A stretch of 48,261 nucleotides of DNA from Caballeronia turbans (GTDB lineage: Bacteria > Pseudomonadota > Gammaproteobacteria > Burkholderiales > Burkholderiaceae), in assembly GCA_001544655.2 (NCBI GenBank), contig FCOD02000040.1:1-48261 (forward strand), read 5' to 3'. The stretch's first letter is position 1, and every line of letters begins with the position of its first letter. Below the pieces are notes generated by a model. The model made no database searches. It was not told the DNA's origin and saw only the letters and a list, made by a program, of their open reading frames with translations. Shown here piece after piece: positions 1 through 48,261 of this stretch. A program made the position numbers and the translations under genes.

Positions 1-296
1 CGGCTCTTTAACCAACACTTCGTCATTCCTGAGCGACCAAAAACTTGATTCAACGAACTTCTAACTCAGCACACTAGTGCTGTGGAACAGGGCGCGGCAA
101 GACGAGGCGCTCGATGCTTCGCCGGCTTGAGGCGATCCCATCGCCACATGCGAGTCCCGACTAGCTATTCAACAAGGCCGGCGCTTCGTAGAACTGTTGA
201 GCATCAGTGTAGAGCGTGCAGCTATGCAGTCGGAGGCCGTCGGCGAGGATATGCGGACTTACGCGCAGGAAAGGTTCGTCGGCTTTTTTCGGCGGG
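1..296. other. No recognisable gene
   Basis: I see no credible coding region, RNA gene or repeat here. The short open frames on both strands are rich in Arg and Ser and look like out-of-frame high-GC DNA. The stretch lies downstream of the small membrane-protein gene and may hold the lost remainder of that gene, but I could not recognise any of it. Confidence 0.5.
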
Positions 297-455
297 TCAC
301 GGGTCTGGTTTCGACAACGGCGCCAGCAGTGATGCACCGATGGCTGTGCCGAGCGCACTCATGATCAGATAGACAATCATCGAAAGGATCACTCCAGCGA
401 TGATGGAACCCCACGACAGCCGCGGCAGGCCGTCTTTTGTCGTAAGCAGTCGCAT
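297..455 (-). CDS. Small membrane protein, probably truncated
   Basis: This 52-residue frame starts at the ATG at 455, which has a good ribosome site (GGAGAA, 462-467). An upstream in-frame start gives 80 aa but lacks this support. After a short basic N-terminus there is one strong membrane segment (LSWGSIIAGVILSMIVYLIM) and then a small-residue stretch, LGTAIGASLLAPL. From memory, this opening resembles longer multi-pass hypothetical membrane proteins of Burkholderiaceae, which continue after a similar point. Here it stops after KPDP, so it is probably a 3'-truncated copy. Function unknown. Confidence 0.5.
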   Translation of the reverse strand: MRLLTTKDGLPRLSWGSIIAGVILSMIVYLIMSALGTAIGASLLAPLSKPDP

Positions 456-539
456 GATGTGTTCTCCGTCAGATCGTTTCGGGCGATGGTGACGTTGCGC
501 AATACGCATGCCGGTTTCCTTGAGGTCGGAAAAACTCAT

Positions 540-943
540 CCCTCGGTCAGGCGCAAAGGGTTGAACCCGCCACGTCTGCGGCTCGGGTCTGCAGTTTCTT
601 CCGGGGCGAAGCGCTAGGGCGCGACTTCCTGCGGCGCGAATTCAACTCTGCGTCTTTTTGGGAAACCCGGCCGCCCGAGCCTATCGGTGGGCTTCTTTTC
701 TGTCTCGGTTTAGTCAACGCGGCCGGCTTCGCATTTCAAGGAATACGGCTATTGGTATCAGTGCTGCTACCTCGCCGCTTGGCGGAAGCCGGCGGCGCAA
801 TGACGGTTCGCCTCAGTCAACGGTTGCCGAAGGGCTGGGAAGTCGCGCTGCATATCAGGTGCAGAGCGCAACGGTCAGGGCAACTTCGCGCAGACCGGAC
901 CATTGTTTAACTCGCGTAGCCCGGTGCCGTCGAACGCCGCCCT
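540..943. other. Intergenic stretch, nothing identified
   Basis: These 404 bases lie between the small membrane-protein gene and the 3' end of the nic operon. No protein-like frame is visible. Around 670-690 there is a weak GC stem followed by TTCTTTT on the plus strand, but no plus-strand gene ends there, so I do not call a terminator. I could not find a convincing minus-strand terminator for the nic operon. Confidence 0.4.
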
Positions 944-1555
944 TCAGCGAACGGACGCCAGCAGTTCCGCTGACGTCATCACTGCAGCGTATTTCTGCCG
1001 CATGTCGAAGAGATTGGCCTCGTGCGGCTCGAGCGCGCGATCTCCCACACAGTCCGACAGCACCACAGGACGGAATCCGTACTGCATCGCGTCGACGACG
1101 CTTGCGCGTACACAGCCGCTGGTCACGCATCCCGCGACGACGAGCGTGGACACGCCCCGCATCGCAAGCCACGCCGCCAGCGATGTCCCGAAGAACGCTG
1201 ATGGCACGTTCTTGCGCACGACGAGTTCGCTGCGTGCAGGCGCAAGCTGCGGCACGATCGCGCTTGCCGGGGTGTCTTCCTTGAGCGTCAGCATGCCCGG
1301 CACCTTGAGCGAGAACACGTTGGCATCGGAATCATCGTCCGCGTAGACGATGCGGCTATGCGCCACCGGCCATTTCATTTCGCGCGCCGCCTTCAGCAGC
1401 GGCACGGTGTTCTCGATCGCTTCGGGAATGTTGCCGCCGCCGAACACCGCCGGATCGGCGAAACCGTTCACGAAGTCGATGATCAACAGCCCGATCGGGC
1501 CTGTGATTTCCAGCGTTTGCCCGAAGCCCTGACGTGCATAGACGGCGTCGTTCAT
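944..1555 (-). CDS. nicF: Maleamate amidohydrolase NicF
   Basis: A cytoplasmic cysteine hydrolase of the isochorismatase family, 203 aa, that converts maleamate to maleate and ammonia in the aerobic nicotinate pathway. The family's Asp-Lys-Cys triad is visible as D27 (LLIIDFVNGF), K115 (VVRKNVPSAF) and C148 (GCVTSGCVRASVVDA). It is the last gene of the minus-strand nic operon and its ATG overlaps the nicX stop codon, so translation is probably coupled. The family alone would not fix the substrate. The neighbours NicX, NicD and NicE, which make the preceding intermediates and consume maleate, make maleamate the clear choice. Confidence 0.93.
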   Translation of the reverse strand: MNDAVYARQGFGQTLEITGPIGLLIIDFVNGFADPAVFGGGNIPEAIENTVPLLKAAREMKWPVAHSRIVYADDDSDANVFSLKVPGMLTLKEDTPASAIVPQLAPARSELVVRKNVPSAFFGTSLAAWLAMRGVSTLVVAGCVTSGCVRASVVDAMQYGFRPVVLSDCVGDRALEPHEANLFDMRQKYAAVMTSAELLASVR

Positions 1556-2592
1556 TGTTCATCCTCCACGGTTTTACCGTCGCGCACGACGTCCACGCCA
1601 TCGAGCGAGACGGTGCAGCGTCGCAACGGAATGTCGATATGGCAGGCGGTCGTGCGCTTGCCGCCGCCTTCGTTGTTCGGCCCGAGGGAGAACAGAAAAT
1701 TGCCGTCGAACGCGCGGGCGTCCATGCCCAGTGTCGCTTCACGGTCGTACAGGCCGAGCGTGGACCAATGTGCGCGCTTCTGCAGGCCCCAGCCGATGTG
1801 CGAGATCGCGTAGGCCTCGGGGTCATCGAAGGTTTCCATGTATTCGCGCAGCAGGTCGGCGTCGACGCCGCCTTCGATCTCGCGCGCATAACCGGCTTCG
1901 ACCGTCAGCACGATCGGCTCGGCGCAATAGGTTTTCTGGGGCAAGAGAATGTCGCCGCGATCGATCACGATGCGCCCGTTCGCGCCGCCTTCGTTCGGGA
2001 AAGTCAGCGCGAATCCGCTTGGCCAGTGATCCCAGCGGCCGGGTTCATCGACGAAACCGTATTCGGCGATCGCCGGAAACTCGCCCATCGGACAAGTCAG
2101 ATCCGTACCGGCTTTCGACGTCACGCGCATTTCGCGCGACGCTTCGATCCGCTTCGCCGCAGCGAGAACCCGCGTTCGGTCATTGGGCGTCGGCGTCATG
2201 CGGACCAGCACTTCCGGCGGCTCGACAGCGAGCAGAATCTTCGTGCCCGACGCGAGGATGTCGTGCTGTTCGGGCGAGAAAAGCAACGTCATCAGATCGA
2301 GCACGAGGTCGCTCGCCTTGAGCGCCGCGATCGCCGCGCGGTTGCCGGTGAGCGGCGTTTCGCCGAGATAGGCGAGGGCGTCGCGGCTCAGCGCCTTCTC
2401 GCCGTTGACGGGCGGCAAGTCGAGCCGGTTGACGACCGCGCCCATCGACTGCGTCGCGATCAACGCGCACGCGAGCGTTTGCGGATGCGTCGCCGCGCCG
2501 GTCAAAATGGTCACGGTCTGCCGCGGTTCGAGCCGCGAGAGCGTGAGCACCTGCTTCCAGGCTTCGACAAGTTGGTAGTCGCTAATTGGCAT
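1552..2592 (-). CDS. nicX: 2,5-dihydroxypyridine 5,6-dioxygenase NicX
   Basis: A non-haem Fe(II) ring-cleaving dioxygenase of 346 aa that opens 2,5-dihydroxypyridine with O2 to give N-formylmaleamate. It belongs to the small NicX family, which is unrelated to the usual extradiol enzymes. H265 (ISHIGWGLQ), H318 and D320 (ACHIDIPL) are present; these are the positions I recall as the metal ligands of the Pseudomonas putida enzyme, and the length also agrees. The start is the ATG at 2592, 15 bases downstream of the nicD stop. It sits in the middle of nicC-E-D-X-F and is the cluster's most diagnostic gene. Confidence 0.95.
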   Translation of the reverse strand: MPISDYQLVEAWKQVLTLSRLEPRQTVTILTGAATHPQTLACALIATQSMGAVVNRLDLPPVNGEKALSRDALAYLGETPLTGNRAAIAALKASDLVLDLMTLLFSPEQHDILASGTKILLAVEPPEVLVRMTPTPNDRTRVLAAAKRIEASREMRVTSKAGTDLTCPMGEFPAIAEYGFVDEPGRWDHWPSGFALTFPNEGGANGRIVIDRGDILLPQKTYCAEPIVLTVEAGYAREIEGGVDADLLREYMETFDDPEAYAISHIGWGLQKRAHWSTLGLYDREATLGMDARAFDGNFLFSLGPNNEGGGKRTTACHIDIPLRRCTVSLDGVDVVRDGKTVEDEQ

Positions 2593-2607
2593 GATGATGT
2601 GCGATGG

Positions 2608-3438
2608 TTATTCGAGCGCTGCGCCGAAGAACGAACCGAAGGCCCGATAGAAGCCTTCCTCGTCGTCCCACGGAATCATGTGGCCGGCCTCCGGCACCTT
2701 GACGACTTCGACGTGCGGCAGCAAACCGCGAATCTCGTCGATGTCCTCGCTGCGGATCACGTCTCCACGGCCCGCCGCCATCAGCAGCGCGGGCTGCTTC
2801 ACGTGCCGCATGTCGGCGTGAACGTCGTCGGTATGGAAACCTTCGAAGCTCGTGCGGATGGCGCGTTCGTCGCAGGTATGCAGCCATTCGGCGCGCAGGC
2901 GCAGTTGCTCTTCCGTCCACGTCGGGCAAAAGCGGCGCATGCCTTCGACATCGAGCCCATTGCGTGCAAGCGCGATCGAATCCACATACCACGGCAACGC
3001 CGACGGATACGCCCGTCGTCCCGGACCCGACACGGGCGGATCGACGAGCGCCAGCCGCGCGAGCGTGCCGCGTTGCGAGCGTGCCGCCGCGCGCAAGGCG
3101 ATGCGCGCGCCCATCGAGTGCCCGAGCACGCTCGCGCGCCCGAGCCCGATTGCGTCGATGAAAGCGAGCAGGTCGCCGGCTTGCGCGTCGAGGCTGTAAT
3201 CCAGTTCCGGCGATGCGCTCGACAAGCCGCGGCCCCGCACATCCAGCACATACGTGTCGAAGTGCCTGCCGAGCCGCTCGCCGACGAAACCCCATGTGAC
3301 CGCGGGACTCGTGATGCCCGGCACGATCACGACCGCATCGCGCTCCATGCGCGGGCCGCTCGCCCCGCCATAGCGCAGATAATGCTGGCGTATGCCGTTC
3401 GCGTTGACATTCGCGCCGTACAAAAACGTCGATTGCAT
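2608..3438 (-). CDS. nicD: N-formylmaleamate deformylase NicD
   Basis: An alpha/beta-hydrolase of 276 aa that removes formate from N-formylmaleamate to leave maleamate. The nucleophile elbow GHSMG gives S108. D133 (LALVDPPVSG) and H253 (PEAGHMIPW) complete the triad, numbered from the ATG at 3438. I chose that ATG because GAGGG lies just upstream and the protein then opens MQSTFLYGANVNANGIRQHY, as in known NicD; an in-frame TTG at 3456 would add six residues. It follows nicE by 14 bases. The fold is generic, so the assignment rests on the N-terminal match and the operon. Confidence 0.93.
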   Translation of the reverse strand: MQSTFLYGANVNANGIRQHYLRYGGASGPRMERDAVVIVPGITSPAVTWGFVGERLGRHFDTYVLDVRGRGLSSASPELDYSLDAQAGDLLAFIDAIGLGRASVLGHSMGARIALRAAARSQRGTLARLALVDPPVSGPGRRAYPSALPWYVDSIALARNGLDVEGMRRFCPTWTEEQLRLRAEWLHTCDERAIRTSFEGFHTDDVHADMRHVKQPALLMAAGRGDVIRSEDIDEIRGLLPHVEVVKVPEAGHMIPWDDEEGFYRAFGSFFGAALE

Positions 3439-3452
3439 CGCTGCGCCCTCGC

Positions 3453-4208
3453 TCAATAAGCGCCGGAAAGGAGCGCCCCGGCGCCCGGCACGATGGGCCG
3501 CAAGTCGAGCTGCCGCAACATCGCATATGTGGTGGCGATGGCGGCGGTCACGACGGGCTTGCCGGTCATCGCTTCGACCATCGGGACGACGGACAGGGAC
3601 GGCATCTGCACGCAGGCGGACAGGACGATGGCATCCGCGTCGTGGTACTTCAGCGTCTTCACGATGTCCGGCAGATTGCGCGGATCATGGCGCGCGACTT
3701 CCAGGTTGTCGGCAATTTCGAGCGCGCGATAGTCGATCACTTCGAAGCCTTCATGCCGGATGTAATCGACCACCAGCTCGGTGAGCGGCTTCATGTACGG
3801 CGCGACGACGACCACGCGCTTCGCTTTCATCACCTCGAGCGCATCGACGAGCGCGCCCGCGCTGGTAACGACAGGCGCATCGGCGCCATTCGCGGCGGTG
3901 TGCGCCTGCAAGCGTTGCTGCGACGCGCGGTGATAGCCGCGTCCCATCGCCATGATCGCGACGAGGCACGCGTAACCGAGCACGTCGACGCGCGCATCCG
4001 ACAGTTCGACGGCGCAGCGGTCGGATTCCGCGTCCATCTGCGCGAGTTCTTCCTTGACGACCTTCTTCATCCGCATGCGGCTCGAATGAAACGTGAAGCG
4101 CTCCGGCTGGATGCTTTGGCGCGCCGTCAGCATGGCGGGAATTTCGGTTTCCATCGTCGTGTTCGAACTCGGGACGATCTGGCCGATGCGATAAGTCTTT
4201 GCGGGCAT
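3453..4208 (-). CDS. nicE: Maleate cis-trans isomerase NicE
   Basis: A member of the Asp/Glu racemase superfamily, 251 aa, that isomerises maleate to fumarate, which enters the TCA cycle. The two catalytic cysteines are visible as C81 (DVLGYACLVAIMAMG) and C199 (IVLSACVQMPSL), within one residue of the positions I recall in characterised maleate isomerases. The substrate-loop motif IVPSSNTTMETE is at the N-terminus. The ATG at 4208 has AGAGG about ten bases upstream; the longer frame to 4280 overlaps nicC and has no such support. It lies 22 bases after nicC and 14 before nicD. Confidence 0.95.
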   Translation of the reverse strand: MPAKTYRIGQIVPSSNTTMETEIPAMLTARQSIQPERFTFHSSRMRMKKVVKEELAQMDAESDRCAVELSDARVDVLGYACLVAIMAMGRGYHRASQQRLQAHTAANGADAPVVTSAGALVDALEVMKAKRVVVVAPYMKPLTELVVDYIRHEGFEVIDYRALEIADNLEVARHDPRNLPDIVKTLKYHDADAIVLSACVQMPSLSVVPMVEAMTGKPVVTAAIATTYAMLRQLDLRPIVPGAGALLSGAY

Positions 4209-4230
4209 GTCGAATAACCTCTTGATGTGA

Positions 4231-5442
4231 TCAGGCGGCGGTGAGCGCGCGGGGTGCGAAGCCGGTCGCGTTATACGCATAGACCCAGTTCGCCTGAATG
4301 CCCGATGCCTGCGGATTCAGATACGACTTGAACTTGTAGATGAGATCGCGCTTGCGTTGCGCGAACGCGCTCGGCAGGTGATACGTGCGGCCCCGTTCAC
4401 GCGACTCGAGTTGCACGCGGCTCGTGCGCGGCAGGCGTTCGGCCTCGTAGTCGCGCAATGCATTCGCGATATCGCTACCGTGCGCTTTCAACGAACGCGC
4501 CAGCACGTAGCCGTCTTCGATCGCCATCGCCGCGCCTTGCGAGAGAAACGGCAGCATCGGATGCGCGGCATCGCCGAGCAGCGTGACGCTGCCGCGCGAC
4601 CAGGTTTGCATCGGATCGCGATCGAAGAGGCCCCATTTGAAGACCGAATCGGCGCGCTCGAAAAGGCGGATCAGGTTCGGATGCCAGCCTTCGAACGTCG
4701 TGAGCAACTCTTCGCGGCTGCTTGCCGCATTCCATGATTCCTCGACCCACTTTTCCGTCTCCGCGACCGCGACGATGTTGACCGCCTTGCCGCGACGCAC
4801 GAAGTACGTCACGACGTGCGCGTTCGGCCCGAGCCAGAACGAAGAATCGGGGCTCACGAAGTCGGGCATCTCGTCGAACGGCACGACCGCGCGAAAGCAC
4901 ATGTTGCCGGTGAAGCGCGGCGCCTCCTCGCCGAAGAGCTTGCTGCGGACGATCGACCGCACGCCGTCGGCCCCGACGATCAGATCAGCTTCGAATTCGC
5001 TGCCGTCGTCGAACACGGCGACCGCGCCGTCCTTGCCTTGACGAATGTCGACGCAACCGGTCGAAAGACGCGCAGCATCGGCAGGAAGGAGCGAAGTCAG
5101 AATGCGATGCAGGTCCGCGCGATGCACGTGATAGAACGGCGCGCCATAGAGAGCAGGGCAGACGGCGGCCAGCGGCGTGCGAAAGTTCTCGCGCGCCGTC
5201 TCCCAGTTACGGCCGACGATCGCTTGCGGCACGAAGGCCACGTCGCGCAGCGCGTCGCCGAGGCCGAGCGCCTGCAGCACCTTCACCGCGTTGGGCGTCA
5301 TCTGAATGCCCGCGCCGACCTCGCCGAATGCGCTCGCGCGCTCGAAAAGCCGCACTTCGATCCCTTGCTGCGCGAGCGCGCCCGTGAGGGCGATGCCGCC
5401 GATTCCGCCGCCGATCACGCCGACGCGAAGTGTTCTGCTCAT
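4231..5442 (-). CDS. nicC: 6-hydroxynicotinate 3-monooxygenase NicC
   Basis: A class A flavin monooxygenase of 403 aa that decarboxylates and hydroxylates 6-hydroxynicotinate to 2,5-dihydroxypyridine using NADH and O2. The FAD fingerprint VIGGGIGGIALTGAL is at residues 9-23, the DG motif is IVGADGVRS, and the second FAD motif is LLGDAAHPMLPFLSQGAA. The ATG at 5442 has AGGAAGGA upstream. It is the first gene of the operon and lies opposite the TetR-type regulator, with a palindromic candidate operator between them. Salicylate hydroxylase-like proteins look similar; the attached nicE-D-X-F genes decide the call. Confidence 0.93.
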   Translation of the reverse strand: MSRTLRVGVIGGGIGGIALTGALAQQGIEVRLFERASAFGEVGAGIQMTPNAVKVLQALGLGDALRDVAFVPQAIVGRNWETARENFRTPLAAVCPALYGAPFYHVHRADLHRILTSLLPADAARLSTGCVDIRQGKDGAVAVFDDGSEFEADLIVGADGVRSIVRSKLFGEEAPRFTGNMCFRAVVPFDEMPDFVSPDSSFWLGPNAHVVTYFVRRGKAVNIVAVAETEKWVEESWNAASSREELLTTFEGWHPNLIRLFERADSVFKWGLFDRDPMQTWSRGSVTLLGDAAHPMLPFLSQGAAMAIEDGYVLARSLKAHGSDIANALRDYEAERLPRTSRVQLESRERGRTYHLPSAFAQRKRDLIYKFKSYLNPQASGIQANWVYAYNATGFAPRALTAA

Positions 5443-5490
5443 GGTCTCGTCCTTCCTGAAAAGTGAATCCGTGTAGATGCGCGATCAATA

Positions 5491-5506
5491 TTATATGGCC
5501 GTATAA
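5491..5506. promoter_or_regulatory. Candidate operator of the nic operon and TetR gene
   Basis: TTATATGGCCGTATAA is a 16-bp palindrome with one mismatched pair, in the gap between nicC and the divergent TetR gene, 49 bases upstream of the nicC start. A similar element (12 of 16 identical) lies upstream of the MFS gene. An AT-rich palindrome in GC-rich DNA at a divergent promoter is typical of TetR-family operators. Which protein binds it is inference. Confidence 0.6.
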
Positions 5507-5642
5507 ATAAATGCAACGGCGGACGTGTGGCGATGTGACTGCTGAAGGAAATTAGGGATAGGCGTTTGAACGACCGTAAAATATGCGGCGACCGCAGCCG
5601 CATGCATCGAGCGGCCTTCCATTCAACGCAAGACGGCCCCGC

Positions 5643-6443
5643 ATGACGAAAGACCAGACTACCCACGCTCGCGCACACGGAGATTCGGCCGGACGCAAAC
5701 GGCTCGGCCGCCCGGCGGGCAACGTGAACCAGCGCGAGAACATCCTCGATGCCGCCGAAGTCGATTTCTCGCAGCGCGGCTACGCGGGCACGTCGCTCAA
5801 GGAAGTGGCGGCGTCGTGCGGCGTCACGCAGGCGCTGATCACGTACTACTTCGGCACCAAGCAGCAGCTGTTCGAGCAGGTCTTTTTGCGCCGCGCCACG
5901 CTGGTGTCGGAAGAGCGGGTCAATCTTCTGCGCGCACTGGGCGATGGCGGCGCGAAGCCGGACGTGCGTGACATCGTGCGAGCGTTCTTGCAGCCGCTGG
6001 TCGCGCTGCGCCAGTCCGATGGCGGCCGCGCATTCATCCGCCTTCAGGCGCGTTTGCATACTGAACCGCCCGAGATCTCCTACAGCCTGCGCAGCACGGC
6101 CTATGGCGATTCCACCGATGCCTACGTCGAAGCCCTGCGCACTGCGTTGCCCGGCCTGCCTGAAAAAGACCTTTACTGGCGCGTGACCGCGATGATCGGC
6201 GCCTATCTGTACGCTTTCTCGGATACGCACCGGCTCGATATGCTGGCCAAGGGCGCATGCGATCCGTGGGACGCGAACGAGACGCTGGAGCAGTTGACGA
6301 GCTTTATCGTCGGCGGCCTGGAGGCGCAGGCGAGCGTGGCGACGAAGCCTGCAAAGACGAGCCGCGCGAAGAAAACGGCGGACGCCCCCGCGAAGAAAAC
6401 GGTGAAAGCAGCGAAGACCGCCCGGGCCCCGCGGGCGGCCTGA
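5643..6443 (+). CDS. TetR-family regulator with Lys/Ala-rich tail
   Basis: A transcription factor of about 266 aa, divergent from nicC. After a basic N-terminus the TetR helix-turn-helix covers roughly residues 25-75 (YAGTSLKEVAASCGVTQALI, then YYFGTKQQLFEQV). A helical ligand domain follows. The last 35 or so residues are almost entirely Lys, Ala, Thr, Arg and Pro (KKTADAPAKKTVKAAKTARA), like the tail of a bacterial histone-H1-like protein; that is unusual for TetR. The ATG at 5643 fits the family; an upstream ATG at 5583 would add 20 residues. Likely role: pyridine-responsive control of nicCEDXF and the MFS gene, similar in role to NicS. No MarR-type NicR is present. Confidence 0.8.
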   Translation: MTKDQTTHARAHGDSAGRKRLGRPAGNVNQRENILDAAEVDFSQRGYAGTSLKEVAASCGVTQALITYYFGTKQQLFEQVFLRRATLVSEERVNLLRALGDGGAKPDVRDIVRAFLQPLVALRQSDGGRAFIRLQARLHTEPPEISYSLRSTAYGDSTDAYVEALRTALPGLPEKDLYWRVTAMIGAYLYAFSDTHRLDMLAKGACDPWDANETLEQLTSFIVGGLEAQASVATKPAKTSRAKKTADAPAKKTVKAAKTARAPRAA

Positions 6444-6454
6444 AACACGGTCGA

Positions 6455-6682
6455 TCAGCGGCGCAGGCCGATTTCCATCGATTCGATCACGTGCGTGAGC
6501 GTTGCGTGCATCGACGTGAGCGCGGCCTGCGGCAAGTCCGCGCTTGCGGTTTCGCCGATCATGTCGCGCAGCGTCTCCTGAACATCGACGCATGCGCTCT
6601 GCGGCAGCGCGGCGGCGATCACGCTGATCGCGGCAGTGAGTCCATGCAATTTGCCCGTCAAGACTTCGAGTTCCTGGCTCAT
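6455..6682 (-). CDS. Small hypothetical helical protein
   Basis: A 75-aa frame that I do not recognise. It is acidic and predicted helical with no membrane segment (MSQELEVLTGKLHGLTAAIS at the start, ESMEIGLRR at the end). It lies downstream of the MFS gene on the same strand and ends 11 bases from the stop codon of the TetR gene, so the two converge. Codon use looks like that of its neighbours. The single cysteine and lack of motifs give no hint of function. Confidence 0.55.
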   Translation of the reverse strand: MSQELEVLTGKLHGLTAAISVIAAALPQSACVDVQETLRDMIGETASADLPQAALTSMHATLTHVIESMEIGLRR

Positions 6683-6722
6683 CTCTTACTTCCTGTCGTT
6701 GCGTTGATTGAAGCGTGGAAAG

Positions 6723-6751
6723 CGGACCGCTCGCGATAAGGACGGTCCGCG
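6723..6751 (-). terminator. Weak stem-loop after the MFS gene
   Basis: An 8-bp perfect stem (GCGGACCG/CGGTCCGC) with a 13-base loop lies just past the MFS stop codon. Read on the minus strand it is followed by TTTCC, so the U tract is short. It may terminate the MFS transcript inefficiently, letting some through to the small downstream gene. Confidence 0.4.
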
Positions 6752-6755
6752 ATGG

Positions 6756-8165
6756 TCACATTTGCCCGGTCGCCGGATGCGCCTTCAGCTTGACGAAGAG
6801 CGCGAGGCCGGCGATCACCGAAGGCACCGCGAGCAGCGCGAACACCGCCGGCAAGCCGAGCTTCCATTGCGCGAACAGCCCGCCGAGCGCGACGCCCGCA
6901 ATGCCGCCGAAGCGCCCGACGCCGTACATCCACGAGACGCCGGTCGCGCGGCTTTGTGTCGGGTAGAACATGGCGGCGAGGGAGGGCATCGACGATTGCG
7001 CGCCGTTCATGGTCGTGCCGGCGAGAAAGATCAGCGCGCTGACGAGGCCGACGCTGCCGATCGCCTGCCCGACCACGAAGATGAACGCCGCAGTCAGCAG
7101 GTAACCGAGCATCACGATGACATTCGCGTTCCAGCGATCCATCAGCCAGCCGGACACCACCGTCCCGATGCCGCCGCCGAGCGGGAAGAGCGCGGTCAGC
7201 AGCGCGGCGCGTTCGGGCGTGAAGCCCGCTTCGTTCATCAGGAGCGGCATCCAGCTCATCAGCAGATAGAAGATGACGAGGCCCATGAAGTACGTGAGCC
7301 ACAGCATGATCGTGCCGGTGAGAAAGTCCCTGGAGAGAATCGCGCCGACGGACGTCTTCGCGTGCGTTTGCATGCGTTCGGACAGGCGGAACGACTGGAC
7401 GCCCGACAGATCGAGCGGCGCGATTTTCGCGAGCGGCGCACCGATTTTTTCCTTGGACGCGCCCTGCTTCACGAGAAAGCGTACGGATTCCGGCACCCAG
7501 AACACGACGCCGAGCACGAGGATCAACGGCAGCACGCCACCGACCACGAACAGGCTATGCCAGCCGTACGCCGGAATCAGCCACGACGACATGAAGCCGC
7601 CGAGCGCTGCGCCTACCGTGAAGCCGCAATACGTCGTATTGACGATGATCGCGCGCCTGCGCTGCGGCGCGTATTCGGAGACCAGGGTGATGCTGTTCGG
7701 AATCGCCGCGCCAAGGCCGATGCCGGTGAGAAAGCGCAGCGTCACGAGCGACTCGATGGAGCCCGCGAACGCGGTGGCGAGACTCATCGCACCGAAGAAG
7801 GCCGTCGCGGCGATGAGCACGCTCTTGCGCCCGAAGCGGTCGGCGGCAGGGCCGGAGATGACCGCGCCTGCGGCGAGACCGAAGAGCGCGGCGCTCAGCA
7901 CGGGCGCGAGCGCAGCCTTCGAGATGCCCCAGCCCCTGACGAGCGCAGGCGCGATATAACCGATGGCCGCGGTGTCCATGCCATCGATCAGTACGATCAG
8001 GAAGCACACGCCCATCAAGACCCACTGGAAGCGCGAGAAGCGATGTGCGTCGATGAACGCTTCGACGGGCACGTCCCCGCTCCACGCATCGCCGCGATCG
8101 GAAACCGATGGATGCTCCGCCCGCGGCGGAAAGGCCGGGCCGGATTGAAGCTCTGCTTGCGACAT
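6756..8165 (-). CDS. MFS aromatic-acid:H+ symporter, likely pyridine-acid importer
   Basis: A 12-helix inner-membrane importer of 469 aa, of the AAHS (PcaK-like) group. The group's marks are visible: GMDTAAIGYIAPAL in helix 1, the cytoplasmic loop GPAADRFGRKSVLI between helices 2 and 3, and a second loop RWNANVIVMLGY after helix 8. The ATG at 8165 has GAGGAG upstream; an in-frame TTG at 8171 adds two residues. It is near the nic genes on the same strand, and a copy of the nic-type palindrome lies in its leader. Uptake of nicotinate or 6-hydroxynicotinate, as for NicT, is the most likely job, but the sequence does not fix the ligand. Confidence 0.8.
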   Translation of the reverse strand: MSQAELQSGPAFPPRAEHPSVSDRGDAWSGDVPVEAFIDAHRFSRFQWVLMGVCFLIVLIDGMDTAAIGYIAPALVRGWGISKAALAPVLSAALFGLAAGAVISGPAADRFGRKSVLIAATAFFGAMSLATAFAGSIESLVTLRFLTGIGLGAAIPNSITLVSEYAPQRRRAIIVNTTYCGFTVGAALGGFMSSWLIPAYGWHSLFVVGGVLPLILVLGVVFWVPESVRFLVKQGASKEKIGAPLAKIAPLDLSGVQSFRLSERMQTHAKTSVGAILSRDFLTGTIMLWLTYFMGLVIFYLLMSWMPLLMNEAGFTPERAALLTALFPLGGGIGTVVSGWLMDRWNANVIVMLGYLLTAAFIFVVGQAIGSVGLVSALIFLAGTTMNGAQSSMPSLAAMFYPTQSRATGVSWMYGVGRFGGIAGVALGGLFAQWKLGLPAVFALLAVPSVIAGLALFVKLKAHPATGQM

Positions 8166-8271
8166 GAACAACTCCTCGTTGTCGACGGCTCACACCGTCC
8201 ATGAATGCCACCAGGCCGGCCAGATGCCGGAACTGCGCGAAGCGGGGGCTCACCGGTTTCGACGCAGTTTA

Positions 8272-8287
8272 TTATATGGATATACAA
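8272..8287. promoter_or_regulatory. Candidate operator upstream of the MFS gene
   Basis: TTATATGGATATACAA matches the nicC-promoter palindrome at 12 of 16 positions, including all of TTATATGG. It sits inside a longer imperfect palindrome, 8268-8295, whose ends are TTTATTA and TAATAAA. It is about 107 bases upstream of the MFS start, so the importer and the nic operon are probably controlled together. Confidence 0.55.
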
Positions 8288-8317
8288 TTAATAAACGCAA
8301 TCGGGAAAAAAATAAGA

Positions 8318-8765
8318 GACGGGCGTGAGGTCACGCCACGCCCATCGAAGGCGATCAGGCGCTGGTTGGAGATGGCGACGCGGTGCGTCTGGTGTGAGAG
8401 GTGCCCGAGCACCGCTTTGGGTCCGGCGAACGGGCGCTTGGCGTAGACCACCGATTCGCAGGTACGTAGCGGCGCCACCACCGGGCAAAGGTGGCGGGTC
8501 TAGCGAGACCGGTACTCGCCGAAGAACTGCAGCTCGCCGTGCCGCTGGGCCACTTCGAGCGCTTCGAGGAAGCGCCGGCTGAGTACGACGGGCAATCCGC
8601 GGGGCACGTGCACGGGTGCATACTGACCATCAACTCGGGCCGGTCGAGCGTGACTGTGAAGAAGAACTTCAGGCCGGTGATCGCGTGGTCAGCGACACGG
8701 CCGATGTGCCGTGGCCGACCAGATAAAGTCGGTAGCGCCGCAGGTCCTCGACAGTGGCCATGTCA
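8318..8765 (-). pseudogene. Relic of tyrosine recombinase joined to IS91-type transposase
   Basis: Read on the minus strand, the first part (about 8765-8590) encodes MATVEDLRRYRLYLVGHG and, after a frameshift, ITGLKFFFTVTLDRPELM, which is typical of the N-terminal SAM-like domain of IS91-associated tyrosine recombinases. It runs directly into the C-terminal part of an IS91-type Y2 transposase: RRFLEALEVAQRHGELQFFG, then, after a stop, VVYAKRPFAGPKAVLGHLSH and QTHRVAISNQRLIAFDG. Both genes are broken by stops and frameshifts, and the sequence between them has been deleted. The assignment rests on remembered family motifs. Confidence 0.75.
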
Positions 8766-8831
8766 GGTGAGCGCGCCTCTACCGCGCGAGCGGTTTCGTT
8801 CAGCGGCGACGAAGAGGCGAAGCAGCAGTGC

Positions 8832-9926
8832 TCAAGTACGCTTCTTCTGGGCCTTCGGCGGTGCGCCCGATGACGCTCTCACGATTAATTCGGCCTCCAA
8901 TTCAACGCTTCGGGCGGTACCTGGTTCTGAAAGCTCGGAAAGAATCATCTTTGCAGCATTTGTTCCGATTGCGGCGCTCGGGACACGGACGGTAGTAATC
9001 GGTATCGGTAGCTCGGACATAAGCTCAAAATCGTCGAATCCGGCGAGGCTCAGGTCGCCGGGGATCTTGTAGCCTTGATGCATCGCTTCCAGCATTGCGC
9101 CCATTGCAAACGAACCGTTGCCGCAAATCACCACGGTCGGCGGCTGCGGCGTGTTCATCACTTTCGAAAAGAGTTGTCGCCCGACGCGCGCGCCCCACAC
9201 GCCGTCGACCATGTGAGCGGCGGATATTCCCAATCCGTGCTCTGCAAGCGCATCGCGCACCCCTTCACGTCGGGCCTGCGCGCGATCGTTGGTATCGGTG
9301 TGCTGCGATAGCATCGCAAAACGGCGATGCCCCAGACCAACAAGATAAGTCGTGAAGTCGAAGAATGCGCGGTAGTTATCTACACCCACGCAAAGCGCGT
9401 CGCTGTTTTCTCGATAAACGAATGTGTTGACGAACGGAATCTGACGCTGCGATAGAAGGGGTTGCAGATCTCGATGATGAGCTTCGCCCACCAGTACGAC
9501 GGCATCGACTCCGCGTTCGAGCATGGTTCTGACTTGTCGATATTCCCGATCGAGGTCGTACTCCGAGCAACCGAGCAGAAGCGTGTATCCAGCCTGTTCG
9601 AGTGACTCCTGGAGTGCCTGTATGGCTGAAGCGAAATGCTCATTGGCCAACGTTGGGAAGACTGCCCCGATTGTTCCGGTCCGTTGAGTTGCAAGTGCTC
9701 GCGCTGCGGCGTGCGGCACCCAGCCGAGATGATCGATCGCGACCATGATTCGCGAGCGCAACTCGTCCGAGACGACCGTTGGATTGTTCATCACTCTGGA
9801 AACGGTCGCCGACGACACGCCGGCAAAGCGAGCGACGTCCCGCAAGGTCACCCCCGAGGTGCGCGAGCGCTTTGCGGCCGCGTGGGGTTCGGCCGCTTCC
9901 GCTGATATTAGTTTGCTCTTCGCCAT
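8832..9926 (-). CDS. LacI-family transcription regulator
   Basis: A 364-aa regulator with the LacI helix-turn-helix at about residues 25-50 (GVTLRDVARFAGVSSATVSR) and hinge helix (PHAAARALATQRTGTIGAVF). A periplasmic-binding-protein-like sensor domain follows, ending in the usual ITTVRVPSAAIG segment. It is divergent from the ABC importer operon that begins at 10536, with about 600 bases between, and is the natural candidate for controlling it. An IclR regulator closes the same operon, so the locus may have two levels of control. The effector is probably a small sugar or acid, but nothing in the sequence identifies it. Confidence 0.88.
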   Translation of the reverse strand: MAKSKLISAEAAEPHAAAKRSRTSGVTLRDVARFAGVSSATVSRVMNNPTVVSDELRSRIMVAIDHLGWVPHAAARALATQRTGTIGAVFPTLANEHFASAIQALQESLEQAGYTLLLGCSEYDLDREYRQVRTMLERGVDAVVLVGEAHHRDLQPLLSQRQIPFVNTFVYRENSDALCVGVDNYRAFFDFTTYLVGLGHRRFAMLSQHTDTNDRAQARREGVRDALAEHGLGISAAHMVDGVWGARVGRQLFSKVMNTPQPPTVVICGNGSFAMGAMLEAMHQGYKIPGDLSLAGFDDFELMSELPIPITTVRVPSAAIGTNAAKMILSELSEPGTARSVELEAELIVRASSGAPPKAQKKRT

Positions 9927-10535
9927 GCGTGGGGATGGTCGGATTCGCGCGAGATCATCGATTATATCAACGCCTTTCCTCGTTACTCCGCCATTAAGCG
10001 AAGACTTTTCCCGCCTCGATTCATTGCCTCGGCGATGTTTTCTGACGATGAGCGGCAGTGCACCTTCGATGCAAAGAAATGCTTCTTTCGATCATGTACG
10101 TAGTAGACCTATTGATAGCGGGGCCCCTCGATCTGAAGAGACAACGACTCTTGAGATCCGTGAAACATCTGATCGGCCCCCTCGCGACAAACAGAACAGA
10201 AATAACAGAAGTGTCGCTAAGCGGTTTGCTCGCCGCTGCTGGGATCCATTCTCGCGACGTCGCGCGGTGACCGCGTCGGGCCCAAAGTAGGTTCAAAGGA
10301 TCCAGCCGTATTCGACATCCGGGTATACCTGTAGGAAGGACATCGGTCCAATGCTCGCGCGGGTTACACCACGATGCGGGAAACCCCCTACATAGCTTTC
10401 ATTCAAGATTGAATAGAGTTCAATCAACGAACGTCGTAGTATCTTGGTGTCTTACAGGCACCAGACGCTGATCGGATCGGCGCGCACGAGAATGCTTGAA
10501 CTATCGCTGCACTTCACTCGCGGAAGGAGACACAG
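9927..10535. other. Long divergent promoter region
   Basis: These 609 bases separate the LacI gene from the ABC permease. I see no convincing coding frame. The half nearest the permease holds two overlapping palindromes at 10401-10424 and a degenerate TGTAGGG-type site at 10374-10392. A GGAAGGAGA ribosome site precedes the permease. A leader and extra regulatory sites are likely, but no fold with a known riboswitch pattern was recognised. Confidence 0.5.
10401..10424. promoter_or_regulatory. Two overlapping palindromes before the ABC operon
   Basis: ATTCAAgaTTGAAT (10401-10414) is a perfect 6-2-6 palindrome. Its right arm overlaps the start of ATTGAAtagagTTCAAT (10408-10424), a perfect 6-5-6 inverted repeat. 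They lie about 110 bases upstream of the permease start and are candidate operators for the LacI or IclR protein of this locus. No experimental link is known to me. Confidence 0.5.
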
Positions 10536-11402
10536 ATGTCAATGAAGTTATCGTCGCGGCAGGTCGATGGCCTGCAAGGCGGAAACGGAGGGCAACCCGG
10601 AGCGGCCGAACGTCCCAAAGCACGTCCGTCCGCCGGAATGCGCAAAGTCAAGCGGCTCGGCTGGAATCTGCTTCCACCGTTGACCTTCGTGGCCATCATC
10701 GCAATCTGGGCGGCGGCGGTGCGCCTCTTCGACATCCCCGCGTACGTCATGCCTGGTCCCGGGCTGGTTTTTTCACGACTCGTCGAGGAATATCCGCAGC
10801 TCTGGAGCAATTCGATCGTCACGGTGACGGAAATTGTCTGGGGCTTCGGATTGACGATAGTGACTGCAATCCCGGTAGGGCTCGTCATCGCGCTGTCGCC
10901 GCTTGCGAAACAGGTGGTTTATCCGCCGCTCATGTTTCTCCAGCTCGTGCCGAAGATCGCAGTGGCGCCGCTGTTCCTGGTCTGGCTCGGCTTCGGCATC
11001 GAGTCGAAGGTGCTGCTCACCGTCCTCATGACCTTCTTCCCTTTGCTGTTGGCCAGCGTCAGCGGCTTTCAGATTCTGGACAATCGTCTGCTCTATCTGA
11101 CGCAATCCATGGGCGCGAGCTCGTGGCAAACCTTTCGCTATCTGCGCCTTCCCTCAGCGCTGCCGGTCATCTTCTCCGGCATCAAGACGTCCGCCACCAT
11201 CGCCGCAACGGCTGCGATCGTCGCCGAGTTCGTCGGAGCGAACAAGGGTTTGGGCTACGTGCTGCTCCGAGGGACCAGCACGATGGACATCGGACTGACC
11301 TTCGCCGTGATTGCCGTGCTGACCTTTATCGGCATTGCCATCAACTACATCGTCGAATTCGCCGAATGGGCGATGACACCCTGGCAGCGCGATAAAAACT
11401 GA
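10536..11402 (+). CDS. ABC importer permease, NitT/TauT (SsuC-like) family
   Basis: An inner-membrane permease of 288 aa and first gene of the operon. It has a basic cytoplasmic N-terminus of about 45 residues, then six hydrophobic segments. The coupling-loop motif of the family is recognisable at about residues 190-215 (QSMGASSWQTFRYLRLPSAL). It would pair with the ATPase at 13027 and the binding protein at 11473, although the MaoC gene is inserted between those two. The family imports taurine, sulfonates, nitrate, pyrimidine precursors and aromatic acids, so it does not reveal the substrate. The downstream enzymes point to a carboxylic acid. Confidence 0.88.
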   Translation: MSMKLSSRQVDGLQGGNGGQPGAAERPKARPSAGMRKVKRLGWNLLPPLTFVAIIAIWAAAVRLFDIPAYVMPGPGLVFSRLVEEYPQLWSNSIVTVTEIVWGFGLTIVTAIPVGLVIALSPLAKQVVYPPLMFLQLVPKIAVAPLFLVWLGFGIESKVLLTVLMTFFPLLLASVSGFQILDNRLLYLTQSMGASSWQTFRYLRLPSALPVIFSGIKTSATIAATAAIVAEFVGANKGLGYVLLRGTSTMDIGLTFAVIAVLTFIGIAINYIVEFAEWAMTPWQRDKN

Positions 11403-11472
11403 CGTCGAGAACGAAAGAGCGATTGGCCCGATGTCGCCGTGGCCAACACCAACACCTTTGGAGACTAACAAG

Positions 11473-12480
11473 ATGCTTCGTTTTATCAGCCGCACGCTGG
11501 CCGCAAGCGCTGTGTCGTCAGCGTTGGTTTTTGGAGTGAGTGCCACCGCCGTCGCAGCGACGCCTGTCACATTCCAGCTGAATTGGGTCGCAGGGGGCTC
11601 GAACGCGGGGTTTGCCGCGGCGCTGACCGAGGGTTACTACAAGGAAGCGGGCCTTGACGTCACGTTGATCGAAGGCAATGGATCGGGCAATACAGCTCAA
11701 CTCGTGGCCGCGAATCGCGTGCAGTTGGCCTACGCCGATGCCGTCGCGGTGAGTCAGCTCATCGCGAAGGGCGCGCCGATGAAGGTCATCTCGACAGTCT
11801 ATCAATCCAACCCTAACGAAGTCTCGGCGCTGAAGAAGACGAATATCAACTCGATCAAGGACCTCAAAGGCAAGAAGGTGGGCGTTCCGTCCGGTTCGTC
11901 TCAAACGACGATGCTTCCGCTTTTCCTGAAGGCGAACGGGCTGAAGGAATCGGAGGTGAACCTGATCAACATGCCGTTGACGTCCATGGTTCCGACCTTG
12001 TTGCAAGGGCAAGTCGACGCGATCCTCGGATCGATCGATTCGTATCAGATTCAGCTGGAAGCGCAAGGCGCGCAGTTGACCAACTTTCGCTTCGCGGACT
12101 ACGGCGTGCCGACCGTCAGCACGTCGATCTTCGCGAACGAAACCTATCTCAAGGAGAACAGCGAGGTGGTCAAGAAGTTCGTTGCTGCGAGCCTGAAAGG
12201 CTGGAGCTTCGCGCTCGATAACCCGGCCAAGGCAATCAAGGATCTGAAGGCGGTCTTCCCGAATCTGTCGGAGAAGACGGCGACAGCAGAGCTTGCGGCC
12301 ATCACGCCGCTCTTTTGCAGCGGCGGCGCGAAGTACGTAGGTAAAGCGGAAGACGCGCAGTGGGTGAAGACGCAGGATCTCTTGTCGCAGGTCGGTCTGT
12401 TGCCCGCGGGTCGCGACCCGAAGTCGTATTACACGAACGATTTCCTTCCGCCGACGTCGGCCATGCGTGCGTGCAAGTGA
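11473..12480 (+). CDS. ABC importer periplasmic binding protein, NitT/TauT family
   Basis: A 335-aa protein with a Sec signal peptide of about 29 residues (ending SATAVAA). The mature part has the family's opening VTFQLNWVAGGSNAGFAAAL, the ligand-site segment EGNGSGNTAQLVAANRVQLA and LKGKKVGVPSGSSQTTMLPL. I chose the ATG at 11473 because TTTGGAGA precedes it and it opens a proper signal sequence; an earlier in-frame ATG at 11431 adds a non-signal stretch. NMT1/THI5-like proteins of this type bind varied small molecules. It is the determinant of what this cassette takes up. Confidence 0.88.
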   Translation: MLRFISRTLAASAVSSALVFGVSATAVAATPVTFQLNWVAGGSNAGFAAALTEGYYKEAGLDVTLIEGNGSGNTAQLVAANRVQLAYADAVAVSQLIAKGAPMKVISTVYQSNPNEVSALKKTNINSIKDLKGKKVGVPSGSSQTTMLPLFLKANGLKESEVNLINMPLTSMVPTLLQGQVDAILGSIDSYQIQLEAQGAQLTNFRFADYGVPTVSTSIFANETYLKENSEVVKKFVAASLKGWSFALDNPAKAIKDLKAVFPNLSEKTATAELAAITPLFCSGGAKYVGKAEDAQWVKTQDLLSQVGLLPAGRDPKSYYTNDFLPPTSAMRACK

Positions 12481-12505
12481 CTAAAGAAGTAACTAAAGGA
12501 CCGTC

Positions 12506-13030
12506 ATGACTGAACAGCGAAACATGGGACTGCGTTACTCGGACCTCGAAGTCGGATTGAAATTTCGCAGCCCCGGACGAACGATCACGGATGCGGACCT
12601 GGTCGGGTTCGCAGGCCTTACAGGCGACTTCTCCGAACTTCATACGAGCGATGTGTACGCGCAAGCCAGCCAGTTCGGCCGCCGCGTCGCGCACGGCATG
12701 CTCGGGCTCGCTTACGCGCACGGCCTGATGTGGGCGCGCACGGGCGAGTTGCGCGAAACCGCGATCGCGTTTCTCGGGATCAACGAATGGAAGTTTCTCA
12801 ACCCCATCTTTGTCGGCGACACGATCTTCGTCAACTACGAGATCAGTGAGCTTCGCGAGAGCAAGTCGCGGCCGACGCAAGCCATCGCGACCTTCGATGT
12901 CTCGGTCGTGGATCAGGACAACCGGGTCGTTCAGAAGGGCAAAAAAGCTTTGCTGGTGTCCAAGGTTCCCCTTTCTGCTGTCGCAGCAAGTAATTCGTCC
13001 GCCGCGAGCGGCGAGGAGCGGAAGTCATGA
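12506..13030 (+). CDS. MaoC-like (R)-hydratase
   Basis: A hot-dog-fold protein of 174 aa. The hydratase motif is intact: TGDFSELHTSDVYA, giving the catalytic pair D41 and H46, followed by the GRRVAHGMLGLAYAHGL helix. Such proteins add water to enoyl-CoA thioesters, mostly giving (R)-3-hydroxyacyl-CoA; some act on mesaconyl-type C4-C5 thioesters. It sits between the binding protein and the ATPase of the importer, and its stop overlaps the ATPase start (ATGA). That placement ties uptake to a CoA-thioester route. Substrate unknown. Confidence 0.82.
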   Translation: MTEQRNMGLRYSDLEVGLKFRSPGRTITDADLVGFAGLTGDFSELHTSDVYAQASQFGRRVAHGMLGLAYAHGLMWARTGELRETAIAFLGINEWKFLNPIFVGDTIFVNYEISELRESKSRPTQAIATFDVSVVDQDNRVVQKGKKALLVSKVPLSAVAASNSSAASGEERKS

Positions 13031-13878
13031 GTAATCAGGTTGCAGAACAGCGGGACACTGCGACGAAGTCCGGCGTACCGATCAGTATTCGACGCGTCGC
13101 CAAGACCTTCGGCGAAGACAGCGACAAGCCGTTTCAGGCGCTCAAGGAAATCAATATCGACATCCAGCCGGGCGAGTTCGTCTCCATCGTCGGCGCTTCC
13201 GGATGCGGCAAGAGCACCTTGATGCTGATGATCGCGGGTCTGCTCAGGCAGAGTCAGGGCGAGATTCTGGTCAACGGCAAGCCGGTGACGAAGCCGATCA
13301 CCGATGTCGGGATCGCGTTTCAGGATCATTTGCTGCTCGAATTCAGAACGGCGCTCGAAAACGTGATGCTGCAGGCCGACATCCGCGGCCTGCCGAAGAA
13401 GAAGATCGAGGCACGTGCAAAGGATCTGTTCGAGCAATTGCGTCTGACGCATGCGATGCAGAAGTATCCGCGGCAGTTGTCGGGCGGTATGCGGCAGCGC
13501 GTCTCGCTCGTCAGAACGCTGGTTCACGATCCGTCCGTCCTTTTGATGGATGAACCGTTCGGCGCACTGGATGCATTGACCCGGCTTCAGGTCCGGATGG
13601 ACCTTGAGGCGCTGTGGCTGCGTCGCCGCCCGACCGTCGTCTTCATCACGCACAGCGTGGAAGAAGCGGTGGGGTTGTCAGACCGCATATTGGTGATGAG
13701 CCCGAATCCCGGTGAGGTGGTCGACGAGATTACGGTCCATCTGCCGCGGCCGCGTCCCATTGTGCTGGGCGACGCGCCGGAATTTGCGGCCTACGTCGAC
13801 CGCATCTATGGGCATTTCGAACGCATGGGCGTGCTGCACGGCATCGAGGTGCCTAAGGCTACATCGGCCGCATCGTAA
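13027..13878 (+). CDS. ABC importer ATPase, NitT/TauT family
   Basis: The cytoplasmic ATPase of the importer, 283 aa. Walker A is GASGCGKST (residues 56-64), the signature is LSGGMRQR (151-158), Walker B is LLMDEP (172-177) followed by the D-loop FGALDALTR, and the switch histidine is in VVFITHSVEEA. The Q-loop reads FQDHLLLEF. The C-terminus carries the short extension typical of SsuB/TauB-type ATPases. Its start overlaps the MaoC stop. It pairs with the permease at 10536. Confidence 0.9.
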   Translation: MSNQVAEQRDTATKSGVPISIRRVAKTFGEDSDKPFQALKEINIDIQPGEFVSIVGASGCGKSTLMLMIAGLLRQSQGEILVNGKPVTKPITDVGIAFQDHLLLEFRTALENVMLQADIRGLPKKKIEARAKDLFEQLRLTHAMQKYPRQLSGGMRQRVSLVRTLVHDPSVLLMDEPFGALDALTRLQVRMDLEALWLRRRPTVVFITHSVEEAVGLSDRILVMSPNPGEVVDEITVHLPRPRPIVLGDAPEFAAYVDRIYGHFERMGVLHGIEVPKATSAAS

Positions 13879-13900
13879 ATCTGGCAAACGACAGGACGAC

Positions 13901-14695
13901 ATGAGCACAGCAACGGAACACGTCAGCCGGTTGGTCACGACCGAGGTGAACGGTTTTATCGCCACCGTGGGGATTAGTCATGGGCCGCTGAATCTGGTCA
14001 CGACCGGTTTGTTGCGCGAGTTGAACGAGGCGTTCTCGGCAGTGTCCGCGATGGCCGATATCCGTTGCGTGATTCTGCATGGAAGTCAGTCGCGCGCCTT
14101 TTGCGCGGGCAGCGACATCAAGGAATTCGCGCGCGTTCGCGAACAGGCCAGTGAAAAGAAGATCCTTTTCGAAGACATGGTGCTTCGTCAACTGGCGCGC
14201 CTGCCGATGCCGACTATCGCGGCGATCGACGGCGCAGCGCTCGGCGGCGGTCTCGAACTCGCCCTGGCTTGCGATCTGCGCGTGGCGCGACACGGCGTGG
14301 CGATGGGCCTGACCGAATCGCGTCTGGGCGGGCTCGCCGGTAGCGGTTCGCTGAGACTCACGCGCCTAGTCGGCCCGGCGCGAGCCAAGCTGATGTTGTT
14401 CACAGGCGAAACCATCGATTGCGCGCAGGCGCTGTCGTGGGGTCTGGTCGATCGCGTGACAGATGACGGAACCGCGCTGGATGCCGCGCTCGAACTTGCG
14501 GGAACCATCGCCGCGCGAGGGCCGGTGTCGAATCGCCTCGCCAAGGAACTCGTCGATGCCGCGCAAGATTTCCCGCTCGATGCGGGCCTGTCGATGTCGA
14601 CCGTGGCGCTCCAGAAGATATTCGACAGCAGAGACCTGCATGAAGGTGTGGATGCGTTCTTCTCCAAGCGCCCACCGTCGTTCAAGGGCCATTAA
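13901..14695 (+). CDS. Enoyl-CoA hydratase/isomerase family protein
   Basis: A crotonase-fold enzyme of 264 aa. The oxyanion-hole segments are FCAGSDIKEF and AAIDGAALGGGLELALACDL. Both acidic residues used by true hydratases are there, one in GGGLELALAC and one in GLTESRLGGL. The ATG at 13901 has AGGAC upstream; a longer in-frame start lies inside the ATPase gene. With the MaoC protein this cassette has two different hydratase folds, so either two hydration steps or a hydration and a C-C cleavage or isomerisation are likely. The substrate is not evident. Confidence 0.85.
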   Translation: MSTATEHVSRLVTTEVNGFIATVGISHGPLNLVTTGLLRELNEAFSAVSAMADIRCVILHGSQSRAFCAGSDIKEFARVREQASEKKILFEDMVLRQLARLPMPTIAAIDGAALGGGLELALACDLRVARHGVAMGLTESRLGGLAGSGSLRLTRLVGPARAKLMLFTGETIDCAQALSWGLVDRVTDDGTALDAALELAGTIAARGPVSNRLAKELVDAAQDFPLDAGLSMSTVALQKIFDSRDLHEGVDAFFSKRPPSFKGH

Positions 14696-14711
14696 GGCTT
14701 AAGCAAAGATC

Positions 14712-15452
14712 ATGAGTGTTACGAACCTGGAAATCGGCATGACCGAAAACGCGCAGGCCGCTGACTCGGCCTTGCTGGGCGACGGCGCAGTTCTCGTCTG
14801 GAACGATGTGGTATCCGAAGGCCGCGAGCAGTTTTATGAGTGGCATGACAAGGAGCACATCCCCGAAAGGCTTTCGATTCCTGGCTTCCGACGCGGACGC
14901 CGGTATGTCCGCTCGGGTCACTCGCCCGAGTGGCTGACCATGTACGAGGCGGTCGATCTGAACGTGGTGGTGTCGCCGGCTTATCTCGAACGTCTGAACG
15001 CGCCGACGCCCGCAACGGTCGATACGTTGCGCTACTTCCGAAACACATCCAGAGCGGTATGCCGAATCGTGCACTCGGTCGGGTCGAGTAGCGGCGGTCA
15101 TGTGCTCGCATTGCGTCTGGATGTGCCCGCGGCGCGGGCCGAAGCGATGAAGACATATCTCTGCACGGAGGTGTTTCCGCGTGCCGCTGCGTTGACGAGC
15201 GTCGTCGCCTGCCATCTCTACATGGCCGATCAATCCGGCAGCCATATCGACACCGCTGAGTCGAGCACGCGTGAGTTCGACGTGCCCGCCTGGGTAGTAC
15301 TCGTCGAAACCACCACACCGGAAGCGGCCGAAAGCGCCCGTGATCTTCTCGACGCCCGGAAGCTCGAATCGCTCGGTGTGACGGTGCGCCCCGACGGCAC
15401 AACTTATTCGTTGGAGATCTGCCGGCTGGCACATGCTCCGGCAGACATTTGA
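14712..15452 (+). CDS. Dimeric alpha/beta-barrel protein, function unknown
   Basis: A 246-aa protein that I recognise only at fold level. The N-terminal half has EQFYEWHDKEHIPERLSIPG followed by FRRGRRYV, the hallmark of EthD/DUF4286-like ferredoxin barrels found beside catabolic enzymes. The second half looks like another barrel repeat (VLALRLDVPAARAEAMKTYL). Members are often tautomerase-, isomerase- or lyase-like helpers, but few have a proven reaction. H28-type histidines in the WHDKEH motif may be functional. It lies between the enoyl-CoA hydratase and the FAH-family gene, in the same operon. Confidence 0.65.
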   Translation: MSVTNLEIGMTENAQAADSALLGDGAVLVWNDVVSEGREQFYEWHDKEHIPERLSIPGFRRGRRYVRSGHSPEWLTMYEAVDLNVVVSPAYLERLNAPTPATVDTLRYFRNTSRAVCRIVHSVGSSSGGHVLALRLDVPAARAEAMKTYLCTEVFPRAAALTSVVACHLYMADQSGSHIDTAESSTREFDVPAWVVLVETTTPEAAESARDLLDARKLESLGVTVRPDGTTYSLEICRLAHAPADI

Positions 15453-15479
15453 ACGCTAGACCACTCAAGAGAGACTGCG

Positions 15480-16331
15480 ATGAAACTGGTAAGACACGGG
15501 CAACCCGGCGAGGAGCGCCCGGGCATCATTGACGCGCAAGGTCAGATTCGCGACCTCGGCGACCGTTGCAAGGATTTCGATCCCGCGTTTTTTGCGGGCG
15601 ATGGCCTTCAGCAGTTGAAAGAGATCGACGTGCAGAGCCTTCCGGTCGTCGCAGCCGATACGCGTCTTGGGCCGTGCATCGCGCAACCCGGGACGTTCCT
15701 GGCCATCGGCCTGAACTACGTTCAGCATGCCATCGAGACAAACGCGCCGATCCCGACGGATCCCATCATCTTCAGCAAGGCGCCGTCCTGCGTGTCGGGT
15801 CCGAACGATCCGGTGCTCCTTCCCAAAGGGTCGACTAAGACCGACTGGGAAGTGGAGCTTGCCTTCGTCGTCGGCAAGCGCGCTCACTATGTCGAGGAGT
15901 CCGAGGCGCTCGATTACATCGCGGGCTATTTCATCTGCAACGATGTGTCGGAGCGCGAGTTCCAGCTCGAACGAAGCGGCCAGTGGCAGAAAGGAAAGAT
16001 GTTTCCCACCTTCGGCCCCATCGGTCCGTGGCTCGTCACGTCCGATGAAATCGCTGACGTGCAGAACCTCGGGCTCTGGCTCGAACTGAACGGCAAGCGC
16101 ATCCAGAACTCGTCGACCAGCGACATGATTTTTTCGATCGCGAAGATTCTTTCCGAAACGAGTCAGTACGTAGTCTTGCAGCCGGGCGACATCATTACCA
16201 CCGGCACACCGCCGGGCGTCGGCCTGGGCATGAAGCCGGAGGCTTATCTGAAGCCCGGCGACGTCATGCGGCTCGGCGTGGACGGGCTCGGTGTGCAGGA
16301 ACAGCGCGTTCTGCGTTGGGGCGAACAGTGA
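15480..16331 (+). CDS. Fumarylacetoacetate hydrolase family protein
   Basis: A metal-dependent FAH-fold enzyme of 283 aa. The small N-terminal lobe (MKLVRHGQPGEERPGIIDAQ) and the catalytic core are complete: the acidic metal ligands lie in DWEVELAFVVG and NDVSEREFQ, and the core ends with ITTGTPPGVGLGM. The closest match I recall is the 2,4-diketo-3-deoxy-L-fuconate hydrolase type, which cleaves a C-C bond in an acyl pyruvate; ureidoglycolate lyase-like and 2-keto-acid hydratase members look similar. In this operon it could cleave a beta-diketo acid. The true substrate cannot be read from the sequence. Confidence 0.82.
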   Translation: MKLVRHGQPGEERPGIIDAQGQIRDLGDRCKDFDPAFFAGDGLQQLKEIDVQSLPVVAADTRLGPCIAQPGTFLAIGLNYVQHAIETNAPIPTDPIIFSKAPSCVSGPNDPVLLPKGSTKTDWEVELAFVVGKRAHYVEESEALDYIAGYFICNDVSEREFQLERSGQWQKGKMFPTFGPIGPWLVTSDEIADVQNLGLWLELNGKRIQNSSTSDMIFSIAKILSETSQYVVLQPGDIITTGTPPGVGLGMKPEAYLKPGDVMRLGVDGLGVQEQRVLRWGEQ

Positions 16332-16400
16332 TCGACCTTGCGGGCCGCTTCGCAGCAGGCGGCCGCGCACGTCGAGTGACCACGAAAGACTGGGCGGATC

Positions 16401-18023
16401 ATGGAAAGAATAACTGCAGATGAAGCGGCGAAGCTGATCGAGGACGGGGACGCGATCCTCATCAGCGGATCGGGCGGGGGGCATTCGGTGCCGGAGGCGT
16501 TGCTTGCAGCCGTGGAGCGGCGCTTTCTCGAAGAACGCAAGCCGCAGGGACTCACGTCCGTGAGCGTAGTGGGCGTGGGAGACCGCGCGGCGCTGGGCGC
16601 AAGCCATCTGGCGCACGAGGGCTTGTTGCGTCGTGCGATCACGAGCGCGCTGGTCGACTCGCCCGGACTGGTGCATTTGGCCGCCGAAAACAAGATCGAA
16701 GCCTACACGCTTCCTCAAGGCGTCCTCTCGCAGTTGATGCGCGACATGGCCGCCGGGCGCCCCGGGCTCCTGACCAAGACGGGACTCCATACGTTTGTCG
16801 ATCCGCGCCAGCAAGGTGCGCGACAGAGCCCGTGTACGCCGGAGGACTTCGTCGAAGTCGTCGATCTCGCGGGCGAGGAGTGGCTCTTCTTCAAGCCCGT
16901 GCCGGTCAACGTCGCATTCCTTCGCGGGACGACGGCAGATGAAGACGGTAATGTCACGATGGAGGAGGAAGCGGTCCTCGGCGAAATGCTCGCCATGGCG
17001 CAGGCGACGCGCCGCGCGGGCGGCATCGTCGTGGTTCAGGTCAAGCGGATGGCCAAGCGCGGAACCTTGCCGGCCAAGCAGGTGAAAATCCCCGGCATTC
17101 TGGTGGATTTCGTGGTCGTGGATGCCGAGCAGCGGCAGACCTACGCGACGTACTATGACCCGAGCTACTCCGGCGAACTGCGGATTCCGGTGGAAGGCAT
17201 CAAGCCTTTGCCGTTCGGCGCCCGTAAAGTCATTGTCAGACGCGCAGCGATGGAGCTTTTCCCGGGCGCGATCTGCAATCTCGGCGCGGGAATTTCGACG
17301 GGCCTGTCCACCGTGGCCGCCGAGGAAGGTTTGCTCGACGCGGTTTATCTGACCAACGAACAGGGGATCATCGGCGGCGCACCAATCACCGGAAGGGATT
17401 CCGGGGGCGGCCAGAATTTCGCCGCCATGATCGAGCAGCCCGCGCAGTTCGATTTCTACGATGGCGGCGGACTCGACGTCGCGTTCCTTTCGTTCGCAGA
17501 GGTCGATGCGCAGGGCAATGTCAACGTGTCCCGATTCGGCGACAAGATCATCGGCGTGGGCGGCTTCATCAATATCAGTGCGAACGCCCGATGCATGGTC
17601 TTCAGCGGCACCTTGACCGCAGGAGATCTCGACGTGGGTTGGGAGCAGGGCCGCACGATCATCAGGCAGGAGGGGCGGCATCAGAAATTCGTGCCGAAGC
17701 TCGAGCAGATCTGCTACAGCGCGTCGATGGCGCGCGCGAAGGGTCAAACTGCTTTCTTCGTCACCGAACGCGCGGTATTCACGATCGGCGAGCATGGGCT
17801 CGAGCTGATCGAGATTGCACCGGGCGTCGATGTGGAACGCGACGTGATTGCGCACATGGGATTCAGACCGGCTGTGTCGAAGGTGCTCAAGGAAATGGAC
17901 GCGCGAATCTTCAATCCCGCTCTCATGGGGCTTGGCGCGGACGTACATGGCAAGGCAAGGCGCTACCGATCCGAGCGCGTTGCGAAATGGCATAATTCCC
18001 GCGCTGGAGGCGCCCAGCGATGA
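16401..18023 (+). CDS. Family I CoA-transferase (YdiF/propionate type), copy 1
   Basis: A fused alpha-beta CoA-transferase of 540 aa, the length expected for the YdiF/propionate CoA-transferase group. The N-terminal domain opens MERITADEAAKLIEDGDAIL and has the glycine-rich ISGSGGGHSVPEALL. The catalytic glutamate is in TNEQGIIGGAPI, about E320. It moves CoA from acetyl-CoA or a similar donor onto a carboxylic acid, which is the activation step the hydratases upstream need. A paralogue, strongly similar along its whole length, lies at 19954-21561 on the other strand. The stop overlaps the next gene's ATG. Confidence 0.9.
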   Translation: MERITADEAAKLIEDGDAILISGSGGGHSVPEALLAAVERRFLEERKPQGLTSVSVVGVGDRAALGASHLAHEGLLRRAITSALVDSPGLVHLAAENKIEAYTLPQGVLSQLMRDMAAGRPGLLTKTGLHTFVDPRQQGARQSPCTPEDFVEVVDLAGEEWLFFKPVPVNVAFLRGTTADEDGNVTMEEEAVLGEMLAMAQATRRAGGIVVVQVKRMAKRGTLPAKQVKIPGILVDFVVVDAEQRQTYATYYDPSYSGELRIPVEGIKPLPFGARKVIVRRAAMELFPGAICNLGAGISTGLSTVAAEEGLLDAVYLTNEQGIIGGAPITGRDSGGGQNFAAMIEQPAQFDFYDGGGLDVAFLSFAEVDAQGNVNVSRFGDKIIGVGGFINISANARCMVFSGTLTAGDLDVGWEQGRTIIRQEGRHQKFVPKLEQICYSASMARAKGQTAFFVTERAVFTIGEHGLELIEIAPGVDVERDVIAHMGFRPAVSKVLKEMDARIFNPALMGLGADVHGKARRYRSERVAKWHNSRAGGAQR

Positions 18024-18823
18024 GCGCGCCTACCATCACGGGAAAGACCCGGTTGTTTTGCATCGTCGGGGATCCGATTGTTCAGGTGCGCTCGCCGCAG
18101 GTGTACACCGAGCAGTTCGCGGCCGCAGGCATCGACGCCGTTCTGGTTCCGATGCAAGTGCCCGCTGACCGATGTGCGGAGATCATTCCCGCGTTGATGG
18201 CTCTGGGCAACCTCGATGGCTTCCTTGTCACGGCGCCCTTGAAAGCGCGCGTGGCGGCATTCGCGGACCGCCTCGGCCCGACGGCCTCCTGCATTGGCGC
18301 CGTCAATGCGTTGCGGCGCGAGGCCGACGGTTCCTGGACAGGCGACATGTTCGACGGCGAAGGCTTCGTTCGAGGTCTTCTTGCGAAGGGCGCGCGCGTT
18401 CGCGGCCGGCGCGTGCTGCAGTTTGGCGCGGGCGGGGCGGGAAGCGCTATCGCATGCGCGCTCGCAAACGCCGGCGTGCAATCGATTCGGATCGTCAATC
18501 TGGACCCGCGGCAGACGCAATCGCTCATTGCGTCGTTGGCGAAGGTGTTTCCCGAGTGCGATGTGCAGACCGCAAGCGACGATCGTAGCGATATCGACAT
18601 GATCGTGAATGCGTCGCCTGTGGGCATGCGTTCGGGCGACGGCCTGCCGGGCGATCCGGGTGCGGTGACTTCAGACACGTTGATGGGCGATGTCGTCTTG
18701 TCCTCGTCGCCGACCGCCTTCATTCAGGCGGCGCTCGATCATGGCTGTCAGTGGGCGGATGGCCGGGATATGCATTCCGGCCAGATCGACGCCATCATGA
18801 ACTTCTTCGTCGCACGCACGTAG
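18020..18823 (+). CDS. Shikimate dehydrogenase-like (AroE family) enzyme
   Basis: A 267-aa NAD(P)-dependent oxidoreductase of the AroE family. The substrate half has SPQVYTEQF where AroE has SPxxHN, and VTAPLKARVAAF with the catalytic lysine. The cofactor half has GAGGAGSAIACALANAGV. The ligand-site NTD of biosynthetic AroE is replaced by DMFDGEGF, so a non-shikimate substrate is plausible. Biosynthetic AroE is not found in such operons. Here it overlaps the CoA-transferase and precedes the IclR gene, so it is a catabolic dehydrogenase, perhaps for a quinate- or hydroxy-acid-like compound. Confidence 0.83.
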   Translation: MSAPTITGKTRLFCIVGDPIVQVRSPQVYTEQFAAAGIDAVLVPMQVPADRCAEIIPALMALGNLDGFLVTAPLKARVAAFADRLGPTASCIGAVNALRREADGSWTGDMFDGEGFVRGLLAKGARVRGRRVLQFGAGGAGSAIACALANAGVQSIRIVNLDPRQTQSLIASLAKVFPECDVQTASDDRSDIDMIVNASPVGMRSGDGLPGDPGAVTSDTLMGDVVLSSSPTAFIQAALDHGCQWADGRDMHSGQIDAIMNFFVART

Positions 18824-18847
18824 TTTCTTTTTTTGACCGGTAATCTT

Positions 18848-19663
18848 ATGGCTCATATTCCCGCAGAGCGCTGCCTTGACATCATCGAATTGCTCGCGGA
18901 CGGTGCTGTTACGATGCCGCTCGGTGAGATCGCAACGCGACTGGATCTGCCGAAGAGTGGTGCCCATCGATTGCTCGCGACTCTGGTCGATCTCGGATGG
19001 GCCGAACAGGACGCGGAGACCGGTTTTTATCGACTCTCGATGCGGCTCGCCATCCTGGGGCAGCGATTTTTCGTCGCCACAGGCATCCCGGATATCTGCC
19101 AGCCGCTGGTCGATCGTCTCGCGGGCCAGTCCCGCGAGTTTGTGCGACTGGCGGTGGTCGACGGGTCCTCGTTGACATGGGTCGCGCACGCGCAGGGCGC
19201 AACGGGCGGCCTGCTTTATCAACCCACGCTGGGCAGCAACACCGTGCCGCTGCACGCGACGGCCACGGGCAAGGCATGGCTCGCTACCTTGGCCACCGAG
19301 CAAGCGGCGGAGAATGTGCTGCGTGTGGGATTCGGCGATGCCGAGAAGTACGGCCCGAACGTCATCCGTTCGCTGGACGCGCTTCTGCAAGAGATCGAGG
19401 CGACGAGGAATCGCGGATACGGTATCGCGCTGAACGAAGGCGAGCCGGGCGTGAGCGCGATAGCGGCGGCCATTCGTCCACCGAGCGGCGGCCCGGCGCT
19501 GGGCGTCGTCAGCGTGGCGGGACCGAGCGCGCGCATGACGGAAAGCCGTATCGCCGAGATGGCGCCGTTGGTCATGCAGGCCGCGACGGAACTGGCGTCC
19601 TTCTGGCCGCTGCGTACGCGTTCCAGCAAGTTGGCGACCGCGAGCAATATGATCGCTGCGTGA
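18848..19663 (+). CDS. IclR-family transcription regulator
   Basis: A 271-aa regulator. The winged helix-turn-helix is at about residues 5-65 (MPLGEIATRLDLPKSGAHRL, then LLATLVDLGW). The GAF-like effector domain has the family's PLHATATGKAWLATL and a C-terminal NEGEPGVSAIAAAI. I use the ATG at 18848; a TTG at 18833 would add five residues. It is the last gene of the importer/CoA-transferase operon and faces the second CoA-transferase. It is the most likely reader of the 18-bp palindromes at 21607 and 22787. IclR proteins usually sense the aromatic or short-chain acid their operon degrades. Confidence 0.88.
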   Translation: MAHIPAERCLDIIELLADGAVTMPLGEIATRLDLPKSGAHRLLATLVDLGWAEQDAETGFYRLSMRLAILGQRFFVATGIPDICQPLVDRLAGQSREFVRLAVVDGSSLTWVAHAQGATGGLLYQPTLGSNTVPLHATATGKAWLATLATEQAAENVLRVGFGDAEKYGPNVIRSLDALLQEIEATRNRGYGIALNEGEPGVSAIAAAIRPPSGGPALGVVSVAGPSARMTESRIAEMAPLVMQAATELASFWPLRTRSSKLATASNMIAA

Positions 19664-19724
19664 GCTAGCGGAAGCCCACGGGTCTAGGCTAAGAAGCCGC
19701 CAATCCGGTCATGCTGCGAACAAG

Positions 19725-19857
19725 TCAGACACGATGGATGTGAAGCCCGCCATCGATATGAATGGCCTCTCCTGTACTGAACGGAAGACATCCCGTTGCC
19801 AGCGACACAACGGCCTTCGCGAGTTCTTCCTCACGCCCGCAACCCCTAAAGGCTTAA
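19725..19857 (-). pseudogene. C-terminal scrap of an SDR oxidoreductase
   Basis: On the minus strand this stretch reads EELAKAVVSLATGCLPFSTG, then EAIHIDGGLHIHRV and a stop. That is the characteristic last third of short-chain dehydrogenases (…GxxxxVDGG…). Nothing of the Rossmann core or the YxxxK site is present, so it is the surviving end of a deleted gene. Its place between the IclR gene and the second CoA-transferase suggests the ancestral locus had an SDR. Confidence 0.8.
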
Positions 19858-19866
19858 CGTTTAGGG
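19844..19866. repeat. 7-bp inverted repeat at the SDR scrap boundary
   Basis: CCCTAAA (19844-19850) and TTTAGGG (19860-19866) form a perfect stem with a 9-base loop. It marks where the SDR-like frame begins. There is no T run on either side, so I do not call it a terminator, though it lies downstream of the second CoA-transferase. Confidence 0.5.
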
Positions 19867-19953
19867 CTTCAATGGACTTGATCACGCGCCTTACCCGATT
19901 TCAATGATCGTCTCGAGACAACTTCCGCTGAAGCGTGAAAGTTGGCGAACCTG

Positions 19954-21561
19954 TCAGCCATGCGTGCGGGACCATTCGGCAACCCGCTCGGAGCGATAGC
20001 GTCGCTCCTTACGTGACATGTCCTCGGCGAGACCCATGAGGCCCGTGCCGAAGAGTCGGACGTCCATTTCCCGCACATCCGAAGCGACGGGCGTCCTGAA
20101 TGCCATTTGCCCGAAGATATCGCGCTCGAGATCGATGCCCGGCGCAATTTCGACCAGTTCAAGCCCCGCCTCTCCAGCCCGGAACACGGCCCGCTCCGTC
20201 ACGAACAAAGCGGAGTTTCCGCGTTGTCTGGCGAATGCAGCGCTATAGGAAATTTGCTCGAGCGCGCTCACGAACTTGCGATGCTGACCTTCCCGAATGA
20301 CAGTCGCGCGGCCATGCGTCCATTGCACTTCCAGACCGCCGGCCGTGAAGGTGCCGCTGAAAATCACGCGTTTCGCGTTTTGACTGATATTGACGAAGCC
20401 TCCCACCCCGACGATCTTGTCGCCGAAGCGGCTGATATTGACGTTACCTTGCGCATCCACTTCCGCAAAGGAGAGAAAGGCGAGGTCGAGGCCACCGCCA
20501 TCGTAGAAATCGAACTGTGACGTCTGCTCGATCATGGCGGCGAAGTTCTGCGCTCCGCCCGAGTCACGGCCCGTGATGGGCGCGCCTCCAATCAGCCCTT
20601 GTTCATTCGTCAGCACGACGGCATCGAGCAATCCTTCTTCGGCTGCGACGGTCGACAAGCCCGTCGAGACTCCGGCGCCGAGATTGCAAATAGCGGACGG
20701 ATACAGTTCCATCGCCGCCCGTCTCACGATTACTTTGCGCGGGCCGAACGCAATGGGCTTGATCTCGGCAACTGGCACGCGCAATTCGCCCGAATAACTC
20801 GGATCGTAGTAGGTGGCGTAGGTCTGTCGCTGTTCGGCCTCGACCACGACGAAATCCACCAGAATGCCCGGAATCTTGACGTGTTTGGGCGGCAACGTGC
20901 CGCTGCGTGCCATTCTTTTTACCTGCACGACGACCACGCCTCCAGCACGGCGCGTTGCCTGTGCCATGGCGAGCATTTCGCCCAGCACGGCCTCCTGTTC
21001 CATGGTGATATTGCCGTCCTCGTCGGCTGTGGTGCCACGGAGAAACGCAACATCGATGGGAAGCGGTTTGAAGCGGAGCCACTCTTCGCCGTCGAGGTGA
21101 ATGAGTTCGACGAGTTGTTCTTCCGTCCTCGGACTTTGTCGGCCACCTCGCTGGCGAGGATCGATGAAGGTATGCAAGCCCGTTTTCGTGATCAATCCCG
21201 GCCGTCCGCCGGCCAGTTCGCGCATAAGCTGCGAGAGGACGCCCTGCGGCAGCGTGTAGGCCTCGATCAGATCGTTTGCAGCCATCTTCAACAGGCCCGG
21301 CGAATCGATGAGCGCGCCCGATATGGCGCGCTTGATCAGCCCGACCTGTGCGAGATGATCGGCGCCCAGCGAGATACGGTCTCCGATTCCTACTACGCTG
21401 ATCGATGTCAGGCCGCGCGGCTGTTGTTCGTTGCGGAACCGCTGTCCGACTGCCGCGAGCAATGCCTCGGGTACGGCATGCCCGGCGCCCGATCCGCTGA
21501 TCAGGAGAGTGTCGCCCGTACGCACCAGGCTCGCTGCTTCGTCAGGGGTGATTCGTTGCAT
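19954..21561 (-). CDS. Family I CoA-transferase (YdiF/propionate type), copy 2
   Basis: A 535-aa fused CoA-transferase, paralogue of the one at 16401; I judge well over two thirds of residues identical, with long shared blocks such as EAYTLPQGVLSQLMR and TAEQRQTYATYYDPSYSGEL-like stretches. The catalytic glutamate is in TNEQGLIGGAPITGRDSGGA. It is transcribed alone on the minus strand, with an 18-bp palindrome 46 bases before its start. Two such enzymes flanking one IclR gene suggest either different acid substrates or conditions, or two acids handled in one pathway. Confidence 0.9.
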   Translation of the reverse strand: MQRITPDEAASLVRTGDTLLISGSGAGHAVPEALLAAVGQRFRNEQQPRGLTSISVVGIGDRISLGADHLAQVGLIKRAISGALIDSPGLLKMAANDLIEAYTLPQGVLSQLMRELAGGRPGLITKTGLHTFIDPRQRGGRQSPRTEEQLVELIHLDGEEWLRFKPLPIDVAFLRGTTADEDGNITMEQEAVLGEMLAMAQATRRAGGVVVVQVKRMARSGTLPPKHVKIPGILVDFVVVEAEQRQTYATYYDPSYSGELRVPVAEIKPIAFGPRKVIVRRAAMELYPSAICNLGAGVSTGLSTVAAEEGLLDAVVLTNEQGLIGGAPITGRDSGGAQNFAAMIEQTSQFDFYDGGGLDLAFLSFAEVDAQGNVNISRFGDKIVGVGGFVNISQNAKRVIFSGTFTAGGLEVQWTHGRATVIREGQHRKFVSALEQISYSAAFARQRGNSALFVTERAVFRAGEAGLELVEIAPGIDLERDIFGQMAFRTPVASDVREMDVRLFGTGLMGLAEDMSRKERRYRSERVAEWSRTHG

Positions 21562-21606
21562 GGTGTTTCTCGGTTCGGACCAAGGGCGGGCGGACCTGCC
21601 CTAAAC

Positions 21607-21624
21607 AATGTAACCGGTCTCATT
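21607..21624. promoter_or_regulatory. Palindromic operator, copy 1
   Basis: AATGTAACCGGTCTCATT fits AATG-NN-ACCGGT-NN-CATT, a palindrome perfect in all 14 fixed positions. It lies 46 bases upstream of CoA-transferase 2. The same pattern occurs at 22787-22804, upstream of the aldo/keto reductase. An IclR-type regulator is encoded next door and is the likely reader; that link is inference. Confidence 0.7.
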
Positions 21625-21728
21625 ATGGTCTCACTGTTGATGACGCTCCATCGGGGTAATCTCGGGTTTGGCATTTCTGTAGCGATTTGAGGCCGTAACA
21701 GCGCTGGTTTCTTGCCGGCACCGATGTC

Positions 21729-22655
21729 TTATGGAACAGGTTTCCCGCGCGCGGCTTCGAGGATTGCGTACCAGTCTTCGCGACTCAACCCGATGCGAAG
21801 ACCCTCAAGCGCCTGCTGCAACGACTCCACGCGTCGGCTACCCACGAGCAGGTAGGGCGCACAGGGGAGCGTGAAGATCCACGCATAGACGATCGAAACC
21901 CAGGAGGATGCGTTGTATTTCTCCGCCAATGTAGTCAACTCGCGGCGAAGCAGGAGCGCGAGTTCGTCGGTCTCGGAGAAAAGACGTCCGCCTCCGAGCG
22001 CGGACCAGATCATCGGCGACACCGATGCCGATGACAGCCCGGTAAAAACGTCATCGTCCAATGCCTGAAGTTCGAAAGGGGAGAACTCGATCTGGTTGGT
22101 CGCGAGCGGGACTTTGGCGCGAAGCGAATCGAACTGTCGCGTCGTAAAATTCGAAACGCCGAACGCGCGAATTTTGCCCTGCCGTATGAGGCTTTCTGCC
22201 GCGTCGGCGATCTCGTCGTTGTTCGCCAGATGGTCCGGGCGATGAATGAGAAACAGATCGAGATGATCGGTCTTCAGACGCTGCAAGGAGCGTTCGACTG
22301 CTGCTTGCAGATAGGCGCGACTCGTATCGTAGTGTTTGACCCGGACGGCACCCGCAGAGGAACCGCGCGGCCTGATTCCCGCTTTGCTGACGATCTGCAT
22401 TCTGTCGCGTAACGACGGCGTCTGCGTCAGCGCATCGCCGAAAAGCGCTTCGACTTCGCCGCCGCCATAGATGTCGGCGTGATCGAACGTCGTGACACCC
22501 AGCGTCATGCTTTCCTGCACGTAGCGTTTCAGTAGAGCGGCGGACATGTTCCACTCGCGAACGCGCCACAATCCGGCTACAACCTTCGAACAGCCGATAG
22601 CGGCCAGTGTGTCCAGGCTTCGCTTCTCGGCAGGTGCGCTTGCCTCTTCATTCAT
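21729..22655 (-). CDS. Aldo/keto reductase
   Basis: A 308-aa NADPH-dependent reductase of the YdhF-like AKR group. The catalytic tetrad is complete: D58 and Y63 (FDHADIYGGG), K91 (SKAGIR) and H138 (FLIHRPD). The C-terminal cofactor site has LLVGSRRVESLQQALEGL. It is monocistronic or paired with CoA-transferase 2 downstream on the same strand (167 bases apart). Two palindromes (22742-22760 and 22787-22804) lie in its promoter. It would reduce an aldehyde or keto intermediate, or act in reverse; the substrate is unknown. Confidence 0.85.
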   Translation of the reverse strand: MNEEASAPAEKRSLDTLAAIGCSKVVAGLWRVREWNMSAALLKRYVQESMTLGVTTFDHADIYGGGEVEALFGDALTQTPSLRDRMQIVSKAGIRPRGSSAGAVRVKHYDTSRAYLQAAVERSLQRLKTDHLDLFLIHRPDHLANNDEIADAAESLIRQGKIRAFGVSNFTTRQFDSLRAKVPLATNQIEFSPFELQALDDDVFTGLSSASVSPMIWSALGGGRLFSETDELALLLRRELTTLAEKYNASSWVSIVYAWIFTLPCAPYLLVGSRRVESLQQALEGLRIGLSREDWYAILEAARGKPVP

Positions 22656-22741
22656 TTGACCCCCTTGTGTGTGCGGTTTCAGGATGAAACCGGATAGGAC
22701 CTTACTTTAATGTGGCTCATGCAAAGCTGGAAAACGGGCTG

Positions 22742-22760
22742 TGTAGGGAGATTCCCTACA
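22742..22760. promoter_or_regulatory. Perfect inverted repeat in the aldo/keto reductase promoter
   Basis: TGTAGGGAGATTCCCTACA has perfect 8-bp arms around GAT. It lies 87 bases upstream of the aldo/keto reductase start and 26 bases from the second AATG..CATT palindrome. A partial match (right arm complete, left arm degenerate) is at 10374-10392, in front of the ABC importer operon. Confidence 0.55.
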
Positions 22761-22786
22761 AGCAGACGCTGTGTATCGTGTCGCGA

Positions 22787-22804
22787 AATGATACCGGTTA
22801 CATT
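22787..22804. promoter_or_regulatory. Palindromic operator, copy 2
   Basis: AATGATACCGGTTACATT fits AATG-NN-ACCGGT-NN-CATT exactly, like the copy at 21607-21624. It lies 132 bases upstream of the aldo/keto reductase start. I did not find a third full copy in front of the ABC importer operon. Confidence 0.7.
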
Positions 22805-22853
22805 CGCCGTCCGGTGTATCAGATATCCTCCGGCTCCATCGGGCCGTGGTATC

Positions 22854-23010
22854 GAGACACATGAGGCGAAGATTTCCACGCTCGATAGAAAGGTCGGGCA
22901 GCTGACGACGGAAATCGACCTTCTTGAAAAATTGCCGCGCCTGCGTTTCGTGAGGGACAGCGAGAGCTCATTGATTATCAGCGGCCCGCGTCCCGTTCCA
23001 TCAGGGGATG
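22854..23010 (+). pseudogene. Possible scrap of an IS3-type OrfA
   Basis: In one plus-strand frame the sequence reads THEAKISTLDRKVGQLTTEI, DLLEKLPRLRFVRDSESS, then LIISGPRPVPSG. The heptad pattern with KVGQLT.E.DLL.K resembles the C-terminal leucine-zipper end of IS3-family OrfA proteins, as I remember them. There is no helix-turn-helix part and no OrfB. I am only moderately sure. Confidence 0.45.
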
Positions 23011-23098
23011 GCTCGCTTCTCGCGGCCTTGCAGCCAATCACAAGCCAGTTGCTCGAGTGATGCGCCAATATGGCCTGCCTGAAGATTTTTGATCAATG

Positions 23099-23128
23099 TT
23101 GACAAGCAAAAATACGGCGCTTTAGACT
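23099..23128 (+). promoter_or_regulatory. Probable sigma-70 promoter of the amide operon
   Basis: A perfect -35 hexamer TTGACA (23099-23104) is followed after 18 bases by TAGACT (23123-23128), four of six matches to the -10 consensus. Transcription would start near 23135, placing the first hairpin of the ANTAR leader at the very 5' end of the RNA. The start site is inferred from position only. Confidence 0.55.
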
Positions 23129-23136
23129 GGGCCCAT

Positions 23137-23189
23137 TCCTCGAGGCCCGACAAAGATGTCCGCCCGAGGACTCGGCACAGAAGCCCCCT
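23137..23189 (+). ncRNA. Tandem-hairpin RNA leader, likely bound by AmiR (ANTAR)
   Basis: Hairpin 1 (23137-23170) pairs TCCTCG with CGAGGA, then GGC with GCC, then GAC with GTC, and closes on the hexaloop AAAGAT (23152-23157). Hairpin 2 pairs GGC (23174-23176) with GCC (23183-23185) around the hexaloop ACAGAA (23177-23182), with a possible outer AGG/CCT pairing. Both loops have A at position 1 and G at position 4, which is what I know of ANTAR-bound RNA. The 3' arm of hairpin 2 is the 5' arm of the terminator that follows, so the two structures exclude each other. AmiR, an ANTAR protein, is encoded in this operon at 30165. Amides would relieve termination through AmiC. Confidence 0.75.
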
Positions 23190-23223
23190 GACGAACCGAC
23201 GGTTCGTCAGGGGGCTTTTTTTT
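23182..23223 (+). terminator. Strong leader terminator (attenuator) of the amide operon
   Basis: A perfect 16-bp stem, AGCCCCCTGACGAACC (23182-23197) against its complement (23201-23216), with the loop GAC, is followed by eight T residues (23216-23223). It is 48 bases before the first operon gene and downstream of that operon's likely promoter, so it must be a conditional terminator. No other gene ends just upstream on this strand. Confidence 0.9.
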
Positions 23224-23270
23224 GTCCGAAATTTCCCCCTTGTTATAGCGCTCATCACTGGAGAACCCGC

Positions 23271-24506
23271 ATGTTGCTGAAGCCGTCGGGCTGGATGCGT
23301 CTCGCCCTCACCGCAGGACTTGCAGTGACTTCGCTCGCGTCGAGCGCCGCCGATCCCGTGAAAATCGGCTTGCTCGAGGACGCTTCGGGAAACTTCGCAC
23401 TGGCAACCATTCCGAAGATCCACGCCACACAACTCGCGGTCGATGAAATCAACGCGAAGGGCGGCATTCTCGGACGTCCGGTGACGCTGATCGCGTACGA
23501 CACGCAGTCGGACAACACCAAGTTTCAGGAACTCGCGCGGCGCCTCGTCCAGACGGACAAGCCCGATGTCATCTTCGGCGCGTTCTCCAGCGCCTCGCGC
23601 GAAGCGATTCGGCCCATCATGGACCGTGCCCATCAGCTTTACTGGTACGACAACCAGTACGAAGGCGGCGTCTGCGATACGAACACTTTCGTCACCGGCG
23701 CGGTGCCCGAGCAGCAATTCTCGACACTCATTCCATGGATGATGCAGAAGTACGGCAAGAAGGTGTACACGATCGCAGCCGACTACAACTTCGGGCAGAT
23801 TTCGGCGGAATGGGTGCGCAATATCGTCAAGGAAAACGGCGGCACGATGGCTGGTGAGGAATTCATTCCGCTGTCCGTGTCGCAGTTCGGCCAGACGATC
23901 CAGAACATTCAAAAGGCAAAGCCCGACTTCGTGGTCACGCTGCTGGTCGGCGCGAATCAGGCCTCGTACTACGAGCAACAGGCGTCGGCGCATCTGAACC
24001 TTCCGATGGCGAGTTCGGTCAACGTCGGTCAGGCATACGAGCACAAGCGCTTCAAACCGCCCGCGCTCAAGGACATGTACGTGACCGCGAATTACGTCGA
24101 AGAAGTGGATTCACCGGCGAGCAACGACTTCAAGAAGCGCTTTCACGCCAAGTTCCCGAACGAGCCGTACATCAACCAGGAAGCGGCGAACGCCTACGAC
24201 GCCATCTACCTCTACAAGGCGGCCGTGGAAAAGGCGAAGTCGACGAGTCAGGATGCGGTGCGCAAGGCGCTGGAAAGCGGCGACATCTGCACGACGGGCG
24301 CGCAGGGCAAGGTCTGCATCGATCCGAAGAGCCACCACGCGAGCCACACGATCTATCTGGTGCACGTGAAGGAAGATCACTCCGTAGACATTCCGAAGGT
24401 GTGGGACGACGTCCAGCCGTACTGGCTCGGAAAGGTCGGATGCGATCTGCCGAACAAGCCCGATCACCGTCAGTACACGCCGTCGAATCTTCCCAAGAAG
24501 TCCTGA
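23271..24506 (+). CDS. ABC importer binding protein, urea/short-chain amide type
   Basis: A periplasmic binding protein of 411 aa with a Sec signal peptide of about 26 residues (ending SLASSAAD). The mature protein is of the UrtA/FmdD/AmiC-like type I fold: DPVKIGLLEDASGNFALATI, then LAVDEINAKGGILGRPVTLI and SASREAIRPIM. The ATG at 23271 has GGAGA upstream and follows the attenuator. It binds urea, formamide or a related amide in known relatives. It heads a five-gene importer, and a formamidase-type enzyme, AmiC and AmiR follow, so an amide is the likely ligand here. Confidence 0.88.
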   Translation: MLLKPSGWMRLALTAGLAVTSLASSAADPVKIGLLEDASGNFALATIPKIHATQLAVDEINAKGGILGRPVTLIAYDTQSDNTKFQELARRLVQTDKPDVIFGAFSSASREAIRPIMDRAHQLYWYDNQYEGGVCDTNTFVTGAVPEQQFSTLIPWMMQKYGKKVYTIAADYNFGQISAEWVRNIVKENGGTMAGEEFIPLSVSQFGQTIQNIQKAKPDFVVTLLVGANQASYYEQQASAHLNLPMASSVNVGQAYEHKRFKPPALKDMYVTANYVEEVDSPASNDFKKRFHAKFPNEPYINQEAANAYDAIYLYKAAVEKAKSTSQDAVRKALESGDICTTGAQGKVCIDPKSHHASHTIYLVHVKEDHSVDIPKVWDDVQPYWLGKVGCDLPNKPDHRQYTPSNLPKKS

Positions 24507-24509
24507 TCC

Positions 24510-24549
24510 GAGGCCGGCGCGCGTTCGACAGACGCAGGGCGCCGGCCTC
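24510..24549 (+). repeat. 11-bp inverted repeat after the binding-protein gene
   Basis: GAGGCCGGCGC (24510-24520) pairs perfectly with GCGCCGGCCTC (24539-24549) around an 18-base loop. There is no T run. It lies between the binding-protein gene and the first permease gene, the usual position for an RNA hairpin that protects the upstream message and lets the binding protein be made in excess. Confidence 0.6.
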
Positions 24550-24566
24550 CTGAACGTGGAGGATGC

Positions 24567-25436
24567 ATGGCCACTCTACCGAATGTCTATTCGCTCGTTT
24601 ATCAGTTCGGCGACAACTTCGCCTATCTGGTGCTCGCGGCGCTCGGTCTCGCGGTGATCTTTGGCATGATGGGCGTCATCAATCTCGCGCACGGCGAGTT
24701 CATCATGTGCGGGGCGTACGTCACCATCATCGCGGCGAAGCGCGGCGTGCCGCTGCCGCTCGCCATGCTGCTCGGCGCGATCGCCGCGGCGCTCGCGGGC
24801 GTGATCGTCGAAAGGCTCGTGATCCGTCACCTCTACGACCGGCTGTTCGATTCCGTCGTGGCGACATGGGCGATCAGCCTCATCGTGCAGCAGACGATGC
24901 TGCTCGTCGCCGGTCCATCCATCGAAGGCATCGGCACGCCGTTCGGCTCGTTCTCGCTCGGCGATTATTCGTTTTCGACTTATCGCGCCGTGCTGCCGCT
25001 CATTGCGCTGGCGATTCTTTTCGGCCTCTATCTGCTGTTCTTCAAGACGAATTACGGCGTCTGCGCACGCGCAACGATCCAGAACGCGAATATCGCGCAA
25101 TGCCTCGGCCTGCGCACGGACCGGCTCTACACGCTGACCTTCGCGCTCGGCGCAGGGCTCGCGGGTCTCACCGGCGCGCTCTACGCCCCGACGATGACGG
25201 CGGTGCCGACGATGGGCAGTAACTTCATCGTGCAGGCTTTCGTTTCGGTGGTGGTCGGCGGCGCGAACGTGATCGCCGGTACGACACCAGCCGCTGGCGT
25301 GCTCGCCATCATCCAGACGGGGCTCACGGCGTCTTACGGGCAACTGTTCGGGCAGATCGGCCTGCTGGTGACGGTCATCGTCGTGATCCGGCTGATGCCG
25401 CAAGGCCTCGGTAATCTCTTCACCCGCTTGCGCTAG
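24567..25436 (+). CDS. ABC importer permease 1, LivH/UrtB type
   Basis: An inner-membrane permease of 289 aa in the branched-chain amino acid/urea family. It has about eight hydrophobic segments and the conserved VINLAHGEFIMCGAYV near residue 40, and LGLRTDRLYTLTFALGAGLA in the second half. The ATG at 24567 has GTGGAGGA upstream. It forms the heterodimeric channel with the next gene. UrtB of true urea importers is usually longer because of an N-terminal extension; this one is short, like LivH or FmdE. Confidence 0.88.
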   Translation: MATLPNVYSLVYQFGDNFAYLVLAALGLAVIFGMMGVINLAHGEFIMCGAYVTIIAAKRGVPLPLAMLLGAIAAALAGVIVERLVIRHLYDRLFDSVVATWAISLIVQQTMLLVAGPSIEGIGTPFGSFSLGDYSFSTYRAVLPLIALAILFGLYLLFFKTNYGVCARATIQNANIAQCLGLRTDRLYTLTFALGAGLAGLTGALYAPTMTAVPTMGSNFIVQAFVSVVVGGANVIAGTTPAAGVLAIIQTGLTASYGQLFGQIGLLVTVIVVIRLMPQGLGNLFTRLR

Positions 25437-25445
25437 GAGGCAGAC

Positions 25446-26516
25446 GTGAAGCAAACGAAAATGCCATCCATGAGCGCTTGCCCGCGTGCGCTGCAAACCG
25501 TGCCGTGGCTCATTGCGCTGTGTCTGCCGCTCGTCGTCGATGCGAACACCAGCGGCAATCTCGCGTACTGCCTGCTATGGGCATTCAGCGCGGTCGGCCT
25601 TGCGGCGATGTGGGGCTATGGCGGCATCCTGTCGTTCGGACAGACGGCCTTCTTCGGGCTGTCGGGATATAGCTACGGCATCTTCACGCTGAACTACAAC
25701 GACACGTGGTTCGAGTCGTGGCTCGGTCTCGGCGCGGGGCTGGCGGTGAGCGTCGCGGTCGCGACGCTGATCGGATACATGATCTTCTATGGCCGCATCA
25801 AGGGCGTGTTCATCGGCATCGTCACGCTTTCGGTGACGCTCGTGCTCGAGACCTTCATGTCGCAGACGGCCGGGCCGCAGTGGGCGATCGGCGAGGCGCG
25901 GCTCAACGGCTACAACGGCATGGGCGGCATGTCGCCGCTGACGATTCCCTGGCCGGGCGGACCGCTCACGCTGGAGAACGCGAGCTTCTATTACCTCGTG
26001 CTGATCCTGCTGATCGCGGTGTACGCCGTCATGCGCAAGCTGCTCGACGGCCCTTTCGGTCTCACGCTCATCGCGATCCGCGAGAACCCGCAACGTGCGG
26101 AGATGCTGGGCGTCGATATTCGCCGTCATCAATTGCTCGTGTTCGTGCTCGGTTGCACGCTGGGTGGCGTGTCGGGCGCGCTGTACACCATCTGGGGCGC
26201 CTACATCACACCATCGACGATGGGTCTCACGGCCGCCGCGATGCCGGTCATCTGGGTCGCGACGTCGGGCCGCAAGAGCATCGGCGGAACCATTCTCGGC
26301 ACCGCGTTGCTCGTCTGGCTCTCGCAGAATCTCGCGGTGTACGGCAGCCAGTACGCGTTGATCCTGCTAGGGGCGATCCTGCTGATCGTCGTGCTGGCCG
26401 CGCCCGAAGGCCTGCTGCCCTTCGTCACGCGGCAGCTCAAACGTTTCTCCAGCCGCACGAGCGACGGCACCCGCCACGGTGGCGCGTGTCTCAAGCGAGA
26501 GGAGGGGAAGTCATGA
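25446..26516 (+). CDS. ABC importer permease 2, LivM/UrtC type
   Basis: The second channel subunit, 356 aa with a GTG start at 25446 preceded by GGAGG. About ten hydrophobic segments are visible, with the family signature YGGILSFGQTAFFGLSGYSY near residue 60 and RAEMLGVDIRRHQLLVFVLG near 215. The C-terminus is basic and cytoplasmic. It starts nine bases after permease 1 and its stop overlaps the start of the next gene. Confidence 0.88.
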   Translation: MKQTKMPSMSACPRALQTVPWLIALCLPLVVDANTSGNLAYCLLWAFSAVGLAAMWGYGGILSFGQTAFFGLSGYSYGIFTLNYNDTWFESWLGLGAGLAVSVAVATLIGYMIFYGRIKGVFIGIVTLSVTLVLETFMSQTAGPQWAIGEARLNGYNGMGGMSPLTIPWPGGPLTLENASFYYLVLILLIAVYAVMRKLLDGPFGLTLIAIRENPQRAEMLGVDIRRHQLLVFVLGCTLGGVSGALYTIWGAYITPSTMGLTAAAMPVIWVATSGRKSIGGTILGTALLVWLSQNLAVYGSQYALILLGAILLIVVLAAPEGLLPFVTRQLKRFSSRTSDGTRHGGACLKREEGKS

Positions 26517-27223
26517 CGACGCTACTCGAAACGCGCGGACTCAAGAAGCACTTCGGCGGCGCGCACGTCATCAACGGTATCGACTTCAGGATCGACGCGG
26601 GCGAGATTCGCTGCGTGATCGGGCCGAACGGCGCGGGCAAGAGCACGTTCTTCAAGCTCATCACGGGCGAGCATCGTCCCTCGGAAGGCAGCGTGATGTT
26701 TCTTGGCCAGGACATGAGCCATGTGCTCCCGCACGAGCGCATCCGCATGGGCATGAGCATTAAGTTCCAGATTCCCGGCGTGTTCCCGGACCTGAACGTG
26801 CGCCAGCATCTGACACTGTCGCTGCATCGCGCAAAGGACGATCGCCCCGAAAGCCTCGACGAATTGCTGCAACGCTTCATGCTGGAAAACGAAGAGCACG
26901 TGCTCGCGCGCAATCTGTCACACGGCAAGAAGCAGTGGCTCGAAATCGCGATGGCCGTGTCGCTGCGGCCGAAACTGCTGTTTCTCGATGAACCCGTGGC
27001 GGGTATGTCGGTGGAGGAAACGCACGCGACGGGCGAGCTGATCAAGCGTCTGTCGGCGGCCGGTCTTACGATGATGGTGGTCGAGCACGACATGACCTTC
27101 GTCAAGCAGATCGCGTCGCGCGTGACGGTCCTGCACGGCGGAAGCCTGCTCGCGGACGGGCCGCTCGAAGACATCCTCGCGCGCGACGATGTCGCGGAAG
27201 TCTATCTGGGGAAGAAGAAATGA
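26513..27223 (+). CDS. ABC importer ATPase 1, LivG/UrtD type
   Basis: A cytoplasmic ATPase of 236 aa. Walker A is GPNGAGKST, the signature region is NLSHGKKQWLEI (the LSHG.KQ variant typical of UrtD), Walker B is LLFLDEP and the switch histidine is in MVVEHDMTFV. The ATG at 26513 overlaps the permease stop (ATGA). In the family this subunit pairs with the UrtE-type ATPase encoded next. Confidence 0.9.
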   Translation: MTTLLETRGLKKHFGGAHVINGIDFRIDAGEIRCVIGPNGAGKSTFFKLITGEHRPSEGSVMFLGQDMSHVLPHERIRMGMSIKFQIPGVFPDLNVRQHLTLSLHRAKDDRPESLDELLQRFMLENEEHVLARNLSHGKKQWLEIAMAVSLRPKLLFLDEPVAGMSVEETHATGELIKRLSAAGLTMMVVEHDMTFVKQIASRVTVLHGGSLLADGPLEDILARDDVAEVYLGKKK

Positions 27224-27927
27224 GCGCGTTGTTCGAGGTGTCAGGCGTGGAAGCGGGATATGGCGGCGGCCGGGTGCTCAACGGCGTATCGGTCGGCATC
27301 GGGCGAGGCGAGGTGCTGGCGCTGATCGGGCGCAATGGCGTCGGCAAGACCACGCTGATGCGCGCGCTGATCGGTCTCGTCAAACTCGATGCCGGTGAAA
27401 TCAGGCTCGACGGCGAAGCGATCGGCCACGAGAAACCGTACGTTCGCGCGCAGAAAGGCATGGGCTACGTGCCGCAAGGCCGCGAGATATTCGGCGCGCT
27501 GACGGTCGCCGAAAACCTGCAGGTCGGCGCGCAGGCGAATCGCGCGCAGGCAGCGCAGATGCGCGAGCAGGTCGTCGGCTATTTTCCTATCCTGAAGAAA
27601 CGCTACACGCAGAAGGCCGGGACCATGAGCGGCGGGGAACAGCAGCAACTCGCCATTGCGCGCGCGCTCATCAGCGCGCCCAAGGTGCTGTTGCTCGATG
27701 AACCCTCGGAAGGCATACAGCCGTCGATCGTCGATCTGATCGGCGAGACGCTGCAGCAGATCGCGTGCGAGACGGGCATCGGCGTGGTGCTCGTCGAGCA
27801 GGACATGGGCATGGTCGAGCGTATCGCGACACGCTGCTGCGTGATGGACAAGGGCCGTATCGTCGAAACATTGAGCCCCGCGCAACTCGGAGACGAGCAA
27901 CTGATTCGCCAGTATCTGGCACTGTGA
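27220..27927 (+). CDS. ABC importer ATPase 2, LivF/UrtE type
   Basis: The second ATPase, 235 aa. Walker A is GRNGVGKTT, the Q-loop region is YVPQGREIFGALTV, the signature is MSGGEQQQL, Walker B is VLLLDEP followed by SEGIQPSIV, and the histidine position of the switch reads VEQDMG. Its ATG overlaps the stop of ATPase 1. The SEGIQPSIV stretch is typical of UrtE-type proteins. Confidence 0.9.
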   Translation: MSALFEVSGVEAGYGGGRVLNGVSVGIGRGEVLALIGRNGVGKTTLMRALIGLVKLDAGEIRLDGEAIGHEKPYVRAQKGMGYVPQGREIFGALTVAENLQVGAQANRAQAAQMREQVVGYFPILKKRYTQKAGTMSGGEQQQLAIARALISAPKVLLLDEPSEGIQPSIVDLIGETLQQIACETGIGVVLVEQDMGMVERIATRCCVMDKGRIVETLSPAQLGDEQLIRQYLAL

Positions 27928-27940
27928 CGGAGAGCGGAAC

Positions 27941-28927
27941 ATGAAATGGCTTGAAGAATCGATCATGATGAAGCGCGGTGTCGGCGCGGATCGGGAACCG
28001 GTGGAGCATCACCTCACCGAAGAGAAGCAGAAGACATATCACTACACCATCGGGCCGTATTCGCAGCCGGTGCTGCACGTGAAGCCCGGGGATCGCGTCG
28101 TGGTGGAAACGCGCGATGCCTTCGAAGGCAAGATCAGGGAGGAGACCGACAAGCCCTCTCAGGTGCTCCAGGTGCCGTTTCTCAATCCGCAGAACGGGCC
28201 GATCATGATCGAAGGCGCGGAGAAGGGCGATGTGGTCGCGGTGTACATCGAGAAGATGGCGCCGCGCGGCGACGATCCGCACGGCTTCTGCTGCATGATT
28301 CCGAACTTCGGCGGACTGACGGGCACCGACTACACCGCGCTGCTCAACGAGCCTTTGCCGGAAGTCGTGCGCAAGATCAGGATCGACGAAGAGAACGTGT
28401 ACTGGAGCAAGCGCAACACGTTGCCGTATAAGCCGCATATCGGCACGTTGAGTCTTTCGCCGGAAATAGATTCGATCAATTCGCTCACGCCCGACAATCA
28501 CGGCGGCAACATGGATGTGCCGGACATGGGGCCGGGGAGCATCACGTATCTGCCGGTTCGCTCGCCCGGCGGGCGTCTCTTTATCGGCGATGCGCATGCC
28601 TGTCAGGGCGACGGCGAAGTGTGCGGCACGGCAGTGGAGTATCAAAGCACGACGACCGTTCGCGTCGATCTCATCAAAGGATGGAAGATCGACTGGCCGC
28701 GGCTCGAAAACGAGGATGCGCTGATGAGCATCGGCAGCGCGCGGCCGCTTGAGGATGCGACGCGCATCGCCTATCGCGAACTCGTGCTATGGATGGCCGC
28801 CGAGTATGGCTTCGACAAGTGGGACGCGTACATGATGCTGAGTCAGGTCGGGCGCGTTCGCCTCGGCAATTTTGTCGATCCAAAATACACGGTTGGCGCG
28901 ATGGTCGCCAAGCACTACCTCAAGTAA
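27941..28927 (+). CDS. Acetamidase/formamidase (FmdA/AmdA) family enzyme
   Basis: A 328-aa member of the FmdA_AmdA family, which hydrolyses formamide, acetamide or related short amides to ammonia and the acid. The family's opening HYTIGPYSQPVLHVKPGDRV is near residue 30, then TLSLSPEIDSINSLTPDNHG and the metal-site region GDAHACQGDGEVCGTAVEYQ. It is shorter than the approximately 400-residue methylotroph formamidase and closer to the roughly 300-residue bacterial acetamidases. It starts 13 bases after the importer ATPase, so uptake and hydrolysis are coupled. Confidence 0.85.
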   Translation: MKWLEESIMMKRGVGADREPVEHHLTEEKQKTYHYTIGPYSQPVLHVKPGDRVVVETRDAFEGKIREETDKPSQVLQVPFLNPQNGPIMIEGAEKGDVVAVYIEKMAPRGDDPHGFCCMIPNFGGLTGTDYTALLNEPLPEVVRKIRIDEENVYWSKRNTLPYKPHIGTLSLSPEIDSINSLTPDNHGGNMDVPDMGPGSITYLPVRSPGGRLFIGDAHACQGDGEVCGTAVEYQSTTTVRVDLIKGWKIDWPRLENEDALMSIGSARPLEDATRIAYRELVLWMAAEYGFDKWDAYMMLSQVGRVRLGNFVDPKYTVGAMVAKHYLK

Positions 28928-29008
28928 AACATCTGTCAGACGAATAGAAGCAGAGACGACCAAAGCGCGGAGGGACCGCTTCGCGCGCATTAGAGAGCGT
29001 GTCACGAA

Positions 29009-30163
29009 ATGGCTTTGTCCGACCCCATCAAAGTGGGCCTGCTGTGCTCGACGCGCGGTTCGACCGCGTTGCTGGAGCAGTCTCAGTGGCGCGGCGCCTG
29101 CCTCGCTGTCGAGGAAATCAATGCGCGCGGCGGTATCGACGGACGCGAACTCGTCGTCCTTCATTACGATCCCGGCTCCGATCCGGTGTCGTTTCGTGAG
29201 CTTGCGGAGCGGCTGATCGTGAAGGACGGCGTCAATACCATCTTCGGCGGCTATACGTCGACCAGTCGCAAGGCGATGCTGCCCGTCGTCGAAAAGCACA
29301 ACCGTCTGCTGATCTACGCGCAGATGTACGAGGGCTTCGAGTATTCGGACAACATCATCTATAGCGGCGCGTCGCCCAATCAGAATGGTGTGCAGCTCGC
29401 GGACTTCATGACCGAGACGTTCGGCGCGCGCGTGTACTTCGTCGGCTCGAGCTATGTCTATCCGTACGAGTGCAATCGTACGATGCAGGAACTGCTGCTT
29501 CAGCATCCTGAAGGCGCGATTCTCGGCGAGCGGTATCTGCCGCTCGATGCGACGCGCGATCAGTTCGCGCACGTCATTGCGGACATCAGGCGCAAGTCGC
29601 CGGACTGGATCTTCTGCACGGTGATCGGGGAGACCGTGCCGTACCTCTACGATGCCTATGCGCATGCCGGCTTCGATCCGGCCACGATGCCCATCGGCAG
29701 TCTCAATACCTCCGAGACCGAAATTCACGCGATGGAACGCGGCATCGCGGCGGGGCATATCACGGCGGCGCCTTATTTCCAGAGCATCGACACCGAAGAG
29801 AATCATCGCGCGGTCGCGCATCATCAGTCGCGCTACGGCACGGATACGCCCACGGACATGAACTGGGAGGCTGCGTATTACCAGATGCACATGTTCGCCG
29901 AAGCATTCGCGCGCGCAGGCTCGGACGAGCTTGCGACCATCATGCCGCATCTGCTCGGTTCGGAATTCACCGCGCCGCAAGGCCGCGTGCGCATCGATCC
30001 CGTGAATCATCACATGGCGCTTTATCCGCGCATCGGCCGGGCGAATGCGCACGGCCAGTTCACCATCCTGCGCGAATCGAAGTTCGCTGTCGGCCCCGAT
30101 CCGTACATGACGCGTCAGACGCTCGGGGACTGGGTCACGAAGTTGAGCACGCGGGATTACTGA
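29009..30163 (+). CDS. amiC: Amide sensor AmiC
   Basis: A 384-aa periplasmic-binding-protein fold without a signal peptide (it opens MALSDPIKVGLLCSTRGSTA), so it works in the cytoplasm. This is the mark of AmiC, which holds AmiR inactive until an amide binds. Conserved stretches include AVEEINARGGIDGRELV, VNTIFGGYTSTSRKAMLPVV and YVYPYECNRTMQELL. It lies immediately before amiR (one base apart) and shares its fold with the importer's binding protein at 23271. Substrate preference cannot be read off; acetamide-like short amides are the known ligands. Confidence 0.92.
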   Translation: MALSDPIKVGLLCSTRGSTALLEQSQWRGACLAVEEINARGGIDGRELVVLHYDPGSDPVSFRELAERLIVKDGVNTIFGGYTSTSRKAMLPVVEKHNRLLIYAQMYEGFEYSDNIIYSGASPNQNGVQLADFMTETFGARVYFVGSSYVYPYECNRTMQELLLQHPEGAILGERYLPLDATRDQFAHVIADIRRKSPDWIFCTVIGETVPYLYDAYAHAGFDPATMPIGSLNTSETEIHAMERGIAAGHITAAPYFQSIDTEENHRAVAHHQSRYGTDTPTDMNWEAAYYQMHMFAEAFARAGSDELATIMPHLLGSEFTAPQGRVRIDPVNHHMALYPRIGRANAHGQFTILRESKFAVGPDPYMTRQTLGDWVTKLSTRDY

Positions 30164-30164
30164 C

Positions 30165-30815
30165 GTGAGCGCGCGCGCGGACAGAGGCCAGCGAAGCCTC
30201 ACCAGTTCGATCCTCGAGCGCAATGCGCGCGTGGTCGTTTTCCATCCGGATGACGACGACGGGCAAACGCTCGCGAACCATCTGCGGCGCATGGGCTTTC
30301 AGGTGGAGCGATGTTGGCCGCCGACGGACACGCTGCCCGAATGCGTCGACCTCGTGTTTCGCGCGCTACTGCCGGAAGAGCGTGCGCCGAAGGGCGAATG
30401 GTCCGGACCGGATGCGCCGCCCTTGATCTGCGTGGTGGCCTATGAGAATCCGACGTTCATCGATCAGGCCATCAAGCTCGGCGCCGATGGCATCGTCACC
30501 ACGCCGATTCGCGCATCGGGATTGCTGTCGACCGTGGTGATGGCGTTGCATCACGCGAAGCGTTCGCGTCAGCACGCGCAGCGCATCGCCAAGCTCGAAC
30601 AGAAACTGCTCGACAGCCGGCATCTGCAGGAAGCCAAAAACATTCTGATGATCATGCATCGCGTGAGTGAGCGCGATGCATACGACATGCTGCGCGCCCA
30701 GGCGATGGAGAAGCGCGTGACCATCGACGACATCTGTCATTCCGTCATTCAGGCGGGCGAAGTGTTGCAGATTGCGCGCGGCATGACATCCGGGGACGGA
30801 CGCGAGAAAGAGTGA
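30165..30815 (+). CDS. amiR: ANTAR antitermination regulator AmiR
   Basis: A 216-aa RNA-binding antiterminator with GTG start. Residues 20-125 form a receiver-like domain lacking the usual phospho-acceptor pattern (VVVFHPDDDDG). A coiled coil follows (about 133-152), then the ANTAR helices at about 145-200, with AKNILM, SERDAYDMLRAQAMEKR and the closing ICHSVIQAGEVL. In the known amidase system AmiR, released from AmiC, binds leader RNA and prevents termination. The leader at 23137-23223 has the matching hairpins and terminator, seven kilobases upstream at the head of this operon. Confidence 0.92.
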   Translation: MSARADRGQRSLTSSILERNARVVVFHPDDDDGQTLANHLRRMGFQVERCWPPTDTLPECVDLVFRALLPEERAPKGEWSGPDAPPLICVVAYENPTFIDQAIKLGADGIVTTPIRASGLLSTVVMALHHAKRSRQHAQRIAKLEQKLLDSRHLQEAKNILMIMHRVSERDAYDMLRAQAMEKRVTIDDICHSVIQAGEVLQIARGMTSGDGREKE

Positions 30816-30860
30816 GCGCGCCGTCACGTTTTCTGATCGACACGCACAGGAGCGGCAAAC

Positions 30861-31625
30861 ATGGACCTGCAACTGAAAGGCTTGAAGGCGATCGTCACCG
30901 GCGGCACCAAGGGCATCGGGCTTGCCATAGCACGAACATTGGCAGCGGAAGGCGCGGATGTGGCTATCTGCGCGCGCGACGAAGCCGCCGTCGAAGCGAC
31001 CGCGAGCGTGCTCGCCGAACTGAGCGGCGCACGGGCATCGGGCGCGGCCATCGATGTATCGGACGGCGATGCGCTCAAGGCGTGGGTCGCGCGTGTCGGT
31101 GCGCAGTGGGGCGGGCTCGACATCATCGTGGCCAACGTGAGTGCGCTTGCGATCGGCAACGACATCGGATCGTGGCGCAAGGAATTCGAGACGGACCTGC
31201 TCGGAACGGTCAATCTCGTCGATGCCGCCATGCCGTTTCTCGAGGCGAGCCGGGCCGCTTCGATCGTCGCGATATCCAGCGTGTCGGGACGCGAGATCGA
31301 CTTCGCGGCGGGGCCGTACGGCGTATTCAAGGCCGCGCTCGTTCACTACATGCAGGGGCTCGCGAATCAACTCGCGTCGAAGGGCATCCGAGCGAATACT
31401 GTGTCGCCGGGCAACGTGTATTTCGAGGGCGGCGTATGGGACTGGATCGAACATAACGATGCAGCGCTGTTCGAACGCGCGCTCGCATTGAATCCGACCG
31501 GACGCATGGGCCGGCCGCAGGAAATCGCCAACGCGGTGGCGTTTATCGCGAGTCCGGCGGCAAGCTTCGTGAGCGGGGCGAACTTCGTCGTCGATGGTGC
31601 GCTCACGCGCGGCGTGCAGCTTTGA
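30861..31625 (+). CDS. SDR-family oxidoreductase
   Basis: A classical short-chain dehydrogenase of 254 aa. The cofactor loop is TGGTKGIG (residues 13-20), with N92 in VANVS, serines 139-140 in ISSVSG, Y153 and K157 in YGVFK, and the C-terminal SGANFVVDGALTRG. It lies between amiR and the amidase in what looks like one operon. R39 after the second strand (ICARDEAA) suggests NADP preference. Its role in amide use is unclear; it may process an alcohol or keto group of the substrate. Confidence 0.85.
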   Translation: MDLQLKGLKAIVTGGTKGIGLAIARTLAAEGADVAICARDEAAVEATASVLAELSGARASGAAIDVSDGDALKAWVARVGAQWGGLDIIVANVSALAIGNDIGSWRKEFETDLLGTVNLVDAAMPFLEASRAASIVAISSVSGREIDFAAGPYGVFKAALVHYMQGLANQLASKGIRANTVSPGNVYFEGGVWDWIEHNDAALFERALALNPTGRMGRPQEIANAVAFIASPAASFVSGANFVVDGALTRGVQL

Positions 31626-31649
31626 GCGGCAATTCAACAGGAGCATCGA

Positions 31650-33191
31650 ATGGAACAGGGCAGTGCAAAGGACATCGATCTGGACGCTCTCACGGTCGAC
31701 GCCGTGCAGGCGGGTTTTCGGGCGGGCACGTTTACGGCCGAGCAACTGACGCGTGCCTGCTTCGACAGAATCGAGCGCGACAACGTGAAGTACAACGCGC
31801 TGATCTTCCTGAACCCGGATGCAATCGACGATGCGCGCAGAATCGACGAACGGCGTGCTGCCGGTGAATCCCTGGGGCCGCTCGCGGGCGTGCCGGTGGT
31901 CATCAAGGATCCGATGGACATGGTCGGCTTTCCGACCACGGCGGGATGGGCGAAGCTGTACAGCAAGCGGGGCGGCATCGATCTGATGCCCGAGCGCGAT
32001 GCGCCGGTCGTTGCGCGCATGCGGCGCGCGGGCGCGATCCTGCTCGGGAAGACGAACGTGCCGATTCTGAGTCACACCGGATCGCATGCGAACGATAGCT
32101 GGGCCGGGCCGACCATAAATGTGTCAATGCCCGACCGCGTGCCGGGCGGCAGCAGCGCTGGGACGGCAGCGGCGGTGGCGTCGGGCATGGCGGTGCTCGG
32201 ACTCGCCGAGGAGACCGGCGGATCGATCCAGAACCCGGCTTCGGCGCAGGATCTCGTCGGCATCAAACCGACCATCGGGCTCGTGCCGAACGCGGGCGTC
32301 GTTCCGCTGTCCGGTAATCGCGACGTCGTGGGACCGATTGCGCGTAATGTGCGGGATGCGGCGCTGTGCCTCGACGCGCTTGCCGGCTATTCGAGCGAAG
32401 ATCCGAAGACGCTCGCCAGCGTCGGCCGTCAACCGGAGAGCGGTTATGCGTCGACGCTGAAGCCGGACGCGTTGAAGGGCAAGCGTATCGGCTTATACGG
32501 CCCCGGATGGCGCACGCAGCCGCTTTCGGATGAAGCCGCCGCGCTGTACGAGCGCGTGAAGAATGAGTTGACGCGGCTGGGCGCGGTCCTGATGGACGAT
32601 CCTTTCTCGGGCTCCGGTTTCGCCGACTTGAGGAAGCCGACGCCGCCGCTGGAGCATTTCGATGCGCGCGGTCTCGAATCCATTCCGTACGATCTCGAGA
32701 AGTATCTGCAACGGCTCGGCAAGCATGCGCCGCTCAAGAGCTTCGCGGAATTCGCCGAAGCGACGAGGGACGACGATGCATTCGGCCCCGAAGGCGTGCT
32801 TGGCTATCTGCATAGCCTCGCGGATTTCCGCTCGGCGCTGGCCGATCCGTCGCTGCCGCCCGAGATGCCCGAATTCATCGAACTGAAGGCGCGCTATCTG
32901 ACGATCTTCAATAGGGTGATGAGCACGCATCGGCTCGACGCGCTCGTCTTTCCGCAGATGCGATGCGAGCTTCCGCCGCTTCACGGCAAGGACCTCATCC
33001 AGGAGACGACGGTCGGCGAGATCAATATCGCGGGTCTACCGGGCATCGCAGTGCCGGCGGGCTACTATCGGTCGGGCTCCCCGTTCGGGCTGATCTTCGT
33101 CGGACGGCAGTGGGATGAGGCCGCGTTGCTCGGCTATGCGTACGCGTATGAGTGCGGCACGGGGCGCCGGAAGGTGCGCAGGGTCGATTGA
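31650..33191 (+). CDS. Amidase-signature family amidase
   Basis: A 513-aa hydrolase with the Ser-cisSer-Lys site: K86 in VVIKDPMDMVG, the GGSSAG motif at 166-171, and S192 in ETGGSIQNPAS. The length and the whole AS core are present. Members hydrolyse a wide range of amides, and this one is closest in style to uncharacterised amidases of soil Proteobacteria. It is the last gene of the amide operon and gives the locus a second, unrelated amide hydrolase. The nitrilase-type AmiE of the classical ami operon is missing. Confidence 0.88.
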   Translation: MEQGSAKDIDLDALTVDAVQAGFRAGTFTAEQLTRACFDRIERDNVKYNALIFLNPDAIDDARRIDERRAAGESLGPLAGVPVVIKDPMDMVGFPTTAGWAKLYSKRGGIDLMPERDAPVVARMRRAGAILLGKTNVPILSHTGSHANDSWAGPTINVSMPDRVPGGSSAGTAAAVASGMAVLGLAEETGGSIQNPASAQDLVGIKPTIGLVPNAGVVPLSGNRDVVGPIARNVRDAALCLDALAGYSSEDPKTLASVGRQPESGYASTLKPDALKGKRIGLYGPGWRTQPLSDEAAALYERVKNELTRLGAVLMDDPFSGSGFADLRKPTPPLEHFDARGLESIPYDLEKYLQRLGKHAPLKSFAEFAEATRDDDAFGPEGVLGYLHSLADFRSALADPSLPPEMPEFIELKARYLTIFNRVMSTHRLDALVFPQMRCELPPLHGKDLIQETTVGEINIAGLPGIAVPAGYYRSGSPFGLIFVGRQWDEAALLGYAYAYECGTGRRKVRRVD

Positions 33192-33354
33192 CCGGGTTCC
33201 CGGCGGGGGGCGAATGGGTCAAGCCGGTCGAAAGTCCACCGCGACGAAGGCGATCGCTGGCTGCGCGAGGTGGTGATCGACTGTTCGCGGAAACGGCGAT
33301 GCGAATGCGAAAAGCGAAGTCGTGAGAAAAAGCCGCGATGCATTCGTCACGCCG

Positions 33355-34248
33355 TCACGCCACCGGCAAGCCATTGCGCCTGCGTAGTTCGCGGATCAAC
33401 GCGCTGTGATCCAGCTCACCGTCACCATGCTCGACCATGTCGGTGAAGAGGCCGTCGACGAGCCCCAGCACCGGCAGCTCCAGCCCCACGCTGTGCGCGA
33501 AACCGAGCGCCGTCTTCGTATCCTTGATCTGATACTTGGCCGGCCCACCCGGCTTGAAATCCTGCGCGATCATGCGTGCCGCGTGCTGACGCAGGATCGT
33601 CGAGTCGGCGAATCCGCCGAGGAGCGCCGCGCGGACCTGCGCGGGATCGGCGCCGCCGCGTTCCGCGAGCAGCATCGCTTCGGCGACGGTGGCGATCGTG
33701 CTCGCGACCATCATCTGGTTGACGAGCTTCGCGAGCTGGCCCGTGCCCGCCGGGCCGATGCGCGTCGGACGGCCCATCGTCTGCAGCACGGCGCGCACGC
33801 GTTCGAATACCTCCGCCTCGCCGCCGGCCATGATCGCGAGCGTGCCGTCCTGCGCGCCTTTCTCGCCGCCAGAAACGGGCGCGTCGAGATAGCCGACGTC
33901 ACGCGCCGCTGCGGCCTGCGCGTGGCGCTGCGCGGTATCGACAGGAATCGAACTCATCACGATCAGCACGCTGCCCGCACGCATCCTGGCGACGATCCCG
34001 TCGTCGCCAAGCAGGAGGTCGTCGCACGCGGCGCCCGAGCTCTGCATGCAGATGACAACGTCCGCATCGCGCGCAGTTTCGCTTGCATGACCGACCACCT
34101 CGATGCCCGCCGACACGAGCGGCGCCGCCTTGTCCCGGGTGCGGTTCCACGCCGCGACCCGGTAGCCGGCGCCGGCCACGCGCCGGGCCATCGGCAAGCC
34201 CATGATGCCCGTGCCGATGAAACCTACTGCAAGGCTCGCGCGCATCAT
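33355..34248 (-). CDS. Beta-hydroxyacid dehydrogenase (3-hydroxyisobutyrate dehydrogenase family)
   Basis: A 297-aa NAD(P)-dependent dehydrogenase. The Rossmann loop is GFIGTGIMG (residues 9-17), the substrate site DAPVSGGEKGA (122-132), and the catalytic lysine K174 in GTGQLAKLVNQMM. Relatives include 3-hydroxyisobutyrate, tartronate semialdehyde and L-threonate dehydrogenases. It starts at 34248, overlapping the stop of the ABM gene, so the pair is co-translated. With the SAF-domain dehydrogenase and the TRAP importer it probably belongs to the use of a hydroxy or sugar acid. Confidence 0.88.
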   Translation of the reverse strand: MMRASLAVGFIGTGIMGLPMARRVAGAGYRVAAWNRTRDKAAPLVSAGIEVVGHASETARDADVVICMQSSGAACDDLLLGDDGIVARMRAGSVLIVMSSIPVDTAQRHAQAAAARDVGYLDAPVSGGEKGAQDGTLAIMAGGEAEVFERVRAVLQTMGRPTRIGPAGTGQLAKLVNQMMVASTIATVAEAMLLAERGGADPAQVRAALLGGFADSTILRQHAARMIAQDFKPGGPAKYQIKDTKTALGFAHSVGLELPVLGLVDGLFTDMVEHGDGELDHSALIRELRRRNGLPVA

Positions 34249-34556
34249 GCAGGCTCGCGACGGCCGAAGCACACCGGGCGCTCCTTCACGATCAGCGCCG
34301 GAAAGCCGGCACGAAACCGATCGAGGTGCGAGGTCTGCAAGTGCGCATCGAACGCGGCGCGATTGTCGTACACCTCGTAGAACATGACGCGCGCCGGCGT
34401 TTCTTCGAACTGGACGATGTCGAACTGCCGGCAACCGGGCTCGTCGGCAAGCGAGTGCCGCGCGTCGTCGCGTGCGAGTGCAAGGAAGTCGCGCACACAC
34501 TCGGCCTTCACTTCGAACTCCGCGACGACGACGAATGCTTCCGTTCGGCTATCCAT
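34245..34556 (-). CDS. ABM-domain protein (quinol monooxygenase-like)
   Basis: A 103-aa antibiotic-biosynthesis-monooxygenase domain protein. The hallmark is SLADEPGCRQFDIVQFEETP followed by RVMFYEVYDNRAAFDAHLQT. The ATG at 34556 is chosen because the domain begins right after it; the longer open frame upstream runs into the dehydrogenase gene in another frame. The fold is a dimeric alpha/beta barrel. Members include YgiN and LsrG, and they act as monooxygenases or isomerases. Here it is co-translated with the beta-hydroxyacid dehydrogenase and may act on an unstable keto-sugar intermediate. Confidence 0.85.
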   Translation of the reverse strand: MDSRTEAFVVVAEFEVKAECVRDFLALARDDARHSLADEPGCRQFDIVQFEETPARVMFYEVYDNRAAFDAHLQTSHLDRFRAGFPALIVKERPVCFGRREPA

Positions 34557-34593
34557 GCTGGACTCTCCAATCGATGCACATGATGTGCGCACT

Positions 34594-35952
34594 TCACGCT
34601 GCTTTCGCGGGCTTGCCGAGCGCGCTCTGCTCCATCTCGCGACGCAGCGCGACGACATCGAGATCGCGTTCCAGTTCGACGTCCTCGAAGCGCACGATGG
34701 TGTCCTTGGCGACCGGGCGCTTGAGTCTGACGTTGTGCGCGAGCCCGATCGGCAGGCCGCCGATGGCGAGGCTCTTCGATGCCGGGATCGCATTGGCCCA
34801 GACTGCGTAGCCGCCTTCGCCGTCTAGCGTCTCGCCCGGCTTGAGGTCGCGCTTGGCGGTCGCCACGGCGTCGCCGCGGAATTCCTTGGACGAACCCGTG
34901 GCCTCGCCGCGCAAGACGGCCGACAACACGCTCACGCTGGTTTCGAGACCGATCATGTGGAACGGACGCCACATCGAGCCGTACCAGCCGGTCGGATCGA
35001 CGAGCAGGCCGTACTGCTTGAAGCACGCGCGCGCGTATTCGTTCGGCGCCTTGAACGTGACGAAGACGCCGTAGCGGATGTTGTTGAGCACTTCGCGGCC
35101 GTCCGGTTCCTGGCTCGCGGCGATGTCCACGAGACCGCTGCGCGACAAGCGTCCGCCGTCTTGCGCCGGCCGAAAGACGCGCGCCAGATCATGCAGGCCA
35201 GCGGGAGGAAAGGCGAGGCCGTTGTCCGGACAGTCGAGGCCGGTTCCGTTCGCGACCGCAGCCATTTCGATCGCGGCCTTCGTGCCATCGGTGAAGGAGT
35301 TGTACATCTTCGGGTTGAAGTCGCCCTTGGCCACTTCTTCCTCGGTCCAGCCGAAGAAGCTCCATACCGTGTCCGGCGTCGAATAGCGATAGCGCGGCTC
35401 GAAATTCATGCCCTTGCCAGCCGAGATCAGCTCGAAGCCGCACGAGCGCACCCAGTCCACCAGTTCGCAGATGATCGCGGGCTGATCGCCGTATGCCATG
35501 CTGTAGACGAGACCGCGCTCGCGAGCGCGGGCGGCGAGCAGCGGGCCGCACATCGCGTCGGCCTCGACGTTGACCATCACCACATGCTTGTTGCCTTCGA
35601 TTGCGGCCAGTGCGTGACGCACGCCGGCGATCGGATGGCCCGTCGCTTCAATGATGCATTCGATTTCCCCGCAGGCGGCGAGTGCGGCGGCATCGTCGAG
35701 GACGCAGGTGGCGCCGGTCTCGACGGCATCGGAGAGGGTGCGTGCGCCGTATTGTTCGGCAGGCCAGCCGACTCGCGCAAGCGATGCGCGCGCCTTGCCG
35801 ACGTCGAGATCGGCGACGCCTACGACATGCAGCCCTTCGATATGGCGGGCCTGCGACAGCACCATCGAGCCGAACTTGCCGGCGCCGATCAGGCCGACGC
35901 GTACGGGGCGTCCGGAAGCGTTGCGTGCCTGGAGCAGACTGGAGAGATTCAT
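34594..35952 (-). CDS. NAD(P)-binding dehydrogenase with C-terminal SAF domain
   Basis: A 452-aa protein of a poorly studied family often annotated as homoserine dehydrogenase-like or FlgA-like. The N-terminal Rossmann fold is VRVGLIGAGKFGSMVLSQAR, followed by a middle domain (CIIEATGHPIAGVRHALAAI, then AYGDQPAIICELVDWVRSCG). The C-terminal 90 residues are an SAF domain (RDLKPGETLDGEGGYAVWAN), the fold used in sialate/altronate-type enzymes. The ATG at 35952 has AAGGA upstream; an in-frame TTG at 35958 is less likely. Relatives occur beside TRAP importers and sugar-acid genes, as here. Confidence 0.75.
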   Translation of the reverse strand: MNLSSLLQARNASGRPVRVGLIGAGKFGSMVLSQARHIEGLHVVGVADLDVGKARASLARVGWPAEQYGARTLSDAVETGATCVLDDAAALAACGEIECIIEATGHPIAGVRHALAAIEGNKHVVMVNVEADAMCGPLLAARARERGLVYSMAYGDQPAIICELVDWVRSCGFELISAGKGMNFEPRYRYSTPDTVWSFFGWTEEEVAKGDFNPKMYNSFTDGTKAAIEMAAVANGTGLDCPDNGLAFPPAGLHDLARVFRPAQDGGRLSRSGLVDIAASQEPDGREVLNNIRYGVFVTFKAPNEYARACFKQYGLLVDPTGWYGSMWRPFHMIGLETSVSVLSAVLRGEATGSSKEFRGDAVATAKRDLKPGETLDGEGGYAVWANAIPASKSLAIGGLPIGLAHNVRLKRPVAKDTIVRFEDVELERDLDVVALRREMEQSALGKPAKAA

Positions 35953-36150
35953 TTGCAATCCTTTGTGGTCGAGACTATGGATCGTGGCCGCGAGCGCGGC
36001 GCGCGGTGAGTGGCCGGGGAGGCGTGTTCGAAGGCATGACAGCGGTGCGCCTTACTTGCGAGCAAGTGTAGTCAGGGGGTTCAGCCAGAACAATTAACAT
36101 TTCCGAGGCGATTTGTTAGCCAGGCTTCAACGTCAGCGGGCGGCGGCACG

Positions 36151-37041
36151 CTACGAAGCGGCTTGCCAGGCGGCACGCTCGGCGCGCAGCCAGTCGAGGA
36201 ACAGGATCACTTTCTTCTTGTGCAGATGCTCGAACGGACAGACGACCCACTGCGTCGTCAGCCGTATCTCCGGAGGCTCACGCACAGGGCAGATCAACGT
36301 GCCGTCGCGCAGTTCGCGCCACATCATGAGCGTGCTTTCGAGGGCAATGCCCATGCCGTCGACGGCGGCATCGATCGCCATATGGCTGCGGTCGAAGAGC
36401 ACGCGCTGCCCCGGATCGAGCGGTTCTGTGCGCGCCACCGAGAACCAGTGCGGCCACTGGACCTGCGACTTGATCGAATAGATGAGCCGATGGCGCCGCA
36501 GTTCGGCGGCATCGAGACTCGACGGTGCGCAGTACGCGGGTGAGCAGACCGGCAGGAACGATTCCTCGGTCAGCGCCTCGACATACAAGCCCGGCCATTG
36601 CCCGGTGCCGTGACGAATCTCGATATCGACGGATTCCTGCGCGAAGTCGGTCATTTCATTGGTGCCGTTAAGACGCACTTCGAGATCGGGATGACCGTCG
36701 AGGAACGAGCGCAGGCGCGGCAGGAGAAACTTGGTGGACAGCGTTGGCGTCGCGCGCACGGTCAGGAGCGTGACGGAGCGCAACCCGCGTATACGCTGAG
36801 TCGCGTCGGCGATGCGGTCGATCTCTTCTGAAATCATCGCGAAGTAGCGCTCGCCTGCTTCGGTCAATGCCACACCACGTCCGACCTTCGTCATCAACGT
36901 AGTGCCCAGATGCGTCTCCAGAGACTGGATTTGCTGGCTGACGGCCGATGGTGTGACGTTCAGTTCCGCGGCTGCGCGAGAGATGCTCCCCGAACTCGCA
37001 GCCGCATGAAAAACACTGATGGCCCGCAATGGCAGATACAT
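36151..37041 (-). CDS. LysR-family transcription regulator
   Basis: A 296-aa LysR regulator of the GcvA-like kind. The helix-turn-helix is at about residues 8-60 (FHAAASSGSISRAAAELNVT, PSAVSQQIQSLE), and the sensor domain follows (LTVRATPTLSTKFLLPRL). It is divergent from the TRAP importer genes at 37235, the usual arrangement for a LysR target, and shares strand with the dehydrogenases at 33355-35952. An 8-bp palindrome TTGCGCAA at 37069-37076 in the divergent gap could be part of its site, but this is weak. Confidence 0.88.
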   Translation of the reverse strand: MYLPLRAISVFHAAASSGSISRAAAELNVTPSAVSQQIQSLETHLGTTLMTKVGRGVALTEAGERYFAMISEEIDRIADATQRIRGLRSVTLLTVRATPTLSTKFLLPRLRSFLDGHPDLEVRLNGTNEMTDFAQESVDIEIRHGTGQWPGLYVEALTEESFLPVCSPAYCAPSSLDAAELRRHRLIYSIKSQVQWPHWFSVARTEPLDPGQRVLFDRSHMAIDAAVDGMGIALESTLMMWRELRDGTLICPVREPPEIRLTTQWVVCPFEHLHKKKVILFLDWLRAERAAWQAAS

Positions 37042-37234
37042 GACTCACCCTTTAGATTGGCTACACCTTTGCGCAAAATAATTGAATTGTCCTTCACCAA
37101 CAAGCCTCTTATATTTTGCACACGCAGGACCGGCGGCGCCTCGACGAGAGTCGAACAAGTGTCGCGACGTGCCGCGACGCCATACAGACAAAGTGGCGCG
37201 TGGACACGCAAGTTCATAAACAGGAGACAGCATC

Positions 37235-38263
37235 ATGAGCACGTCGAACTCGCCGCGCCGCCTCTCGCGACGCGCGGTGTTGAAGGCCGCGGCCGCCCTT
37301 CCGCTGGTAACGATATGGACCCGGCCCGCACGCGCCGCAGAGTTCACCTACAAGCTCGCCACCGGGCAATCCCTTAATCAGCCGATCAATGCGCGGCTCA
37401 AGGAAGCCATCGACCGCATACGCGAGGCGAGCAGCGGCAGGCTCGAAATCCGCTTCTTCCCCGCATCGCAACTCGGCTCGGACACCGATCTGCTCTCGCA
37501 GACGCGCTCGGGCGCCGTCGAGTTCCTCAACATCTCAGGCTCGGTGATGTCGACCGTGATTCCGCTCGCGGCGATCACCAATCTCGGCTTCGCGTTCTCC
37601 GACTACGATCAGGTCTGGCGCGGCGTCGATGGCGATCTCGGCAAGATCATTCGCACGCAGATCGACAAGAGCGGGTATGTGTCGGTGTCGAAGGCGGCGG
37701 ACAACGGCTTCCGGCAGATCACGTCCGCCACGAAACCGATCAAAGCACCCGACGACTTGCGCGGCTACCGCATTCGCGTGCCGGTCTCGCCGATGTTCAC
37801 GTCGCTCTTCCAGACACTAGGCGCAAACCCTACGTCGATCAACTTCAACGAGCTCTACACCGCGTTGCAGACGCATCTCGTGGACGGCCAGGAAAACGGC
37901 CTCGTCACGATTGAGGCGGGCAAGCTTTATGAAGTGCAGAAATACGTGGCTGAGACCAACCACATCTGGGACCCGTTCTGGCTGCTCGGCAATCCGCGCG
38001 CATTCAACGCACTGCCCGACGATCTCAAGACGATCGTGAGACGCGAATTCGATCGAGCGAGTGTCGAGCAGCGTGCGGATGTCGCGCGGTTGAACACGTC
38101 GCTGAAGTCCCAGCTTTCCAGCAAGGGACTGACGTTCGTTCCCGCGGACAGGGACGCGTTTCGCGCAGCGCTCTCGAAAGCCGGCTTCTATGCGCAATGG
38201 CGCGACAAGTTCGGTGCCGGTCCCTGGAGTGCCCTCGAAGCGGTGACGGGGAAAATATCATGA
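37235..38263 (+). CDS. TRAP importer binding protein, DctP family
   Basis: A periplasmic TRAP binding protein of 342 aa. It begins with a twin-arginine-like signal (RRLSRRAVLKAAAALPLVTI) and a cleavage site at about PARAAEF. The mature part has the DctP marks: ATGQSLNQPINARLKEAIDR, RLEIRFFPASQLGSDTDLLS and, near residue 170, the carboxylate-binding arginine in GYRIRVPVSPMF. The ligand is expected to be an acid. It overlaps the membrane subunit gene. The RR pair suggests Tat export, which is seen in some TRAP binding proteins. Confidence 0.88.
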   Translation: MSTSNSPRRLSRRAVLKAAAALPLVTIWTRPARAAEFTYKLATGQSLNQPINARLKEAIDRIREASSGRLEIRFFPASQLGSDTDLLSQTRSGAVEFLNISGSVMSTVIPLAAITNLGFAFSDYDQVWRGVDGDLGKIIRTQIDKSGYVSVSKAADNGFRQITSATKPIKAPDDLRGYRIRVPVSPMFTSLFQTLGANPTSINFNELYTALQTHLVDGQENGLVTIEAGKLYEVQKYVAETNHIWDPFWLLGNPRAFNALPDDLKTIVRREFDRASVEQRADVARLNTSLKSQLSSKGLTFVPADRDAFRAALSKAGFYAQWRDKFGAGPWSALEAVTGKIS

Positions 38264-40149
38264 GCGCCGCACACAATCTGGAGGTGCCGGGGCCGTCGTT
38301 CGTACGCGACAATCACGGCGAGACCGGCATCGAACGCTGGTTGCGCCGTGGCATCGAAGTGCTCGCCGCAGCCGCGGTCGTCGGCGAGGTTGTGCTGCTG
38401 TTCGTCGGCATCGTCGCGCGTGCGGTGTTTCATCAACCGCTCATCTGGTCGGACGAACTCGCGTCCATCCTGTTCCTCTGGCTTGCGATGCTGGGCAGCG
38501 CGCTCGCGGTGCAGCGTTCATGTCACATGCGGTTGACCTTTTTCGTATCACACATGACGCCGCGCGCACAGGCGTGGGCCGAGACGCTGGCGGTCACTGC
38601 CGCGGCCGCCTTCTTCGCGCTCGTGATGCATCCAGCGTTCGACTATGTGCAGGATCAGGCATTCGTCGAAACGCCGGCGCTCGGCTGGTCGGGCTCGGTG
38701 AGAGCGCTGGCGATTCCGTTCGGCTGTGCGGCGGCATTGGTCAGTTGCGGGCTGCGTCTTGCACGGCATGACCGGCGTCATATCGTCGGTGCGCTGGCGC
38801 TCATCCTGCTGATCGCGTTCGGCTGCTTTCTCGCCAAGGGGCCCTTGACGCACATGGGGCAGGGCGCGCTACTCGTGTTTTTTGTCGGCGTGCTTGGCGC
38901 GGCGGTGATGGCCGGCGTGCCGATCGCCTTCGCGTTCTCGCTCGCGACGAGCGCCTATCTGCTGACCACCACGTCGACGCCGCTCAGCGTCGTGGTCGGA
39001 CGCATGGATGAGGGCATGAGCACACTGATCCTGCTCGCCGTGCCGATGTTCGTGCTGCTCGGCCAACTCGTGCATGTGACGGGCGTCGCGCGCGTGATGG
39101 TCGCGTTTCTCGCTTCGCTGCTCGGTCATGTTCGGGGAGGCATGTCGTATGTGCTACTCGGAGCGATGCTGCTGATCTCGGGCATCTCCGGATCGAAAAC
39201 AGCCGATATGGCGGCGGTTGCGCCCGTGCTTTTCCCCGAGATGCGCAAGCGCGGGATGAAAGACGGCGAGTTGGTGTCGCTGCTCGCGGCGTCCGGTGCG
39301 ATGAGCGAAACGATTCCACCGTCGCTCGTGCTGATCGCGATCGCGTCGGTGACGGGCATATCTATCGCGGCGCTCTTCACCGCGGGCATTTTGCCGGCGA
39401 TCGTACTTGCTTTCGTGCTCGGCGTCGTCGCGTGGTGGCGTGCGGGGCGCGAGGAAGAAACGGCGGAGAGCCGCGCTGGCGCGGTGAGGGCGCCGTGGTC
39501 GCAGGTGCGTCGCACGTTCGTAATCGCATTACCAGCGCTACTGCTGCCGTTTCTGATTCGCAGCGCGGTGGTCGAAGGCATCGCGACCGCGACGGAGGTA
39601 TCGACGATCGGCATCGCCTATTCGCTCGTGATCGGCCTCCTGATCTATCGCGGCGGCCTCAAGTGGAAAGCGATCATGCCGATGCTGCTGCAGACGGCGG
39701 CACTATCCGGCGCGATTCTGTTCATCGTCGGGGCGGCGAGCGCGATGGGCTGGGCGTTGACGCAGTCCGGCTTCTCGCACGACCTTGCGAACATGATGAC
39801 GAGAGTCCCTGGCGGTGCCGCGGGCTTCATGCTGGTATCGATCGCTGCGTTCATCGTGCTTGGCAGCGTGCTGGAGGGCATTCCCGCCATCGTGCTGTTC
39901 GGGCCGCTGTTGTTTCCGGTTGCGCATCAGCTCGGGATACACGAAGTGCACTATGCGATGGTCGTCGTGCTCGCAATGGGGCTCGGGGTGTTCGCGCCGC
40001 CGTTCGGCTTGTGCTATTACGCAGCGTGCATCATCGGCGAGGTGTCGCCGGAAGCGGGGCTCAGGCGGATCTGGATCTATCTCGGCATGCTGCTTCTTGG
40101 ACTGATCGCAATTGCCTTTATTCCCTGGATTTCGACGGTTTTCCTTTGA
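38260..40149 (+). CDS. TRAP importer, fused DctQ-DctM membrane subunits
   Basis: A 629-aa inner-membrane protein that combines both TRAP membrane subunits. The DctQ part (about residues 20-170, four membrane segments) contains PLIWSDELASILFLWLAMLG. The DctM part (about 200-629, some 12 segments) has GVPIAFAFSLATSAYLL, LLISGISGSKTADMAAVAPV and FAPPFGLCYYAACIIGEV. The ATG at 38260 overlaps the dctP stop (ATGA); the longer open frame from 38197 would lie inside dctP. Fused QM proteins are common in this family. With the binding protein it makes a complete Na+-coupled importer. Confidence 0.9.
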   Translation: MSAAHNLEVPGPSFVRDNHGETGIERWLRRGIEVLAAAAVVGEVVLLFVGIVARAVFHQPLIWSDELASILFLWLAMLGSALAVQRSCHMRLTFFVSHMTPRAQAWAETLAVTAAAAFFALVMHPAFDYVQDQAFVETPALGWSGSVRALAIPFGCAAALVSCGLRLARHDRRHIVGALALILLIAFGCFLAKGPLTHMGQGALLVFFVGVLGAAVMAGVPIAFAFSLATSAYLLTTTSTPLSVVVGRMDEGMSTLILLAVPMFVLLGQLVHVTGVARVMVAFLASLLGHVRGGMSYVLLGAMLLISGISGSKTADMAAVAPVLFPEMRKRGMKDGELVSLLAASGAMSETIPPSLVLIAIASVTGISIAALFTAGILPAIVLAFVLGVVAWWRAGREEETAESRAGAVRAPWSQVRRTFVIALPALLLPFLIRSAVVEGIATATEVSTIGIAYSLVIGLLIYRGGLKWKAIMPMLLQTAALSGAILFIVGAASAMGWALTQSGFSHDLANMMTRVPGGAAGFMLVSIAAFIVLGSVLEGIPAIVLFGPLLFPVAHQLGIHEVHYAMVVVLAMGLGVFAPPFGLCYYAACIIGEVSPEAGLRRIWIYLGMLLLGLIAIAFIPWISTVFL

Positions 40150-40177
40150 ACGGCCTTCGCCATTTTTGCAGGCTATG

Positions 40178-40205
40178 ACCGCACTTGCCAGTCGCGAAGT
40201 GCGGT
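40178..40205 (+). terminator. Likely terminator after the TRAP genes
   Basis: ACCGCACTT (40178-40186) pairs perfectly with AAGTGCGGT (40197-40205) around a 10-base loop, 28 bases after the TRAP stop codon, and is followed by TTCAC. The T run is short, so termination may be partial. Confidence 0.5.
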
Positions 40206-40451
40206 TTCACATGTCGAGAGCAGCGCCCGGTGGTGGGTACGCTGCTCGTCGAGCGTCCAATCGGGTTTCCCTTCCACGCTGCGTACGCTCGAACCCGTAC
40301 GCTACCGTACCGACTTTGCCCCGGGGCGCGCGCACTGTGGTGTAGACGCTCCGCAGTCCCACTGAAAGGCGCCCGAGACGGCCCCGCGCGGCATGATCGT
40401 CGTCGATCGCCTGCATCGGCAGCCTCCCTTCATCACATTTCGCGCCGCCTT

Positions 40452-40750
40452 GACTTCCATGCGAAGGTGCCTGCCGCCTTCATCGGCTGGTATCTGTTTC
40501 TCTGGGGCGTCTTCATGTTCTACATGTGGCTTGCCACGTTCCGCTCGCCGCGCGCGCCGCTCCAGTTCATTTTTCTGGCGTTATGGATCACGTTTTCTCC
40601 TGCTCGCCGGTGGCGAATGGACGGGCTCGGTAGCGTTGCGGATGGCGGGCGGATATGGCGGTCTGCTCACTGCCGTGCTCGCGTTCTTTCTGTCGGCCGC
40701 CGATGTCATCAACGAAGTATATGAGCGGACCGTGTTTCCGATGGCGAGGC
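40452..40750 (+). pseudogene. Broken SatP/YaaH-type acetate transporter, C-terminal half
   Basis: One frame reads FHAKVPAAFIGWYLFLWGVF, then MFYMWLATFRSPRAPLQFIF and LALWITF. After a one-base frameshift near 40590 the next frame continues LLAGGEWTGSVALRMAGGYG, then GLLTAVLAFFLSAADVINEV and YERTVFPMAR. Together they match the C-terminal half of GPR1/FUN34/YaaH acetate-succinate transporters. The N-terminal half cannot be found upstream, so this is a dead remnant and not a sequencing frameshift alone. Confidence 0.8.
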
Positions 40751-40858
40751 GCGGACGTTCAGCCGGCACGCGGTCATCCTGCAGCGGACGATGGCGGACG
40801 ATGCCACAAGCTAGTCACGCTACTGATTGTTCAACAACATGTCGAAAGGAGAGTCACC

Positions 40859-41281
40859 ATGGCAACACCTGTTACGCAGATCGCTGATTTCAGCAAGATC
40901 CTGGAGAGCTTCAAGTTTCCCGGCGTCGATATGACGTCGTTGCTGGAAGCGCGGCGCAAGGACGTAGAAGCACTCGCGAAGGCCAACACACTCGCGTATG
41001 AAGGCATGCAGGCGTTGGTTCGAAAGCAAACAGAGATGCTCAATGCGAGCGCGCAGGCGATTCAGGCCGCAGCGGGCCGGATGAGCGGCGACAATGCAGC
41101 GGAGGCGATGGCAAAGCGGGGGGCGTTCATCCAGGAGTCGCTGCAGACGGCGTTCGAAAACATGCGCGAGCTTGCTGAAATGGCACAGAAGTCGCAGACG
41201 GAATCGTTAGCGGCGATCAGCAAGCGCGCCGAGCAGACGATGCAGGAGCTCACGGCGCTGTCGTCGAAGCGCACGCAGTAG
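40859..41281 (+). CDS. Phasin family protein
   Basis: A 140-aa phasin, the small helical protein that coats polyhydroxyalkanoate granules. The Phasin_2 pattern is visible: FSKILESFKFPGVDMTSLLE, ARRKDVEALAKANTLAYEGM, QALVRKQTEMLNAS and a helical C-terminus rich in Gln and Glu. The ATG at 40859 has a good GAAAGGAGA ribosome site. No PHA synthase gene is nearby, so it is an orphan phasin, a common situation in Burkholderiaceae. Granule binding is a family inference. Confidence 0.88.
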   Translation: MATPVTQIADFSKILESFKFPGVDMTSLLEARRKDVEALAKANTLAYEGMQALVRKQTEMLNASAQAIQAAAGRMSGDNAAEAMAKRGAFIQESLQTAFENMRELAEMAQKSQTESLAAISKRAEQTMQELTALSSKRTQ

Positions 41282-41333
41282 GGAATAACAAAGGCGCCTT
41301 GCCGGTGGCACAGAGCGCCGCGCGAGGCGCGAT

Positions 41334-42053
41334 TTAGACGGCCTTTAGATCGGGCAGCAGACGGTCGAACTCCTGCTTCACGACGCGATAACACTCGCAG
41401 ACACGTTTTTCGAGCCCCGGCCGGTCGAGCACCTGGATGTGTCCGTGACCGTAGCGAATGAGCCCGGCGTCCTGAAGCTTAAGCGCTGCTTCCGTCACAC
41501 CGGAACGCCGTACGCCGAGCATGTTGGCAATCAGTTCCTGGGTCATCTTCAGTTCATTGGAGGGCAGGCGGTCCATGCTGAGCAGCAGCCACCGGCACAG
41601 TTGTTGGTCGATCGAATGGTGCCTGTTGCAAACGGCGGTCTGTGCCATTTGCGTGATCAGGGCTTGCGTATAGCGCAGTAACAGCCGCTGCACGGGGCCG
41701 CCGCGGATGAATTCCTCTTTGAGTATCTGCGCGTCCAGCCGGAAGGCGGCCCCGGCGCTTTGCACGATAGCGCGGCTCGGCGTCGTTTCGCCGCCCATGA
41801 ACAGTGCGATGCCGATGAGCCCCTCATTACCCACGATCGCAATTTCTGCGGACGCGCCATCCTCCATCACGTAGAGCAGAGACACGATGGATGTCGCAGG
41901 GAAATAGACGAAGCGCTGGCGATCGCCCGATTCGTACACGACCTGCCCCAAAGTCATGTCGACCGGAACGAGATGCGGCGCAAGGCGCACCCTTTCTGCT
42001 TCTGGCAAAACCGAAAGTAAATGGTTTTCGTCGAGACGTGCGTCGTCAACCAT
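41334..42053 (-). CDS. Crp/Fnr-family regulator
   Basis: A 239-aa regulator. The N-terminal two thirds form a cyclic-nucleotide-binding-like jelly roll (LGQVVYESGDRQRFVYFPAT, then SIVSLLYVMEDGASAEIAIV and GNEGLIGIALFMGGETTP). The C-terminal winged helix is ELIANMLGVRRSGVTEAALK. There is no cysteine cluster for an Fe-S centre, so it is not Fnr itself, and the cAMP-contact arginine/serine pair of Crp is not evident. It converges with the phasin gene, 52 bases apart. Ligand unknown. Confidence 0.85.
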   Translation of the reverse strand: MVDDARLDENHLLSVLPEAERVRLAPHLVPVDMTLGQVVYESGDRQRFVYFPATSIVSLLYVMEDGASAEIAIVGNEGLIGIALFMGGETTPSRAIVQSAGAAFRLDAQILKEEFIRGGPVQRLLLRYTQALITQMAQTAVCNRHHSIDQQLCRWLLLSMDRLPSNELKMTQELIANMLGVRRSGVTEAALKLQDAGLIRYGHGHIQVLDRPGLEKRVCECYRVVKQEFDRLLPDLKAV

Positions 42054-42251
42054 AGCGGGTCCTCAGGTTCGCCAGAATCGCCCCGGACAAAGGGGGCGGC
42101 GGACCGCGCGCGAGCGGGCCTCGCGACCGTTTCAGGGAATCGATTAATCGCACCCGCGCGGGGTCACTTCCTGCTCGAAGTATAGTTCTGGCGCGCCGCG
42201 CGGATCGACAGGCCGATATCGGCGGGCGGACGAGGCCGTGTTCAAGCGGCC

Positions 42252-42374
42252 ATGCACTACAGCGACGGGGAAGCGCTCGTGATGCTTTATGACATCCTGC
42301 CGACGCGCTTCGAGTGCGACGTGTTGAACGGCAGAATTGAAGTCGCGCACCCGACGCCATCGGAAACGCCGTAG
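42252..42374 (+). pseudogene. Internal scrap of a zinc alcohol dehydrogenase
   Basis: A 40-residue frame reads MHYSDGEALVMLYDILPTRF, then ECDVLNGRIEVAHPTPSETP. The stretch EALVMLxDILPTxFECxVLNGxI is typical of the segment just before the Rossmann fold in medium-chain zinc-dependent alcohol dehydrogenases of Proteobacteria, as I remember it. No zinc site and no NAD loop are present. It is an isolated gene fragment. Confidence 0.6.
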
Positions 42375-42390
42375 AGGCACGCGTTAAAGA

Positions 42391-42789
42391 TCATCGCGTG
42401 GCATACATCCGTCGAACACGTCTGCGGCGCGAGACGCCAAGCAGACGCGCGGCAATGAACCAAGCAAAGCTAATATCGTGACATTGCTCGAGCTTCTCGC
42501 GGGCCAGCGTCGGGCCAAAGTCGGCGTAGCGTTCCCGGATGAGGTTCACGGCGCGCTGCGCCAGGACGTCGTCCAGCTTGCGATTGCCCGGTCGGCCACG
42601 CTTACCCGACGCCACGCCTTGCGGTCCGTGCTCCCGATAGCGCGTCAGCAGGCGCTCGATCTGACGCACCGTCAGACCCAAGCGCTCAGCCGCGCGTCCG
42701 GGCTTCAAACCCGTCTCGACGACCGCTTCGATAACCTTCAGTCTGTCCCATTCGCCCATGGTCAAACTCACAGGTGCGTTCGGTGACAT
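42391..42789 (-). pseudogene. Truncated ISNCY (IS1202-like) transposase
   Basis: A 132-aa frame holding the N-terminal helix-turn-helix region of an ISNCY-type transposase: MGEWDRLKVIEAVVETGLKP, GRAAERLGLTVRQIERLLTR and YADFGPTLAREKLEQCHDIS. The frame then ends in an Arg-rich tail (LLGVSRRRRVRRMYATR) that does not fit the family, so the catalytic DDE domain is missing. The start at 42789 and the first 105 residues look intact. It marks the left side of the mobile region. Confidence 0.75.
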
Positions 42790-43206
42790 GACGGGCTCCC
42801 GTCTGAACGGTCAGCCCCCAGCTTGCCACCGGTCAAAAACTCGACATCTGTAAATAGCCAGAACCCGACATTAGGATACAGCCGCTACAACCCAAAAATA
42901 CGATAATTAGGTTTTTTCGGCGCAGGGCAAGCTGACGCTCAAGCGTCTTCAGTTGGACGCATCCGCGTTATCCGACTGCAATATCTTCGGACATTCGGAT
43001 CTTGCGTGGGACTTCGGTCAGTTCGTCCGGACGCACCAAGCCGCAGGTCCGCGTGTCGCGGTAAGCGAGGCGCGGAAGCGTAGCGATGTATCCGCGAGGC
43101 GAGAACAGTCGTTTTCTGAAGAGTCCCGCGTAACTGGCCCGCACTCTCGTTGGACAAGTCTCGTTACATGCGCACGCTCGGTTGCACTGGCAAGCGTCCA
43201 GAGTCT
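42790..43206. other. Intergenic stretch in the mobile region
   Basis: This 417-base stretch, noticeably more AT-rich in its first third, has no protein I can name. One minus-strand frame near 43000-43150 contains a protein-like bit (GLVRPDELTEVPRKIRMSED) that may be the tail of a deleted gene. No inverted repeats of an IS were found. Confidence 0.4.
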
Positions 43207-44070
43207 TTATTTTTTTCGTTTCTCTCGCCGCGACGACATCAAAAAAGCTTGGATGTACCCTTTCACCTCATCCTCGTCGATTAGCAATCCCCTCGCATCT
43301 TCGACGTTGAACGTCATCTCAAAGCTGATCTTTGTCGGCGTTGCGCGTATCCTCAGAGACATGTCGGAATAGTCCCGTGCCCCCGCCAGTGCATTTAACA
43401 GTTCATCCGTAGAGCGACGCTTGGGCCTGTCGTGGAGCGCCCTTGCGTTCCGAATCAGTCTCTCTTCGCCGACCGTCCTCTGGATCCCGATCAGCGTCTC
43501 GCCGACCTCTAGCGACATATATGATCCGTCGAACAAGCTGAGGACTATTGATGGAAGCTTTGAGATTGCGATCGCCCTTGCAAGCGTCGACCGGTCCCAA
43601 CCAGTGATGGTGGCCGCCTCTGCCATGGTTGACCAAAGATTAGAAGCCAAGCCGTCCGCAAACTGGGACGCCCGCTCAATTGGCGAGACGTCCTTCCACT
43701 CTGCCCTCCTTCGAACAGGCGGGGGCACCCCTTCTAGCATCGCTACCAACTCTTGCCAGCTTCGGCCATTGGCATCGATCCTCTCAGCCCGCCGTTGCAC
43801 TTCATCCCTTCCGAACTTGTTTTCGAGCCGTATCAACTCGCGAGCAGTTGCGTCTCTAACCTTCGTCGATGAAAAAAGCGACAGGACTGCTTCCGGCATC
43901 GCAATCAGCCGCGCCGCTCGGTTTATGTGTGCACGAGTTACTTTGAGCCCGGCGAGCGCTTTGGCAGCCTGAGTTTGATTCTGCCATGTTCTCCCAAGTC
44001 CGCTTTGATAGACGGAGGCAAGCAGGAGCGGATTTTTTCCTAACGATTTTGTAGATAAGTCGACAGTCAT
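43207..44070 (-). CDS. ParB-like protein with two helix-turn-helix repeats, N-terminal domain missing
   Basis: A 287-aa protein, of lower GC content than its neighbours. Two similar segments can be aligned: TRAHINRAARLIAMPEAVLS followed by LFSS near residues 40-65, and DRSTLARAIAISKLPSIVLS followed by LFDG near 155-180. This R/LxxAxxIxxLPxxVLSLF pattern is the KorB/ParB-type DNA-binding helix-turn-helix. The usual N-terminal ParB CTPase motifs (ENxxR, GERRW-like) are absent. I use the ATG at 44070; a TTG at 44106 would add 12 residues. No ParA gene is nearby. It may be a truncated plasmid partition protein or an orphan adaptor. Confidence 0.65.
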   Translation of the reverse strand: MTVDLSTKSLGKNPLLLASVYQSGLGRTWQNQTQAAKALAGLKVTRAHINRAARLIAMPEAVLSLFSSTKVRDATARELIRLENKFGRDEVQRRAERIDANGRSWQELVAMLEGVPPPVRRRAEWKDVSPIERASQFADGLASNLWSTMAEAATITGWDRSTLARAIAISKLPSIVLSLFDGSYMSLEVGETLIGIQRTVGEERLIRNARALHDRPKRRSTDELLNALAGARDYSDMSLRIRATPTKISFEMTFNVEDARGLLIDEDEVKGYIQAFLMSSRREKRKK

Positions 44071-44820
44071 TGATTTGTTGATGTGTCGATGCGCGGCGAC
44101 GAACAACGCGGGTGCGCCAAAGTTCGGACAGCGCGTCGAGGGCGAGTAGACCTCTAGCCCGGAGGCACAACTTTGTATCGTTCAAAGATCGGGCTGACCT
44201 CATACACGCAGGATGCGAGAACCTGAGCACACCAGCCTTATCGCAATCTCCATTCAACGAAGCGTCATGGTTAGATTGCATTTCAAAGGTAGGGCGATAC
44301 TTTACAAGCTATTCATCCCGGGTACGTACGTCTCGGAAGCCATTTGATGAAGGCTCGACGAGTTGCGAAGAGCTGACGTGACTACAAGGATCGGCACGTC
44401 CGTGAACAGCGGCGCATAAGTGCTTTTTGTGCCGAATTCCCTTTTTGTTCCTAATCGTAACACTCTCTCGAGGACCCGAGCCGGCTGTAGGTATCGTGAC
44501 ATTTCCTACGGCGCTCGCGGCAGTCCGCAAACATGCGCAGATGCACAAATGTGCCCAAACGCTCCTTCCGTCACAACTTAGTCGGTCCGCCACAGCATAG
44601 GGTTCATCTGCGAGCGACCGTAAAAGACGTGCGAAACAGAGCACGACTCCACGGAGATCCCGGTCGCGAGCGGAACGCGATGACGTGGTAGGGTCAAGAA
44701 AGCTGGTCGGTATCAGCGTTTGTCGTCGGCCTTACTCATCCTTGGTACAGCTCATACCGGTATGTCACGGCTTAGCATTCGTGATATTTGCTGGTCAACG
44801 CTGGTGACCGTAGTGACGCT
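44071..44820. other. Non-coding stretch between ParB-like gene and T4SS relic
   Basis: These 750 bases hold no convincing gene. The open frames have poor composition on both strands. A perfect 12-bp palindrome, CATACCGGTATG, is at 44753-44764. I saw no tRNA, no IS ends and no terminator. Confidence 0.4.
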
Positions 44821-45224
44821 TCGACCGTCAAAGACATGGCGATTCGCCGGTTCACGAGCGAGCCGGTGCTGTCAGACCGCCTGAAACGTCGCGTATGACC
44901 GCCAGCATCAACGCGGTGATAGCTCAAATGATCGGCGCGGCAGCGGGGCAGTTCCGCGACTGGCCACCGGCTGCGGCCAAGAAGGCCGCAAGCGACTCGC
45001 CGTTCAATGCAGCGATAGTCGCGGGCGACCCCATGAGCCCGACCAATCCGTTCAACGGCGGCGCCGATCCTTTGACGATGCCGAGCGTCGCACGCATTGG
45101 CGTGTTCAACAACCGGGACCAGATCTACCGCGTGCTGGCCGCCCCGCTCAAGTTGACGACGATTGAGCTGGAGAAGGGCGAGAAGCTGATTGCCGACCCC
45201 GCGATGTGCGACAGCGTCCAGTGT
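44821..45224 (+). pseudogene. Decayed VirB8::VirB9 fusion fragment
   Basis: The first part (44821-44964) is close to an internal piece of the virB8 gene downstream (46033-46176), including TVKDMAIR.FT.EPVLSDRL and, after a one-base frameshift, QMIGAAAGQFRDW. It joins directly to a piece (44966-45224) close to the start of the downstream virB9 (46528-46788), with VAGDPMSPTNPFNGGADPLT and APLKLTTIELEKGEKLIADP. The join is in frame, so 44895-45419 reads as one chimeric frame, but the promoter-proximal virB8 and the rest of virB9 are gone. It is a deleted duplicate of the T4SS genes. Confidence 0.88.
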
Positions 45225-45375
45225 GAGCAATTGACTCTTCGATCGCAACGAGCAAGCATCGCGTGCCTTGCGCGGAACGCTGGAACGCAGTCGAGTCTGG
45301 GAGCGGAATGTAATGCCGTGGCACCGGAACGCTGTGCCGTGGTTACGTCCGCCGAACATCGCCAAATGAGCCTAC

Positions 45376-45393
45376 GAATTATCATGATAATTC
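45376..45393. repeat. 18-bp perfect palindrome, copy 1
   Basis: GAATTATCATGATAATTC is a perfect 18-bp palindrome, followed by CTAGC. The same palindrome and the same next five bases recur 219 bases downstream at 45595. It is in non-coding DNA upstream of virB8. Candidate operator or partition site. Confidence 0.75.
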
Positions 45394-45455
45394 CTAGCTT
45401 GTCAGCCCCTAAACGATAAACGCTTGTTTCTAAAGATTTTTTCTGTCCAAAACGA

Positions 45456-45495
45456 GGGTGTAACAAATCCGCACACTTGCGAAAATGTTACACCC
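45456..45495. repeat. 10-bp inverted repeat between the two palindromes
   Basis: GGGTGTAACA (45456-45465) and TGTTACACCC (45486-45495) are perfect inverted copies 20 bases apart. The arms lie between the two 18-bp palindromes. No T run follows, so it is more likely a protein-binding site or a structural element than a terminator. Confidence 0.7.
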
Positions 45496-45594
45496 CACTC
45501 GCAGGATCGCCGAGCGAGCCGTTTGGCTAGTACATACATGGCCTAGGTCTGCAGCGGAAAGCGACATCTTTTCGCGCCTGTTCTCACGGATCGA

Positions 45595-45612
45595 GAATTA
45601 TCATGATAATTC
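45595..45612. repeat. 18-bp perfect palindrome, copy 2
   Basis: An identical copy of GAATTATCATGATAATTC, again followed by CTAGC, and 131 bases upstream of the virB8 start. The two copies are in the same orientation by their flanking CTAGC. Confidence 0.75.
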
Positions 45613-45743
45613 CTAGCGAACGCTAACCGACCGCAGCACGGTACCGAACGGCGCACCGTGCAAAGACGCACGAAACAAGCCGTCTTTCCGCCGACAAAAG
45701 CACGCGCACGCTGTTTCAATGGTGACCATTCCAAAGGGTTGCC

Positions 45744-46448
45744 ATGCGTCTTCTCAAGAATAAGCGACGGGCCGCGCTGTCCACGGCCCCCGGCTCATAC
45801 GCCGAAGAAGATCCAAGCAAGGTGATTTTCGAGACGAGCACGAAGCTCAAGCTTGAAGCAAACCGCTGGATGCTGATTTCGTTCGGCCTGGCCTTTATCG
45901 CCGCCGGTGCTGTCTGGACGCGCCAACCTCCGCCTTCAGTCACTCGAGTTGTGGGCGTCTCTGCTGACACCGGCGGCCATCCGATCGTGACCGAGCTGGT
46001 CGCCTACAAGCCCGACTCGCAAGCTGTGCGCACGACCGTCAAAGACATGGCGATTCGCTGGTTCACGATCGAGCCGGTGCTGTCGGACCGTCTCGAGACT
46101 TCGCGCATGACCGCCAACATCAACTCGGTCAAGGCGCAAATGATCGGCGCGGCAGCCGGTCAGTTCCGCGACTGGCTGAAGGCTGACACACCGTTCCAGC
46201 AGATCACGGCAAACCCGAAACTGATCCGCGAAGTCGACGTGCGCAACATCGCGTTGCTTGAAGACTCGACGGTACTTGTCGAATTCACGACGACGACGTC
46301 GCAGGCTGGCGCCACGGGTAAGCCGGACGTGAAGTCGTACGCACTCACGCTGCGCTATCAAATCGTCGCTCCCACTGCCGAGCAAGCGCTGACGACGAAC
46401 CCCTTCGGCATCTTCATTCCGTTCTTCCGCCTTGAGCGGACCGCATAA
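45744..46448 (+). CDS. VirB8/TrbF-type conjugation protein
   Basis: A T4SS inner-membrane assembly factor of 234 aa, of the VirB8 family in Inc-type transfer systems. A short cytoplasmic N-terminus is followed by one membrane segment at residues 41-58 (RWMLISFGLAFIAAGAVW) and a periplasmic NTF2-like domain that ends RYQIVAPTAEQALTTNPFGI. The ATG at 45744 has AAGGG upstream. It seems intact, but its partner virB9 is interrupted, and no other transfer gene is in the window. It lies downstream of the palindrome block. Confidence 0.85.
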   Translation: MRLLKNKRRAALSTAPGSYAEEDPSKVIFETSTKLKLEANRWMLISFGLAFIAAGAVWTRQPPPSVTRVVGVSADTGGHPIVTELVAYKPDSQAVRTTVKDMAIRWFTIEPVLSDRLETSRMTANINSVKAQMIGAAAGQFRDWLKADTPFQQITANPKLIREVDVRNIALLEDSTVLVEFTTTTSQAGATGKPDVKSYALTLRYQIVAPTAEQALTTNPFGIFIPFFRLERTA

Positions 46449-46450
46449 GC

Positions 46451-46847
46451 ATGACCGCAACCACTCTCCATAAACCGCCGGTCATCGGCATGTGCGTTCT
46501 CGCTGCATGCGCAGCGTTCCTTGCTCAACCGGCTGCGGCTAAGAAAGCCGTGAGCGATTCTGCATTTAATGCTGCGATGGTCGCGGGCGACCCCATGAGC
46601 CCGATCAATCCGTTCAACGGCGGGGCCGATCCTTTGACGATGCCGGGCGACGCGCGCATCGGCGTGTTCCCATACAGCCGCGACCAAATCTACCGCGTGC
46701 TGACCGCACCGCTCAAGCTTACGACGATCGAGCTGGAGAAGGGCGAGAAGCTAATTGCTGACCCGGCGATGGGCGACAGCGTCCAGTGGGAAATCGACGA
46801 CGACAAGATGAACCACGTGTTCATCAAGCCTCACAAGGCCGATCTAG
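46451..46847 (+). pseudogene. VirB9/TrbG-type protein, interrupted by an IS5-type element
   Basis: The gene starts two bases after the virB8 stop. A Sec signal peptide of about 30 residues (ending LAQPAAAKK) precedes the N-terminal VirB9 domain: NPFNGGADPLTMPGDARIGV, YSRDQIYRVLTAPLKLTTIE and NHVFIKPHKADL. The IS5-type element enters in codon 133 at the CTAG target, so the frame ends in the IS (TGA at 46856-46858). Beyond the IS the DNA does not continue as VirB9, so a further rearrangement has happened. VirB9 is the outer-membrane core partner of VirB7/VirB10. Confidence 0.88.
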
Positions 46848-48186
46848 CAGGCCGTTGAAATATCCGTCGTTGGCGCGCTAAGACGCGTTGCGACGGATGC
46901 TGAACTCGCGCTTCTGACACGCGCAAAAACCCTTGTGAGCGTTCGATGCTGCTCGTGAGTTCACAAAACCGACGCTATCGATTGCTTCCTTCCCCTCAAG
47001 CGGCAAGTGTTCGCATACGCGTCAGGTTATAGCCGACCTGGGTCAGCACGAAGAGCTGGTCTACGCGTTCAAGTCCCCGGCACATCGCTTGTCGAATTCG
47101 TCCGACCGTCTTGCCCCATCCAAACACCTGTTCAATCCGTTTACGCTTTTGCTGGCTCACCGCGTAGCCCGGCCAACGTGTAGTTCGCTCATCAATCGCT
47201 GAGCCTCCTGAACGTCCTTCGTTTTGGGCCACATGAGGCGTGACGCGATTCGAGCGACAACTGGCTACGAAGCCGGCGGTGTCGTAGTTCTTATCCGCAC
47301 CGACCGTGATGCCGCTCGGTGCGACACTCGCAGCATCGGCAAGCATCTGCGCCGCGCAGTCTCGCTCGGCGGTGCCGGTCGCCAGCGTCACCTGCGCGTT
47401 GACCACCAGTCCGTGTCGGTTATCGGTCAATACATGACCCATATAACAGAGCATCGCTCCCGTTCCCTTGCTTTTCCGGAACAGGCGCGCCTGCTTATCC
47501 GTCGTGGATTGATGCGTTTCGTTACTGCGTTTTTGCCCATGCCAGTTGTCATTCGGTGCGGGCGGTTCGTCTGGAGGCGTATCGTCGTCGCTCGGACTCG
47601 CCTTGGGCACGAAGCTCTTATGCCCGGCCCACGCCTGAATCAAAGTGCCATCGACGCTGAAGTGCTCGCCAGAGAGATAGCCTCGCTCACGGGCCGTCTC
47701 GACCGTCTCGTTAAAGAGCAACACCAGTACATCGTGTTCGAGCAAGCGGTCGCGGTTCTTGCTGAACGTCGAATGGTCCCACACCGTTCCGTCCATCGGC
47801 AGACCGACGAACCAGCGGTACAACATGTTGTAGGAAATCTGTTCCATCAGCATCCGTTCGCTGCGAATGGAGTACAACACCTGCAGCAACAGCGCCCGAA
47901 CCAACTTCTCCGGTGCAATGCTTGGCCGGCCACCTCTCGCGTCTGCCTCGTACATTCGCGAGAACACATCATCCATGCGCTTGAGCGAATCATTGAGCCA
48001 TGTACGAGTCGGACGCAACGGATGGTCCTTCGGCACGAAATCATCAAGCTTCAACACCGTGAACATCGACTCGGTAAAACCATCGCTGCCGCGCATCCGT
48101 TCCATCTCGCTCTCGCTAATGGCTTCAGATTCAACGTTCACCCCTTCACTCAGGATGACCGTTTGACGAGGTATTTCAACGACCTG
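46848..48186 (-). mobile_element. IS5-family insertion sequence, complete, 1339 bp
   Basis: The terminal repeats are CAGGCCGTTGAAATA at the left and CAGGTCGTTGAAATA at the right (read inward), 14 of 15 identical. The element is flanked on both sides by CTAG (46844-46847 and 48187-48190), the 4-bp target duplication expected of the IS5 subgroup. It carries one transposase gene on the minus strand. Element and gene both look intact, so it is probably a recent arrival. Name not determined. Confidence 0.88.
46996..48141 (-). CDS. IS5-family transposase
   Basis: A DDE transposase of 381 aa. The N-terminal DUF772 segment is GGRPSIAPEKLVRALLLQVL, and the catalytic acids lie in HFSVDGTLIQAWAG, TVGADKNYDT and QQKRKRIEQVFGWGK. 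The frame is complete from ATG at 48141 to the stop, inside terminal repeats. No frameshift is present. It would cut and rejoin the element's ends by the usual IS5 mechanism. Confidence 0.93.
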   Translation of the reverse strand: MNVESEAISESEMERMRGSDGFTESMFTVLKLDDFVPKDHPLRPTRTWLNDSLKRMDDVFSRMYEADARGGRPSIAPEKLVRALLLQVLYSIRSERMLMEQISYNMLYRWFVGLPMDGTVWDHSTFSKNRDRLLEHDVLVLLFNETVETARERGYLSGEHFSVDGTLIQAWAGHKSFVPKASPSDDDTPPDEPPAPNDNWHGQKRSNETHQSTTDKQARLFRKSKGTGAMLCYMGHVLTDNRHGLVVNAQVTLATGTAERDCAAQMLADAASVAPSGITVGADKNYDTAGFVASCRSNRVTPHVAQNEGRSGGSAIDERTTRWPGYAVSQQKRKRIEQVFGWGKTVGRIRQAMCRGLERVDQLFVLTQVGYNLTRMRTLAA

Positions 48187-48261
48187 CTAGTGTCCCGAGT
48201 TGAAAATTCATTGAATGATGGCGATTGCGTACTAGAGTGTCTGTATGTCACTTGATGCGAG
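48187..48261. other. DNA to the right of the IS, unidentified
   Basis: After the CTAG duplication the sequence begins TGTCCCGAGTTGAAAATTC. It does not encode the rest of VirB9 in any frame I checked; in frame it gives VSRVENSLNDGDCVLECLYV and a stop. It may be the end of another mobile element. Too short to name. Confidence 0.4.

Follow-up and report, generated by a model that had tools for sequence, protein, structure and literature searches.

What works the leader ahead of the ABC importer operon in Caballeronia turbans, and is it an RNA switch under the control of the operon's own AmiR protein? The window, i.e. the whole stretch of DNA analysed here, is 48,261 nucleotides long (contig FCOD02000040.1), and the original prediction placed in it an ANTAR-type RNA switch ahead of an importer/amidase operon. 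Here, we examined the operon, the leader and its orthologues, and judging from sequence and from related systems, the leader is very probably an AmiR-responsive ANTAR antitermination switch.

Genes of the operon and their regulators

Ten genes lie on the same strand downstream of the leader.

23271..24506, + strand: importer substrate-binding protein, urea/short-chain-amide type (TIGR03669 over cut-off)
24567..25436, + strand: ABC importer permease, UrtB-like (profile match)
25446..26516, + strand: ABC importer permease, UrtC-like (profile match)
26513..27223, + strand: ABC importer ATPase, UrtD-like (start ATG 26513, overlapping the stop codon of the permease gene)
27220..27927, + strand: ABC importer ATPase, UrtE-like (profile match)
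27941..28927, + strand: acetamidase/formamidase family enzyme, FmdA_AmdA (PF03069; 5ubu, E 2.2e-183)
29009..30163, + strand: AmiC amide sensor (AmiC of 1pea/1qo0, E 1.6e-81)
30165..30815, + strand: AmiR, pseudo-receiver and ANTAR RNA-binding domain (PF21332, PF03861)
30861..31625, + strand: SDR oxidoreductase
31650..33191, + strand: amidase-signature enzyme (PF01425)

The last two genes are found downstream in many Burkholderiaceae orthologues and in none of the Enterobacterales loci L075-L088. When started at 26513, the UrtD-like ATPase has the same length as its annotated orthologue in L177 (the profile search was run from 26459). The original prediction of an operon with an importer and an amidase is right on both counts, but the core enzyme is of the FmdA_AmdA family and not AmiE. 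The leader does not stand directly before a nitrilase-type amiE, as it does in the classical ami operon; the next gene is that of the importer, and the enzyme belongs to PF03069. The importer comes first, as had been proposed, and the leader stands before the ABC importer binding-protein gene in every orthologue examined. A 116-amino-acid frame at 22710-23060, between an aldo/keto reductase gene and the promoter, has no Pfam match and is probably no gene.

Both proteins of the expected AmiC-AmiR pair are encoded in the operon, and their genes are one base apart. Residues 9–378 of AmiC align on residues 10–378 of Pseudomonas AmiC without an N-terminal extension, and this alignment points to a binding-protein fold located in the cytoplasm. 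The importer binding protein has 29 residues before its conserved domain, which begins at residue 30, as in a secreted protein. The two N-termini fit a sensor inside the cell and a receptor outside it.

AmiR has an AmiR_N pseudo-receiver (PF21332, 95.4 bits) and a C-terminal ANTAR domain (PF03861, 44.6 bits), both over cut-off, and its gene at 30165 provides the genome with a cognate ANTAR protein. Among solved proteins it matches AmiR of 1qo0 (E 5.8e-20) and EutV 6wsh (E 1.4e-13), and it is only distantly related to Pseudomonas AmiR. The RNA-contact residues Lys149, Glu160, Tyr164 and Met172 of EutV are retained and Arg142 is replaced by Ser, in EutV numbering inferred through a two-residue offset of the printed chain. 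Between the window and L075-L088, identity is 80–83% for the importer binding protein, 76–79% for the first permease and 47–54% for AmiR. This conserved importer beside a divergent AmiR may reflect horizontal transfer, or a regulator that has evolved faster. The genome also has a second ANTAR gene (G000:C30:431476-431634, in L001 and L184; 69 bits). Because a leader-model search at E 10 gave no match on its contig, this second gene probably reads another RNA.

Anatomy of the leader

Four elements make up the leader, all of them upstream of the importer gene.

23099..23128, + strand: sigma-70-type promoter, TTGACA-18-TAGACT (consensus scan)
23137..23170, + strand: hairpin 1 (P1), imperfect outer stem plus GAC-AAAGAT-GTC (fold and conservation)
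23174..23185, + strand: hairpin 2 (P2, the putative antiterminator), GGC-ACAGAA-GCC (conservation)
23179..23223, + strand: intrinsic terminator, stem 23183-23197/23201-23215 plus A-U/G-U extension, then a T tract

The promoter boxes, TTGACA at 23099-23104 and TAGACT at 23123-23128, are separated by an 18-nt spacer and agree with the consensus at 10 of 12 positions, which bears out the TTGACA promoter that had been placed ahead of the hairpins. It is the sole promoter-like site that a consensus scan finds in 22800-23500, and no further one was found by scanning 23100-33600. The stem of P1 is long and imperfectly paired (−18.1 kcal/mol, z −5.1); the inner element of P1 is at 23149-23160 and its hexaloop, AAAGAT, at 23152-23157. 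RNAfold puts an extra A-U pair in P1, leaving a tetraloop in place of the hexaloop. The P2 hexaloop, ACAGAA, lies at 23177-23182. Both loops have A1 and G4, as the original prediction had read from the letters, and each of the two closely spaced hairpins has at least three pairs. P2 by itself is thermodynamically unremarkable, with three pairs, −3.9 kcal/mol and a z score of +0.24, i.e. not above shuffled sequence; the comparative support for P2 is its conservation rather than its stability.

The terminator is strong (−36.2 kcal/mol, z −8.6). Its stem has 15 Watson-Crick pairs and not the 16 first counted, or 19 with the A-U/G-U extension, and the eight T residues are at 23216-23223 as described. 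The 5′ arm of the terminator contains the 3′ arm of P2 (23183-23185, common to both) and the last four bases of the P2 loop; P2 and the terminator are therefore mutually exclusive, in agreement with the original prediction. The RNA from 23135 to 23225 folds at −55 kcal/mol wholly into P1 and the terminator, and a stretch too short to form the terminator, 23135-23190, folds at −22 kcal/mol into P1 and P2. On these fold energies, P2 would therefore win only if it is held before the terminator is complete.

A likely ribosome-binding site, GGAG, is located at 23260, more than 35 bases past the T tract. Its position bears on the idea that AmiR does act on the leader but with a net effect other than antitermination, for example on RNA stability or translation. 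ANTAR RNAs possibly acting on translation are mentioned in PMC3369931. However, P2 overlaps the terminator and not this ribosome-binding site, and we give such an effect almost no chance compared with antitermination by AmiR.

Conservation of the leader among orthologues

We asked how often such an arrangement occurs by scanning for a strict motif, with A1/G4 in both loops, three-pair stems and an uninterrupted overlapping terminator. Across both strands of the window and of the 36 named loci (L053-L088), 1,473,602 bases in all, the scan found 15 places, and 15/15 are the window leader or its orthologues; the scan is blind to orthologous leaders whose loop differs or whose terminator stem is interrupted. 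The same scan found 0 motifs in 40 first-order Markov windows.

The 36 named loci were found by AmiR, and 33 of them contain the start of the importer gene; L053, L065 and L074 end short of it. The leader precedes the same importer gene in 33/33 of these loci, which comprise 19 from Burkholderiaceae (Caballeronia, Paraburkholderia and Burkholderia) and 14 from Enterobacterales (eight Yersinia, three Brenneria, one Klebsiella, one Prodigiosinella and one MAG). Several whole-genome loci described below are the same strains as other loci, so the sets are not additive. A gap-free alignment of leaders has 33 rows, one of which is a classical amiE leader, and 29 distinct sequences. Loop start to loop start measures 25 nt in 33/33 rows, the constrained spacing expected of such hairpins, and 24 or 25 nt in leaders read from other layouts. 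TTGACA with its 18-nt spacer, 22–26 nt before loop 1, is kept in all 37 importer-type rows.

Orthologous leaders without conserved hexaloops were the outcome that the original prediction had named as speaking against it. Instead, the P1 loop has both A1 and G4 in 29/29 distinct leaders. For P2 the claim of A1/G4 stands in part: A1 is present in 28/29 and G4 in only 22/29, the other 7/29 having A4. These seven distinct rows are all from Enterobacterales and correspond to 14 loci. The P2 arms GGC and GCC are invariant in 29/29 distinct leaders. Of the two, GGC lies outside the terminator, and the three bases ahead of it have a mean identity of 63%.

This invariant arm bears on whether the element is a plain unregulated terminator, i.e. 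an insulator between an upstream transcript and the operon in which the hexaloops are incidental. A strong terminator would insulate by itself, and P2 is weak when taken alone. However, the terminator lies after, and not ahead of, the sole promoter-like site; the one upstream + strand frame tested (22710-23060) matches no Pfam family; and the GGC stays fixed outside the terminator while the three preceding bases vary. We therefore rejected the plain insulator, which we regard as very unlikely, on the position of the terminator behind the promoter and on the invariant GGC.

Likewise, the alignment weighs on attenuation by a leader peptide. The window has an 11-codon frame whose ATG at 23156 overlaps loop 1 and whose end lies in the terminator stem, and an ATG is present in 17/29 distinct rows. 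However, the start codon varies over the 29 rows (17 ATG, 5 TTG, 1 GTG, 3 CTG and 3 ACG), and no ribosome-binding site is visible by eye before the ATG. Leader-peptide attenuation was rejected because the start codon is not conserved, and its likelihood is negligible.

Covariation, which had been proposed as a check on the switch, gave a divided result. In the terminator, 5/14 predicted consensus pairs show pair-keeping changes on both sides, and all five such pairs are in the terminator; these double changes compare lineages whose terminators may not align base for base. The P2 pairs never vary and so give no covariation for P2. The covariation score of the two hairpins is 0.085 in register versus 0.188 after a one-column shift of the 3′ partners. 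The middle inner pair of P1 is broken in 10/29 distinct rows, and the P1 outer stem changes register between lineages. RNAalifold over all rows draws neither P1 nor P2 and pairs the GGC arm with the GCC of the right side of P1.

In the window this alternative would pair GCC at 23162-23164 with GGC at 23174-23176, and its three pairs are possible in 33, 32 and 30 of the 33 rows. It might be a third, alternative fold, and the GGC arm may be kept for this pairing, for P2, or for both. Because P2 lacks covariation and the pairing of GGC is ambiguous, support for P2 comes from four other features: the bases of the loops, the constant register, the stretch shared with the terminator, and the partner protein.

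Distribution and operon layouts

We then searched genomes with R2, a covariance model restricted to the two hairpins. The Caballeronia turbans genome gave one strong match (E 2.4e-18), and the next best was at 0.97. In the family sample, 50/299 genomes match at E 0.01. Half of these matches are strong, with E values of 2.0e-8 or lower, and the other 25 are weak, ranging from 1.5e-4 to 9.5e-3. The gene immediately downstream of the 25 strong matches is that of the importer in 17 genomes and amiE, heading a classical ami operon, in 8. The 17 genomes with importer leaders are exactly those with an AmiR at least 62% identical to that of the window (17/17). Five of the 25 weak matches were inspected (L119-L123), and none has these genes.

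This linkage matters for the idea that a small-molecule riboswitch, or a protein other than AmiR, works the leader. A structured leader with a terminator would fit a riboswitch in outline. However, no Rfam family reaches its gathering score anywhere in the window, the 28 matches from a permissive search with the leader all fall short of their gathering scores and mostly lie on the terminator hairpin, and no exception to the linkage with AmiR occurs in the family sample. We rejected the riboswitch for want of an Rfam match at gathering score, and consider this explanation as a whole extremely improbable beside a leader read by AmiR.

Matches become sparse in broader samples. At class level, 29/369 genomes match R2 at E 0.01, including the genome of the window, and all others are weak; the corresponding loci (L132-L160) show no AmiC, AmiR, importer binding protein (SBP) or AmiE within at most ~3 kb. 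AmiR itself is rare at this level, being found in 4/369 genomes at E 1e-15, again including the genome of the window. At order level, 7/300 genomes match R2 at E 0.001 including the same genome, and the six others are weak; L161, L162 and L164 are real, and L163, L165 and L166 look like chance.

The layouts of these operons vary. In L161, L162 and L164 the leaders lie between divergent amiC-amiR genes and an importer operon that ends in amiE, and these operons are not orthologous to that of the window. L174 has the same layout, with divergent amiC-amiR and an importer-amiE operon. In L188-L191 and L194, amiC-amiR point away from an importer-FmdA-SDR operon, whose importer gene follows the leader, and in L049-L051 and L193 the order is importer-amiE-amiC-amiR in one direction. 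Putative importer-first control by AmiR leaders is recurrent across these layouts. In L197-L207, an AmiE-like gene (27–31%, not in all), the importer, often an amidase, amiC and amiR run in one direction, and the AmiR residue that corresponds to Met172 is Thr. No leader was found there by a pattern known to miss some: it missed known leaders in L167, L169, L171, L174, L188-L191, L193 and L194, and its blank in L195-L207 is not proof of absence. Another leader pattern gave no match in L181-L187, and the same pattern also missed the leader of L187 that R2 finds, so that its blank in L181-L186 is likewise no proof of absence.

Within the genome of the window, R2 gives only the one strong match. 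A leader pattern allowing up to 2 mismatches found 16 sites there versus 6 for a reversed control pattern, with only the leader exact, and seven of the other 15 sites (L125-L131) showed no second full motif on inspection. A wider AmiR regulon in this genome was therefore rejected, given one strong R2 match and one exact pattern site.

Three further loci deserve description. L187 comes from a conjugative Klebsiella plasmid; at 4024-13582, flanked by insertion sequences, it has the entire eight-gene operon together with the leader (R2, E 6e-17), and a nitrilase-type gene comes next. In L175, a second leader-like element at 7552 (− strand), on the strand opposite the amiE leader, has loops AACAGC and AGCAGA and an overlapping terminator. 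L185, from Aminobacter, has a pair similar to amiC-amiR at 7845-11357, between an allantoin cluster and a urea-importer/urease operon; a leader of the AmiR kind was not found between those clusters by searches that can miss variants.

Proposed mechanism and comparison with known systems

The anatomy of the leader, its conservation, its linkage to AmiC-AmiR and the homology of both proteins are established here. Antitermination by AmiR is well supported by sequence comparison, and we infer its individual steps (ligand release, RNA binding and antitermination) from Pseudomonas ami and Enterococcus eut (PMC3369931, PMC8934654) and from what is generally known of AmiC-AmiR. Transcription would start constitutively, presumably six to nine bases after the −10 box, and such a start would make P1 the extreme 5′ end of the RNA. 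Without amide, AmiC would hold AmiR, the terminator at 23179-23223 would form, and polymerase would stop before the operon, leaving basal read-through. A short-chain amide bound to AmiC would release AmiR, whose ANTAR dimer would grip loop 1 and, 25 nt on, loop 2. This would keep P2 closed and withhold the foot of the terminator 5′ arm, so that polymerase continues into the operon. Read-through would yield the importer, which would be made first, the FmdA-type amidase, AmiC and AmiR, plus the SDR oxidoreductase and second amidase in the window. Because amiC-amiR lie behind the switch, induction would feed back on its own regulators.

Such a mechanism would place not a single enzyme gene but all the genes of an operon for uptake and breakdown under AmiC-AmiR antitermination, in Caballeronia, Paraburkholderia and relatives; Enterobacterales and plasmids have the same leader. 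Furthermore, the importer that is first to be switched on probably brings in the sensor's own ligand, which would make the circuit a positive feedback loop.

The ami system of Pseudomonas aeruginosa shares with this operon the AmiC-AmiR pair, a dual-hexaloop leader with a terminator, and amide catabolism. The two hairpins of the Pseudomonas amiE leader are described in PMC3369931. Unlike that system, the first gene here encodes an ABC importer binding protein, and the enzyme is of the FmdA_AmdA family instead of nitrilase-type AmiE. The eut system of Enterococcus faecalis likewise has two A1/G4 hexaloop hairpins, the second overlapping a terminator, and the EutV contacts Lys149, Glu160, Tyr164 and Met172 are those kept in AmiR here. 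However, EutV is a response regulator that is phosphorylated, whereas the receiver of AmiR is a pseudo-receiver and it is AmiC that restrains the protein in Pseudomonas; moreover, Arg142 of EutV is Ser here.

Literature searches of open-licence papers found no description of this leader. The Methylophilus fmd genes reportedly combine an amide/urea importer with FmdA, and we know of no AmiC-AmiR control there. An acetamidase operon on a Klebsiella plasmid, described in 2026, resembles ours in having AmiC, AmiR and ABC importer genes in one operon, with the difference that its enzyme is named amiE; the word “leader” is absent from the main text of that paper (PMC13209695). L187 is another Klebsiella plasmid record, with operon and leader orthologous to those of the window. 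A 2012 paper (PMC3369931) described ANTAR RNAs from Burkholderia and ones preceding urea transporters; they agree with the present leader in the kind of RNA, the bacterial group and the class of the first gene. The kind of RNA is therefore already known, and the idea is less new than the original prediction implied.

Loop position 4 and AmiR residue 160

The leaders that differ at position 4 of a hexaloop, together with their AmiR proteins, offer an evolutionary series on how ANTAR proteins read RNA. A4 occurs in the P1 loop of six rows, L049, L050, L051, L175, L192 and L193 (for L049 and L051 the leader was read from L171 and L172, respectively, neighbouring pieces of those two genomes). In these six rows, AmiR position 160 is Asp (3), Lys (2) or Arg (1), and the Glu160 equivalent is absent in 6/6. 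In the 21 rows with G4 in P1, it is present in 20/21, with Asp in one (L173). A tree of these 27 AmiR rows, which were chosen for having a findable leader (L190, L194 and L195-L207 excluded), shows two changes of the loop-1 label, i.e. two events. The association of loop-1 A4 with residue 160 in these sequences is suggestive only. PMC8934654 describes how EutV contacts G4: the base stacks on Tyr164 and, when it belongs to loop 2, also bonds to Arg142, Lys149 and Glu160.

From this, the ANTAR rule might be A1/R4, with position 4 of loop 1 read by the Glu160 equivalent (Glu with G4, and A4 in two separate AmiR lineages in which Glu was lost to Asp, Lys or Arg) and with loop 2 free of the code; we offer this tentatively and lean against it. 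Against a general code, A4 in the P2 loop coexists with Glu160 in the Enterobacterales rows, in L174 and in L188-L191. Against a loop-1 code, L173 combines G4 with Asp. If true, the relation would amount to an ANTAR recognition code, by which regulators could be matched to leaders, and made orthogonal in the laboratory, on the basis of sequence.

Two further features of the loops were observed. All 14 Enterobacterales leaders (L075-L088) have A4 and G5 in the P2 loop, as AATAGA or ATCAGA, against the published A1/G4 rule, and a P2 loop with A4 is also found in several other layouts. In addition, the C-G pair closing the hexaloop is followed immediately, on the stem side, by a C-C or C-U mismatch, which affects hairpin 1 in some lineages and hairpin 2 (GGCC-AAAAAA-GCCC) in others; it is seen in L071-L073, L075-L088, L170-L173 and L175, and in L174, L188-L191 and L194.
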